From: Dysidea avara | Lineage: Eukaryota > Porifera > Demospongiae > Dictyoceratida > Dysideidae | Assembly: GCF_963678975.1 (NCBI RefSeq) | Contig: NC_089277.1 | Location: 18,600,257-18,664,256, forward strand | Length of the DNA: 64,000 nucleotides | Direction: 5' to 3' | In this document: positions 1-64,000 of the stretch, in pieces | How the letters are laid out: each line of letters starts with the position of its first letter | Numbering within the stretch: position 1 is the stretch's first letter | Translations under genes and position numbers: made by a program | The notes under the pieces: generated by a model | What the model was told of the DNA's origin: nothing | What the model saw: the letters and a program-made list of their open reading frames with translations, nothing else | The model's database searches: none

Positions 1-88
1 CGCCACGAGCAACAAATTAAAGGGCGGGTCGAGCCATGAAAAACCGAGCATAATAATCATTGTGTATACTAATCTACGAGATACTTAC

Positions 89-364
89 GGAGTGCCAGGC
101 AGCTTCTTTTTCTGTATCTGCCACGATGGGTTGGCTGCTTTCAGATAGTTTTCCTCGCCTTTGGGAGACGCACACAAATAGCGTGGTGCACGTGGGTTGA
201 ATCGTGTATACGTCACCACAGAATATTTGCAAAGCGTAACCGGAAAACGTGATCCATAAACTTTTGAAATACGTCACGTTTCTGTACAGCTGTATTGCAG
301 ATTCCGCAATCCTCTGTCCGCCCCCAAAGATACTAACGTAGGTAACACCCACATTAAAAGCTGT
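89..364 (-). CDS. Possible internal exon of an unidentified gene
   Basis: A 92-codon open segment on the minus strand is bounded by a plausible acceptor (a CAG just above position 364) and a strong GTAAGT donor at 83-88, and its length is an exact multiple of three. The product contains the stretches FGGGQRIAESAIQLYRN and SGYALQIFCGDVYTI, which look like folded-protein sequence, but I do not recognise the family. The rest of this gene would lie beyond the window's left edge and possibly upstream to the right. It could be a chance open stretch; the clean donor is the main support. Confidence 0.35.
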
Positions 365-1138
365 CTGCATGTATTTAATCCTATTCTAAAACATTGCAAA
401 GTACTATCATCATAACCCCTCAATTTCACACACGTTTTGTAAAAAAAATCAGTATTACTTCATCACAAAGGTATGCCAATCTGTTGGTAAATCATAACAG
501 CAGCCACTAAATAAGTATATTGTGCGCAAAAAGTCCTCATGAAACGTACAAGTACAAGTTCGTGAGGATACATACATAAAAATTTACATAAATAAAAATA
601 CACAAAGAATTATTGACAAGCATATTGCATTAAATTCGTTCCAAAAATGTTAGTTTAAAAAATAGCAATTAGAAATCCATATTGTTAATCAGGAACCGGT
701 TACTTCATAAGAAACTCGTATTGTCTTCTTGCTCTAAATAAACAAACACTATAAATCAAACAGTATGGTAGCACTGTCTAGTAGGGTTCCCCCTAAAATG
801 AACAGAATCGTACCATAAAACACCATCATAGAAAATATCATGTGCAACAAAAATGAGGGTTCCACCGATACCGATACCTAGCAGTAAATTTTCATTGCTA
901 CAGATACAGATACCAATAATTGCAACACAATTTACACACCTTCCAAGTTAGCTATGTGTGACTGCTCTATTAGGATTTTTATTGTGCAGTGACTGTTCTA
1001 TTAGAATATTTCAATCTTTTCATACAAATATACTAAGTAGCAGTTGCTCAATGTTTAACAAAGCAATTCCTGCACCATTTATGTCCTCAACACTACTTCC
1101 AGCCTGTTATACCTCACGTTTTGCTAGCATAGCATTTA

Positions 1139-1240
1139 TGATGATAGTTATGATGATGAAGATAGTTACGATGATGATGATAGTTACGATGATGATGATA
1201 GTTACGATGATGATAGTTACGATGATGATGAAATTATGAT
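1139..1240. repeat. Imperfect ATG-rich simple repeat
   Basis: About 100 bp consist of interspersed ATGATG triplets and GATAGTTAC units. Read on the plus strand this gives an artificial Met/Thr/Val-rich frame, which is not a gene. Confidence 0.8.
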
Positions 1241-2821
1241 GACGATGATTGGTGCAAGCAGCTATTAATCGGTATCTGAATACCTAAATAATCAAACTGA
1301 TTGATACCAAAATGCCCAATATCAGTTCCGATTTGATACTGATCCAATTATTGGTGGAACACTAACAAAAATCACCTTTACGAAATTCCTGGTCCGGAAA
1401 ACACAAATGGTTAGATATTAAAAAGAAGAAGCGAAAACCAAGTTTGGTCTACCTGCCAACCCGCCAGTCACACCAGTCACAAGGCTAGAGGCCAAACAAA
1501 GCAGCACACGGCCACCTTACCACAATAACAATCTCAGAGGTGGCATCTGGCTCTGCCTTCTGCGCTTTGCCTTTCAATTACATGGCTGTCTTTTCCCTTC
1601 AAGCAAGGCAACCATACAGAGGTATTAATTTTCTGCATTGACACCTTTCTTAGAGGAGCATATTTAGATGCCTTAGAAATGGTACGTACATCAGCACTGC
1701 TTTGAAGTTCAATTAAAATTGAAGTTTCTTACTCACGAAGAGACTCCAACAGAAGTCTCTCAGTACATAAGAGACTCGTGGTTAACCACACCAGTTAATT
1801 TGCACACAAGAATTTATTATCAACTGCTGAAATACGTAATGTATCACCAATCTAGCACAGTAAAATATCTGGTTCTTCAAAAGGCAGGTAAAGTTTCAAG
1901 CTATATTTCCTTTCATGCACGGCACAAAGCATAGCTACGATGTCCTTTTCACTGCTGGTTTACCATTTTCTAAGACAACTAGACACCAATACCAGTAACT
2001 TCGAGGCATACTGCTTCGTAGGAGCTGTTAGAATGACGCAATTGAAACCTCAGCTCTGTCTTGGTTTCTGTTACATCATTCTACCACCTCCTACTCAGCA
2101 TTTGTGCCTTGAAGACACTGGTATTTGGAGTTAAACTATAACAAACACACAAACACAAAAATTGAAGCACTTAAGAGAGCTATGCTTAAAAAGTTAATAA
2201 ACTACTGCAATTAAAGATTACTAACTTACATACAGAACAGAACTCAATCCAGAATATTAAGCTGGGGAGAGGGGGGGAAGAAAGTTGTTTCGGAATGTAG
2301 GGGGAGAGGTGGACATAGGATTATGAGAGAGGATCACACGAAGCACACTCTAGAATGTTAAGCATGAGGTTTTTAGGAGGGGTCTGGGGGCATGCCCCTC
2401 CGCAGGAAAATATATAAAATAAGTGTGAAGACACATGAAATTTTACTGTGATACAACTGAATATTGACCATTTGATTATACAACTTTGGGAAAGGTCAGC
2501 AATAAAACCCTTTCGATTCTAACTACGTATCAAAGCCCTACGTGTAAACTTAAGGGGGAAATATTTAACTCAGAGGGGACCAGTGCATACCCTCCCCCAC
2601 TCCATATTAACCTCTGTCATATATTTTCACTACTTTTTATTGCTGGAACCCTTGAAGTTAATAACTTTTAATAGTACTACTTACTGTGCATAAATGGATC
2701 CCTGGTTGCCAAAACGCAACTCCTTGACTGCTCAATTTGAGTACTTTGGTAATTCTTTTAAAGCGTATGTTCTATTAGAGTAATTTAGCCCTATAATTTT
2801 ATTAGAGTATTTACCGTAAGT

Positions 2822-3063
2822 CCAGGGATTTTTCTAGAAAATAAATTCAGGGGGGGCAATCCGAGTTTTTCAGAAATTGAGGGGGGCAGAACTTAAATTA
2901 GGCTAAATTTGTTTTATTGTAGCTAGCTAGCCATCGACTAAATTTTATGATTTCAAATCAATTTATCATTGTTTCATCATTGGGCTGGTTGAGGCAGAGT
3001 TCAGGGGGGGGGGGGGCAAAATGCCCCCTTTGCCCCCCCCCCCCCCCCTAGAAAAATCTCTGG
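2822..3063. mobile_element. Foldback MITE with G/C homopolymer core
   Basis: The ends are near-perfect 16-bp inverted repeats: CCAGGGATTTTTCTAG on the left and the complement of CCAGAGATTTTTCTAG on the right. The direct pentamer TAAGT lies immediately outside both ends (2817-2821 and 3064-3068), which fits a target-site duplication. Runs of G and C inside (near 3003-3016 and 3033-3048) pair with each other. No coding capacity is visible. The superfamily is not assigned. Confidence 0.7.
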
Positions 3064-3239
3064 TAAGTGTATTTAATTTCGCGGGTAAAATTTTTGCGGT
3101 TTGTGAAAAAATCTAACTAGTTAGTGTATTAAATTTTGTGGGTAAAAAATTTCGTGGTTTAACCTGGGATGGTTTGGATCAAGTGCCCGTCAGTATATAC
3201 CTAATAGTAGAAATTTGTCAGTCCAAAATTATAGCTTAC

Positions 3240-3309
3240 CTCAACACTATAGCAACACAATTGTCAGACTGGACATGATGTGAACATGCAGTACACCGAG
3301 GAGAGCAGC
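3240..3309 (-). CDS. Possible cysteine-rich exon, gene unknown
   Basis: On the minus strand, a 70-bp segment between a pyrimidine-rich acceptor ending CTGTAG and a GTAAGC donor is open in one phase. It encodes CSPRCTACSHHVQSDNC plus a few hydrophobic residues. Cysteine spacing resembles small extracellular modules, but one exon is too short to assign. Its phase does not join the AlaX exon at 3948-4030, so it would be a separate gene or a chance match. Confidence 0.22.
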
Positions 3310-3947
3310 CTACAGTAACGAAATAGAATCAGTTACTGGAGCAACAGATGGTCCCGGAAGGTCTAGTGATGAAACAAACCATACTTTGGGGTTGACTAGC
3401 CACAGGGGAATCTTAGGAGTACACTACAGTATAAACGGGTCGCAGATTCTGTTTTGTTTAGTCTGTGGATTAATTTTCGTGGATCAACTGCATACCACGA
3501 AATCCAGCAAAATTTTATACACCATGAAATGTTCTACGCGTATGGCAATATATTAGCCCTATACAGTACAGGAAAGCTCCTGAGTCTCTAGAACAGATAC
3601 TTTGAGACCAAAATGGTTGATGGTACAGAATAGCAGTACTCTATTATTTCTTCAGACGTTTGCCACCTTACACACACTTTTCTCCAACAAGATGCTCTCG
3701 TTTGTAATCATCCTCAAACAAAGCCCACCATGTTTTATTTAGACACTGATGCCCAATGGTAGTATAATCACCCTAAGGAATCAAGTGCATATGCCTGCAA
3801 GTAGTGTGTATAGTTTTATGGTCTTGTCACTGGCAGCCAAAAATCAAGCAATATTGTATATATGTAGTAACTTTGTGTGTGAAGATTGTGTGTGCGTTGT
3901 GTTGTGTGTGTGCGTGTGCATCCATGATTATGGCAGAATTCCCTTAC

Positions 3948-6900
3948 CTTCTTCATTTTAGTAATAGACATTCCTCCAATCCAGCTGGTATTCTTAACAT
4001 GTGTGCCTCCACAAGGACACTCAGTACCTCCTACATTTACTATCCTCTCTCCTTAAAAATTAAACATGGTTCCATACACAGTAAGTGCAAACAAAATACA
4101 GTGAAACCTGTCTTAATGGCCACCTGTATAGAAAGGCCACCTGTATAGTAAGGCCACCAAGGCCAACTTTAATTTCCTAAAGTGAGAAGTTTATATACTA
4201 AATCACCAGTAACCTGACTATTAAGGAAAAAAAAACTGATTGAAATGACCATCTTAGGCAGGTTCCACTGTACATTTATACCATATATGCATAGCATGTG
4301 TATCTTTCAGAATTTGATGTTCACAGAGTTTTAAAAAAAACTTTAGCTCAAACCCGATGGGTATCAGACAGTACAACAAATTACAAGTACACACCTTTAT
4401 CATTTTGTGACACCACCACTGGAATTTTCTCCTAGAGAACAACATTGATGAGTCACAGAAATACCTTACTACAGTAGAAACACTCCATAGACATTATAAG
4501 CATTGACAGTTGCCTACAGGAGGACTATGAGCATAAGTGGAACCAGGCTGTCTCACTTTCTGGCTAAAATTTTAAGCATGCGACTGACAAATTACGCAGG
4601 TCACTTTGCATACTAGGACTGGGACCAATAGTGAAATTTACCTTCAAACATTCACTAATAAAACATTTGAACATTCGAAGCTTCAGTGTTAGCTTTCAAG
4701 TTACAGGTTTTCTTACATTTATGCACATTTATGCACATCCTTCTTAAGTTTTATCTTTCTAATCCTATTTAATAAGTTTCTAAGCATTTGGAAAATGCAT
4801 AGCAACCGAACTGAACGACGCAATCAATCGATTGCAAATGGGCGTGTCTGTTTTACTGCAATCATGCATAGGAAAACATCAAATAAAGGTGTTTTAAGGC
4901 TACAAATATAGTAACTGCGATGGTTTAAAAGTGGGCATGGCAACAATCACAAAGAGACGAACATAGATGGCGCAAGATGAATAAGCAGCTGCAATAAAGA
5001 CAACAACGTTTAATTGTAATTCTTTTGTAGGCTATGAGTGCATTACGAAGCTTTGAAGTTTACTTAACCTTCAAACCTACGAAACATTCAAAGCTTCGTC
5101 CCAGTCCTATTACATACAAACAACACAGTTGTGGATTTAAAAAGGCCAGGATGGAAGTTGTACCATACCACTGAAAAGCATTCATGCTTTCGCACACTCC
5201 ATAAAGTATTACAAACTCTTTGTAAAACAATACCTGTATAAGTCTGGTTGATTCCTGGTTGAGTTGTTTTATCACCTCATCTCTCTTCTCCACTGGAATA
5301 TTACCAATGTACTCTACATGGAACACATGATTAATAAAAAAAAGTTGACAATATCCTTGAAATGTTTTGAAACTTGAAAATCACATAAACTGTTCACCAA
5401 CATCAAAAAGGGTGCAATTGTAAAGAAGTGACTTGAACATATGTTGAAAATGTGTGTGATGCAAAGATCTGCCAAAACCATTTCTCTGTTCCCTACTTAG
5501 CAACCGTTACTTTGTAGTACTGAAATTATTATACATCATAGAGTATAGGTCAATCAGCTTGCATGTGGGTCAACATACATTAGCTCTAAAATTTTTTAGC
5601 ATATCTGCTAAAGTAGCGGTTACAGTAACTACCTCTGGTTTTCTGTACATAGAAATGATACAATACACACTCACCTACATATGGTCCCTCAGCAAAGTGA
5701 TACCCCTAAATAACCAAAATACAATCATATTATATTTGGTGAACACGATGTACAGTAGGCTTCATAAAAAAACTTTACATTTCAGACCATTTTGATATTC
5801 GCATTACGATGTGTGTTATGGAAGTAAATCACTATTAATTACAAATCGTGTCACAGGCTGTTACGCATACTTTATGCAATGTACAGTCCGTATATATGTA
5901 CATATGGTACATGTGTACCCCTCAAAGGGATGCAATGTCATCTCCTGAGAGTGTGAGCAATTTAAAACTTGCTAATTAAAGGGCATGGCACCTGTTTCAT
6001 TTGTGACTATTTATACCTTATACAGGATGAATACTCAATCGCGATCAAAACTGGTGCCACACCCTTTAATTAACTAGTTTTTTAATCACCCACACTCTTG
6101 CAAGACGATGTTGCGCTTGAGTGGTACTGTATGCATACACTTGTGCTTGTTAATCCATGTATGGTATTTCTTTCCTTGTAAGAATCAATAATCTCTCCCC
6201 AAGATGGATCAATCGAGCGAAGCTGGCGTGCACTATGCTTTAAAATGTTTATTATCATAGTAATAATATAAATGCATATGCATTAGTATTGTTGTATGTA
6301 GCTAGCTAGCAGGAGAATTAAAGCGTCCACCGAGATACACCCACCAAACATCACTATCTAGTAAATTCGTACAATAATTATACAACCAAGTACTAAGAAT
6401 AATACGAAACACGGTTAAAATTACGTCATTAATAATGAATGAATGAATAAATAAATAATAATGTTTGAGAAAACTACAAGGCCTAAGGCTTCGCACTCAC
6501 CGGGAATAGAATCCATGTTGTATGAAGAGATAATCGTATAATGGGTGAATGTTTCCGTGGAGGTGATAGAAACGTATGGCAATTCTATTTAATGCCGATC
6601 AAAACAGCATGTGATATACTAGTCTCGTGCCCAGACCCCACCCACTGCGTTGAGTAGGGTCTGGTGACTAACGCTATGTTTTTGGGCCCGCCGCCATATT
6701 GTTCACGCATTTGTATCCATAGCTATTGTCGGCCATTTTCCTAGTTCCAGCCTATCAAATCTCGTTGTACCTGAATCAAGGCATCCCATTGGTCAGAAAA
6801 GAAAAATGGCGTAGGGCCCAAAACTCCTGCGAATGTCACCAGACCTATGCAAACGCAGTGGGTGGGGTCTGGGCACGAGACTAGTGATATACCCACTACC

Positions 6901-9900
6901 AATCTAGCAGATTCAAATGGGTATTTAGAGCAAATTGCTGTTCAATTGTGTTTGAAAGTGTTGCCAGCTGGCACACTAAGTCTCAAGTCGCCATGCCAGC
7001 TGCCAGTGGATGCACTCGTGTATCGATGGCTGCAGGACACCTGAATAGGTTTGACATGCCAGCTACACAAGGACAGGTATGTTTGTTTGTATTGTAATGT
7101 ACATATGTCTTGTATTTTACTATATTTTTTCTGGCTTGCTAGGCTCTGGTTGGTTTGGTTGTCTGTTTGTACTAATGTATTTTAAAAAATGTGTGGTATG
7201 TTTTAAATGTTTTCTTGTATTTTTTTCCTTTACCTAGCTTACTAGGTTCTGGCTGGCTTGGCTGTCTTCCTTTATCTGGTTCACCTGGCTTGTATACTCC
7301 TACAGTATTGTGCATCTCCTGTAGGTCGTGTATGCATATAGTGTGTACCCATCACTGTGTCATTGCCACACCATTGATGAATCGTATTTAGCTATCGGTG
7401 ACCTCTAGTTGATGTTGATACTGTGCTGCATAGTGGCTGCATAGCTGAGTAACTTTTATCTTCGGTGATGTTGCTAATAATCATGCAATACTGCAATAAT
7501 GTATAGCTCTCTTCTATATGGTTTGTACACATCACTAGGGGGTTGTCGCGTTAGTGTATGTACTTGGTTGTATGTGACACGGTCCATAATGAATAAATAA
7601 ATAATACGAGGCCTAGAGACATAAACTAACTGGGGATCGATTCGCCTGTGAACGCAGGCACAAACGTATAATCGTTGCGCCCGTTCGTGCTGATGACTTG
7701 ACCATATGTGTAATACTATATAACGCCCAGTACCACACCCTTGCTTAATTACAGATTGCATGAAGGAGATTAGCAAATGTCCATAGAGTGACTGCAGGAG
7801 AGCCAGGGGCCACTTTACACGTAAACAAGAAGATTACAAATAAGTTTTTATGTTTGTAACGCCTCAGGTCTCCATGCCAGCTGCCAGTCACATAAAATGT
7901 GTAATTAATTAACAATACAAGAAAACATTAAAACACATGCCACGCTCTTTACAACAGTTACATATAAAATACAAGTAAACAATTTTGTCTTGTGCAGCTG
8001 GCATGGCAAACTTCCTTTGTGTTGGTGTCAGGCAATTCAATACATGCTTAATCTTTTTTGCCTTCACCTGGCTTAGCTACTAGGTTCTGGCTGGCTGGGC
8101 TGTCTTCCTTTATCTGGTTCATCTGGCTTGCATACTCCTACAGTATTGTGTAGCTATCTCCTGCAAGTTGTGTATGCATAATTACAGTGTGTCACCCGTC
8201 ACTGTGCCATTGCTACACCACTGATGAACCTTATTTAGCTCTAGTTGATGTTGATACTGTGCTGTATATTGGCTAATAATTTTTATCTGGTGATGTTGCC
8301 TATAATGTATTGCTGCATACAATACTGCAATAATGTATAGTTCTCTCCTGTATGTTTTGTATACATATACGTTGTACACATCACTGTGCCATTACCACAC
8401 CAATGATGTACTGGCACTTAGCTACTGGTGGCCTTTAGTTACGATGCCACTGTTGTGTTGTATCTGTCACTACTGTGACATATTGAGTTAATTTGGGGAT
8501 CGTGCCTTCACCACCTAATAGCCTCACCAGGGGGCTGTCACGTTGGTGTATGTACTTGGTTGTATGTGACGCGGTCCTAGTAATAATAATAATCATAATA
8601 ATAAACAAATATTATTTACCTTGATCTTGCCACTAAGGTACTCAGACAAAACTAATGGATCCTGCTATGTTAACTGTGGAAGATAGTTGGCTACTCATGC
8701 ACTTCAGTAGAGAGCAATGACAAAGGAGTAGCGGTAAATAAATAGCTCCTGCAGCCGAGCTGGCTGACACAGCAACGTAACCAATCAGAACAGGCCTCAG
8801 CATAGTGATAATGGCGATGGCATCTGACAATCGACGTATTTCACAGCGATAAAGAAGTGACTGTTCTTAACAGTAGCTACAAGGGCAAAAATCAATGGTA
8901 ACAAGGATTAGCTACAGGTATTGCAGCTAGACTAAGTGACGGTGGCGAGTTCTGCTGCTGAGCTCAGCAACAACTCGCAAGGCGAAACATTAACGAAACA
9001 CCGCAACTCTAGTTATAGAGTGAATCATGGATGAACCAGCATAAACTTTTACATATAAACTGTAATTACATCACGCATCACTTTTATATTATTATAAATA
9101 CTCATTAATTAATGCTATTTAACTGCATGTTACAGATTGAATCATAATATGAAGACGATAACGGTACATAAAGTTTTTTTATGAAGCCCATCGTAGTCTT
9201 CACCAATAGGATATTGGAAGTGGGAGTATGTGTGTACGTGTGTGCGTGCGTGTGTGTATCAGTAGAACTGAAAATTACACAACCACTGTTTGTACAAGTA
9301 CAGAAATATTCAAATTGCAAAACTTGATCACACAAACAAATTGTAAACCTCATATCAGTCACTTGATTACACCAATAGAACACCAAATTTATTGTGATGT
9401 ATGCTAATTCATTGGTCACTGTTATTCAGATTACAAAGCAGTAGAAGTTACAAAGTATTGTCCCCAAAACTGTTGCTTGCATGCATGTGCACTCTTTTTA
9501 TTGTGCCTATGTAGTCACCACATACCCAATATATGGCAAAGGTATTGTAATGGTTTACGTAAACTCAACATTGTACTTCTAGTGTGTCGGGCAATAAAAC
9601 AGGTAGTAGGTTTTACAACTCTCTCACCTTGGATGGCTCAAGTTCAGTCCAGCCAAGATTTATGAAAGCAGAGTCCAATAAATGCCCAGCACTGTGTATC
9701 CTGTAGATCAAGAACATACACTATGTACCTACGTAGTGATTGTGATATATTATTACTGCTGAACGTCACATGCTCAAACAAAAGTTGCATTTGCTGCATA
9801 ATAGACCTGTAATAATCACAGCCATAAACCTGGGCTTTGGATAAACACCACGGCTTATATTAAAGTAAGGTACATGGATGTATGTCAACCAGTCAGAAAA

Positions 9901-10375
9901 TAGTGTAATGTCTGCACAGGTTGGCATTAAATACTAGTTGGGAAAGATGATGACACTGGCATGCATTATTATAATGGCCACTTTGAAAATAGTAGCCAAA
10001 TGCTTTTCCATGTTATAATACACGCACACACATATGAACGCGCGCACACGTATGAACGCGCACACACGTATGAACGCGCACACACGTATGAACGTGCACA
10101 CACGTATGAACACACACGCACACACACACACGTATGAACACACACGCACACACACACACACGTATGAACACACACGCACACACACACACACGTATGAACA
10201 CACACGCACACACACGTATGAACACACACGCACACACACGTATGAACACACACGCATGAACACACACGCACACACACGCACACACACACACACGTATGAA
10301 CACACACGCACACACACACGTATGAACACACACGCACACACGTATGAACACACACGCACACACGTATGAACACAC

Positions 10376-10406
<31 letters not shown>

Positions 10407-10517
10407 GAGTCACAGTCACACAGAGTCACAGTCACACACGCCCACACACACACACGTATGCGCACACACACACACACACACAGAGTCACAGTCACACACG
10501 CCCACACACACGTATGT

Positions 10518-10568
<51 letters not shown>

Positions 10569-10605
10569 CACAGTCACAGTCACACACGCCCACACACACG
10601 TATGT

Positions 10606-10692
<87 letters not shown>

Positions 10693-10707
10693 CACAGTCA
10701 GTCACAG

Positions 10708-10749
<42 letters not shown>

Positions 10750-10757
10750 CACAACAC

Positions 10758-10841
<84 letters not shown>

Positions 10842-10846
10842 CACAG

Positions 10847-10881
<35 letters not shown>

Positions 10882-13414
10882 CACAGTCACACACACACAC
10901 ACACACAGAGTCACAGTCACAGTCACACAGAGTCACAGTCACAGTCACACACGCCCACACACACGTATGTGCACACACACACACGCACGCACGCACGCAC
11001 GCACGCACACACTTATAGTCCAGCATGTATAATAAAACAAGTAGCTATAGCACACACCTTGCATGGTATCTTCTCTTGTCTGCATTGACAAATATGTCAA
11101 CTGGATCACCAACAGCAAATCTGTGAGTACAAACACAAAATTAATGAAATACCCTATGAAAGCTACATTCCTGTACAGAGACATACACACGCCTTTATGC
11201 ATGGCAAAATTAATACTAAACTTTACACTTTAAATTTGTTTTGACAATTTGTTTGTGTGCTTTTGTCTACACAATTATACCTCGGACACTGTGGGACCCA
11301 TTTTTGCTGCAATATGAAGGTTTTCCTTTTTAAGATGTAAAAATGTATAAAGTCATACCTGTTGGGACCAAAATATTTGCCTTACATATTATGCCCTTAA
11401 CTCGGGAGATTTGTTAAGAGAGACTTTAAACTACACTGGAATCACCAAACACTCTAATTGAACAATCATGTGCTGGACAAGTACAATGCTTACATAGGTC
11501 ACATAACACACAGTCAGTTTACTTACTGTTTTGACCCGACTGCATAAGATCCTATGTGTTCAATATATTTGCTATCTCGTGATGGCTTCTGTACATGAAG
11601 CACCTGACAGTATACAATGGTAATCATATAATAATATGAAGGGATGTGTAATAATGGACGACAATATCTTTTAAAAACTGTCATGATATAATAATGAAAT
11701 ATGTGATACTGGGTCTGCAAGAGAGACAGTGCAATGCATGCATAGCTGGGAATCAGAAATGTCACATTGAAATTCTGTAGATAAAAACAATTACTTGATC
11801 TCCAAGTGGCTAAGGAGGGAGCCATATACATTGTAGCCTAGGTTTTGCAACTCCCTTGATCTGCATTCAACCTACTCTCTTAAAACAGCATGACTTCTCA
11901 TATTACATTATTGCACAGTCTTAGTAACAATCTCTTTTCCGTATGCATACACATATGTGTAGTGAAGATTCATACGTATGTATATAAAACCATCTATGGA
12001 ACTCAAAAAAGCTCACTAGGTGTTGATCTAATTGTAGTGTCCCAAAATGTGGTACTTCTACACAAACCTCTTTGCTTCTGTAAACCTCCACATGACCAAA
12101 ACACAACAAAAAAAAATCCCTTTCAAAAGTGGGTGAAGGATAAAAGTTTCCAACTCAAAATTTTGGATTGTGACAATCTGTACTCTCACAAAGTATGTGT
12201 AAGGTATCATATTCTAAAAAATAACAATCTGTGCTGCTAAACTCACATTAAACTCAATTGTTTGGTCACCATCAACTTTTTTGATCATCCCTGTGTCTGA
12301 AGGCTGTCCTCCTATCACAGTTACATAAGAATTCAGACCAGCAAGAAATACAGTGCAACCTCTCTTCTTATTAGAAGGGTGTTATACAAATGACAGTTTG
12401 GCAAGACCAATGCTATGTGAATCAGCATGGCAAATAGCATAGCACATGAAAATACCATGCTGCCATAACTAAACAACAATGTGTAATGGCTAATACCCTA
12501 CTATAAATAAATCAACAAGAAGGCTACTGAAACCATGCCAACATGCACGTACTCTGCATGGTACATGAATGTCCCCCTCACTGTAACATACATGTTGCAT
12601 GATACACGCACCTCACATACAAGGAGCACTCATGTTACAGTAAACATTCATGGAGGTTGCATGGTACATGCACAATATTTCAAGCTGGGTACATATATGG
12701 TACAGACTCAGCTTTTCTACTGTAGGTCTACAAGGAGGCCACTGAAAACATGTGTAGCAAGGTGTCAGAAACTTGTGTATAATGCACCTATAAATATAAC
12801 CAAGAGTTCGTAATAAAAAAATATTACAGTGAAACCTCTGTATTAAGGATACCTTGGGATGTAATAATGATCAAGGTGTCCTGATTTCCAGGTCAGTTTA
12901 CATGCTAAGTGATAATTTGCTCATTTCAAGTGTCCTGGTTAACAGGTTCCACTGTATCTTTTATTATGAACTCTTGATGTTATGCCCCGCCTACCCTAGG
13001 TCTGACATAAGGTGGGGATTTGTAGGATATTTTTCACCCGAATTCGTCCTCAGGTTAGGAATGAATGAATGATTCTCCAGGGTGTGACATTGACCTCACA
13101 TTTGATAGAAGCATAACATTAAAACTGTACACCAAGCACCCAATAAAAGCTTAGTTGTATACAATAAATTAAATATAATCCAACTGACCTCCTTGGGGAT
13201 GCATTACAGTTTGATCTACAACAATAACATGGCGACTTTCTCCTTGGAATTCCATTAAACGCACACCAGTGACCTTAGCTTTACATTCACACAGCTCGGT
13301 GTCTGTATAATACAAATGCTCCGTGACGAAATCGTCCTTTGCTCCATCCGATAAGGTTACGTTCTTGGAAAAGTCCTGTGAAAGGGGACCACTGACTACT
13401 GCTGCTGAAGCCAT
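3948..13414 (-). CDS. AlaX-type alanyl-tRNA editing protein (nine exons, C-terminus missing)
   Basis: Exons in coding order are 13414-13189, 12311-12247, 11603-11527, 11120-11058, 9700-9628, 5705-5675, 5313-5234, 4431-4395 and 4030-3948. Together they total 735 nt, exactly 245 codons, with compatible phases at every junction. AlaX-family enzymes hydrolyse Ser- or Gly-mischarged tRNA-Ala in trans. Visible hallmarks are the [12 protein letters not shown] motif split across exons 1 and 2, the zinc-ligand HSAGHLLD motif in exon 5, [15 protein letters not shown] across tiny exon 6 (31 bp) and exon 7, and CPCGGTHV (second zinc-ligand pair) in exon 9. The start MASAAVV at 13414 is chosen by family length. 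An upstream in-frame ATG at 13558 would add 48 residues rich in Arg and hydrophobics, resembling a mitochondrial leader. The family's usual last 10-20 residues after KMKK were not found. The intron between exons 5 and 4 carries a large CA satellite. Confidence 0.9.
4099..4270. mobile_element. Mariner-like MITE (TA target, CAGTG ends)
   Basis: Inverted termini CAGTGAAACCTG and CAGGTTCCACTG are each flanked by TA. The 172-bp element has no coding capacity. Internal AAGGCCACC-type repeats recur in related fragments at about 15590-15850, 42130-42250 and 57540-57600. It lies in the last identified AlaX intron. Confidence 0.7.
4614..5109. mobile_element. hAT-like MITE, copy 1
   Basis: Inverted termini TAGGACTGGGAC and GTCCCAGTCCTA bound a 496-bp element. 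The flanking octamers TTGCATAC and TTACATAC match at 7 of 8 positions, consistent with an aged hAT 8-bp target duplication. It is closely related to the copy at 14701-15264 along its whole length, including the same internal blocks. Confidence 0.75.
5925..6122. mobile_element. Foldback MITE, about 200 bp
   Basis: The left arm (starting near GCAATGTCATCTCC) and the right arm (ending near GACGATGTTGC) are imperfect reverse complements over about 60 bp. They include the shared inner blocks AATTAAAGGG and TGGCACC. There is no coding capacity. It sits in the 3.9-kb AlaX intron between exons 5 and 6. Confidence 0.6.
6619..6884. mobile_element. Foldback MITE with 7-bp target duplication
   Basis: The perfect inverted termini CTAGTCTCGTGCCCAGACCC and its complement continue inward for about 30 bp. 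TGATATA is directly repeated outside both ends (6612-6618 and 6885-6891). The 266-bp interior is non-coding. The open frame overlapping the right end is an artefact of this element. Confidence 0.78.
7220..7600 (+). repeat. Retroposon-like repeat, copy 1
   Basis: This segment (TACTAGGTTCTGGCTGGC near the start, GTGTATGTACTTGGTTGTAT near the end, then an AATA-rich tail) recurs at 8060-8600 with substitutions and indels. The A/T-rich microsatellite tail after the shared 3' block suggests a SINE or LINE 3' end inserted in the plus direction. Confidence 0.55.
8060..8600 (+). repeat. Retroposon-like repeat, copy 2
   Basis: Second copy of the 7220-7600 sequence in the same orientation, with extra internal sequence. 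It has the same 3' block followed by an AATAAT-type tail at about 8578-8612. Either a local tandem duplication or two insertions of one family would explain the pair. Confidence 0.55.
10020..11012. repeat. Compound CA satellite, about 1 kb
   Basis: The array mixes pure (CA)n runs with higher-order units. CACGTATGAACACACACGCA-like units recur in 10020-10375. GAGTCACAGTCACA units recur between 10405 and 10950, along with CGCCCACACACACGTATG blocks, and a (GCAC)n run ends the array. All long open frames here (His-Thr or Cys-Val repeats on either strand) are artefacts. The array lies in the AlaX intron between exons 5 and 4, so the sense-strand transcript would be UG-rich. Confidence 0.95.
12827..12954. 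mobile_element. Mariner-like MITE (TA target), 128 bp
   Basis: Inverted termini CAGTGAAACCTCT and GGTTCCACTG are flanked by TA on each side. It is the same family as 4099-4270. It sits in AlaX intron 1. Confidence 0.65.
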
Positions 13415-13790
13415 CCGTACACTACGCATGCGTAAAACACCACTTGCGATACGCCCTATCAAGATTTGCTTCTGCTGTTGGCAACCAATTCGGTAACTTT
13501 TCACAAGACAAACTGCTTTTTCTAGTTTTGGGATTCGAGCAAGTAAACGTCTCAGCATCGAAAGTTCACATCAGATGTTCGGTAATGGAACTCCGGAACA
13601 CACTTCCGTATTCTAAATACCCTACTTAGAAGCAAAAGCCAAAACATTTGTAGCCTCCTCAATAATTCATTTAGTAGTTCACGTGGGTAAACAATTTACA
13701 TGTAAACGGACATAATATATGCATGCCATGTGTGTATACTGTATTTGTGTATGGGAATAGCTTGTGTTTGGTTAAGTGTAGTATCATCCA

Positions 13791-16700
13791 TCATTCATCG
13801 TCATCAAAGCTGTCATCATCGCTGTCTCTACTAGGACCACCGACGGCACCCTTTTCTTCTGGTATAGACTTTACTGTTCCAGGGTTTCGGGATGTCTGCC
13901 CATTTGATACTGTACCCCGTCTGTTTTTGTCAACCTGTACAAGTAAAGAGTGTTGCATGCAAATTTGAGAGTGACTTGATACAACTTACAGCAGCTTCCT
14001 CGATGGCTTTGATCCACACTAGCATTTCGTCTTTAGTGCTTGCTTGTATTGGGTAGTCTTTACCTGTGTGTTGCCATTACAATACAGTAAACCAAGCCAG
14101 CAACATCATATTTATAATAGTGTCCTGGTATCATACACACGCATATGTACAAGGTAAACTACGTACCTTCTGCTGTCCAGCAAGTAAAAACATGTAGATG
14201 TTTTTGTAGAGTATCTGCAAGACGATAGATCAATAGTGACAAGTGTGAATGATTACTCACAAATGCACAGTACCCACACACACGCACACACAGCACACTG
14301 ACAGATGAACACACACCTTCCTTAACCGTACACCCAAATAACGGGATGACACCAAGTGGTCTACCGTCCTACACACATAGCAAAAAAAAGATTACAAATG
14401 TATACACACATTGCATATGTACCCAATATGTTAAAAAAACTAGTCTTCCTAAGCTGTGAGTATACACAAAACATGGTCACTTCAAATACATTGTAGAATA
14501 CTAATATAACTACTAATGCATGACATGTGATGGCTCAGAAAAATTCAGGGTGTTGTATCACTGGTAGGCAAACACAGCACAGGACTTGTACCAGCTTGAA
14601 GAAAACTGATGTCCAGACACATTGAAGAAAATTAGGATAAAGAAATAAGGAACAACTAAAAACGTAGAGATGAAATTTGTATACACAACAAAGTGCAAAG
14701 TAGGGCTGGGACGAATATTGAAATTTACCTTCGAATATTCGCTAATAAAATGTTCGAACATTCGAAGCTTTGGTGTTAGCTTCAAGTTGTAGGTTTTCTT
14801 GTATTTATGCACATCCTTCTTAGGTTTTATCTTTCTAAACCTATTTAATAAGTTTGTAAGCATTTGGAAAGTACATAGCAGCAGTACTGAATGACACGAT
14901 CGATAGATTGGAAATGGGCGTGTCCACTATACTGCAATCATGCACAGGTAAACACCAAGTAATAGCTAAAAGTATGTTTTCCATGCATTATCTATCACTT
15001 TATAAGGTGTTTTAAGGCTGCAACTATGGTAGCAAGCTGAACAGCGATGGTATAAAAGTGGACGTGGCACACGAAGATCGATCGCGAAGAGACGAACATT
15101 GATCATGCAAGAGGAATAAGCAGCTGCAATAAAGATAACGACGTTTATTTATAATTCTTTCGTAGACTATGAGTGCATTACAAAGCTTCGAAGGATACTT
15201 TTATAATTCGAAGTTTACTTAACCTTCGAACACACGAATCATTCGAAGCTTCGTCCCAGCCCTAGTGCAAAGTGATGAAACAAATTTGGTGTACGTACAA
15301 TTGGTAAATTCAACAAATCAAGTACCGTATTACTCGGTTAAACCTCACGGTAGTGCTGAGCAACATACTGACTATTTCGCCACACTGTGGTATCTTTCAT
15401 GGTGTTTACTACCTTATTCAAACTCAACTACCACTCGATGCTTGAAAACATGTTTAAACCCTTATTTTCAAAATCAATTACAGCACCACACAAGTGCAAC
15501 TACTATTGAAGGTGTAGTGTTTAACCAAGGAAATACACAAAAATTTATGCCATGGTTTATATACTCAGTGAGCCTAACTTAGTACAGTGAAATTTCACTC
15601 AGCAGCCACCCCATTACCACAACCATTTAAAATAAAAATATATAAAGACTGCCTCATTGTAATGACCATGTGGTCTCGATGACCTCATTGAATAAGAACA
15701 TCTTATAGTGACCATGTTAAGTAGGTTTCAGTGATCCCATTAATAAGACCACCTCACCATGTCAAGTAGATCCCAAGGTATACTTCATGACCTATGACCT
15801 CCTTAATAAAACCACTTTGTTATGAAGACCAAACGAAATTAAAGTTTGGCTCCAAAGCTAGCCCTAGACTAGAGGAGTCACTGTGTACAACTACACACTC
15901 CACATGCTCAACTTGTACACAATACTAGTTACACTACATTGGATATGTCCTCCTACCTCCTACAGTTATTCTATCATGTGTTAACCCTATCATGTATGTA
16001 GTAACCATTCAAACAGTTGTTAGTAGAAGTTGCTAAAGAGACCATACCTTGTGAGGTTGCCAATTATACATACACCACATTTGAAGGGTTTCTAAGAGGC
16101 CTGCTTTTATTTCAAGTGTGTATGTTAGTATTAATCAAGTTATCAACACTAATTGAATTCACTCACAAAGGATTATAATTTAATAATGAACCCTATAACC
16201 ATGAAAGTCCACACACTTGTATAAATTTTGATAACCTCTATGACCATTAGAAACAATTTGCTAACACCACATTATACCATGAATAATATGGTTGATAAAA
16301 TGGTACTAACTACCAAAGCATTGAAGAACATCTCTGCTGCCAGGCCGCCTAGAGAAAGTAGCTCTTCCACACCATTATTCTACATCCAGTGCTTTGATCG
16401 GCCATATCCCCATCATGCTTAGTTCCACGGTGCTAAACTAAACACGTTATTGTCATTTGACTCAGCATGTGATGGCGATTTGAATGGCATACAAAAAAGA
16501 TCATGCTACTACAAAATGGATTCCTGATAAACAGTATACAAAACCACATGGTGAAGACAATGTCACCTGTTCATGACTTCACATCATAACTACTCTTTTG
16601 TGTAGAACAAAACTGTTTAAATACCACTGTAATAAATAAAATCACCTAAAAGTTTATGTTAACAATAATCTGTGTTCACTTGACAGAAGGACTAGTGTTT

Positions 16701-19091
16701 ATTTATAATACAAACCTAAAATAATTAATTAGTTAACTTAAATATGTAATGTGTCAAAAAAATACTACCAGTGATGGTCGCTAAACTGAACAATAACTGT
16801 CACACAACATGGTCATGATTGCATTCACGGTGCACTGGAGCTTAAAGAAGAGGATTTATAAGGAAGATGGATTTTATGACTCAACAACCACAAAACCACT
16901 GCTCAACAATACAACACTTAGACACCAGACCATGACATGACAGTGTTGGAGTAGACTTAACACCAGTATATGAATCTAGATGGTGGACCAACACACAGAT
17001 GGACAATTTTTATCTTGATAACTCCTGTAATATGGCCATCTAGAAGTGTCCTCAATAGCGAGGCAAGTACACTGGTCTAAATTTATGCACATACATCATG
17101 CCAAAATGGAATCACGGAGAAGCCATTTAATTATCAAGGTTAAAACGTTTCAAAGTCCTTTCAATAATGGTCCACTGTACAGTCCATAATTATGTCACAC
17201 ACCAATTAAAATAGACAAAACAATGTTTCGAATGAAGTGCTCCACACCATACCACACGTACAACAACCATTAGTATATGTTAAGTGCAATGTGGACCTCC
17301 AGAATCAACTTGAATAACCCACTCAAGGTGTGTATAAAAGCTATCTTAGACAGATTACCCAACTGCAGTAATGTCAATATCACTCAACAGTGAAGCTCTA
17401 TCCCCAAGATTCAGTTACGCAATGTGTAAACAATCACTCTATAGTCTATACACAGCCTGTCTTACTTTACTATATGTGCAATTCAATCTGGCATCAACCC
17501 ATAACAAGGCAATACAAACACAATATCTATTCACCACCAAGGACAAAATTACGAACAAAACAAGACTACCAAATGTTTCTACATAATAAAAATTTCTTCA
17601 AGAGGATTCCAACAGTGACAAAAATTAATGGACAAAGAGCACTGAACCATAAGCATGTTCTACCCATACACAACCATATAAAAAACAGATGTCATCCTAA
17701 ATGAAGGAGAGGTGATCCTAGCATGTACGTCATACCTAAAAAATCTACAGCTTAGTAATTTTGGCCAAAACAATCGGTTGGAAAGTTAGGAAAAAACAAC
17801 AGAGTTTGTCTTGTTTTACCAGATTAAATCCTTCAAACACATTACAAATGACAAAAATAATATATTTGATGGGCTGAAAAATGGGTTTGTCAGGTCAGAG
17901 CTCCCAATCGCAATACTCTTACAACAGTTTAAAACTGTAGAGCAAGGCATATCACAAGTAATGATAACTATAGCAGCAACAGGATATTGTAAGCTGGTTT
18001 ATGACTAGATAAAGGCTCTAAGAATATATCTAAACTTCAATAATAAATCTCAAACAAAAGCTCTAAATGTGCCACACTAATTCCTATAGAATAAAGCAGC
18101 TTATAGTACGTGTACCTTACGGGAAAGTGCACCAGTACATGATCAAACACAGGAATACTTAATATGCTTCTCATTTTCTGCTGTTGGCCATGCACATATT
18201 TAAAGGAGACAGTGTGGGTGCATAACAATGACCATCACCTTTAGAAGTACAGACAGATTGTGTCTGCATGGAGAAGTTATCCAACAAGGTATGACAAAAT
18301 ATACAAGGGATATCTTAGCTTATCATGTGTAAGTACAAGGCAACTTCTATGGGGCAGACGATCTACGGTTGTGCAGTGTGTTGTGGTTGTGCAGTGTGTT
18401 GTGGTTGTGCAGTGTGTTGTGGTTGTGCAGTGTGTTGTGTGTGTAGTGTAGTGTGCATGTCTGTGTATAAACATTGCTGGTTACCTGGAATAATGCACTG
18501 CACTGTCATCTCTACAACAATTTCTTGACACCATGTACCTGTGTCATGTTATAGGGTTTTAAACACATTACTAAATTTCTATACAGGCATAAAGGAATTC
18601 CAATATTCACTTCTGTCATTGTTTTTCACACACAGATGACGTTTTCCATTGCATGCCTCATTTAAACAATAAAGCATCTTCTAATGGACCATTTTGTGTC
18701 ACAAGGAAACAACTAAATGCTTTCAATAATTTTAAAATATCCGATTAACTGAATAAGGCACTGCTCACAATACTGAGAAACTCAGGGTGATATCCTAGCA
18801 CCAAGAACAATGTCTGCTTTGACTTTACACATGTGTGAAACTACAAACAAAGACAATCACCTCGATTCCTCATTGTTTCAATAGATACAATGCATGAACA
18901 ACCTATACATGTCTGTTTCAACTCACTTCTTTAGACTTGTAGTAATAAATTCCTTCTGTAGTAAGAACAAACCATCTGTCCAGCCAGTTTCTTCTTACGT
19001 GGCCTTTCTTTTTCAGATATCCGACTTTCAAAACATCCCCCAGTTGTTTGACGATCAAATCATTCGATAAGGTTCGTTTCTTTTTTAACAT
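13791..19091 (-). CDS. Small PH-domain protein, 160 residues, five exons
   Basis: Exons in coding order are 19091-18927, 14368-14317, 14214-14167, 14063-13990 and 13934-13791. They total 483 nt, 160 codons plus stop, and all phases match. The start MLKKKRTLSNDLIV at 19091 has GCC before the ATG. The pleckstrin-homology fold covers roughly residues 20-112. VGYLKKKGHVRRNWLDRWFV is the classic beta1-beta2 phosphoinositide-binding segment with its basic cluster. The domain ends in the WIKAIEEAA C-terminal helix with the invariant Trp. The pattern most resembles SWAP70/DEF6-type PH domains, but their EF-hand and coiled-coil parts are absent. The tail is polar and ends in the acidic DSDDDSFDDDE. 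Membrane recruitment is the likely role; ligand and partners are unknown. The AlaX gene begins 230-380 bp downstream on the same strand. Confidence 0.85.
14701..15264. mobile_element. hAT-like MITE, copy 2, with perfect 8-bp target duplication
   Basis: Inverted termini TAGGGCTGGGACGAA and its complement bound a 564-bp element inside PH-gene intron 1. The octamer GTGCAAAG is repeated exactly on both flanks, diagnostic of hAT-class insertion. There is no transposase. The interior contains short palindromic TTCGAA-rich blocks. Confidence 0.85.
15265..18926. other. PH-gene intron 1 remainder
   Basis: No gene is seen. About 15590-15850 holds decayed copies of the CCACC/AATAAGACC repeat related to the TA-flanked MITEs. 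A run of four 18-bp repeats is at 18367-18438. Open frames at 17371-17704 and 17811-18008 show no domain or splice context. Confidence 0.5.
18367..18438. repeat. 18-bp tandem repeat, four exact copies
   Basis: GGTTGTGCAGTGTGTTGT is repeated four times with no mismatch, then decays into GT-rich sequence. Frames across it on either strand are artefacts. Confidence 0.9.
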
Positions 19092-19736
19092 GGCACCAAA
19101 GTGTGACTCCTTTTCAAATGATATCCAGCGGGTAGCTTTAAATCAGTTCACGGTGGGAGGCGATACACTGCTGCCGAACCCAATCTGTCTTCGTAAGGAT
19201 GAGGCGCTAAACTTCCTGAGATACACTCGAGCTTTGAAAGACCAAGCCCCTGTTTGTCTACGCGCAGGTGGCACTGAACTCAAATATTTTACGATAGCCG
19301 AAATTAAATTTGTAAAGTAGTCGACTGCCGCACCAATCTTTTTTGAGCTAGTTAATTTATGAAACCTACAAGGGGGTGTTACGTATGTACGCGCTGTAGG
19401 ATCTGTGACGTAGCGACGATATTGCAGTACTCTTCGATTGTGGGTCAGAAGTTTTGACCGTTGACTTGGCACGAATTTGGTGGCCTTGACCTTTGACTTA
19501 GACTTTGATCGCGGTCGCAGGTGAGTTCCTGTATGTCACCCCCTTGCATGGATTTACAGACTACACATACCACCTACAATTAAGGATTGTCATCAACATC
19601 AGCGCCCTGAAGTGCCCAATACCTACTGACTTCTTAGTTACACACATGCACCAGCACGATATTAAACCATAGATAGTATATACTATCTATAGTTTTTATA
19701 TACTAGCTATCTATGATTAAACCGAGGCGGCAGGGA

Positions 19737-20013
19737 GTAGTCACTACCAGTAGAACCATTTGCGACCGGGGTCAAGATTTTTGATTAACGAAAATGCACT
19801 TTGATCGTTTGATTTCATTACAAAAGGTACCTTGATCCCTTGACAATCTAGCATAGAAGCCCCGTAAATTCTCGGTTTGCTTAAAAGTTTGCTTTCTAAG
19901 GTACTTGATCATCCTTTTTAGGACGTCTTGATCGTGTAAAATAACGTCTTGATCGTTTGATTCAATTGTGATCCCGGTCGCAAATGGTTCTACAGGAGTA
20001 TTGGTAGTGACCA
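19737..20013. mobile_element. Foldback MITE, about 277 bp
   Basis: The inverted ends share GTAGTCACTACC-like sequence followed by GAACCATTTGCGACCGG, with a small insertion in the right arm. The interior contains repeated TTGATCGTTTGATT blocks (near 19802, 19927 and 19949). Frames within it are non-genic. Confidence 0.6.
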
Positions 20014-21127
20014 CCCCTTGCTCTACTCCTTGTGCCCTACTCAGTAGGAGCATATGCATTTGTCCTTGCATTTGCGAGATTACCAGCACTTGGATCAGAT
20101 GCAACATCAGTAAGGCCCTAGGAGAACGTGACGGCTGGACTCAGTCTTCAGTAGAACTGAATTAGTGATGTTCAGTACTTGGGCCACCCAGCTTAGACTA
20201 CTAAAGTCTGTCATTGCAGTTCAGCTCAGATTTTCTTGTTAGGTAGCTACAGCAATGTTCAACAGTAGTTAATAGACTTGTATGTTTTATTAAGAATAAA
20301 ATAACTTCAGTTTGACTTTGGGGCTTTCTGCTGGATTCAGTATATCCGACATTAATGATTTCAATGAATCAGTCACTTTGTGGAGACATCAAAACATAGT
20401 ATTAACATGCTTAGCTCACTGAACTGAATCACAAGTTTGCTACAAGGATCGAGTCATTTTACTCAGTGCAATAAAAATTAGAAATGTCATAATAAATGGA
20501 TTACGGAGATAGTGGAGCATTTTAGTGCTGACAAGTGACAATGAATGGGAAACATTCTTACTAGCAAAGTGTGTAGCTGCAATGTCTGCATAAAGCTTTA
20601 GCTTTTCTGTGGCTGAAGTTGGTAATAGCTAAGATTCAAAATTTACCTTTCGTAGCCTTAAGATGTTCAAATGGCATTAGATGGTCCAAATTTTTGCTAT
20701 GATCAGTTTTGTTACGGAAATAAGTTAAAGTGTCGGTATATTTCACTTTTCCATTACCTATAGCCTTCGTATTGACATTTATTGACCCATGAATGTCAGG
20801 ATATAATGACAATATTCATAGTTCAGAGCTGCACAATGCATCCTCACCATTGTCCAACCTGCACACATGGAGGATAGAGTGGTAAAATATACACCCGCCA
20901 TCCATATATATATATATCATTCATACAGAATGTACAAGTAATAGAGCAATACATGTTGAGGCTTACCATATTTGAAAATTTTGATTTAAGAAAAAAATTG
21001 ATGAATCCCCACATTAATTTATCAACTCCTTATTTGTCAAAATTGATAAGTACTTAACGACCTGGCTGTGCTTTTTTTTCAATGTTTAATTTTGTCAGTG
21101 TGGATTCATCAGCTTTTTCTTCCTCTC
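20014..21127. other. Intergenic region, nothing recognised
   Basis: AT-rich sequence without recognisable exons. A short TA microsatellite lies near 20905-20918. Confidence 0.5.
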
Positions 21128-22067
21128 CAGTGTTGGGGCAACAATTACTTTTTGAAAGTAGCTCATTTACGTAGCTACTATTACTTGCAACTAAAACTAT
21201 TTAATTACAGTTACATATTACCCATAAAAATAATAAAGTAACTATAACAATATTACATTATGTGTCCACAGCTTAAGAACGTGTGCAACTATATATATAT
21301 CATGTGACATGACTGCATGCATTCGGTTGGAATCTTGGTTAGGCCCCTATTCGGTGATTATTAGTTTCTCATCCAGCCTTTCTAATTATTATGATGCGGG
21401 CGGGAGGGTATTACCATTATACCATTATTTTATAATATTAACACTCTGATGTACAGACCTTGTCCAAATTGTCTTTCTTACTTACTACAAACATTTCCTT
21501 CACCAGCTGATTCTACTTTTCGTGATCGCCAGCTGTTTTTCGACAGTCAGCGGAAAGTCTGCTTTGATGAAGTCGATAGAGCACGATTGCAATTGGCACT
21601 GCAGCAATTTGCTAAGGAAAACAACAGTTCTCCTGGTGATATATAGCGCATTGTAGCGTTCATCAACAAAAATTATAACAGTTTGGTATCACGTGTTCTT
21701 CTGAGCATGCGCAGAGTAAATAATGGCTTACCATGCGGTAGCTTAAGAAGGATGCGGGCGGTGGATGAGAAACTAATAATCACCAAATAGGGGCCTTATA
21801 TTGTATTCAAGAGAAAGAAATTTGTCAATAAGCTTCATTTATTAACTCAAGGTGGTGTTCATTACTTCATTGTGACTAGGCGTTACTCAGTGGATTAGTA
21901 ACTTCGTTAATTACATTCGTTAGGCAGTAAATTCATTACTTAAGTAACATGTTACATTCTTAAGTAAAGTAACTTGAGTTACATTACTAGCTTTATGGCA
22001 TATTCCGTTATATTAGTTACCATGAATAGTAATAATAGCTATTACGTAATGCGTTACCCTAACATTG
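21128..22067. mobile_element. hAT-type element interrupted by a Harbinger-like element
   Basis: The outer ends CAGTGTTGGGGCAAC and the complement of CAATGTTAGGGTAAC form diverged inverted termini. Both sub-terminal regions are rich in GTTAC/GTAAC blocks (about 21145-21250 and 21870-22060). The middle is occupied by the separate element 21342-21795. No transposase is visible. A flanking duplication is not clear. Confidence 0.5.
21342..21795. mobile_element. PIF/Harbinger-like non-autonomous element with an internal open frame
   Basis: 34-bp inverted termini (GGCCCCTATTCGGTGATTAT and continuing) differ at one position between ends. They are flanked by the 3-bp duplication TTA (21339-21341 and 21796-21798), the usual PIF/Harbinger target. 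The interior carries a 65-codon frame at 21449-21646 beginning MYRPCPNCLSYLLQTFPSP, with ordinary-looking amino-acid composition. It may be a captured gene fragment or a chance frame. Confidence 0.75.
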
Positions 22068-22299
22068 GGTACCTCATGCATGCTACCTCACAGGTCCTCT
22101 GTTTCTGGTTGAACATAATGAATGAATACATATGAATTAGTTGTTCTACTCTCATAGGCTATACAGTGCTTGTATGGAAATAGTATACATAATTTAATAT
22201 CACGATGATAAATTCATATAATAATTATGCTATATAATCTCAATTATGCAGGGTACAGCAGTGTAAACAGTACATGATTTGATAAGCATACTGAATAAA

Positions 22300-23102
22300 T
22301 CAGTAGTTGTTTTTAATACTCAATATTGTGTTCATGACACTGAGCGTATCCTTTGCCAGCTTGTTAGCCAGTATTTCTGACTTCTGCCATTCATCGTCTT
22401 CGTCTACTGTCACAGTATTGTTAGTTAGTATTTCATTATCAAAGATATGATCATATTGATCAGCAGAAAATTCAATACAAGTGTATCCAGCTGTAGCAAT
22501 CTGTATGGAGATATACACTGTTAATATACATTAAGTGTAAGCTATAGATGTGCTATTTCACTATTAGTGTATAGTCATACACAATCATGTACAATGCTTT
22601 CTTGCCTGTATTTCTTGTAGTGTTGCAGCTGCAGTCTCTAAGGATGACAAGATGAAAACAACCTTTCCAAAAAATACATCTGATTCGTTTTCAGGAGGTG
22701 ATTTGACATCTTCACTAAATAGATGCTGCTGTATGTGTGTCTTCAGTGCCATAACAGATGTGTGGGTCTTGCATGTGAAATTGAACAAGTGCAACATCGT
22801 GGCCACTGCTCCTTCAGTGTTGTCCTCTTGAGTCATATCCTGAATCAAAAAAATAATTGTTGATTGTTGCACACATACAATACTATAATAGCTGTATAGG
22901 CTAGTAAATATACATTTCTACTATAATTTTGAGTGTTTACCTTTAACGTTATCAGCCCATTGGTAAAGTCCGTTATCAAATTTTTTTCTGAGGCTGCAGC
23001 GTTCCTTGCTTGTCGTATATCACGAGTGCTAATCGGATGCCCTTGTATACTAACCCAATAGAGGTTTACTAGAAGTATTAGGACAAGGCTTGTCATCTTC
23101 AT
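22300..23102 (-). CDS. Orphan secreted, helix-rich protein, 198 residues, three exons
   Basis: Exons in coding order are 23102-22941, 22839-22606 and 22500-22300, giving 54, 78 and 66 codons plus stop, all in phase 0. The N-terminus MKMTSLVLILLVNLYWVSIQ is a clear signal peptide. The mature chain has only two cysteines, in FTCK and YTCIE. It has three N-glycosylation sequons (NFT, NES, NNT), several amphipathic stretches such as FILSSLETAAATLQEIQ and KLAKDTLSVMNTILSI, and an acidic linker TVDEDDEW. Length, signal peptide, one possible disulfide and predicted helices would fit a four-helix-bundle cytokine-like factor, but I recognise no family, so function is unknown. Intron 2 appears to use a GC donor (CAG followed by GCAAGA). 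A TA-rich AATAAAAG stretch lies about 60 bp upstream of the ATG. Confidence 0.65.
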
Positions 23103-23904
23103 TCTTCTCCTCTTTTAGTTGCAATCAATCTTCAGTTTTGACTGCAGTTCCTTATCTCTGCTGCTTTTATTAAGGTTTTGTGATACCTTTCAAATGCTAT
23201 GACTTTTAGGTAATACAATATGCAGTATAAATGGGATGTATTCCCACACTGACTTGATGACATCATTCTTTATACAGTTCAGGTCGTTTTCTTGGAATGC
23301 CAACAAAAAAAAACAGTAACATGTAGCATTATCCCCTATTGAGTTTAGGACAGTAAAATATCATATGTACATGTACAATACTGTCTACTTTGGTTGCCTT
23401 TGGAACAAAATTTCCTGACCTTATGCATACTATTAATTGCTGCATTAGGCAGTCACTTCATGTACAAATGACATGTACACATTTTGGGATTGTTGCAAAG
23501 ACCAGTTCAGACAGCTGTGCAATGCGAGGTGCAATGTATATTTGGATTGTTTTCTAGAAAAAGTGTAACTATAATATGAAACTGTTGTACCCTTTAAACT
23601 TTTAATCATACAGTGTCAGATTGTAAAAGCCGGTTTACTTAATAAATTTCAGTGTTACTATTCTGACTATTAGCACATGGTATATATCAGCAAGAGTTCA
23701 GTAGTAAGACTTACTAATATTATGACTGAACTCTTGATATTAGTAAACACTAAGGTGAATTATTGAAGTGAACACAGTGAGGGAAACACAATGGAGTCTG
23801 ATTTGTGTGCATGGTACCAAGAAGACACAGCTAGCTATGTAATAAGAGAGTAGTATGCGGCCTTTCCGCTATTATTAACTCTTGCTAGTACTATATGAAA
23901 CACT

Positions 23905-24215
23905 GTTGGTGGAAATTTTGGCCTCATCCAGGTGATTTTGAAAACTTGAGTTGTCAAACATACACTGTTGGTGGAAGCCGGTTTTAACCACATCCACTTA
24001 GGTGATTTCAAAAACTTGAGTTGTCAAATATGTCACAAACATCTGTTGTTTAAAGATGGGACGGTATAATTTTAGATGCCGAATACATGATGGTCTGCTT
24101 CTATGGATACAAAGTGCATGCATGAATTTTAGCTTTACAATTGATGTAATGTTTCCTCAACTTACTCTGTAGATAATAGCAAAGTCATGCATGAGAAATG
24201 TGATTGGATACATTG
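23905..24215 (+). repeat. Dispersed repeat, copy 1
   Basis: Sequence from about 24086 to 24209 is nearly identical to 30069-30196 and continues left with more divergence. It shares blocks such as TGGTCTGCTTCTATGGATAC. No termini were identified. Confidence 0.7.
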
Positions 24216-27200
24216 TCGCTTTTAACATTGTACGTATATACATACAGTATATGTACAAATAATAGATGGTTTACTGAAGTACAATTAATGCATATTAAAC
24301 TTATGATCTTATGATTAGATCATGAACCACATAGCTATTCACAAACAAACAGTACTGATAGTGAAACCTCTCTGAAGTAGGTGCATATACAGACAAATCC
24401 TTAATAGGCATAGGCAACTGCATGACGACTGTTAAACTTTCCTTTGGGGAATTTGTATAGACTAAATACAGGTGGCTACCAGTACCAGCGCTACTTCATG
24501 AAGTCTTATTTGCTGAATTGTCAAGTCACTCGGGAGTGTATACTGTTGCAGACAGTAACTGAAAGAAGTGTTTGATTTACATGAGTGTCAGTTATTCGTA
24601 GTTTTACACAAGCTTGAGCACATTTCTAATATTCTATAAGGACAACTTTCAGTGCTTGTGCATGGGTTACATCTAGGATGAATCGATCCACTCTGTATGT
24701 TATTATAATCACAAATTTGATTAAGTGTGCTATATAAACATGTTTGAATGTGCATTGCACACATGCTGATTAAATTATGTGATAGTTGCAATACTGTATA
24801 TTTTATTGTCATGCACTTGCTCCACATTGGAATGCACACTTAATGCAGTGATTTAGGATGTTTATGTCAGATGTAATGAACTGATCAAGATTCCATAGCC
24901 CATAGGCACCTAGTTGCAGCAACTAATGTGACCAGATCTGTGAAAATGAGCCTTATAGCTTTCCCAAATTCCTATGTGTTCAACATAATCGTTTTCATAT
25001 TACACTCATAGTAGTATGTTATGAGTATAATGTGACTAAATTTCAACCTTGTACTTTATTCACAAATCAAGATATGAATTGCAAGGTACAGTCGGGCAAT
25101 TGAAAAGTCATTAAGACCTTTTTTCACAAATCTGATCACAGATTTATCTGCATGTCCTGGAACTGATATCAGCTGTAGTTTATGCAGCTTATTTCCTTCA
25201 AACCTTCCTATCTCTAGTTAAATGAAAATTGGGAAAATCTAAATCTGGACATTTATAGTCTTGCAATAATTCCATCAGTCCTTCATGTAAAATAGACTGG
25301 CGAAAAAAAACCTTTCCACATCACGTTTCCATTGTTTGTGGCCTAGTGCACTTGTCTATATAGTTTAACTTCATTTCAAGACTTATGTGTTTTACTCACC
25401 ATCTTTTTCTTTTGCTCACTGTCCCGTAGAGGGTTAAAACTTGATTGAAGCTGGGATTATCTCCAGACAGGCATAGTGACAGTATGTCATGTATTGTGGT
25501 ATGCCAGCTAATGTGCATGTATTGTACTGGCATTTTGCAATACATTGTTATAGCCAACCTGTAGTGACCATTGGTGTGTTCTCAATTTCTAATGTATAGA
25601 TCTACACAGCTGATGTTCAAATGGAAGTTGTTTATTTATGCAGTGTACTGTATAGAGTTTTGTCTGCTTAGAGTGTTTGTTCAATAATGGCACACACGTT
25701 GCAATCAACACATTCACACATATCAATAGGAAGTTTATAAACATCAAATCTGATTCAAACAATGGTTCACTTGAATTGACATACAGTAATTATGCAATAA
25801 TGATAAACAAATGATGTATGATACAAGAGGGTAAAGTTTTCAGTACTTCACCTTGTGCATCCACTTAGCAATATCTTATCAAAACACTACCTTGGTAACA
25901 TCAGTTACATCATGCACTTTGTGGGTTGACAAAAAGTGGTTATGGCTTCATCAGCATTGTGAATATAGTTCATCATTGAGCACAATATCCTGTATAGCGG
26001 CCTATAATGTGTGACATGTAAGGAGATATTATTATTATTATGTACTAACTTCCCAAGAAATCCGAAACCTCTGATGGGTTGTATAGTTGTCTGGCTAGGT
26101 TCTTGTGTTTGTGTTATCTTCTAGGAAGAATGATATGCCTTATATACAGTTTTTTGTGTACTTGGACCCAAACATAGATCAAGTACAGCAGTATGAAAAG
26201 CTTAGAAACTACATACAAAACTTCAGTAAACTGACTGCTTAGAGTCACATACATACAAACACATGCACTATATACCAGATTCCATCACACAATGACTGCA
26301 TGGGTCTACAAGAATGTGGGGTATGTGGAATTTCAGAATACATTGGGTTATATCATTGATATTAGCTCATTGTTTTGAAAGCAACAGCTAGCTATATGTA
26401 ACTATTATAGTGTGTAGCTAGGAAGTTAAAAACAGAATCAAAGAGAGAAGTATTCCATAGGAAAATTTTGTAGTTATATATAACAGACACCTAAAAGTGC
26501 ATATTAGGTGATCAGATATGTGGAATATAATTACGTTACGTGTATCTAAAATATCAAACTGTATAATATATAATGTATATAGTGTAAAGCTATTACTGTA
26601 TAGATTACTGACTTATACAGACTATAAATTGTTTAGTGATGATAAACAAAACTTGGAAGGATTAACTGTTCCCTACTGAGACGCAGGTCTTCATATCATA
26701 GCTACTTATGCAAACAGCAAGCATATATGATCCCTCTCAAGGTTATAGGCATATGTTTTCTTGTCAGTCTTACAGAAATTATAGGAATTGTGTCAGTTGT
26801 GTATATGCGTCACGTAAATCTGATTTTATAGAGTAACAATAAATCTTTTCAAAGTCATGATCAGCCGGTATCTTGGCTTGACACATAAAAGGTTCATGAT
26901 TTCAGGTTCATACGTCCATTTAAATGTAAGACCATGTATACTAGGACAGCTCTGTTCAACAAAACAAATAAATGTAGCTATATGATGTGCAAGGGTATTT
27001 CCTTAAGACATTTGTGCAGTTAGTTCTGCTACATTATTTTTACATCAGCAAACTGCTTCTGATGCATAATCTAGTAACATATTTAATGGGTTATGTATAA
27101 ACAAAGGAAGGAAGCTGTATAATTATTATGCAGAATCACGTAATGAAGGAAGCGTTTAGTTCAATTTTAAGTCATTGCATCCTGACCAGCCGGCACAAGC

Positions 27201-28445
27201 ACATTTCCAAGTACTACATACATGTATAGTGACATGTATACCGGTACAGGGTTTTCACTTAATTGCAATTCCAATCTTATAACCCTTTGTAGAACAACTT
27301 TTCATTTGCCACTCATTTTTTTAAAATAAAAAAAACACGCTTTTTGGTATTTCTCCAGATTGCAAAAGCACAAGAATCAGAAGAAGTTTCTTTTACAAGT
27401 ATTTATTACAAATAACATTAAAAGACAGAAGATTATTGAATTATAATTTTTCTGTAAACAGACAGTAACAATAATTATTTGCGGACCAGCGTATGACGTG
27501 ACTTCATTGTGTGGGTGAAAGGGACATAATTATATGTACATCTTTTCTATCTCTGCAGCAATGCAGTAGATCTCAGGTGTGTGTGAAAAATTTGTATGGT
27601 CTGTAATAATATCATCATCAATCATGGCCAATGGGAAAATATCACATTGTCCAAAAAGTTTGTCAGCAGAAGTATGTAAGCACATATATAGTGACTTAAG
27701 TGTATCCTTCAAGTTACCAATAATGAGGTATCAGCCCACACCATGTTGGTAAAAGTTACATCACATTGCATGGGTAAGCCATGCATCAGTAGCTGTGGAC
27801 TTCATTAGATTTACATCCACTACTGTATAAGCTTTGATTTCGCATTACTAGTTGTGTGAAAAATGAAAACGTATGTATGCACAGTAGAAATTTTAATTTT
27901 TAACTATATTATATATATATATATATACCATTTAGGACACTTTACTCAAAGATTTTCGCCTAGGCTAGTGGTAAACACCTCATACAGGCTCTGCCTTCTG
28001 TGTTTTCCCTCCAGTGCTTAACTGGCAAAGTTTATAATAAATAAATACCAGCAATAATTTCATGCTCAATAGGAATCAAAAAAGCTCAGGCTATAAACTA
28101 TTATTTTAATGACAATTAAGTTATAAAACTATATTGCTGCATCTGTTTCATTTAACTGGGTCCTTTGTCAGTAAAACCACTTTACAAGTCTGAAGTCTCT
28201 GTTACAACATAATACACCCATGCATATTTCAAAACAGGAAAACTATATATACTTTCACAGAAGGTAAGTATCCCTTTCACAGAATATCACCCATCCTTTC
28301 TCTGACAAAGTGAATACCATAGCTCATGTATTTTACTTCAGACAGAAAACTATCAGTTTCCTACTACAAGGTATCCACAAAAAGAGATATGCTAAATTAG
28401 GTACAAAGGCTATGAACCCTATAGTCACATGTATATACATTGCTG

Positions 28446-28652
28446 GAGAGAGAGAGACACACACACACACACAGACAAAGAGAGAGACACACAGAGAGAA
28501 TAGACACAGAGAGAGACAGACAGAGAGACAGAGAGAGAAAGAGAGAGAGAGACACACAGAGAGATAGAGAGACAGAGGCAGAGACAGAGACACAGAGAGA
28601 GAGAGAGAGAGAGAGACAGAAAGATAGAGACATAGAGAGACAGAGAGCAATG
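28446..28652. repeat. GA/CACA-rich low-complexity array
   Basis: About 200 bp of GAGAGACA-type sequence, purine-rich on the plus strand. Open frames on both strands are artefacts. Confidence 0.95.
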
Positions 28653-29696
28653 GTGGTATGTGCATGCATACTTTGTGCATATTGGGTGATCTTTGCTGGT
28701 ACAAAAAGATAACCCTTCAACCTTGTCGTGTACTACTTGAAAGCAAGTCAGTCAAAGGTCGGCATAAAACCTTCACCATTAATTTTAGTGAAAACATTGC
28801 TGCCATAAATAATAATTTATGATCACCATCTTGAACACTTCACTACACAGTGTTGTGTTATGTCATAGACATGCGTGTATGCAGCTGTTTGCAGCACTTC
28901 ATTTATCATTACATAGCTACACTTGAATCATGTACAGATTTTAGGATGTGCTGACTCACTCCAATAACTAATTATCAACTTGATGCATATAACTATATAT
29001 TCATAGGATTCACTATTAGGCCACTTATTGTTAATTTTATGTTTCAGATCCCCTGCCTGTATTGTTATGTTTTACCGTCTAAATTTGTTCATTATTAAGA
29101 ATTTTCATCATTGTTTCATCATCTCAACGTTTATATTGTTGAAGTCATAAACAAACTTGCTTACATTATAGCTAGGAAGGATAGATACTAATCCCAATAG
29201 ACTTTAATTAAGCCTTTCAGTATAATGTAAACTAAAAGATCGAGATACTCTAATAGAGCATATAACTAACTCTAATAAAACAGTCAGGTGCATGAAAGAT
29301 TAATGGATAATGAGCCACCTGCCCAATCAGTCAGTCACGATTTAAATTTTAGAGATATAATGCAATTTACAAATATAGAAAAGACACGTGTTTGTTCAGT
29401 TATCAGGATAATTATTATGACTGATTTCTACATAACACCAACTTTTAAGCAAATGTCACTACGTTTAACAATTCATTTGATGTGAGATATTTTTATAAAG
29501 TAGCAGTTTTACACAATGTCTATATACATGTCAAAGAGAAGCCAGTATACACAATTTGTAGGGATATAGCTACAGCTAAGTATAGCAGCGGCGATTACTT
29601 ACTTCTTAGTACCTATATAATTGACAAGGCTATTGCAACAAAAGTGGTCTTATTGTTAGTGAAGCATGCAGGTCAGAGGTTTCACCGTATTTTACA

Positions 29697-29714
29697 TGTG
29701 TGTGTGTGTGTGTG

Positions 29715-29752
<38 letters not shown>
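29697..29752. repeat. GT microsatellite
   Basis: A nearly pure GT run interrupted once by GCATG, ending in TATGCGC. Confidence 0.95.
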
Positions 29753-29754
<2 letters not shown>

Positions 29755-29969
29755 CGCTATATTATGGTAGTAAAGACAACACATATAGCTTATGCGAAAC
29801 CCATACATAGTCTATAGACTTGTGTAAATGTCGCACATAAACAGTGCTGTAGTATCACTCACAAAAGATAAAGAGCAGCATAATTATATTCTCTTCTGAA
29901 CAACATACAGTATATATCTGACTTTCAGAAAAAGGTTTAGATGAGTAAACTTGTGCTAGTACTAAAACA

Positions 29970-30200
29970 ATCATGGTGGAAGTTTTGGCCACATCCACTT
30001 AGATTTCAAAAACTTGAGTTGTAACCATAGCTACAAACATGACGCAAACCGTCATCTGTTGTTGAGATTCCAAATAATGATGGTCTGCTTCTATGGATAC
30101 AAAGTGCATGCATGAATTTTAGCTTTACAATTGATGTAACGTTTCCTCAACTTACTCTGTAGATAATAGCAAAGTCATGCATGAGAAATGTGATTGCTGG
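29970..30200 (+). repeat. Dispersed repeat, copy 2
   Basis: Direct-orientation partner of 23905-24215. The last 130 bp are nearly identical; the left part is shorter and more diverged. Confidence 0.7.
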
Positions 30201-30261
30201 GATATCATATAGCTACGTTATCACTTTTAGCTATCAGCCGGTAATCTCAGTTGAATTCTCA

Positions 30262-31045
30262 ATTATGATTATAATTATGATTAAATGCGGGTAAAGGCAA
30301 AGCCTGTATACCCGATCAATGCATTATACAAAAGTAAATCTAAAATCTAATAAATGATTATCTAACAGCAATTTAAAAGTGTTAATTGAAGTACTTTCTA
30401 CAACAGAGGTAGGTAAACTGTTTCAATCATTAATCACTCTGTTCATAAAGTAATTAGATCTACATAATAATCTTGAATTTTGCTTGAACAATTTAAACTG
30501 GTGTCCCCTGGTAGTAGTAGTGGAGTAGGTGTATAGAATAGTAAAGTCAGAGCTGAAGTAGTTGTTAAGAATTTTGTATAGAAAAATTAAATCATCCATC
30601 TGCATGGCGTCTAAACAACAGTGATGGTAAGGATAGAATTGACAGCCTCTCAGTATAGGATTTGTCATGTAATGATGGGAGGAGACGGGTAGCTCGACGT
30701 TGTACTTTTTCAACCTTTCTCTGATCGAGGGTACATAGTGGTCCCCAAATGGCCTTACCGTATTCCATGATGGGTTGAACTAGTGTGGTAAACAACTTAG
30801 ACAACATACCCGAGTCGAGATATTCAAAAGATTTCTTGATCATGCAAAGTATTCGATTAGCTTTGGTTGTAACTTTAGTGGCATGCTCATGAAACTTAAG
30901 CTTGTCATCAAAGAGAATTCCGAGATCATTTTGTGGGATGTAACTGTGTCAACTCAAGTTGTTTTTATCCTTGATTGAAATATTTAGACCTTCTACTGTC
31001 TAGTGTATTGCAAAATCCGAGATCATTTTGTGGGATGTAGCTAAA
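30262..31045 (-). mobile_element. LINE remnant (CR1/L2-like reverse transcriptase C-terminus)
   Basis: On the minus strand, frames in order encode NDLGILFDDKLKFHEHA, KANRIL and QPIMEYGKAIWGP. These are followed by KVEKVQRRATRLL, then after a frameshift near 30600 DDLIFLYKILNNYF and NRVIND. This order is typical of the end of CR1/L2-clade reverse transcriptases. In-frame stops and the frameshift show it is dead. The 3' end runs into a short ATAATTATGATT-type tail at about 30262-30285, as expected for L2-like elements. Confidence 0.85.
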
Positions 31046-31079
31046 TACCAGCAACTATAAATTTCGATTACTTGAGCTC

Positions 31080-31376
31080 AAAATTTTGCCTTTAATGTAT
31101 GTTTTGGACATCTGTGACATAATGTTTTTTATCAAAAGCCTTAAAGCCCCTACAAATGCATTTAATATCACTGACTATATTAAATTCACTTCAAGAAACA
31201 CACGATCAGGATCTAACTATAAACTGCAACACATAAGAAATACTAATGTTTCCAGGAGCAACTTCTATTTCAACAATCTTCCTCGTATATGGAATGTTTT
31301 ACCAATAATAGATTACAATCTTAGCCTACCTACTATCAAGTACAAACTTTCTATGGAATCATTTTGAACTAAATTT
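31080..31376 (+). mobile_element. Second LINE remnant, opposite orientation
   Basis: A plus-strand frame encodes LDICDIMFFIKSLKAP, then SRNTRSGSNYKLQH and FYFNNLPRIWNVLP. This is the characteristic C-terminal segment of non-LTR reverse transcriptase proteins (FFFKSLK, TRS, FYFNRLP/LWN blocks). Upstream domains are missing, so it is 5'-truncated. It abuts the minus-strand remnant head to head and ends about 430 bp before the PARP4 start. Confidence 0.8.
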
Positions 31377-31752
31377 TGATCCTGACAATGCATGCACTTT
31401 TTCTTTTGTTTGTCCCTGTTGTAATTGTAATAAGTCCCCCAAACCTCCCAACTTTGATCACCTGTAACCCTTGCTTTAAATGAGTTTTATATAATATAAG
31501 TAACTATAACTCATCTTAATAACTACTTACTCCTGGACACTGGCACTGGATGCCAGTGGACCTTCAGCATACACTAGATTTTAAGGACTGCACTTCAGTT
31601 TGTTCGACTATACTCTTAATCTCGCTCTTAATTTTATGTCACATTATTAAATCAATAAATTGATTCCGCTCGATTGATTCTTACACTATCTTCCTTCCAT
31701 TCGTGAGAATCTTAGACATTTTCGTTTTTTAACTAACCAACTTCGTGATGCT

Positions 31753-31771
31753 TATAAGCGCGTATGCAAAT
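31753..31771 (+). promoter_or_regulatory. Possible PARP4 core promoter elements
   Basis: TATAAG at 31753-31758 and the POU-type octamer ATGCAAAT at 31764-31771 lie 40-56 bp upstream of the PARP4 start codon, within slightly CpG-richer sequence. Motif match only. Confidence 0.3.
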
Positions 31772-31808
31772 AATTGCGAGATTGCACATCCCGGGTCAGA
31801 AATTTTCG

Positions 31809-34800
31809 ATGGGGATTTTTAAGAGATGTCAGATCACCTTGGAGTTCGATTCAACTGTTAATTTCAAGTTCAAAACAGCACTGAAGAAAAAGATCATAGA
31901 CAACGATGGGATAGTATCGTTTATCGTCACTAAAAGGGTAAATAACAGTATACTAGTATAGTTAATCGCTCTTAAGATGACTGCACAAGGAATTTTATTA
32001 GGTTGGCGAGTATGTTGGCCATATGCAAAGACTTAATTAGGGGTGTGGCTCTCCTTATTTTTATACGAAAACAGTAAGTGGTTCAAGTAATGTGCAGAAA
32101 GAACAGCATTTTGTATGCAAATTTACAAATCTGAAAGAAGGCTCAAATAAGGAGAGCCACACCCCTAATTAATTCCTTGCATGTGGCCAACATACTGACC
32201 AACAATAAACTGCCTGGCCATCATCTTAACCATAGATAATAATTAAAACAGTGTAGGTGGGCGGTAATTTAGACAATGACATTCAGAGAATGCTTTGATA
32301 TTTGCTGGCAAAGTATGTAGGGTTTTTATTCTGGCAAAAGACCTGTACACAGAGCCACAAATTTTGACAAACATGCAAACTGCATGCTTTGTGGGTTACT
32401 AACAAAATTTCAGTTACAGGAGCCATTGTCTAACGAAACATGCATTGCTAGGATTCTTCAGTAGATAAACACCCCTCAGGAATCATGTAATAATCTCTTA
32501 AAAATGACAATAGACTGTTTACTATGATGAAACCACTTCGTAAGTGAGCCTTCAAAATGACAATAGACTGTTTACTATGATGAAACCACTTCATAAGTGA
32601 GCCTTCAAAATGACAATAGACTGTTTACTATGATGAAACCACTTCGTAAGTGAGCCTTCAAAATGACAATAGACTGTTTACCAGCTAACAACATGCAGAC
32701 TAGCTACACGTAGTTTTAAAGGATTTGATAAGTGGAGCAGATGACAGCAAAGCACCAGCAATAAAGTAACCCGGTTTGAATTTGTATAAAATGCCTCCAA
32801 GTAACAGTGATAGAATGACGAATGACTGAGTATTGTATGAGAAGGAAATCTCTCTTTTAAATTTAGATTTCTAAGTTCTTACAACAGGAACTCTACAGAC
32901 CATTTAGTTTGGCAGCACAAAGTAGTGAGTACAACACAACAGTTTATGGCAACAGTAGTAAGGTTATGTTCATCTCTAGAGATCTACAGAGAGGATAGTA
33001 AGCACTCTTGAAAGTTGTTAATAGTACAAGATTGAAATACTCTAATAGAGCAGTCAAGTATACTCTAATGGAGCAGTATATAAATGTCCATGTATTGAAT
33101 TTTCATCTCCATTGGGGAAAGAACATTATAGAATGTTGTTATAGAATGTTATTGTTGTTGTTACAATGTTAACCTGTGTGCATAATTAATATAATCTGTG
33201 TCCCACAGACGACACATTTGGTGGTTAACAATGCTGAGAAGAGTTCTGAGTCATACAAAGGTCGTATGGCACAGAAGTATGGGATTCCTATTGTGTCGAC
33301 CAGTTTTGTTGATGATAGTATTGAGAAGGGAGAGTTACTGGAACCAGATGATTTCCTGGTAGTTGGGAAAACTGCTGCTGAACAATTTCAAACTGGAAAA
33401 ATCATCGGTAATGCTATTTATTCTACAATTTATAAATACAACACAGCATATATGTACATGCATAGAGGTAGGACAAGCTCACATGCATTGGTAATAGAAT
33501 GACACAGTTTCCAAAGTTGTAGCTACCAAAAGAATCACTGATTTTAGTAATATGTACTACAAATGTGATTATAGTAGATCATGGCTGTTATCTATTGTCA
33601 ATAGTGACTCATTGCCATAAGTCTAGTTAATGTTTTTGAAAGCTCATACTATTTGCTATTGTATAGGAATTTCCCTGTCTCTTGATGTGTGTACATATGC
33701 GTGCTTACATGTGTGCATAGTATGTGTATTTGCCCATGTGTGATCATTAGTATACTAGTGCAATGTATGCATTTAGTAGGTTCCAGCAATAAAATGTAGT
33801 GAAAAGATATTATATATATGAATGATGGTAGTTATGTGGGAAATCCCTACGTTGGCATGTTACCACCATCTGTTCAATGCCAAAGCAGCCACATACTTAG
33901 CTACAATCATTTATATCTCTTGTTTCACTATTGGAACCTTTAAATAATAATTTTAATTGCACTAGTTTATTAACTTTTTTTGTTATAGTACAGCTATGTG
34001 GCTGTGACTGCTTTATTAGAGTATCTTGATCTTGTTGCTGAGTTAGCTATATGGGGGCAGCAGCTGATTGTAGCTAGATCATTAAGGAACATGGTCATTG
34101 AGCTCTAATCATTAAGGGAATGGCGGATCACCAGATCACCAACATGATCAATTTAAGTGCAGCTATGCACTCTTAAGTGCTTCAAATAGTTTTGTGGCAT
34201 GTAACTATGCTCCCTACTACACTCTGCTAAAGAAAGTGCTGATATGGACCTTGGTATGGTTTCCTTACATGAAGAAGAAGATGACGGTGTAATTGAAGAT
34301 GAAAGGAACGGCAAAACACAGAAGACAGGCACTTGTTGGAACCAGAAAAGACAAATTCCACCCGTGAGTTTGCTATAATGGCATGCACTGCTTTGTTTGG
34401 TCTCTAGCTTCACAGCTGCAGTCAGGCAGGTACGTAGGAAGACCAACAATTGGTTTTAAAAATGTCAATATCTGGTCGTCTGTAACTTTTGGTGGACGAA
34501 ATGCATAAGACTATCCATAAAAATGGTTTTCCTCATGTATGATATTTCTATGATGGTTTTTAGAGAGAGCATTTTGGGCGGCATCCATACAGTAATAATA
34601 ATGAGCTTATCTAACAGTTTACTGTGTATAGTGTAGTAAGCTGACCTGCTATTTAAGCTGACCACTGTGATAACTACAAAGGTGTCTTCTTTTACAAAGT
34701 AACCTACCTAATTCCTAATAAGGATAAAGAAACTTTGACTCATGATGACCCGGAAATGGGTAGGCCTTGCTGTGGTACCATATAGCCTTGTTGTTAGTGC

Positions 34801-36639
34801 ATTGTTCACGAAATACTTTAATAAAACAATCTCTACACTCTAATGAAGCACTCATCAGCTATATAGACAAATATCCTATCAAACTCCTTGAAACATATAC
34901 GTGTGTATTGATGCATGTACATGTACATTCTACGTATTATGCTTTCTTTGCAACAGCTTCTCAACAAGACAAGGAGAATTCAGACAAGAAGAAGAAGAGA
35001 CAAAAGTCCACCATATCACTAAACCAACTAAAGTACAGTTATGATATAATAACATGTTGTACTGTTATTAACACTATAGACCACTATCATGGCCACACTC
35101 CACTGATAATAGTCTAGTTGAGTTTGATGAAGACAACTATGAAGTGGCTAGATATGTCTTCCTCAAAGTAAGGTCTTAGATTAGAATACAAGTTATTAAG
35201 GTATAATTACTGTAGAATAGTTGCAAGTGTATCAATCCACAAAAATTATGAGCAAAATTTAAATAGACTTACTGTAGTTGAAATTTGCTAAATACTCTAA
35301 TAGAGCAGTCAGCAAACACTAATAATTTTTATAGTGGCCACCTGTGCTTATCACATTGATAAAGCTACAAAATTATATTATTTTGCTTTAACATGGAAAA
35401 GATAGAAGTTTGTCATATGTAGCGTAAGTGACCGATTATCGAACAAGGTTTATACTTTACTTCATAAATATCTCGAAGAAAGTAGTATCAACTTGGAATT
35501 TTCACCAGGAGGTAGCGCCTTTCTTGTAGAATACCTCACGTAAGTTTGAGCAATAGTATCCGATTAGCGTCCGTGTTATGAGTGGATTTCTGCATTCCGT
35601 AAAATATGAATTATCGAACACCGATACCTATTATCGAACGCCCATTAATTTGCGTTAATCAATTATCGAACGTTTTGCACCTTTTCTACTGTGGTGATTT
35701 CAGTGCAACCTACACACTCTTAATTATTATACCAACGTGTTATCTGAAGTACAATGATACTGTAACTGAAGTATAGTTTTGATACAAACATGCACTTGTG
35801 AGTTACAACGGCAAATCATTTAGTTTAAAATGCGTACAGTGAAAAATCAGCACATTACGACCAATAACACATTCTTATTATCCTTGTTTACAACAACCCC
35901 TTCTGTACAGTCTTCGTGGATACATCTTTTACTCAGGAAAACGACAAACAGAGGCCCAATCCCGCTGCGAAAAGTCACGCTCGAGTTGTACTTCTTTCAC
36001 GGCGATTCCTGTGTTCTTTTTCTTCATTTCTTCGTCAGTGGTGATGAGTATCAAGACTGCTGTGATGTCCACACATAAACTCTAAAGGATGGAAAGCTCA
36101 TTAAGAATAGGCTACACTATTGGAATTCTCCATATAAACAGCTTACGAGTATGCGGAATAATATTGTAAACTTCCGAATACGTTACGTGATTTCAATGTT
36201 CGATAATAGGTACTGTTCGATAATAGGTACCGTTCGATAATAGGTACCGTTCGATAATAGGTACCGTTCGATAATAGGTACCGTTCGATAATAGGTACTG
36301 TTCGATAATAGGTACCGTTCGATAATAGGTCACTTACGCTAATATACTAGCTATGCTAATTGTCCTAAATTATAAATAATCTTATACCAGGCAATGTCTT
36401 TCTTCACGTCCATAGTACAACTACACTACACATGCATGTACTGTAAGTATGTAGATTGAAGTTTGCAGTTACTATCAATTACTATGTATATACAATGTGA
36501 CACTTTGTAGAGGTTTGATAGTCATAGTCAGTTGACCACCTTCACCAGTCTGGAGATACATGTGGTAATGGGTCAAGATGACACATCATCACACTACAGG
36601 ATATTCCTCCATAATGGAACAATGGAGAAGAAAGATAAG
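31809..36639 (+). CDS. PARP4: PARP4 exons 1-5: BRCT domain and linker
   Basis: Exons are 31809-31937, 33209-33407, 34957-35032, 35113-35167 and 36532-36639. Exons 1 and 2 form the BRCT domain, with [15 protein letters not shown], then [21 protein letters not shown] and ending [10 protein letters not shown]. The boundary of exons 3 and 4 is the least certain part: a GTACAG donor with an acceptor at 35112 was preferred because it keeps the frame. Exon 3 encodes a lysine-rich linker (SDKKKKRQK), a possible nuclear signal. Exons 4 and 5 match the human linker in length and pattern. Confidence 0.85.
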
Positions 36640-39600
36640 GTGATGATTGTTAAATACATACATACTATGTGTATCATCCAATGCTTGCTAAATTCACATT
36701 TTATAAATTTGAGTACTGTGATGTGCCACAACTTGTTTCTCTGTCAGACTTCGGATTTCCTTATGTTATCTTTTCGTAGAGGTTGTAATGTTTACATAGT
36801 AACACAGCACAGAAGAGAAATTATATGTTTTGTGGGGACAGTTAAACTACGTATGTACTATACATGTTGAGAAGATATATGCTTTATAACATGTTTATAA
36901 GCCATGTACATGCACACGTTCCATATAACTACATAGAAAAATGGTCTACTGAATGTAAAACTCTAGTTGATCAATAGGATAGCTCTGTATGCAAAGCCAC
37001 TCCATGTGTACAACCTATATAGCTTCTACTTACAGTATATCACTTGATGTCATCTCATTTAACAAAGCTCATGGTTGGGTACAATTGGTACAACAGGCAC
37101 TTCTGAAACAACTTGATCCATCCACAAGGGGGTTCACCAAATAGTGGGAAGTGCTGACTCCATCTCCTGATTCTACTAATAATTATTTCCTACTAAGGAA
37201 GGAGGAGTTCTTCCCCCAAGGAGTACACAGGCAGCTAGCAGTACTTGTTTGGTCGTCTAGTAGCAAGATTCACAGATGCTCAATGCTACATTTTTGTTAA
37301 GTAGAGAGTTATGTCTATGATGCTAGATATTGGAGTAGCACCTAAATTTTTGGGTATAAATATTTGCCAGGTCTGCAGTGTTCAAGATAAAATTTCCTTA
37401 AAGATGCTATGAAGTAGTAACATGTGGATTACACCCAAGACTCACAGTAAACGTTTAGGAAATGGTATATATGCATAAAAGCTCAAATTTAATGAGGTTT
37501 CTAATTATTGCACAAAGTAGACAAATTTTGATGGGAAGTATTTGCCAGATTTGCTGTCTTAAAGATAAAAACACTTAGCTTTGCGAAATGCAGAAAAAAA
37601 TCTCAGACCAGATGGTGATTTGATCCACAGACAACTTGTAGTCTAGGCAAGTGTCTGAGGAGCCATACAGTCTGGGATCCAGGATTTTCTCTGCATTCAA
37701 CCAGTACTTAATTAGCATCACAACTACTCATTTTTTAATTATACATACATCCACATGTACTCACATGATGCAACTACGGTACTAATACATGCATCACTGT
37801 ACATGTAATACTGTAATACTGTACATGTAAGTACGTAAGCTAAAATATGTCATATGTGACTGGGTATGGGAAGCTGGTCTTATTTCCCATGACAACAGGT
37901 TTGAGTTTCAGCACAAGCACAAAGCTATATGAGTACACTATCAAATTTCACTGTCAAAGTCAGCCAGAGTTACAGTGTGTGGTCTGCTTCTGCCTTTTCC
38001 AAACTCAGCAGTGAGCCATACAAGCAGTTTGGAGCCTTGGTGGAACTCTGGAAAACCAGTATACAGCTCCGTGGTGTTGGATAAAACCTGTGCTATAAAT
38101 TTCTTCCATTTTAGCCAGTCATCTACATCAACCATTTGCCCATCCTGACCACCCCTATTGCAGTGGCGGATGTAGAAATTTTCAGAGGAGCTTTCAGATT
38201 CCACTGAAATTCAGCCTAGCTGTAAGTAGAAGACCAAAAAAAAACAAACAAAGTCACAATCTGCTGTTGAATGCCGTAAATGTGATTTCAGAGGCAAAAG
38301 TATGAAGTTTCACCAGTAGAAAGTCCTACTATAACACACTATGTAAAACTTGTGGTGATTTTATCACCCACACGACGAGTCGTCAATAAATTTGGGGCAC
38401 GCGCTATTTTCAGAGGGGGTTTCAGCTGAAACCATTGCAACCCCTGTATTCTGCCACTGTATTGTCGCCAGTGTATTGGGTAATACAGTCAGCTTCACAA
38501 AGAAAACTGTCTGCAATGGTGGATACTTGGCATAACTGTGGATGCTCTGTAAGGCAATAAAATGTGTGAAAATTTCAGTGGCGTGCTGATGTAGCCTCGA
38601 CCATTGGAGAACTGCAATACTTAAATCAACATTTCTTGATACTTGCATATAGAGACAGTCACATGATTTAAGTGCAAATTCCTTGTAGATATGTCCATGA
38701 TGCGTGTGTTGTACGTACTGCGACATGCCAACTTGAGAGGAAGTGATGTCGAACAGTGAAAAAATCAAGCCTTAGCCATAATTGAGTTACGCATGAGTCA
38801 GGCAGGTAGGGCGGGCGGGTGGGCATGCAGTTAGTTAGTCAGTCAGTAGCCTAAGATAATGGAAATTTTGTAACAATCTATTGGAAGCATTTAGGTCATA
38901 GTGAAGGCACATTTAGGCTTGGTTATACCTAACCAAGGTACCAAGATACTATATTATGAAGCTGGTTTTTGAGTGATTGTTTTGGCCATGTAGAAAGACC
39001 CAAACCCTGTGATCCCTAATATACAGTACGGTATGTATAATAACACACAAATACCCTATCAAAGCACATTCAATATTATGTTACTATGAAGCTGAGATAT
39101 TGAGTTACTGTAGTGTGTAATTACAGAATCAAAACACCCTAAATTCCATGAGATTGTTTTATCAACCCAATGAACATGACACACAAGTACAGTACATACT
39201 CATCAAATCACAAGCATTACTATAGTGTGTTGTGTTGATTGAGTTTTATTCCACTGTAGGTGCACCAATATTGATATCAGTATCGGTATTGGTACCGATA
39301 TCACGATATCAGTATCGGTGAAAAGTTGATTTATAAGGAGATATGAGCAGATATTACACATAAGTACATAGTTGTCCAAATTCTCCTATGGTTGATCTAG
39401 TAACACAATGGTTAAAGCATAAATCTGAAGTTGCGAAGGTTTTCATGATGGCCAGGGTTCAAATCCTGATTTGGTCACACATTTTTTTCTTTTTTACCAC
39501 CTTTTTATCACAACCTTTTTCATAATTCTTTTTTTCCCCTTTACATAGGTTTTAGTGACCACCTTTTAAGCTTCACATTTTTTATTGTAGTGTCCATGCT

Positions 39601-42600
39601 GAAAACCTTTTATGTTCAGATATCGGTATCGGAATCGGTAACTTTTGTAGCCAATATATTGGTTATCAGTATATTAAAAAAATCTCCATATCGGTGCACC
39701 TCTACTGTCTACAAAGTTAATACTTGCAGTGTTTCTGCACATGCATATATAATGCTTTCCAATTGATACCTACCATTCTATACTACCTCTAGCACTGTGA
39801 TACAGGCATCCTATATACACGGTACATAGCCTATATATACTTTCCCATGCTTGCTAGCTGTGATGTTTCTACACAAACATGTACAAATTATGTTCCTCCA
39901 TTAACTCTATTTAACTTCCTCTGAGGTATTGAGTTGCTGTAGTGTGTAATTACAGAATCAAAATATCCTAAATTCCGTGAGATTGGTTTATCAACCCAAC
40001 GATCATGACACACAAATATATACTCACCAAAGCACATGTACTATTGTATTAACATGTGCCCATCATTGACATGTATAGTTCACGGATGCACATCTCCCAC
40101 ATTGATTAATGTAGTATATTTGGTGTTTGCCTTGGAGCCAAATTGTTACATGGAATTCAACAGGCATGAAAAATCTTGTTTAGGATACAAAAGGTCTTTG
40201 TGGTAAAAGGTCGATAGATTCAACTCTGTTCTCATTAAAAATAACCAGTCCATGAGCTTAGCTATAATTACTTTGTGTGTGTGCTTCTCACATGGGCTTA
40301 AGTGTCCATACCTTTTTACCAGTAAGATATAACTGGTCCTGCCCCCAGGAGGATATACATACCTGCACAACTTACATATTATGTATCTGTTTGCTGCGCA
40401 GGTGTTCAATTGTCACTGGGCTATATAACATGACCATCTGTGGGATATACTTTTGTTTCTTTGTATGCGAGCTCTGTACGTAGTTGTTTATATCACATAA
40501 ATTTATCTACTTTGATTATAAATTCTTTATTGACATGCGTGCATATTATGCACACATGCCAAAAATAGTAAAGAAATTTTGAATGCATGTGCAAGTTACA
40601 GTGTCTACTGAATGTACAACTCTAGTTGATCAATCAGGATAGCTCTCAGATCAAACTGCCACCAAGTACACAACCTAACTTCAATATCACTTGTTATAGT
40701 CTCACCCAACTCATTTAAAAACCATGGTTGGGTACGATTAGCACAACAGGTGCTTGTGATGCAACCAGATCCATCCCACAATGGGTCGTTTAAGTAATAA
40801 GTTGGCCTGGTGCTAATGCCAGTAGCTCCTGATTCACAGTAGTAATTGTTCCCAACAAAGGAAGGAGGAGATTGTCCACCAGGAGCACACGGACAATTGT
40901 GGATATGTGTTTGATTATCAGAGCGTCCAGCTGCATAAGTCCAAATATGTATACGCGAAGTGCCGTAAGTGATAGATAGACCATCAGCATATACACCGTT
41001 AATACCTTGTCCTCCTTCAAAGCTAGACGTTTCTCCTTTTTGATAACCTCTTGCTCTACCACACACTCTCTGGTAACTTGTTCCATTAGTGGAGAAATAA
41101 GCAGAGTAACAGCCCCAATTATTATTTGGTGAACGGCAGAAGCCAATACCAGAGTAATTACTCTTAACCCATCCAGTGGGACAATCAGTTCCTGCATTGA
41201 TATTGATGTAAGCTATTCTTCTCCATTCTCCACCCATACCAGCACAATTGGAAATAATACCAGCAGCAATTTCTGTCATGTTACAAAATGTCCAGTAGTC
41301 ATTATTAATACGATAATATCCTGACTTGTCACCAGTTTCAAGATTACCCATATAGATGTCCACACAAGATGATCCAGTGTAGTTCATCCCACAGTACACC
41401 CTGTCAGGGCCTTCAGTGATCCAGTAGTAACCAGGCCATTTGTGGCTCTCTGAATTCTTATTATAAATGTCCTCACAAGACTTACCAGGGTAGAATGGGG
41501 ATTGAAACTGGTACTCAGTACACTGGTCATCAGCCATCACCAATTCCACAGTGAGGATCATTGCTACAGTATAGTACATTATTGTCAGCATGATGTTCGA
41601 AACAGTGCTGCTACCAAAAGTGTCATATGCCACTTAAGTAACTCTATTTTATATCATCAGGCTTCAGCATAGTTTAACTGCTGGTGGATTTTACACTCAA
41701 TACCTGAACATGTTAAATAGTCAACAGTTAGATGAACAGGCTAATTGAAGAATTATGTCTTCTATATGCCACATGTATGTGGCTTCTGAGTAGCAACTTG
41801 ACATTATCTATACTGCAGCTGCCTGAATATGTCCATGCATATAGTAGCACCTGTTAATGTCAACATATAAAAATGAGGACACATCGTTTGTTTGTTTGTT
41901 TTTATCTGCTTTACCAGTGAGGCACTGGAGGGTGAACACTGGAAGCAAAGCCTGTACGAGGTGTTTACTACGAGCCAGGGAACCTAAGCAAAAATTGTTG
42001 AATAAACTGAAACAAGACTAATACCTAGAAGGGGTTTGAAAAAATCCATCCCTAGCCTGACTTTGATCCGTAGTTATGTGATTAGACAGATATCCAAAGT
42101 TTTTTGGAATCTTAAGTAAGCATTGGGATCACTGTATAATAAGGCCACCCATCTAAGCCAGCCATTGTAGTAATCCCAAAATGCATGATTTGTGTACAAA
42201 ATGACCTGCCTAATGTAGCCACCTGCCTAATAAGTCAGGAAATTTTGGCCCAAAAGTGACTAGAATAGACATTAATCCCAAATCAACTACAAGTTCTACT
42301 GTATATCATTTAATATTGTAACTACATGTCATAAGGATCACACCCAAGTTATAATTTTTTAATTAATACCCATCGTATAATCATTATACATGTCTCTGCT
42401 GTTTCTGTGACCTTAATTATATTAATAACTACAACTTTGTATTGTGCACCATAGGCCCTCAAAATTTGGTAGAGACATAGGGCCTATGAATGCATAGAGT
42501 GCATAATAAATGCCAACTGTCCATGTTTCACACAGCGGGTGAAGGTCCAGGTGGGATTTCGGGTACCCACACCTTCACCTTGTGAGACATGGTACAGCCT

Positions 42601-45600
42601 CCTGTGGGTTACTAGTACTGCCCCAGGAGGATTTTCCTGCGCTGACTCCTAGCACCTGAGTAGCGCACAGGTGTCCCAGCACAGGTTCACAGGGTAGGTG
42701 TGACCCTGCTAGCACCGCAACTGAAGGGTTTTATGTGTGTGTGTGTACACGCAACACTGACAATAGATGTGGACAACATTGATTACCCATATTTGTGTGT
42801 GTAATTTGCACGTTATTTATTAATATGCAGTCTTCTCTACTACTTTATAGTTTGTCTATTGTCTTATGCAGATTCTCAAGACAAAACCTCAAGGCTGCTC
42901 TTATTTTTGTTTGCATACTAAGGAACATGCCCCCTTTCAACTTGTATGGATACGCTATCCTGGTAGCTTACAAGGCCTGCCATGTTGCTGTTTAGTCATT
43001 AGATGCCCATAGACAAGCCACCATTAAGCAATCTCAGTGAAGGGCTATGTCACCTTCAAACAAACATGACTAAAATGGTTATAAGAAAGCTAACCTTCAA
43101 TGCAGTACATACATACGTAAACAGACTTTATTTATTGAATAGTTCTTTTTTTTGTATCTTCAACTTTGTTTGCTCACAGAAATGTGTGAACAGACATGCA
43201 GACACACCCAAACCAAGACCACATGTGTTGGGTATGATTGACACAACAGATACTTGCAATGCAACCAGACTCATCCCACTTAGCAACCCTTGTCCGGTAC
43301 ATAACAGACATGGGACTTATTGGTTAGAGATTATATTAAGTACCAGCAGGAGCTTTTAATAAGCCCCAGTGGAAAGGTCTATGATGTACCTATGGTCACT
43401 AGGGTAATAAGTTAGCCTGGTGCTTATACCGTTTGCAGTAGTAGTTGTTTCCAACTACAGAATCAGGAGGTAGTCCACCAGGGGTGCACGAGAAATTGTT
43501 GTTACTTGTGTAATTATCAGAATTCCCAATAGCATACGTCCACTGAAATTATGCACATATATATGTCTCCGTGGACTCCCATAAGTGATTGATAGACCAT
43601 AGACACCATTAATTCCTTTGCTGCCTTGGTACTGTAGCTTGATGTTTCTCCCTCTTGATAACTAACCTCCTATTCTACCACACACCCTCTGGTAACTTGT
43701 TCCATTAGTGTAGAAGTAAGCAGAGTAAATGCCCCATGCACATGTGTCATATAATGAACGACAGAGAGGCTGACACCAGAGTGATTACTCTTAACTCATC
43801 CATTAGGGCAGTTGACTTTTCACTATATAGTTTCAGGATTGTTGTTGTAAATGTCCTCACAAGTATAATTCATCCCACAATACTAATATACAGGTCACTT
43901 GTGATCCTCTATATTTATGTTGTAAATGTCCTCACAAGACTCACCAGGGTAAAATGATGGTTGAAACTGGTCCATATTGTACTGATCATCATCAGCCATC
44001 ACCATGCAGGTCCTTAGTGTACGTAGTTCACAGCCGTTATCTTTATCATCTAGATCATTGTGCACCTTACTTGTTTCAGGTGTCATGTACCACTCAGTTT
44101 ACTGGTATTATTATTAATTGTTAGTTTACTGAGTGTGTGTGATGCAAGTGCTTGACATGTTTGTCAATGATTCATATATGGCAACAATCAAAGTACTGTT
44201 GTGGTAGTTTCAGGCCTTGTGAAGGGCCTGGCTTGACAAGAATCAGTGGTTTACTGGTGGATGGCCTGATTATGTTGGCCAACCTCTTTTTCTGTTGATT
44301 TTGCTGCATATCAGCAACTAAGAGGCCAGCACAGTCCTATACTCTCATGTCTGGACTTCAATTGCAATCTGCCAGTGACTTAAGTTTGAGACAGATACAG
44401 TAGATATAAAATCAAGTTGTATTAGCCTGGTTTTATAGGATGAGTGGTGGTTATGGCAAACTACCTCATTGTCTTATATACTTTCCTTGTTCCTGCATAT
44501 ACATATATTATCCACAAGTAACAATTTCAGATGTATTGCAATGCTATACAGCAAGTGCTGAACATACATCATTGTTTGTATGTACATATACTGGACCACA
44601 TATTCTCCACCCTACAGAATGGAGAGATTGGTAATAAGAGTTGTTACTACTTGTCCACACTACTGGACACAGAACATGTGTTCACTCTACTCTACAAACA
44701 GTTCACTAGTTCTCCTCACAAGTTGGTAAAGGTGACCTTCCTCTCCAGCCATGTTGGATCTGATAAGCTCAAGAAGGTATGTACATACATTTGCACTAAA
44801 TTCCAATCACACTACACTTTTAAATTTTACTATTACAACATCTCAGTAAATGAAGGCAGCAGAAAGAAGGAGGGGGAGACTATGGGGCTGAAGCCTCCCC
44901 TCAGAAGGATATCTCACCAAAATTATCCTTGGGGCTGAAAACTGTGAAAAAGTTGATATACTCTAATACAGTGCTCAAATAGCCTAATAGTTGGGTAGTC
45001 AAAGTAAAACTTGCCTAAGCAGGAATCAAACCACTAACCTATTACTTGAGAGCTGGTGCATCTTACCACTGCGCCAAGTGTATTTTGTAATGCTGTATGT
45101 ATGTTAACTCTCTATATAGTCAACAGCTAAAAGTTTTGCCAAAAGGTTTTTGTTGACTAAATAGCCAGTTTAAGTACATATTTATGCAAAGTTGGTATTT
45201 TAGTTGAAATGGTTCATATTGTACCTATAAAATAATTCTGGTGAACTTTGAGACATCATGAAAGCTAAAATGGTTACAGCTTCTGAGGGGTTGTGCCCCC
45301 CAGATTCCCTGCTACCAGAGATTCTAGTGTATACTCTGGTCAGCCTCCCCTCTCATCAATTGCTTCCTCTGTCACTGTCAGTAAAGGAAGAAGAGATACA
45401 AATTACACAAAAATTGAGGTCACGGTTTACAATAACAATTATGTCCAGTTACATACATAAACGAATTGTGTTATGTTGCCCACCTCAAGCATTAACTTAT
45501 ACATGTTAATTACATGGCTACTACATATGGCTTAAACTGGGAGTTGATATGTTGAAAATGTTGTACAGGCTGGCAATCTTCAAAGTTTTACAGATATTTC

Positions 45601-48600
45601 AGTGCCACACCCTATACATGCAATGTGTATGTGAATCAAGCTCAATGAAACAGGGTGTTGTAATGAAGAAGAGCTTTGCAGCATTGGCTTAGGTGTTTAT
45701 GTACATATGAACACATGACATACAACATGGGAGTAACAAGTGCTGCTTTAAAGTGTTGCGTAATATCATATATACCTACCTACATACATACATACATACA
45801 TACATACATACATACATACATACATACATACATACATACATACATACATACATACATACATACATACATACATACATACATACATACATACATACATACA
45901 TACATACATACATACATACATACATACATACATACATACATACATACATACATACATACATACATACATACATACATACATACATACATACATACATACA
46001 TACATACATACATACATACATACATACATACATACATACATACATACATACATACATACATACATACATACATACATACATACATACATACATACATACA
46101 TACATACATACATACATACATACATACATACATGCAGTGAATAACGTTGTGCTTATTCCAGATGATGTTGGATATCCGTTCATCAACTGGAGCAAGTGAA
46201 GAGCTACCATTACACATTTCTGATCTGGTGGGCTACATATGGAATGAGGCTAATGGAGAACTCAATGATGTACTATCTGTACCAGTGGAGCGTATTAAAT
46301 TGGAAGAGGTTGAGAAGGCTGAGGCAGCTTTGTTGTCCATTAAACTTATTCTTGATGGAGCTAACAAAAATGGAAACTTACAGAAACTAAGAAATGACTT
46401 TTATTCTGCTATTCCACACAAACACAAGGCTGTATTGGATACAAAGAGGATGATAGCTGAGAAACAAGATCTCTGCCAGGTGTGTGTGTGTGTGCGTGTG
46501 CGTGTGCGTGTGTGTGTAGTGTGTGAGTATGGTAGTGAGTGTGTGTGCTTGCTTGCTTGCTTTTTTGTGTGCAGTGTACTGTGTGTATGTGTGTGTGTGT
46601 GTATGTGTGTGTAGTAGTATAGTAGGAGGATCTGCTTGCACTAATTTCTAGAACTCTAGAATATAAGTCTCCCAGTGTTTTACTGAGTAGGCACTATTAT
46701 GTAAACTGTAGTTGATTTGCATTTATGAGTGTTTGTGTCTGTGGTCACTACCAACACTACCTATTCCATACTTTTAGTTGGTTAGAGATGTGGTCAGTAT
46801 TGGTGAGAGTACCAACTGGTCCACAAGGAGTAACATGGAGAGCAAATATCGGTCACTACGTTGTGACCTGACAGTGTTGGACCAGTCCTCCGAGGAGTTT
46901 GTGTACATCAGACAACTTCTACTGGACAGTCAGGATAAGTGAGTGGATAACACTAATCAATTTCTATACATGTTGTAATTTAGTTTTAAAACTCTATTAG
47001 AACATTTATGATTAAGTATGCAAAAATTTGAAGCACTAGCTAGCTAATAATATTTTGTTCTTCCTTCACAGATCATCTTCATCACTGATAGAAGTGAAGA
47101 ACATTTATGGGGTACATCGACCAGTGGAGGATGGTCACTTCACACATCAGTTAGACAACAAACAGTTATTGTTCCATTCCTCATCAGTATGTTACTATCC
47201 TCTAGTCTCTATATTGACCCTTCTCTACTATAGGTGAAAAACTTTGTTGGGATATTATCAAGGTGTACATTTGGATTAATGTCAATTTAAGTGTGCACCC
47301 GCTGCAAGCAATGATGTGCTAGATTCCTGGAAATGATTGGGTGCCATGTTACGTGCATATACCCATTGCCTGTAGACATTGAATGTGTTATGCATTTTTT
47401 GATACCAGAAAAAGCACACTAGTGGTTATGTGTTCGTTAAGATTTTCCACTGTGGGAATTTCATAAGCAGATTTTTCTAAAGTTACTAGATTTAAGTTAA
47501 ATCCTTGTATGCATGCTTACAGTATTGATTTGGCTGCCCCTCAACTTAAGTACAGATGTAAAGCAGGCTCTTTTTATTTTATGAATGTTATCCCATTAGG
47601 GGCCTGTGAGCCTGTGAATACAGGGAGTCAGAAACATGTAACTAAAATGTGACTGTTTTGTTTGTGTATACACATATGTATATGTATTTGTACTTGTGCT
47701 TATAGTTGCCATATTGTTCACCACTCAGAGGACTATTGTTACCCAAGATTGTGGTGGATGATTTTGGAGGTACAAGAACTGATCCAGGAATGTTGGGAAG
47801 TGGGATCTATTTTGCTTCCACTTCAAGGTGATTGAGAAGTGTGATCAGCTGATGTTATTAGTGTCCTTCACAGTGTCTCATCACAGTATTCTAAACCAGG
47901 GAAGACTCGTGGTAGTCGTCTGATGTTAGTCAACCAAGTGGCCTTGGGAAATGTCTTGGTATGAATACTGTATGACTTGCAAATGCATTCATACATTCAC
48001 TCATGCACATGCATATACATGGAAAATGACTGCTTTACATTTAGAGACTCTACCATACAAGGAAGGTTCATTACAGACTATAGCTATTGTGTCTATTGCA
48101 ATCTTTCCAGGAGACCACATCAAGGATGATGGGGGTTACAGAGGCTCCTAAAGGTTACAGCAGTGTTCATGGATTAAAGACCAGTGATGAGTTACCATCA
48201 GAGTTTATGGGAGATGAGTATGCTATCTACTCCACCAGTCAACAAAGAATAAGGTAAAGAAATACATACAGTACCTGGTCTGGATTTTTTGTAATTTCAA
48301 GTTACTGATTCCCTGGTTCACAGGCTTTCTATATATAGCCTCCTTGCAGGTCTCTAGTGCCATATATATGTAGTAATAAACAGACTGTGTAGATTAATTT
48401 CCATATCCATTCAAATGTATACTGTGTGTATTGCTTTTTATGTCAGCATACAATTAAACATTTGCTGTGTTTTGTGTAGATATTTGGTGGAATTCTCTTT
48501 GCCTGGAGATGTAAAAGGTGTTCTAACATGTTTACGCACTTATTTATGAAAGTATGTACATTGCCATATCACCATCAGGTCCTATTGATCATCAGTTATC

Positions 48601-48742
48601 AGTTACTGGAGATGAAGCAGTTAGTGAAGCTAGTGATGTTGATGAACCAGTCAATGCTGAAGGTGTGTGTTACTTGAACTACACCATAGCAAGCGTTGTG
48701 TTGTACTTTAGCGTTTACAAATGCACATTCACTACACACGCA

Positions 48743-48784
<42 letters not shown>

Positions 48785-50008
48785 CACACTCACACTTACT
48801 CATATGCAGAGAATATTTGTTACTGCTGGTTACCCACTTATCCTCCCCACATGAACTGTAGCTGTATCACTGAGTGATGTACAGGACATAGAGGATCCCC
48901 TCAACAAGGTGGAAGCTGGTCTGGTGGGGGGAGATATCCCATTACAGTCAGTACATATTAAAGCTAAACTGATTGACCTGGCAGCTCAGGTGAACACAAC
49001 ATCTCCTCACATACACTCCATATTGTTCTATAGGTGATAGTGTTACAAGCTTATAAGAACTTCAGTAAGAAGCCAATTGAGGCCAAGTATGTGTTCCCAT
49101 TGGATGACATGGCAGCTGGTATGTGTGTATACTTCATAGTCAATGATATAGTGTTGTATGTGTTGTAGTGTGTGGGTTTGAGGCATTCATCAATGGTAAA
49201 CACATTGTTGGTGAAGTGAAGGAGAAGGAACAAGCACACAAGGAGTACAGGGAGGCCATTAGTCAGGGACATGGAGCCTACCTCATGGATGAAGAGACTC
49301 CAGTATGTGTTGTGTTGTGTAGTGTAGTGTGTGTGTTTGTGTGTGTAGTGTAGTGTAGTGTAGTGTTGAAACAAATAGTAATTTTACTATTCGAATGGTT
49401 GTGAACAAAACAACCGAATACTCAATTATTCTTTAAGCTTATACTTCTATTGAATGAGTACTTAAACCTTTTGTTTGGGAGCAAGGTAAAGCAAAGCCTA
49501 AAAGCTAGTTCTATCTTTTCTAAAATAAAATTTTTACAGCAGATACATCACTTCATTCACAAATTTAAGTTTCAAGTCTGGCTATTCCTTCTGAATACAG
49601 TGTACAAAGTGATAACAATTAATCAAATAGTGTGTTAACAAATCAAATAGTGTCATGCCAACCGAATAGTGTCATGCCGACCGAATAGTCAAATAACCGA
49701 ATAATCGTTTCAGCACCAGTGTAGTATGATCTAGTGTTTGCATACGTGTGTGCGCACATGCATGCATGCATAAGAAGCGAAGTGTTCGATGCACCTGTCC
49801 ATAAAATCTATGCATATCTGCCTGACCCCTATAGAATGTGTTCACGGTCAGTGTTGGTAATCTCCCACCTGGGGCTAGTGTCCTGATCAAGATAACATAT
49901 GTTGCTGAGTTGTTGGTGGAGGGTGAGAATATTGTGTTCAGCCTACCAGGATCTGTAGCTCCATGGAAGAAGGATGCTGCTCTTGATACTACCACACAGG
50001 TGTGTATT

Positions 50009-50040
<32 letters not shown>

Positions 50041-52215
50041 TGCGTGCGTGTGTGTGTGGGTGTGTGCGCGCACGCGCGCGCACTTGTGTCATTTAATGGG
50101 TGAGATGGTTAGGTTCATGGAAGACTTTGAATCCCTACATCTTCATAAGGCATAATGCAACCTCTTGTGGGATACCAGGTTTGTCTGCACTAGCCTACAT
50201 ACCTGCACAGTGTACACTGCACAGATAGTCTTCTTTCCATGGGTAGCCTATGTAAAAGACAGCTAAAGGTTTATTTTGTGTGTTTTTATGTTGTAAAAAA
50301 TCACCAAAAAAACAGTGTTATAGAGTAGTTATATACTTATAACCAGTAGATGCATCAGATAGATGTTGATAAAACTCAACAGTAAAAAAGTTAATGCAAG
50401 TTGGAGTTTGGAGAATCTGGGTATCGATCCCAGTACCTCCTGCATGCGAAGCAGGCGCTCTACCATTTGAGCTAATTCCCCAATTGATTGTATGTAGTCT
50501 ATGTACTGTCTATTAACACATTTTAATATATAAGGCATCAGATAGTTTAAATAAGTTTAAGAACAATTTAGATAATTACTGGCATCAAATTGAATATGGA
50601 CAGACTAAAAGGCCCTCGGCCTATTATTAAGTTACCTGTAATGGTTGTACGTTGTCCATAGTTTAATACTAATACTAAGGCAAGGTTGTGATACATTAGT
50701 ATACATCACATGCATATCTCCTATAGACTGATGTGGATAAAGTCAAGGTCACTAAACAAGGGTGAGTAAACAAATGCATGAGTCAACTTTTGTTTGTTTG
50801 TACACCATCCAGTCTTCACATGTCATATTCCTTCTAGTGATGTTAGTGTTCAAGTGGCTGTGGAGATGCCATTCAAAATCAGAACAATTGAATCACCAAC
50901 TCATAAGCTAAGAATTAAAGTATGCTAGTATATACAAACTTATAATTATGCTTTTATGTTTTCAAATATGTGATACATTTTACCAGTCATTTGTTCTTTA
51001 ATCTGTGTACAAGTTTGTATGTATATGTGTTTGTTCATTAATTCTGAGTTTTGCTATGTAAGTTGCTTCCATGCTACTGTGTACATATGTCACTTCTATC
51101 CACAGAAAACAGCCACCAAAGCAGTGGTTGAGATGTGTGAAGGAGATGATGGATTAGGAGATGGATTTCAGCTACTAGTTGGACTGGCAGAAATTCACGT
51201 CCCCAGAATGTGGGTGGAGGAGAATGATCAGTCACATCATGTGAGATCATGTGATCCTCCTATCAAGTTTTAACTACTAGTCATCACTAGGCGTGTATGC
51301 TGACATTTTATCCTGAATTTGAGGCTGAGTCCATCGTGGATAATGAGATCATCTTTTGTCTTGACTGCTCTAACTCCATGAAGGTACTAACATGTGTATG
51401 CATATATCATCTCTCACACTGAAAATTTATAAAGTTGTAATTGCCATCCTTAAATTATGGGTTTTGTTTACAAGAAAGTTGTCGCAGAAAGTGTTGTATG
51501 ATATTGCTCATGTACAAACTGTGTACTGTATATTATGTTGAAATGATGGAGCTTATTTATTTATTGTCATGCATGGTAGGGAGAGACATTGGTCAGTGCA
51601 AAGAAAGTTCTTCTACTAACACTTCATCATTTGCCTCCAAAATGTCTCTTTAATGTGATCACCTTTGGAGCAGGTAAACAATGCATAATGAGAGTAACAA
51701 TATTAGTAGTGAGTTACGTGTGTATGTATTATATTTCCAGCTTATGATGAGCTGTTTCCTTCCTGTCAGCCAAAGAGTAAAGAGACTGTTACAGCTGCCA
51801 CTAACTACATACAGGTACATATAGTACACATGTCTACATATCCAATACAATACTTGTAGGATGCTACAGCTACTATGGGTAGTACAGATGTGTGGAGACC
51901 ATTGAGGTCACTACTGCTATTATCCAGTGGAAGTGGTGCAGACTCGTCCACTCTCCCTCCTCGTAATTTGTTCCTTGTGACTGATGGACATATGACAGAA
52001 GAACAGCCAACACTACAGGCCATCAGACAAGCAATACACACCACCAGGGTGTTCACTTTTGGAGTAGGGTAAGTTTGTGATGTGTAACTACTAGTGTTTG
52101 AGTGTGAGTTTGTGTAGGAAAACTGCTAATCGTCACTTCCTGAAGTCCATGGCTAGAGTTGGTGCAGGATATGAAGAATTCTTTGATCCTAAGACCAAGT
52201 CAAAATGGCAAAGAA

Positions 52216-52260
<45 letters not shown>

Positions 52261-55200
52261 TGTGTGTCTGTGTGTCTGTGTGTCTGTTTGTCTCTGTGTG
52301 TCTGTGTGTGCGTGTGTGTGGTGCAGTGTATAGGTATTGCATTATCACATATTTCTGGACATACTCAGGTAAAGTCACAACTGAACAAGGCATTTGAACC
52401 AGCTCTCACTTCAGTGAAGGTGATGTGGCAACAGTTTGATGAAAATGCTCCTAAACCACTCCAGGTAGTGATTTACAGTATTTGGAGTAGAGAAAAAGTA
52501 TATGTGTTGGTGTAGTACATATAGTGTAATTTAAAATATTTAGTTTGAAAATGAAGTTGGGTTTTAGTAATTAAAAAGTAGAGAACTTATATGAGTGATG
52601 GTAACATAGCTATGTGGGTAATCTCTACCTAGCATAATGAGCAACATCCACAATGACATTTCTTGACATGGCGATTATGTTTTTTGTTTATTATCTATGA
52701 TGTCACAAAACAAAATGGTCACCGTAGTGTGGGGACTTTGTACAGGGAGGTATTGGGCGAGATAGTGTTTCCATATGGTAGTGTTTATGAATATGAATAA
52801 GGTCGAAGGTGAGGCGTATAGTATATAAATAAGCCTATTTGTGTCTGAATTAAAAATTTTGGTCTGCGATCCTTGTTGGAGCATGTTTTGCACCGTCACG
52901 GTGCGTGTACTACTTCTTACCTTATTATCTAGTGGATTTATGTGTAAAAAACTACAGACAACACCAGGGGCGGTGGAGCAGGCCAAATTGTGAGGGGGCC
53001 AGGCCAGCTGTAAGTTGAAGACCACAAAAAAAGGTCACAACTGCAGCCTGCTGACAATAGCTGCTCTCCACCAATTATATCTCCTTATTTATAACTATAC
53101 ACACATGTAGCTAAGTAATTTGCTACACTGCTTCTCTGAATACTGTGACTGCTCTATTAGAGTATCCAGATCCTGACTGTTCTATTAGAGTATCTCGATC
53201 TTTTCTTGCAAACAGTGTCCCAAAAAGTGGGGGGCCCCCCTGGCCCCCTCGTCTCCACCGCCTATGGACAACACTCATTTTGAATACTGTGTGCCAAAGT
53301 CTCTGAAGCCCACACACTAACGTGGCCATTTGTCAATTATGATGTTGAATATCAAATTTCATCATTGTAGATATCATCCATAGGAAGAATACTTGTACCA
53401 TGCTATAAATCCTTGCTTGTCAAAATACAAATCACAGAAAAAAGACCGATATACTCTAATAGAACAGTCAGTAACTTTAATAAAAAAACAATCAGGCAGC
53501 TGACTGTTTTATTAGAGTAAGTTGATCATTTTAACCAGCAAAGATTGATAGTCTCTACTTCAGCCACTTATTAATTACCCATAAAGTGGACATTTATAAC
53601 ATACAGTAGGAACTGAGGCATTAATTTTGAGCATGATAGGCAATTTTTTTGAGCACTGCTCAAAAGCATAATAGGTAAAATAGAAACATAATTGGTGGGT
53701 CCCTACATCTGTTCAATGCCATTGCATTGTACCAAAAAGGCACATGCCACATGAGTCTGTTATTGTGGCTGAATTTGTGGCCTTACAATGCATTGTTTAG
53801 CCTTTAGCCTTGCGACAGTGGCAGGCTGACAGGAAGGTCAAGGAAATGTTACACTATGCTATAGTTTGTTGTGTGGGTCCAGGTAATTAAGTCACCTGTT
53901 CTTTTTTCTGTGTGTGCATAAGAATTCATCACCTTTTCTGTTGATAGTGCGAGGGTTGTGACAGGTTAAAGTCAATCAAAACAGTTGGTGCATGTAATGA
54001 TGCAAGAAGCTTTAGTATACAAGACAATTCTGCTGAAGAGAATATTTTCTGCCTGCCAGCAAAATGTTACCCGACATTTTTCATGCCTGCACACTCTTAT
54101 ATATGTCTGCCAAATAGGAACTTGTTGGGCTGAAACAATGTTGAACAGTGAAAAATCAAGCCTTAGCCATATCGAGTTGTGCTTGTCTGAAGGCAGGTAG
54201 GCGGGCAGTCAAGCAGGCAGGCAGGCAGACAGTCAGTCAGTCACATGGTAGAAAGTTCCATTGAATAAATTTTTTTTGTAGTAAGCATTTAGGGTCATAC
54301 TGAAGGCACTTCTGGGATTGTTTGTACCTATCCAATACTGCCAAGGTGCCAGGATGGTATTGTGAAGCTGGTTTTTGAGTGATATTTTTGGCCAGAAAAT
54401 TCCAAACCTCCATGATCCCTAATATACAATACTATCTTATGATAATTATACTACACCACTTCTGTGACATCGAGTGGTAACACTTAATTAGGAGATACAA
54501 TAGCAACTTTTATGTGATTGTGAGGTATTTTGTTTGTGTGGGAAAAGCATATGACCCGATGACCAGACAGTCTACACAGCTCTAGCCTTTAAACTTAGTA
54601 ACATGCAGTATGCATAGAATGTTTATTTAAAGACCTTTTGCAAAAATTACAGTAAATGTTGTTCAAAGTAGAATGCCATGGTTCTATATTAACTCCTAAC
54701 TTTATGCATTGGCTGCTCTTATATAATAACACATAAAGGAAGTGATTGTGGGTTTTAATATTTAAACTGTTCAACAGTTCACTGTTATTTTGTATGCTTT
54801 AAATAACCACATGTATAATATGATTGATGATATACTCAACACAGAGTAAATGGGGTGGCTGTCTACACACTATGCATACTCTGGTAAATCATTAACTACC
54901 CTAACAGAATGATCACTTGGTGCTAATATATGGAGAAGTGTTGATAACCAACATTTGTCCATTGGCTCAAGTGTTTTAAAATATTAATTATCTGGTTGAA
55001 GTTGTGTATGTGTTGCTTGAATACTACTGTATGTCTTTAGCTGGTTTAAACTGTAGTAGAATAAGGTGTGTGCTTACTGTAATAATAAATCAATAGAGTC
55101 AAAGCTGTTGTAGAATTATTCAGATAAATTCTATAGCTATTATTATTTGAAGTATACATGAATAGCATCACACTGTGTGTGATAACCATGTGTTGTTTCA

Positions 55201-55302
55201 TCATACAGGCACCTCAGGAGATAGTGTCACTGTTTAGTGGATCACGTCAAGTGGTCTATGGGTTTGTACCTCACTGTCTTCAGGTGTGTGTGTGTGTGTG
55301 TG

Positions 55303-55339
<37 letters not shown>

Positions 55340-56641
55340 CGTGTGTGCGTGTGTAGTGTGTGTTTGTAGTGTATATAGTGCGCAAAATGGTTTTGAATTT
55401 ATAAATCATTACAGACCACATTGAAGGCAAAAATTGGTAGAAAAGAAGTTGAGACAATGGTGTCTACATCAGAGATGGGAATTACCCATGGGAAGGTATT
55501 TACATACTATTGCTTGTATGAATCATGTTAAATTTTGCACTTATAACAACAATACAATTAGGTATTTTATGTAACGATTGTTTTATCATTAGGTTTTACA
55601 TCAGTTAACTGCTCGTGCTATCATCAGAGACTGGACAGATGGATCTCTTGATGCTGACCGAACCCAACACGAGGTTGGTGCCAAATATGTACTGTGTATG
55701 CTTTGTAATGTGTTCTGTCTGTGTGCACAATTTGTGGGATATCACATGCTGTACACATGCAGATCATCAAACGTGACCGCAAGTCTTACATCATCAACAT
55801 CAGTAAGGAATACTCCATTGTGTCCCAGTTCACTAGCTTTGTAGCCATTGAGAAGAGAGAGAAGGTGTGAACTATTATTACCAGTAACTGTATTGCCAAT
55901 TGACACTTGTTGACAGGATGAGAAGTTTGAACAATCAAAAGGACCTTCTATAGCAGAACTAGTTGACAAAGAGAATGTTGATACATTACAATACATCGGT
56001 TGGGAGGTTGATCAGTCTAAGGACTTATCCAAGGTGAATAATCAAATACATGTAATTCTAAGATATTGATGGCATTGTGTCTGTTTATATATATTGTAGG
56101 AGACTGAGCTACACTTGATGACATTTACAGAGAGTGTTAGTAGTGATCCTGATTCATTTGGTACTGGAGCAAAGTTGAAAGAAACTTTTGATAAACTAAT
56201 GCAGGAAGCAAAACAGCATTTACAAGCAACCCATATGGAGAAATCCAGAGTTAGTATTATGCAGTTACATATTAAGGTTCTAGTGTGTGTGTGTGTGTGC
56301 GTGTGCGTGTATGAACTTTTACATGTACATAACTTGTTAACATGTTGTCTGTTACCCTACAGGCAGTGGAGGCAATGGTGACATATTATGTTGATATTGA
56401 AGAGTATGATAAGGGTAGAGCTGTAGTAGAGGACTATGTCAGTGAGCTGTCATTAGAGAGCGCCAGTGAAATGGCCAGTACATTTTCAAAGTACGTACAA
56501 TGTAACCACTTATCTATATTTGTCATTAAGTATATTTACTGCTTTAAAGCCAGGTGGGCCTACACCTAGCCTGTGCAATTGACTATGGTCCTGAAATTGC
56601 TTTCCTATTTCGTATGCTGGCATGTATGCTTTTACATATGT

Positions 56642-56727
<86 letters not shown>

Positions 56728-59700
56728 GTGGGCCCATCTGCAAAAGGTTTTCCCGAAGGCTTCATGTGCAACGTATGTATAAATGCCACAAATATAATTA
56801 TTCAACTCACAGTACCATTAGCCTTCTGTAAGGTCCTTTTTGGTGTCACACATCTCTGAGAAGGTTGTATAGGTTTTTCTATGCATGTTCTGTACAGGTT
56901 TATTATCAGCAGGACCCTGTGGTATAGACAAAATCTATATTTTAAAGTTATAGGTAATGGGTCATTCCATGTCAAATCACCGAGGAATTGTAGGATCACC
57001 TCTTGGATTTTTACGAAACTTGGTGTGTTTGTAGTACCTATGGTGCTCATCATCCATACCAATTTTTAGCCTCATATACTGCATAGTTTCTGATATATGA
57101 CCACAAATATTTTGAATATTTCATGAACAATTGGACCGTCTTGAGTTACAGAATCAACTGTAGCTCACCACTGTGTTAATATTTTAAAATAAAAATTTCA
57201 GCGATTAAAGACTGTTAATTTATCTTTCAAGTAATCCATAAACTATGGGGTATCAATTTAATTAAGGTTCAAAAAGGCTCCATTAAAAACTATAATCCTT
57301 AATATTTCAAAAAGTGCTGCTCCAAATTCTTTGAATTTTTTAGAAACTGATAATTAGGTTATGGTCTATTGCTGGTTAAAGTTTTGTGGTGGGGCCACAA
57401 TGGGTTCAAGAGATATAATTAAATATGTTGTGGTATGTAGTGGAATTTTGTATTCTATTATTGCTATATGAGAGTGTACACCTCTAATAACCACTCCTGA
57501 TAAGGCCATGCCAACTTTGTCTTACACAATGAAGGTGTCCAAGTATAGTGCAACCTGTGTTAGTGACCACCTGTATTGAAAGACCACCTGTGTGCTGATA
57601 TTTATTTAGTTGCATAGTTTTCAAATACAGCCAGCTTATATAGCTTGCAAAGGCAGCACAATGACCAGCTAATGACACCACGTCAGTTGTTCAATTGAAC
57701 ATGTAGTAACATACCTGCTACTTACTTTGGGTATGGTAGCAATGAAGATTATTCGAGAGAACAGGGACATTGCTTTCAACTCTCACGTACAATCCCTGGT
57801 ACGAGAAAACTGTACTCTTTTGTGCCAATTTCAGATAGCAGAGTGGAAATAAAATTTTACTCATAATCTGATGTTTTCAGGAAAGAGAGAGTTCCACCAG
57901 AATTGATTGCTGAATTTGTCACTTGTATACACATGAAGAGAATTGTGGTTAGCTTGTGTGCTTGAAGTTTGCAGTGACACTAAGGAAGTGAAACTGATGT
58001 TTCTGTCCATCAAACTCGTTCAAGTATCCAGAGCCCCAGAATATCCACACTACACCAATGGATGACATTCTCTCATAGACCCAAGGACAAGAAGTGGTCA
58101 TGTGTACTCTCATAACTCTGACAAAACGAAATGACTTTTGCTACCTAACAGCATCACACTGTATCACCACAGTAACAAACTTGTATTACATGCCTTTGTC
58201 TAAACTTGTTTATATATGCATAAATTTAACTTGCAGTTGAATCAAAAGAGTCTTGTGTGTCTGCAAGCCTAAATCAGCAGAATGGACTTCGAGGTGTGCA
58301 ATACTACATGGGGATATCTGCTATAGTACTGTAAACACCGCTAGCTACCTATCTCATAATCCCATAGAGACCCCACGCTGAAACTTTTGCAACTAATAGG
58401 TGAATGTCTGACAAGTAAATTCTAATCAGCATGTTTTGGTAGACCAAAGATTAGGAGACATGGCTAATTATCAACTTCATCAAATTAAATATACCAAACA
58501 AAAGCTTATTCTTTTGAGCTTTAAAGTGGTGCAATTCATTTTAAAAACACCCAAGTTATGATGCTTTGAATCGTCACAAGTATAGCAAAAAAATAGAATA
58601 CTTAATAAGCTATTTCTGAGAAGCTATACAGGCAATGGGTGAAAGGACAAATATGACCACTTGGGCTACCCACACACCGAATTTCATCCAATTCTGAGGA
58701 GGTCATGTGCAAAACTGTGGTGAACTGATATGGAATTACCCATACAGTAAATCCAACTAAATAAATTGCAGTACAAAGGTGGTCTTTCAATACAGGTGGT
58801 CACTAATACAGATTGCACTGTACTTGGACACCTTCATCGTGTAAGACAAAGTTGGCATGGCTTTATCAGGAGTGGTTATTAGAGGTGTACACTCTCATAT
58901 AGCAATAATAGAATACAAAATTCCACTACATACCACAACATATTTAATTATATCTCTTGAACCCATTGTGGCCCCACCACAAAACTTTTACCAACAATAG
59001 ACCATAACCTAATTATCATTTACTAAAAAATTAAAAGAATTTGAAGCTCCACCGTTTGAAATATTAAGGATTAAAGTTTTCAATGGAGCCTTTTTGAACC
59101 TTAATTAAATTGATATCCCATAGTTCATGGATTACTCGAAAGATCAATTAACAGTCTTTAATCGCTGAAATTTTTATTTTAAAATATTAACACAGTGGTG
59201 AGCTACAGTTGATTTTGTAACTCAAGATGAACTAATTTTTCATGAAATATTCAAAATATTTGTGGACATAAATCAGAAACTATGTGGTGTATGAGGCTAA
59301 AAATTGGTATGAGTGATGAGCACCATAGGTACTACAAACACACCAAGTGTCGTCAAAATCCGAGAAGTGACCCTACAATTCCTTGGTGATTTGACATAGA
59401 ATGACCCTAATGCCTTTGAATGGATACTGTTCCACAAATAAACAGGAAAGGTACACATTTAGTAAGTGGCAAGGAAAAAAGTATTTGTACTCAGTTACTC
59501 CTACTGACGGTTTACACTGATGCCACAACATCCTAATGACTTCTATTTTATAATTAAGGCCATTCCCATTTGAAAAGTTGTTGTTCAGATCTTGTTGCAA
59601 GCCAAATAGGCCGGTTGGTAGGTCGGATAATAAATGGAAAAAAAAAATTTATACTGCACTGCACTGTCTGCAGTCAAATCAAATTACAAGCCATTGAAGG

Positions 59701-62700
59701 ATATATAACTATATAGCACACTAAATACTGAAGTTTTGGCATAGCATAGGTTTCCTTCGTCAGAGGGTGGGGCACTGGCCTAGACAGATGTATGTAACTA
59801 TAGTGTGCTCAGTGACTGTTCTATTAGAGCATCATGATCATTTTGCAACAGCTAGAAATTAAATTCACATGTCAGATTTTTTCTATTTATGATTAAAATT
59901 GAGTTGCGGGTCCGAGCAACAACTTTTCAAGTATGTAGGTATGGCCTAACCACTACTATGTATTTAGGTTTTTTTGATATTTCAGTTTGGGCCACAATGT
60001 ACATTAGTATCGTGGCTTTGTGATTACCTAGGTATGATTCAAGATATTTGCATTGGCCTTGTATGTTGGAAGAACTAATAAAGTTTTTCAACTTGAATGG
60101 TGTGTTTGACAATCTCAAAAGAAAGATAAAGTGTAACTTTGAATGCTAAAGAATTTACATAAGAAATACTATGAGACAATTGAGTTTGTGCATGGGTATT
60201 TGTATTATGAAGGTGCATTGTTTTGTAACATGTGATTAATTATATGAACAGTTGAATAATTATTAACCGACAATTGTTTGCGCAAAATGGATACGTATTC
60301 GGTATTCAAATTGCAGCGCACCATTAACCTAATTGTTATTTGTTTCAGAAATGTTCATGATAAAATTGATGAAGCTCAGAAAGCAGGTGCAATGTATAGT
60401 ATTACTGTGATAAATATGCATATATACATATACATATATCTTGTATGCACACTTATCTTTTTAATGACCATTGACCATACCATGCAAACATATAGCATCA
60501 ACATTTCAATTGTGAATTGGTTGTCTAGTTAGATACGTACAACTAAAATTTGGTAGGTATACAAAACAAAACAAACAGCACACAGCTTGATTCTTGTATT
60601 GTGTAGGACACTGGCACATTTATGTGTGTACAGAACATGTACATGGAATGGGAACCTGTCATTGCTGCTAATGCCGTTTTTGTTACTAGCTATTTGAGAG
60701 ATTTTTTTTTTGTATTGAGACATGCTCCTAATTAACAAGTCAAACACTCTTACAGGACGTCTTACTCTCGTTATCAAGACATTAACTGGTCAAACAATCA
60801 CTAGAGACTTGCCACCCAGAGCAACCATTGCAGACCTGAAGGCCAGGTTACAGAAAACAGAACACATTCCACCTGACCAGCTATATCTGTTGTTTGGTGG
60901 AAAACTGCTAACAGATTTGCGCACTTTAGCTGATTATAAAATGCAGTCAGGTGATACTGTTCACATGGTACTGAGACTAGGAGGAGGTATACAGTGTACA
61001 TGTGCAGTGTATGTTGTACTTACATATATGAATATTTCCAGCTAATGTGGAATTTTACTTTTTGGATAAGTACACATCAGAGATCAAATACGAATTAATG
61101 TGTTTTTGCCTGACAAGAATGTGTAGTATACTTAGAATCACAACACATAGTGGTGCATTCCTTGTCCCCAGGTATTACACACATTTTACTATAATTATAT
61201 ATCCACACATTTTAGGCAAATTACTCAATACGTGGTATGGTAGTGTTACAACTATTGTGTGTGCATGCATGTGTGCGTATGTACATGTGCATGCGTGCGC
61301 GTGTGTGATTTACAATGTATGATGTTATTGTGTAGCACCCCCTAAGCCGAAGAAAAAGTATAAAGAAAGTCTTGGTGCATCAGCTGTTAGTGATGCTGGA
61401 AGGCTCCAGTTCAAAGTACGTAAGAATGCACAAGTACCTAATATATTTGACATTTACTGATATCTCAATTTTCCATTGTATTGCTTTCAAAAATTATTAA
61501 ACATCCAAAGTGGTGGTTATGTGTGAGAATATTTATCGTGTGCTTTGATTCAAACTTATTACGTTAAAAGGTGGTGAAAAAACTAGCCTATTTGACCTCT
61601 CACAAGGTATAGAGCATCACTTGCACATGGAGTGATGCTTCTTTCCTGTCCACACTCTAAAGAGCACAGGCACTATATTGTGCCATGCCAGACTTATAAG
61701 TACACTAAATATAGTTCCTGTTAGGCTTGCATTCAATATGTTGTACATGTTGAAATTGTTGTACAGTTTTAATGTTTTTGACGACATCTTATACATATTG
61801 CACAATGTACAAATTATTATACAGGAAGATTCAGTGGCTTTAGATCAAACAGGCTCACATGCTAGTGATGGAGATGTTCCAGTGAGGAAAATGGGACAGA
61901 GAAAATCAGCAAGATGGTCTTCTTCTAAGAGTTTATTAGTTTCTGAACCAAAAAGGAGGTCACTTAGCAAACATGGTAAAGCAACGCTTCACTGATTCAA
62001 CTGTATGATACAAAACTACGTATAGAGAACTGTTGTGTACTGTGTATTTATGGTGCTTACCAACATACACTTGCATGCCGTATCATATTACAGTACAATG
62101 TATTTGAGTGAAATTTGCTATCAGTGAAGATTTGCAATATAAAATAAATTTATAATTGTACTTGTTGTCGTTACATATATAGGGAGTAGAGACCTTTAGA
62201 CGAAAAACTCTTGCTGTTAAGGAGAAAAGTGACTTTTCTGTATTAGAGTATATGACAGATTCTGTTCTTATAGAATATATTCAGTAGCTATGTGTATGTT
62301 ATATTATAAACCTGTATGCTGCAAGTGTGACATGGTAATATGTAGTGAGAATTGCATCATGCACTATAAAATAGAAATTAAAATAATACATACACCTACA
62401 AGTGTGTATTATATTTTGATACAACAAAGCAGTTTAATAATATAAGTGTAAGGAGTCAACTGTTGTAACATTTTGTTTGCTCACATGTTAAATGTGTGGA
62501 AAAGACATGCAAATCCGGTCACATATATTTATCTCATACAGATACTTCTGGCTGGTTTGCAACAGAACAACATCAAGTCTCAGAGCAAGATAGGAGCAGA
62601 GGATACTTAGACTTAGAACCAGTAGACACTAATGAAAGGTGGAAAACGTTGGATGATGAGATTGCTGCCTACAGTAATGCAAACTCTTTGTTCTGTCTGC

Positions 62701-62762
62701 ATACACTTTTATTTACGCGATTTACACGTATAATTGCATGCATATTGCTATGCATATTCTAA
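31809..62762 (+). CDS. PARP4: PARP4 (vault poly-ADP-ribose polymerase) orthologue, about 39 exons
   Basis: Vault PARP transfers ADP-ribose within the vault ribonucleoprotein and nucleus. The modelled exons sum to 4677 nt (1558 residues; human PARP4 is about 1724). The start MGIF at 31809 coincides with the start I recall for the human protein. Domain order matches vertebrates: BRCT (residues about 1-110), PARP regulatory helices (243-348), catalytic domain (349-570), VIT (598-768), VWA with an intact MIDAS (853-1042), then a conserved post-VWA region to about 1226. Unusual features are an HSS in place of the HG[S/T] catalytic motif, a ubiquitin-like domain at about 1332-1408, and no recognisable MVP-binding C-terminus. 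The end is uncertain: reading through exon 38 gives a stop at 61995 before an AATAAA at 62143, while exon 39 stops at 62762 or may splice once more. Introns range from 46 bp to 8 kb. Confidence 0.92.
31976..32225. mobile_element. TTAA-flanked foldback MITE in PARP4 intron 1
   Basis: A 250-bp near-palindrome whose arms share AATTAGGGGTGTGGCTCTCC and GTATGTTGGCCA blocks. It is bounded on both sides by TTAA (31972-31975 and 32226-32229), the piggyBac/Kolobok-type target. It begins only 38 bp after the exon 1 donor. Confidence 0.75.
32501..32681. repeat. 53-bp tandem repeat, 3.4 copies
   Basis: Three 53-bp units begin at 32501, 32554 and 32607, followed by a 22-bp partial unit. Units differ by single substitutions (for example TTCGTAAG versus TTCATAAG). 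Located in PARP4 intron 1. Confidence 0.95.
35421..36340. mobile_element. 920-bp inverted-terminal element with internal 17-bp array
   Basis: The 24-bp ends, beginning AGCGTAAGTGACC and continuing to ATTATCGAAC, are inverted copies with one mismatch. Further ATTATCGAAC motifs lie in the left half (about 35611, 35632 and 35661). The right end is a tandem array of GTTCGATAATAGGTACC-like units (36198-36333) in the opposite orientation. No target duplication and no coding domain are evident. It sits in PARP4 intron 4. Confidence 0.8.
36198..36333. repeat. 17-bp tandem array (eight units)
   Basis: Seven full units start at 36198, 36215, 36232, 36249, 36266, 36283 and 36300. An eighth, at 36317, runs into the element's terminus. 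Units differ only at the last base (ACC or ACT). Each contains the GTTCGATAATAGGT motif that also forms the terminal inverted repeat. Confidence 0.97.
36955..37265 (-). pseudogene. 3' fragment of the secreted Cys-rich gene family
   Basis: The minus strand aligns by eye with the last third of the intact gene at 40605-41633. It shares the 3' flank (CTCTAGTTGATCA), the AACCATGGTTGGG-like block around the last conserved Trp, and the CTCCTCCTTCC region. Indels and stops break the frame, and the N-terminal two thirds are absent. Confidence 0.7.
37941..38204 (-). CDS. Unassigned open frame, possible 3' exon
   Basis: This 87-codon minus frame encodes [20 protein letters not shown] and then [20 protein letters not shown] before ending FDSEI. 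It has protein-like composition and a possible acceptor (TAG at 38155-38157 on the minus strand). I do not recognise a family. Its 5' part overlaps a sequence resembling a MITE terminus (CAGTGGCGGATG), so it may be a gene fragment carried by a transposon. It lies in PARP4 intron 5. Confidence 0.2.
   Translation of the reverse strand: MESESSSENFYIRHCNRGGQDGQMVDVDDWLKWKKFIAQVLSNTTELYTGFPEFHQGSKLLVWLTAEFGKGRSRPHTVTLADFDSEI
38740..39030. repeat. Dispersed repeat, copy 1 (partner at 54130-54430)
   Basis: Shared blocks are AATCAAGCCTTAGCCATA, then a GGCAGGTAGG-type short array with CAGTCAGT, then GAAGCTGGTTTTTGAGTGAT and GTGATCCCTAATATACA-like sequence. Both copies lie in PARP4 introns in the same orientation. 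Confidence 0.65.
39090..39215. repeat. Direct repeat, copy 1 (partner at 39920-40050)
   Basis: The block TATTGAGTT(A/G)CTGTAGTGTG continues for about 110 bp and recurs at 39925 with about 85-90 percent identity by eye. The copies are 830 bp apart. Confidence 0.7.
39259..39703. mobile_element. hAT-like MITE with a SINE inserted
   Basis: Inverted termini AGGTGCACCAATA and the complement of AGGTGCACCGATA enclose GGTATCGG-type internal repeats near both ends. The centre (39391-39486) is a tRNA-derived SINE. It sits in PARP4 intron 5. Confidence 0.65.
39391..39486 (+). mobile_element. tRNA-derived SINE-like sequence
   Basis: A-box-like CTAGTAACACAATGGTT and a perfect polymerase III B box GGTTCAAATCC (39456-39466) are correctly spaced, followed by a T-run. 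The sequence does not fold as a good tRNA, so a SINE head is the better reading. Confidence 0.6.
40526..40531 (-). terminator. Polyadenylation signal of the nested Cys-rich gene
   Basis: AATAAA on the minus strand, 74 bp after the stop codon of the intact gene, supports it being a functional transcription unit. Confidence 0.5.
40605..41633 (-). CDS. Secreted cysteine-rich protein of a sponge/cnidarian family, intronless, nested in PARP4
   Basis: A single uninterrupted frame of 342 codons. A TATA box just upstream of the first ATG suggests translation starts at residue 15 ([20 protein letters not shown]), which is an excellent signal peptide. The mature protein has two repeats of a SCxDIYxxN...GYYxI...YC pattern (roughly residues 52-82 and 88-118), reminiscent of the fibrinogen-like N-terminal motif. 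These are followed by a larger Cys/Trp-rich module (about 125-342) with [69 protein letters not shown] and DIEVRLC. From memory this module recurs in many uncharacterised secreted or membrane proteins of sponges and cnidarians; its function is unknown. There are several N-glycosylation sequons and no transmembrane segment after the signal. It is transcribed opposite to PARP4 inside its 8-kb intron 5. Confidence 0.78.
   Translation of the reverse strand: MAYDTFGSSTVSNIMLTIMYYTVAMILTVELVMADDQCTEYQFQSPFYPGKSCEDIYNKNSESHKWPGYYWITEGPDRVYCGMNYTGSSCVDIYMGNLETGDKSGYYRINNDYWTFCNMTEIAAGIISNCAGMGGEWRRIAYININAGTDCPTGWVKSNYSGIGFCRSPNNNWGCYSAYFSTNGTSYQRVCGRARGYQKGETSSFEGGQGINGVYADGLSITYGTSRIHIWTYAAGRSDNQTHIHNCPCAPGGQSPPSFVGNNYYCESGATGISTRPTYYLNDPLWDGSGCITSTCCANRTQPWFLNELGETITSDIEVRLCTWWQFDLRAILIDQLELYIQ
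41647..41654 (-). promoter_or_regulatory. TATA box of the nested Cys-rich gene
   Basis: TATAAAAT on the minus strand ends 13 bp before the first ATG. With the usual 25-30 bp offset, transcription would start inside the first codons, so the second ATG (residue 15) is the likely start. Confidence 0.5.
41905..41995 (-). repeat. SINE-like dispersed fragment
   Basis: The reverse complement matches 27957-28025 (shared GTAAACACCTC, TACAGGCT and CCCTCCAGTGC blocks). A related piece lies near 1545-1580. A (GTTT)n run at 41887-41902 borders it, which would fit a retroposon tail. Confidence 0.5.
42530..42728. repeat. GC-rich block with internal inverted repeats
   Basis: About 200 bp stand out as GC-rich within AT-rich intron. 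The pair GTGAAGGT and ACCTTCAC at 42539 and 42571 can form a hairpin. Further CAGGTGTCCCAGCAC and GGTAGGTGTGACC stretches follow. It is non-coding in all frames and could be a structured SINE or satellite unit. Confidence 0.45.
43190..44086 (-). pseudogene. Nearly full-length broken paralogue of the secreted Cys-rich gene
   Basis: From the 5' side (44086) it retains the sequence around [12 protein letters not shown], then collapses through several internal deletions. It keeps recognisable blocks for SYQRVCG, YAIGNS-like, CCxPG and FxxNNYYC, and the C-terminal CIASVVSI region near 43250. Stops and frameshifts occur throughout. It is the same strand and family as 40605-41633. Confidence 0.75.
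44618..48517 (+). CDS. PARP4: PARP4 exons 6-13: regulatory and catalytic PARP domains
   Basis: Exons are 44618-44776, 46162-46479, 46778-46938, 47072-47186, 47706-47827, 47874-47958, 48111-48253 and 48480-48517. Exon 7 encodes the helical regulatory domain ([20 protein letters not shown], then [18 protein letters not shown] and IPHK). The catalytic part shows the His in [18 protein letters not shown], the GSGIYFAS loop, the Tyr in SSQYSKPG, and the Glu in [20 protein letters not shown]. The His-Tyr-Glu set expected for polymer-forming PARPs is therefore present. The residue after His is Ser instead of Gly. All phases agree. Intron 10 is only 46 bp. Confidence 0.93.
44985..45085 (-). mobile_element. 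tRNA-derived SINE-like sequence
   Basis: On the minus strand an A-box-like TGGCGCAGTGGTAAGATGC and a B box GGTTTGATTCC (45022-45032) are spaced as in tRNA genes, and ACTTG/CAAGT could form a short acceptor-like stem. The anticodon arm is poor, so a SINE head or decayed tRNA is more likely than a working tRNA. Confidence 0.5.
45781..46133. repeat. (TACA)n tetranucleotide array, 353 bp
   Basis: About 88 uninterrupted TACA units end 28 bp upstream of PARP4 exon 7. Long Tyr/Ile/His/Thr frames across it are artefacts. Confidence 0.98.
48579..50919 (+). CDS. PARP4: PARP4 exons 14-20: linker and VIT domain
   Basis: Exons are 48579-48662, 48862-48989, 49034-49118, 49169-49302, 49835-49999, 50727-50761 and 50838-50919. 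Exon 14 is an acidic linker. The VIT (vault/inter-alpha-trypsin) domain follows, with [20 protein letters not shown], then [30 protein letters not shown] and [20 protein letters not shown]. These are close to the human sequence as recalled. Exon 19 is only 35 bp. The intron between exons 18 and 19 contains an antisense tRNA gene, and the intron between exons 17 and 18 contains a hAT-like MITE. Confidence 0.93.
49366..49720. mobile_element. hAT-like MITE in PARP4 intron 17
   Basis: The left end AGTGTTGAAACAAATAGT and the complement of the right end (GGTGCTGAAACGATTATTCG) are diverged inverted termini, with several ACCGAATA blocks inside. A target duplication cannot be told apart from the surrounding GTGTA repeats. 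Confidence 0.5.
50410..50481 (-). tRNA. tRNA-Ala (anticodon CGC)
   Basis: The minus strand gives a 72-nt cloverleaf without an intron. It has a 7-bp acceptor GGGGAAT/ATTCTCC (one G-U pair), a D arm GCTC/GAGC, and an anticodon stem CCTGC/GCAGG. The loop TTCGCAT reads anticodon CGC (alanine GCG codons). A T arm CTGGG/CCCAG with loop ATCGATA completes it. A and B boxes are intact. It lies antisense in the PARP4 intron between exons 18 and 19. The overlapping 69-codon frame with [20 protein letters not shown] is the familiar false translation of tRNA-Ala. Confidence 0.93.
51106..52464 (+). CDS. PARP4: PARP4 exons 21-27: von Willebrand A domain
   Basis: Exons are 51106-51240, 51291-51383, 51580-51673, 51741-51814, 51860-52068, 52118-52217 and 52369-52464. 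The VWA domain carries a complete MIDAS: DCSNSM (DxSxS), the Thr in GSTDVWRPL and the Asp in [26 protein letters not shown] follows, as in human PARP4. After the VWA, WQRK is followed by SVKVMWQQF. Introns 21, 24 and 25 are about 45-50 bp. The donor of exon 26 opens directly into a GT array. Confidence 0.93.
52219..52320. repeat. GT/CTGT microsatellite at a PARP4 donor
   Basis: A GT run begins at the exon 26 splice donor and degenerates into TGTGTCTG units. Confidence 0.95.
52970..53270. mobile_element. MITE with GGCGGTGGAG ends
   Basis: The left end GGGGCGGTGGAGCAGG and the complement of the right end (CATAGGCGGTGGAGACGAGG) are inverted copies. G/C-run pieces lie next to both ends. The interior carries two tandem copies of the dispersed GACTG(C/T)TCTATTAGAGTAT motif. 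Located in the 2.7-kb PARP4 intron 27. Confidence 0.6.
53271..55208. other. PARP4 intron 27 remainder
   Basis: No gene is seen. It includes further copies of the CTCTATTAGAG-type motif (53448-53530) and the second copy of the 38740-39030 repeat at 54130-54430. The rest is AT-rich. Confidence 0.5.
54130..54430. repeat. Dispersed repeat, copy 2 (partner at 38740-39030)
   Basis: Same block order and orientation as the partner, including AAATCAAGCCTTAGCCATA and a GGCAGGCAGGCA/GTCA short array. Confidence 0.65.
55209..56490 (+). CDS. PARP4: PARP4 exons 28-34: post-VWA region
   Basis: Exons are 55209-55283, 55415-55495, 55593-55673, 55763-55864, 55917-56033, 56100-56249 and 56363-56490. Exons 28-32 match the conserved region after the human VWA, with [43 protein letters not shown] and [17 protein letters not shown]. 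Exons 33-34 ([16 protein letters not shown], then [20 protein letters not shown]) are predicted helical and have no counterpart I recall in vertebrate PARP4. The exon 33 end is ambiguous (GTTAGT at 56250, or 27 nt later). Exon 34 ends in phase 2 before a 3.9-kb intron. Confidence 0.88.
56643..56728. repeat. GT microsatellite
   Basis: A nearly pure GT run of about 85 bp in PARP4 intron 34. Frames across it are artefacts. Confidence 0.97.
56959..59407. mobile_element. 2.45-kb foldback element with arms of about 650 bp
   Basis: The arms 56959-57612 and 58757-59407 are reverse complements at roughly 90 percent or better by eye. They share GGGTCATTC at the tips and CCAACTTTGTCTTACAC further in. 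TAAT lies directly outside both ends (56955-56958 and 59408-59411), suggesting a 4-bp target duplication. The 1.1-kb spacer shows no recognisable transposase. Located in PARP4 intron 34. Confidence 0.85.
60349..62762 (+). CDS. PARP4: PARP4 exons 35-39: ubiquitin-like domain and basic/polar tail
   Basis: Exons are 60349-60386, 60756-60986, 61336-61415, 61825-61975 and 62542-62762. Exon 36 encodes a full ubiquitin fold, about 40 of 76 positions identical to ubiquitin by my count. It keeps [16 protein letters not shown], the Lys48 position and the C-terminal VLRLGGG; Ile44 is Leu and Lys63 is Ser. After GGG comes [14 protein letters not shown], then a basic Ser-rich stretch ([21 protein letters not shown]) and a polar tail. 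Exon 35 joins exon 34 in phase (2 plus 1). The same exon frame also extends upstream to ATG 60287, so a separate small gene beginning there is an alternative. The final exon may instead splice at 62673 to a frame ending 62993. Confidence 0.68.
62143..62148 (+). terminator. Possible polyadenylation signal
   Basis: AATAAA lies 150 bp after the read-through stop at 61995. It would end a shorter PARP4 isoform lacking exon 39. Confidence 0.3.
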
Positions 62763-63299
62763 GCGGTTTTTGTATGCTCAGGTATGTATCAGGGTCTCGT
62801 GTGGTATGTTGTCAAGTTATTTTTTGGCATACAATTAACTAACTGGTTGCTATATTCAAATGCAAGTTTAGCAAGAGCTAACAAGTGTGTAATTACCTTG
62901 TTAGTACAAAACTGCCAGCAAAATGTATCATGTGTGCAAAAATACAGTGTAAGGGAGAGGGTCAAGAGACTAATACAGCATATCTGTGCATGAGGTGAAG
63001 CTGAGTGAGTTTTGAGACACCTCCTGAATATTGTAATTTTGTATACACATACTTTAGTTCTTTCTTTGTCATCTTCTTCAAGTGCGTTCATTGATTTTGA
63101 GTATTTGAACTGTTTCAGTTCTCAGCTGTTAGGCCATTATATTAATCTGTTTCTAGCCTTAGAACTAGCAAATAGGATTACTGTAGTAGTTTTAAGTGTA
63201 ATACATGTGATAACACTAGCTGTTTATTTGTAAGTACTTTTCACAACTATGTTGTTTATGCATAAGTTACTTAGTATACGTTTACGTATTCAACGGTAG

Positions 63300-63474
63300 A
63301 GCTCAAGTTCAAAAGCTGCAACAACAACAACAGCAGATATTTTGCAAGCAGCAGATTGGTCATCAGTAACCGCCTTTTAAAATTTTTACCTTAGGGAGTC
63401 AGGTGACAAGCCATCCTTCAGGAGGGCAATTTTGTCATCTCTTGAAGCGTCAAACTTACATGTTGATACATAGC
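63300..63474 (+). mobile_element. DIRS-type tyrosine recombinase remnant
   Basis: One frame reads SSKAATTTTADILQAADWSS and then VTAF, a stop, NFYLRESGDKPSF. The ADILQAADWSS..F..FY pattern is the C-terminal end of tyrosine recombinases in DIRS/Ngaro-like retroelements. The in-frame stop and a probable one-base shift near 63420 show that it is a dead fragment of about 55 codons. Confidence 0.55.
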
Positions 63475-63532
63475 TGTATACTGTATTCACCACATATAAT
63501 TAATCACAAAGAAGCCTTGCTACTTTTTGACT

Positions 63533-63538
63533 AATAAA
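63533..63538 (+). terminator. Possible polyadenylation signal
   Basis: AATAAA downstream of the last PARP4 exon candidates; usable for the long form if transcription extends through the recombinase remnant. Confidence 0.25.
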
Positions 63539-63653
63539 GTACTCTCCAGCACTTTGATCCTCCCACGCAAAGTAATATATATCTCATTAAAAATATATTC
63601 CAAATTAAATAAGAAATCATAATTTTGGAGTAAGTGCAGGAAGGAAGTTTACA

Positions 63654-63994
63654 CTTGTGTAGGATCATGGTTCCTACATGTGTAGAACTTTAATGTGGAA
63701 TTTTGTAGGAAATATTCCCATGTGCACACTGTTGAATTTTGTAAGAAACATTCCTACACATGGCACAAAGTGTAAGACATTTTTTTGCGGTATTCCTACA
63801 AGTGTAGAAATCATTCCTACAAGTGTAAAAACTGTTCCTAAAAATGTAGGAATTTTCTACACAGCATTAAAATGTCCTACACATTGTGTCATGTGTAGGA
63901 AGGAATCTTTCATGCAAAATTAAACAGTGTGGGAATATTTCCTACAAAATTTCTTAATATAGCACACGTGTAGGAACCATGCTTCCTACACAAG
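63654..63994. mobile_element. Motif-dense inverted-repeat element
   Basis: The ends CTTGTGTAGGATCATGGTTC and the complement of CTTGTGTAGGAAGCATGGTT form inverted termini. The 341-bp interior holds twelve exact hexamers (seven TCCTAC, five GTAGGA) in both orientations, many as TTCCTACA and TGTAGGAA. It is non-coding. Confidence 0.7.
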
Positions 63995-64000
63995 GATAAA

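Follow-up and report, generated by a model that had tools for sequence, protein, structure and literature searches.

Features of the locus

The window, that is, the whole stretch of DNA analysed (64,000 nucleotides, C6:18600257-18664256 in a genome of 550.8 Mb and 108 contigs), carries a PARP4 gene on its plus strand. The gene was modelled with 42 exons at 33209..76001, running past the window, as one open frame with the stop codon TAA at 76001. Exons were picked by eye, by frame-keeping and by GT-AG sites, and the model begins inside the BRCT domain, at 33209. The window copy of PARP4 is referred to below as W, two paralogous loci on the same chromosome (C6) as P2 and P3, and the ubiquitin-like domain as Ubl. 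Positions are in window numbering unless C6 or another chromosome is named. The exons of W are:

33209..36639, plus strand: exons 1-4 (33209-33407, 34957-35032, 35080-35167, 36511-36639), C-terminal half of BRCT and the region after it
44618..48517, plus strand: exons 5-12, PARP regulatory and catalytic domains (PF00644 E=5.7e-24, PF02877 E=1.4e-7)
48579..52464, plus strand: exons 13-26, VIT and VWA domains
55209..56033, plus strand: exons 27-31, ITIH-like region, homologue of human PARP4 1071-1217 (E=1.9e-38)
56100..56490, plus strand: exons 32-33 (56100-56249, 56363-56490), linker conserved in P2 and P3
60349..60386, plus strand: exon 34, 38 nt, joins PARP4 to the Ubl; matches P2 and P3 in length, phase and some residues
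60756..60986, plus strand: exon 35, 231 nt, phase 1-1, holding a whole ubiquitin-like domain by Pfam and predicted fold
61336..61415, plus strand: exon 36, phase 1-0, lysine-rich linker beginning APPKPKKK; exons of matching place and phase exist in P2 and P3
61825..61975, plus strand: exon 37, low-complexity linker, placed by frame and splice sites only; no counterpart recognised in P2 or P3
62542..62673, plus strand: exon 38, linker with donor TACA/GTAATG, placed by frame and splice sites only; no counterpart recognised in P2 or P3
74447-74557, 74598-74725, 74785-74884 and 75727-76001, plus strand, outside the window: exons 39-42, carrying the MVP-interacting domain

The Pfam domain order in the spliced W model is BRCT (partial), PARP_reg, PARP, VIT, VWA and ubiquitin; in the full model the Ubl is followed by the MVP-interacting domain. 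The BRCT_2 match (E=9.8e-5, 23.0 bits, under the cut-off of 27.3) is partial, with its N-terminal part outside the modelled exons. The catalytic part encoded by exons 5-12 contains the motifs LLFHSSS, GSGIYF and DEYAIY, to which we assign, presumably, the H-Y-E residues of PARP catalysis. This catalytic domain lies mid-protein, and its best PDB match is human PARP4 (8sx1, E=3.7e-69). The VIT domain (PF08487, E=3.1e-38, residues 600-710 of the W model) is followed by VWA_3 (PF13768, E=3.2e-20, residues 845-1005). Human PARP4, the vault PARP of clade 5, has the same order of PARP_reg/PARP with H-Y-E, VIT, VWA and C-terminal MVP-interacting domain, after an N-terminal BRCT domain to which the partial match in W would correspond.

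The alignment with human PARP4 stops at human residue 1217, and exons 32-33 and then the Ubl come next in W. In human PARP4 an S/P-rich stretch lies between residues 1217 and 1573; here the place after 1217 holds the conserved exons 32-34, the Ubl and a linker. Exons 32-33 match nothing in human PARP4 and gave no PDB match at E<0.4.

A 342-codon open frame (40605-41633, minus strand), cysteine-rich and secreted-looking by eye, is nested in the PARP4 intron 36640-44617. It has no Pfam match at E<=1.

The ubiquitin-like exon

Exons 56363-56490, 60349-60386, 60756-60986, 61336-61415 and 61825-61975 form one open frame with GT-AG sites. The joining of the first three, proposed in an earlier sequence-only reading that numbered them 34-36, is thereby borne out; they are exons 33-35 here, the earlier count being one higher because the first exons are absent from the present model. 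Acceptor sites 61336 and 61825 are both weak: 21% and 30% of window AGs, respectively, score equal or better.

The sequence-only reading had also assigned a ubiquitin fold to the 231-nt exon, and this holds as well. Exon 35 alone matches PF00240 with E=1.9e-21. The structure predicted for the W Ubl with AlphaFold, from its alignment with the P2 and P3 Ubls and the genome's own ubiquitin, has a mean pLDDT of 90.1, and by Foldseek the predicted fold superposes on ubiquitin with a TM of about 0.92 (rmsd 1.2 to 3nob_C). Against the genome's own ubiquitin, 38 of 73 aligned residues are identical. Residues L8, H68, V70, K6, K27 and K48 of ubiquitin are retained, I44 is replaced by L and R42 by Y, and K11, K29, K33 and K63 are lost. 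The spliced tail reads VLRLGG-APPK; in the gap-free alignment to ubiquitin R74 is replaced by G, G75 is kept and G76 is replaced by A. The ending VLRLGGG given earlier needs read-through of the intron. The Ubl of W is internal and without start methionine.

With 150 of 184 candidates scored, the genome shows at least 145 PF00240 matches, many of them in tandem clusters of diverged ubiquitin-like frames, located at:

C13:10.07-10.34 Mb
C10:5.80-5.89 Mb
C7:12.02-12.09 Mb
C4:41.87-42.02 Mb
C9:16.03-16.11 Mb

Gene end and vault-docking domain

The human MVP-interacting domain, its letters checked against the PDB, was compared with stretches of the same genome. Downstream of the window it matches at C6:18675077 (E=0.90) and C6:18675982 (E=1.5e-5). 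The spliced W domain (C6:18675041-18676257) is identical to human PARP4 1573-1724 in 31 of 117 columns (26%), with E=1e-13 for this single comparison. This vault-docking domain lies in frame about 12 kb beyond 62762, where the gene had been thought to end. That end was abandoned; the donor at 62673 is most likely where exon 38 ends, and the stop at 62762 most likely belongs to read-through of exon 38. Naming 62762 as the gene end is a likely annotation trap, now corrected. Since the MVP-interacting domain follows downstream in frame, on four further exons, the Ubl is internal and does not form the C-terminus of PARP4, as had been proposed.

Exons 34-38 total 632 nt, which leaves a remainder of 2, so skipping the block would throw the docking domain out of frame. 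The Ubl exon (35) alone is frame-neutral and so could be a skipped cassette. No AATAAA or ATTAAA occurs within 400 nt past the proposed stop at 76001, although the intron ahead of exon 34 has 15 of them, which counts against the gene model.

Four copies of the MVP-interacting domain are found on C6, and those beyond the W copy include:

C6:18885412-18886724, further copy
C6:18940575-18941155 (18.94 Mb), further copy, with no PF00240 match alongside among the matches listed

For P2 no docking domain was recognised within 45 kb; a candidate about 51 kb downstream was assigned to P2 by order alone. Matches to the MVP gene (PF01505) are present on C10 and C14 of the genome, which makes vaults likely. 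The sequence from C6:18680001 to at least C6:18692256 reads N; like the other long N stretch, described below for P3, it begins at a round coordinate and is either a gap or withheld sequence.

Three loci with the same exon order

A genome search with exons 32-38 gave two more C6 loci, each showing exons 32 and 33 and a Ubl exon in order. The loci and their short exons are:

P2, near C6:18.83 Mb (locus at 18.81-18.89 Mb)
P2 exon 34, C6:18834005-18834042, 38 nt, I-KLEREIDAVQNAG
P3, near C6:19.04 Mb (locus at 19.03-19.07 Mb)
P3 exon 34, C6:19039756-19039793, 38 nt, T-KIQQKIDDAQQAG, chosen by sequence out of 20 candidate 38-nt stretches

A 38-nt exon 34 thus stands between exon 33 and the Ubl in all three loci, and its phases are kept along with a core of similar residues. 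The Ubl exons are all of phase 1-1 and measure 231 nt (W), 234 nt (P2) and 231 nt (P3); only 60 nt separate exon 34 from the Ubl exon in P2. All three Ubls have an open frame, keep their splice phases and match PF00240 with E<=1.1e-18. P2 has an exon 36 with a phase-1 start, and so, on reading by eye, does P3; the two are alike (LPAVIDTGMFNVK in P3, VPIVIDTGMFTVK in P2). That of W shares with them no more than its place, its phase and the opening PPK/LPK, and tblastn gave no match for W exons 36, 37 and 38 in P2 or P3.

The copies differ in how far they have moved from ubiquitin. P3 is the closest to the genome's ubiquitin (54/73 identical) and P2 the furthest (32/73), with W (38/73) between them. 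P2 carries I44T and H68N. The tails past the Ubl read LRLGG-A-PPK in W, MILDTFEG-LPK in P2 and LRLRGG-PPK in P3, so that only P3 of the three has the full ubiquitin tail LRLRGG.

The stretch C6:19016001-19032000 reads N and hides the 5' half of P3. An early reading of P3 as lacking BRCT, PARP and VIT was dropped on account of these 16,000 upstream bases, and for the same reason P3 is not established as a whole PARP4.

The sequence-only reading had named a rival to the fusion, a separate gene starting at an ATG at 60287. Two start codons and one further feature of intron 33 bear on it:

56959..59407, no strand assigned: inverted-arm element, 657-nt arms, 93% complementary
60287..60289, plus strand: ATG in frame with exon 34
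60722..60724, plus strand: second ATG, in frame with the Ubl exon and missing from the earlier reading

A small Ubl gene nested in the PARP4 intron could begin at either ATG. At 3.86 kb the intron ahead of exon 34 is long, and 15 AATAAA/ATTAAA signals lie in it, as a separate gene might lead one to expect, but about 2.4 kb of it is taken up by the inverted-arm element, a transposon-like insert. The ATG at 60287 does exist, as claimed, and is in frame; neither it nor the one at 60722 is found in P2 or P3. Upstream of the Ubl exon there are 48 (P2) and 6 (P3) open codons, and upstream of exon 34 15 (P2) and 9 (P3), in each case with no ATG. Exon 34 keeps its length of 38 nt, its phases and its core residues in three loci, and the MVP-interacting domain is in frame only with exons 34-38 included. 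The lack of an in-frame ATG in P2 and P3, together with the same exon order, argues strongly against a separate gene, which we find barely credible.

Nothing else speaks as strongly for splicing of the Ubl into PARP4 as the order exon 32, exon 33, exon 34, Ubl, common to the three loci, and this order supports the fusion first proposed for the window. The Ubl exon is real and, judged by this comparison of the copies, most likely part of PARP4. We are close to certain of the anatomy, with the Ubl joined to PARP4 by splicing and placed before the docking domain.

Sequence evolution

Between the copies, dS in the PARP4 bodies is 0.07-0.20 (P2 exons 1-32, P3 exons 21-32). For the Ubl it is 0.61 (W-P2), 1.03 (W-P3) and 2.27 (P2-P3), and for the docking domain 0.67 (W-P3). 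The values point to bodies that were probably homogenised or duplicated recently, by gene conversion or partial duplication, and to Ubl-plus-docking tails that are probably old. Seven of 73 positions are altered from ubiquitin identically in all three Ubls. These shared changes, taken by themselves, suggest that the Ubl was captured once and has a single origin.

For the Ubl, dN/dS is 0.30 (W-P3), 0.15 (P2-P3) and 0.77 (W-P2, near neutral), so that constraint is visible in two of three comparisons and weak in W-P2. Positive selection on the Ubl was considered and dropped, since synonymous divergence is raised in the tail as well (dS 0.61-2.27, compared with 0.07-0.20 for the body). The changes I44T and H68N in P2, with the W-P2 ratio, indicate that the three copies do not all retain one common binding surface.

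The W-P2 ratio and the loss of patch residues in P2 are also what would be seen if the Ubl were a decaying, functionless passenger, retained only as a frame-neutral exon. The two lower ratios speak against decay, as do three open frames with phases kept and PF00240 matches at E<=1.1e-18, and a W model with pLDDT 90; we hold a passenger to be quite unlikely.

Possible function of the domain

Vaults are abundant particles of unknown function. The sequence-only reading had suggested that a deubiquitinase may cut after the Ubl, by analogy with ubiquitin-ribosomal protein fusions. In such a case deubiquitinases would cut after the diglycine and leave a catalytic part ending in the Ubl and a free MVP-interacting part. 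The P3 junction has an exact LRLRGG, W has a GG pair before A-P-P-K, and ubiquitin-eS31 fusions are among the matches of a PDB phmmer search with the W Ubl. The spliced W junction, however, is LRLGG-A, with G at 74 and A at 76, P2 is without diglycine, and the residue next to the diglycine in P3 is the first of two prolines. Ubiquitin followed by proline is inefficiently cleaved, according to excerpts of PMC9634822, which make this a usually poor context, although the same excerpts cite a protease that cleaves the ubiquitin-proline bond efficiently (Gilchrist 1997). No start methionine opens the Ubl, and no ribosomal protein was recognised past it: the W tail (150 residues) gave one PDB match at E<=10, PRDM11 (E=0.86). 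A conjugatable (type I) modifier has a C-terminal Gly-Gly exposed by processing; here all three Ubls are internal, with G-G-A at 74-76 in W, none in P2 and RGG then Pro-Pro in P3, which does not fit such a modifier. Neither the proposed cut nor the ribosomal analogy is supported, and we consider such cleavage very unlikely.

Another possibility is that the Ubl chiefly serves PARP4 catalysis in cis, as a substrate or regulator (an auto-ADP-ribosylation site or an allosteric brake), and not as a platform for other proteins. It stands in one chain with an ADP-ribosyltransferase bearing the H-Y-E residues. Human PARP4 fragments automodify, according to excerpts of PMC10711553, and ADP-ribosylated ubiquitin is a known species, to go by the title of PDB entry 6k2u. 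Against this, R42 is replaced by Y in W, and the fast divergence of the Ubl beside a conserved catalytic half does not fit tight co-evolution. A role in cis appears rather unlikely.

The differing tails LRLGG-A, MILDTFEG and LRLRGG-PP make a shared processing role unlikely, and a stable interaction module is therefore the most economical reading. Our preferred explanation as a whole, a PARP4 gene with a Ubl inserted as one phase 1-1 exon and retained as an interaction module, is given a probability of about 0.6. The functional part of it, that the Ubl works as a non-cleaved interaction module, is an evenly balanced proposition when taken separately.

On the preferred explanation a ubiquitin gene would have supplied the Ubl in a single capture. 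The domain would have been inserted behind the ADP-ribosyltransferase/VIT/VWA body and ahead of the MVP-interacting domain, and duplication would have spread it. The Ubl would remain attached to PARP4 as a permanent interaction surface, and PARP4, anchored to the vault wall by the MVP-interacting domain, would display an uncleavable ubiquitin look-alike. Possible readers would be proteins with ubiquitin-binding domains, for example autophagy receptors or proteasome/p97 adaptors. I44T and H68N in P2 speak against one partner common to all copies. Docking of PARP4 inside vaults by its C-terminal domain is described in excerpts of PMC10711553 and PMC13174449, and excerpts of PMC13270050 name human PARP4 and TEP1 as known clients of p62 bodies. 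The coupling of vault ADP-ribosylation to ubiquitin signalling that had been suggested for this lineage is plausible as a hypothesis.

A further step is speculative and, in our estimate, rather unlikely. The Ubl might act as a lasting ubiquitin mark on vaults that is written into the gene itself, PARP4 docked to the vault wall displaying it to receptors of the UBA type. With it in place, ubiquitination would cease to be a requirement for turning vaults over or for handling cargo, and copies whose bodies are almost identical but whose Ubl-plus-docking tails are old and divergent would give different readouts.

Comparison with known systems

Several known proteins share part of this arrangement. 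Ubiquitin-eS31 and ubiquitin-eL40 fusions are alike in having a ubiquitin fold and then a basic tail, but the Ubl described here is internal, has no start Met, reads LRLGG-A for LRLRGG and is followed by no recognised ribosomal protein. The non-processed UBL domains of multidomain proteins, for example those of protein kinase D and TBK1 (TBK1_ULD), are alike in being a stable Ubl within a signalling enzyme; the enzyme is another one, and the Ubl here is attached to a vault-docking domain.

Clade-5 PARPs of Acanthamoeba castellanii likewise combine a PARP4-like protein with a ubiquitin-related domain, according to excerpts of PMC4245714. This organism is an amoebozoan, and the likeness extends to the description 'ubiquitin-related' only, not to domain type or position. 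The excerpts of the same paper (Perina et al. 2014) mention no animal PARP4-like protein with a ubiquitin-related domain, and no ubiquitin domain figures in the account of the clade given in those of Citarelli et al. 2010 (PMC2964712). In open-licence PubMed Central literature, PMC4245714 is the only source among the matches listed for a ubiquitin-related domain in a PARP4-like protein. Relatives outside this genome were sought with a 445-residue VIT-VWA query; viral contigs gave no pattern match, and genome contigs gave 20 pattern matches, none of which (0/20) encodes a relative. A Ubl in a vault ADP-ribosyltransferase is a fresh variation, the combination of a ubiquitin-related domain with a PARP4-like protein having already been reported (PMC4245714).

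With a Ubl between the enzyme body and the docking domain, in several copies, the lineage offers a natural experiment in which vaults, ADP-ribosylation and ubiquitin readers are brought together. The link between PARP4 and p62 bodies in human cells, so far vague, becomes testable as constructs.
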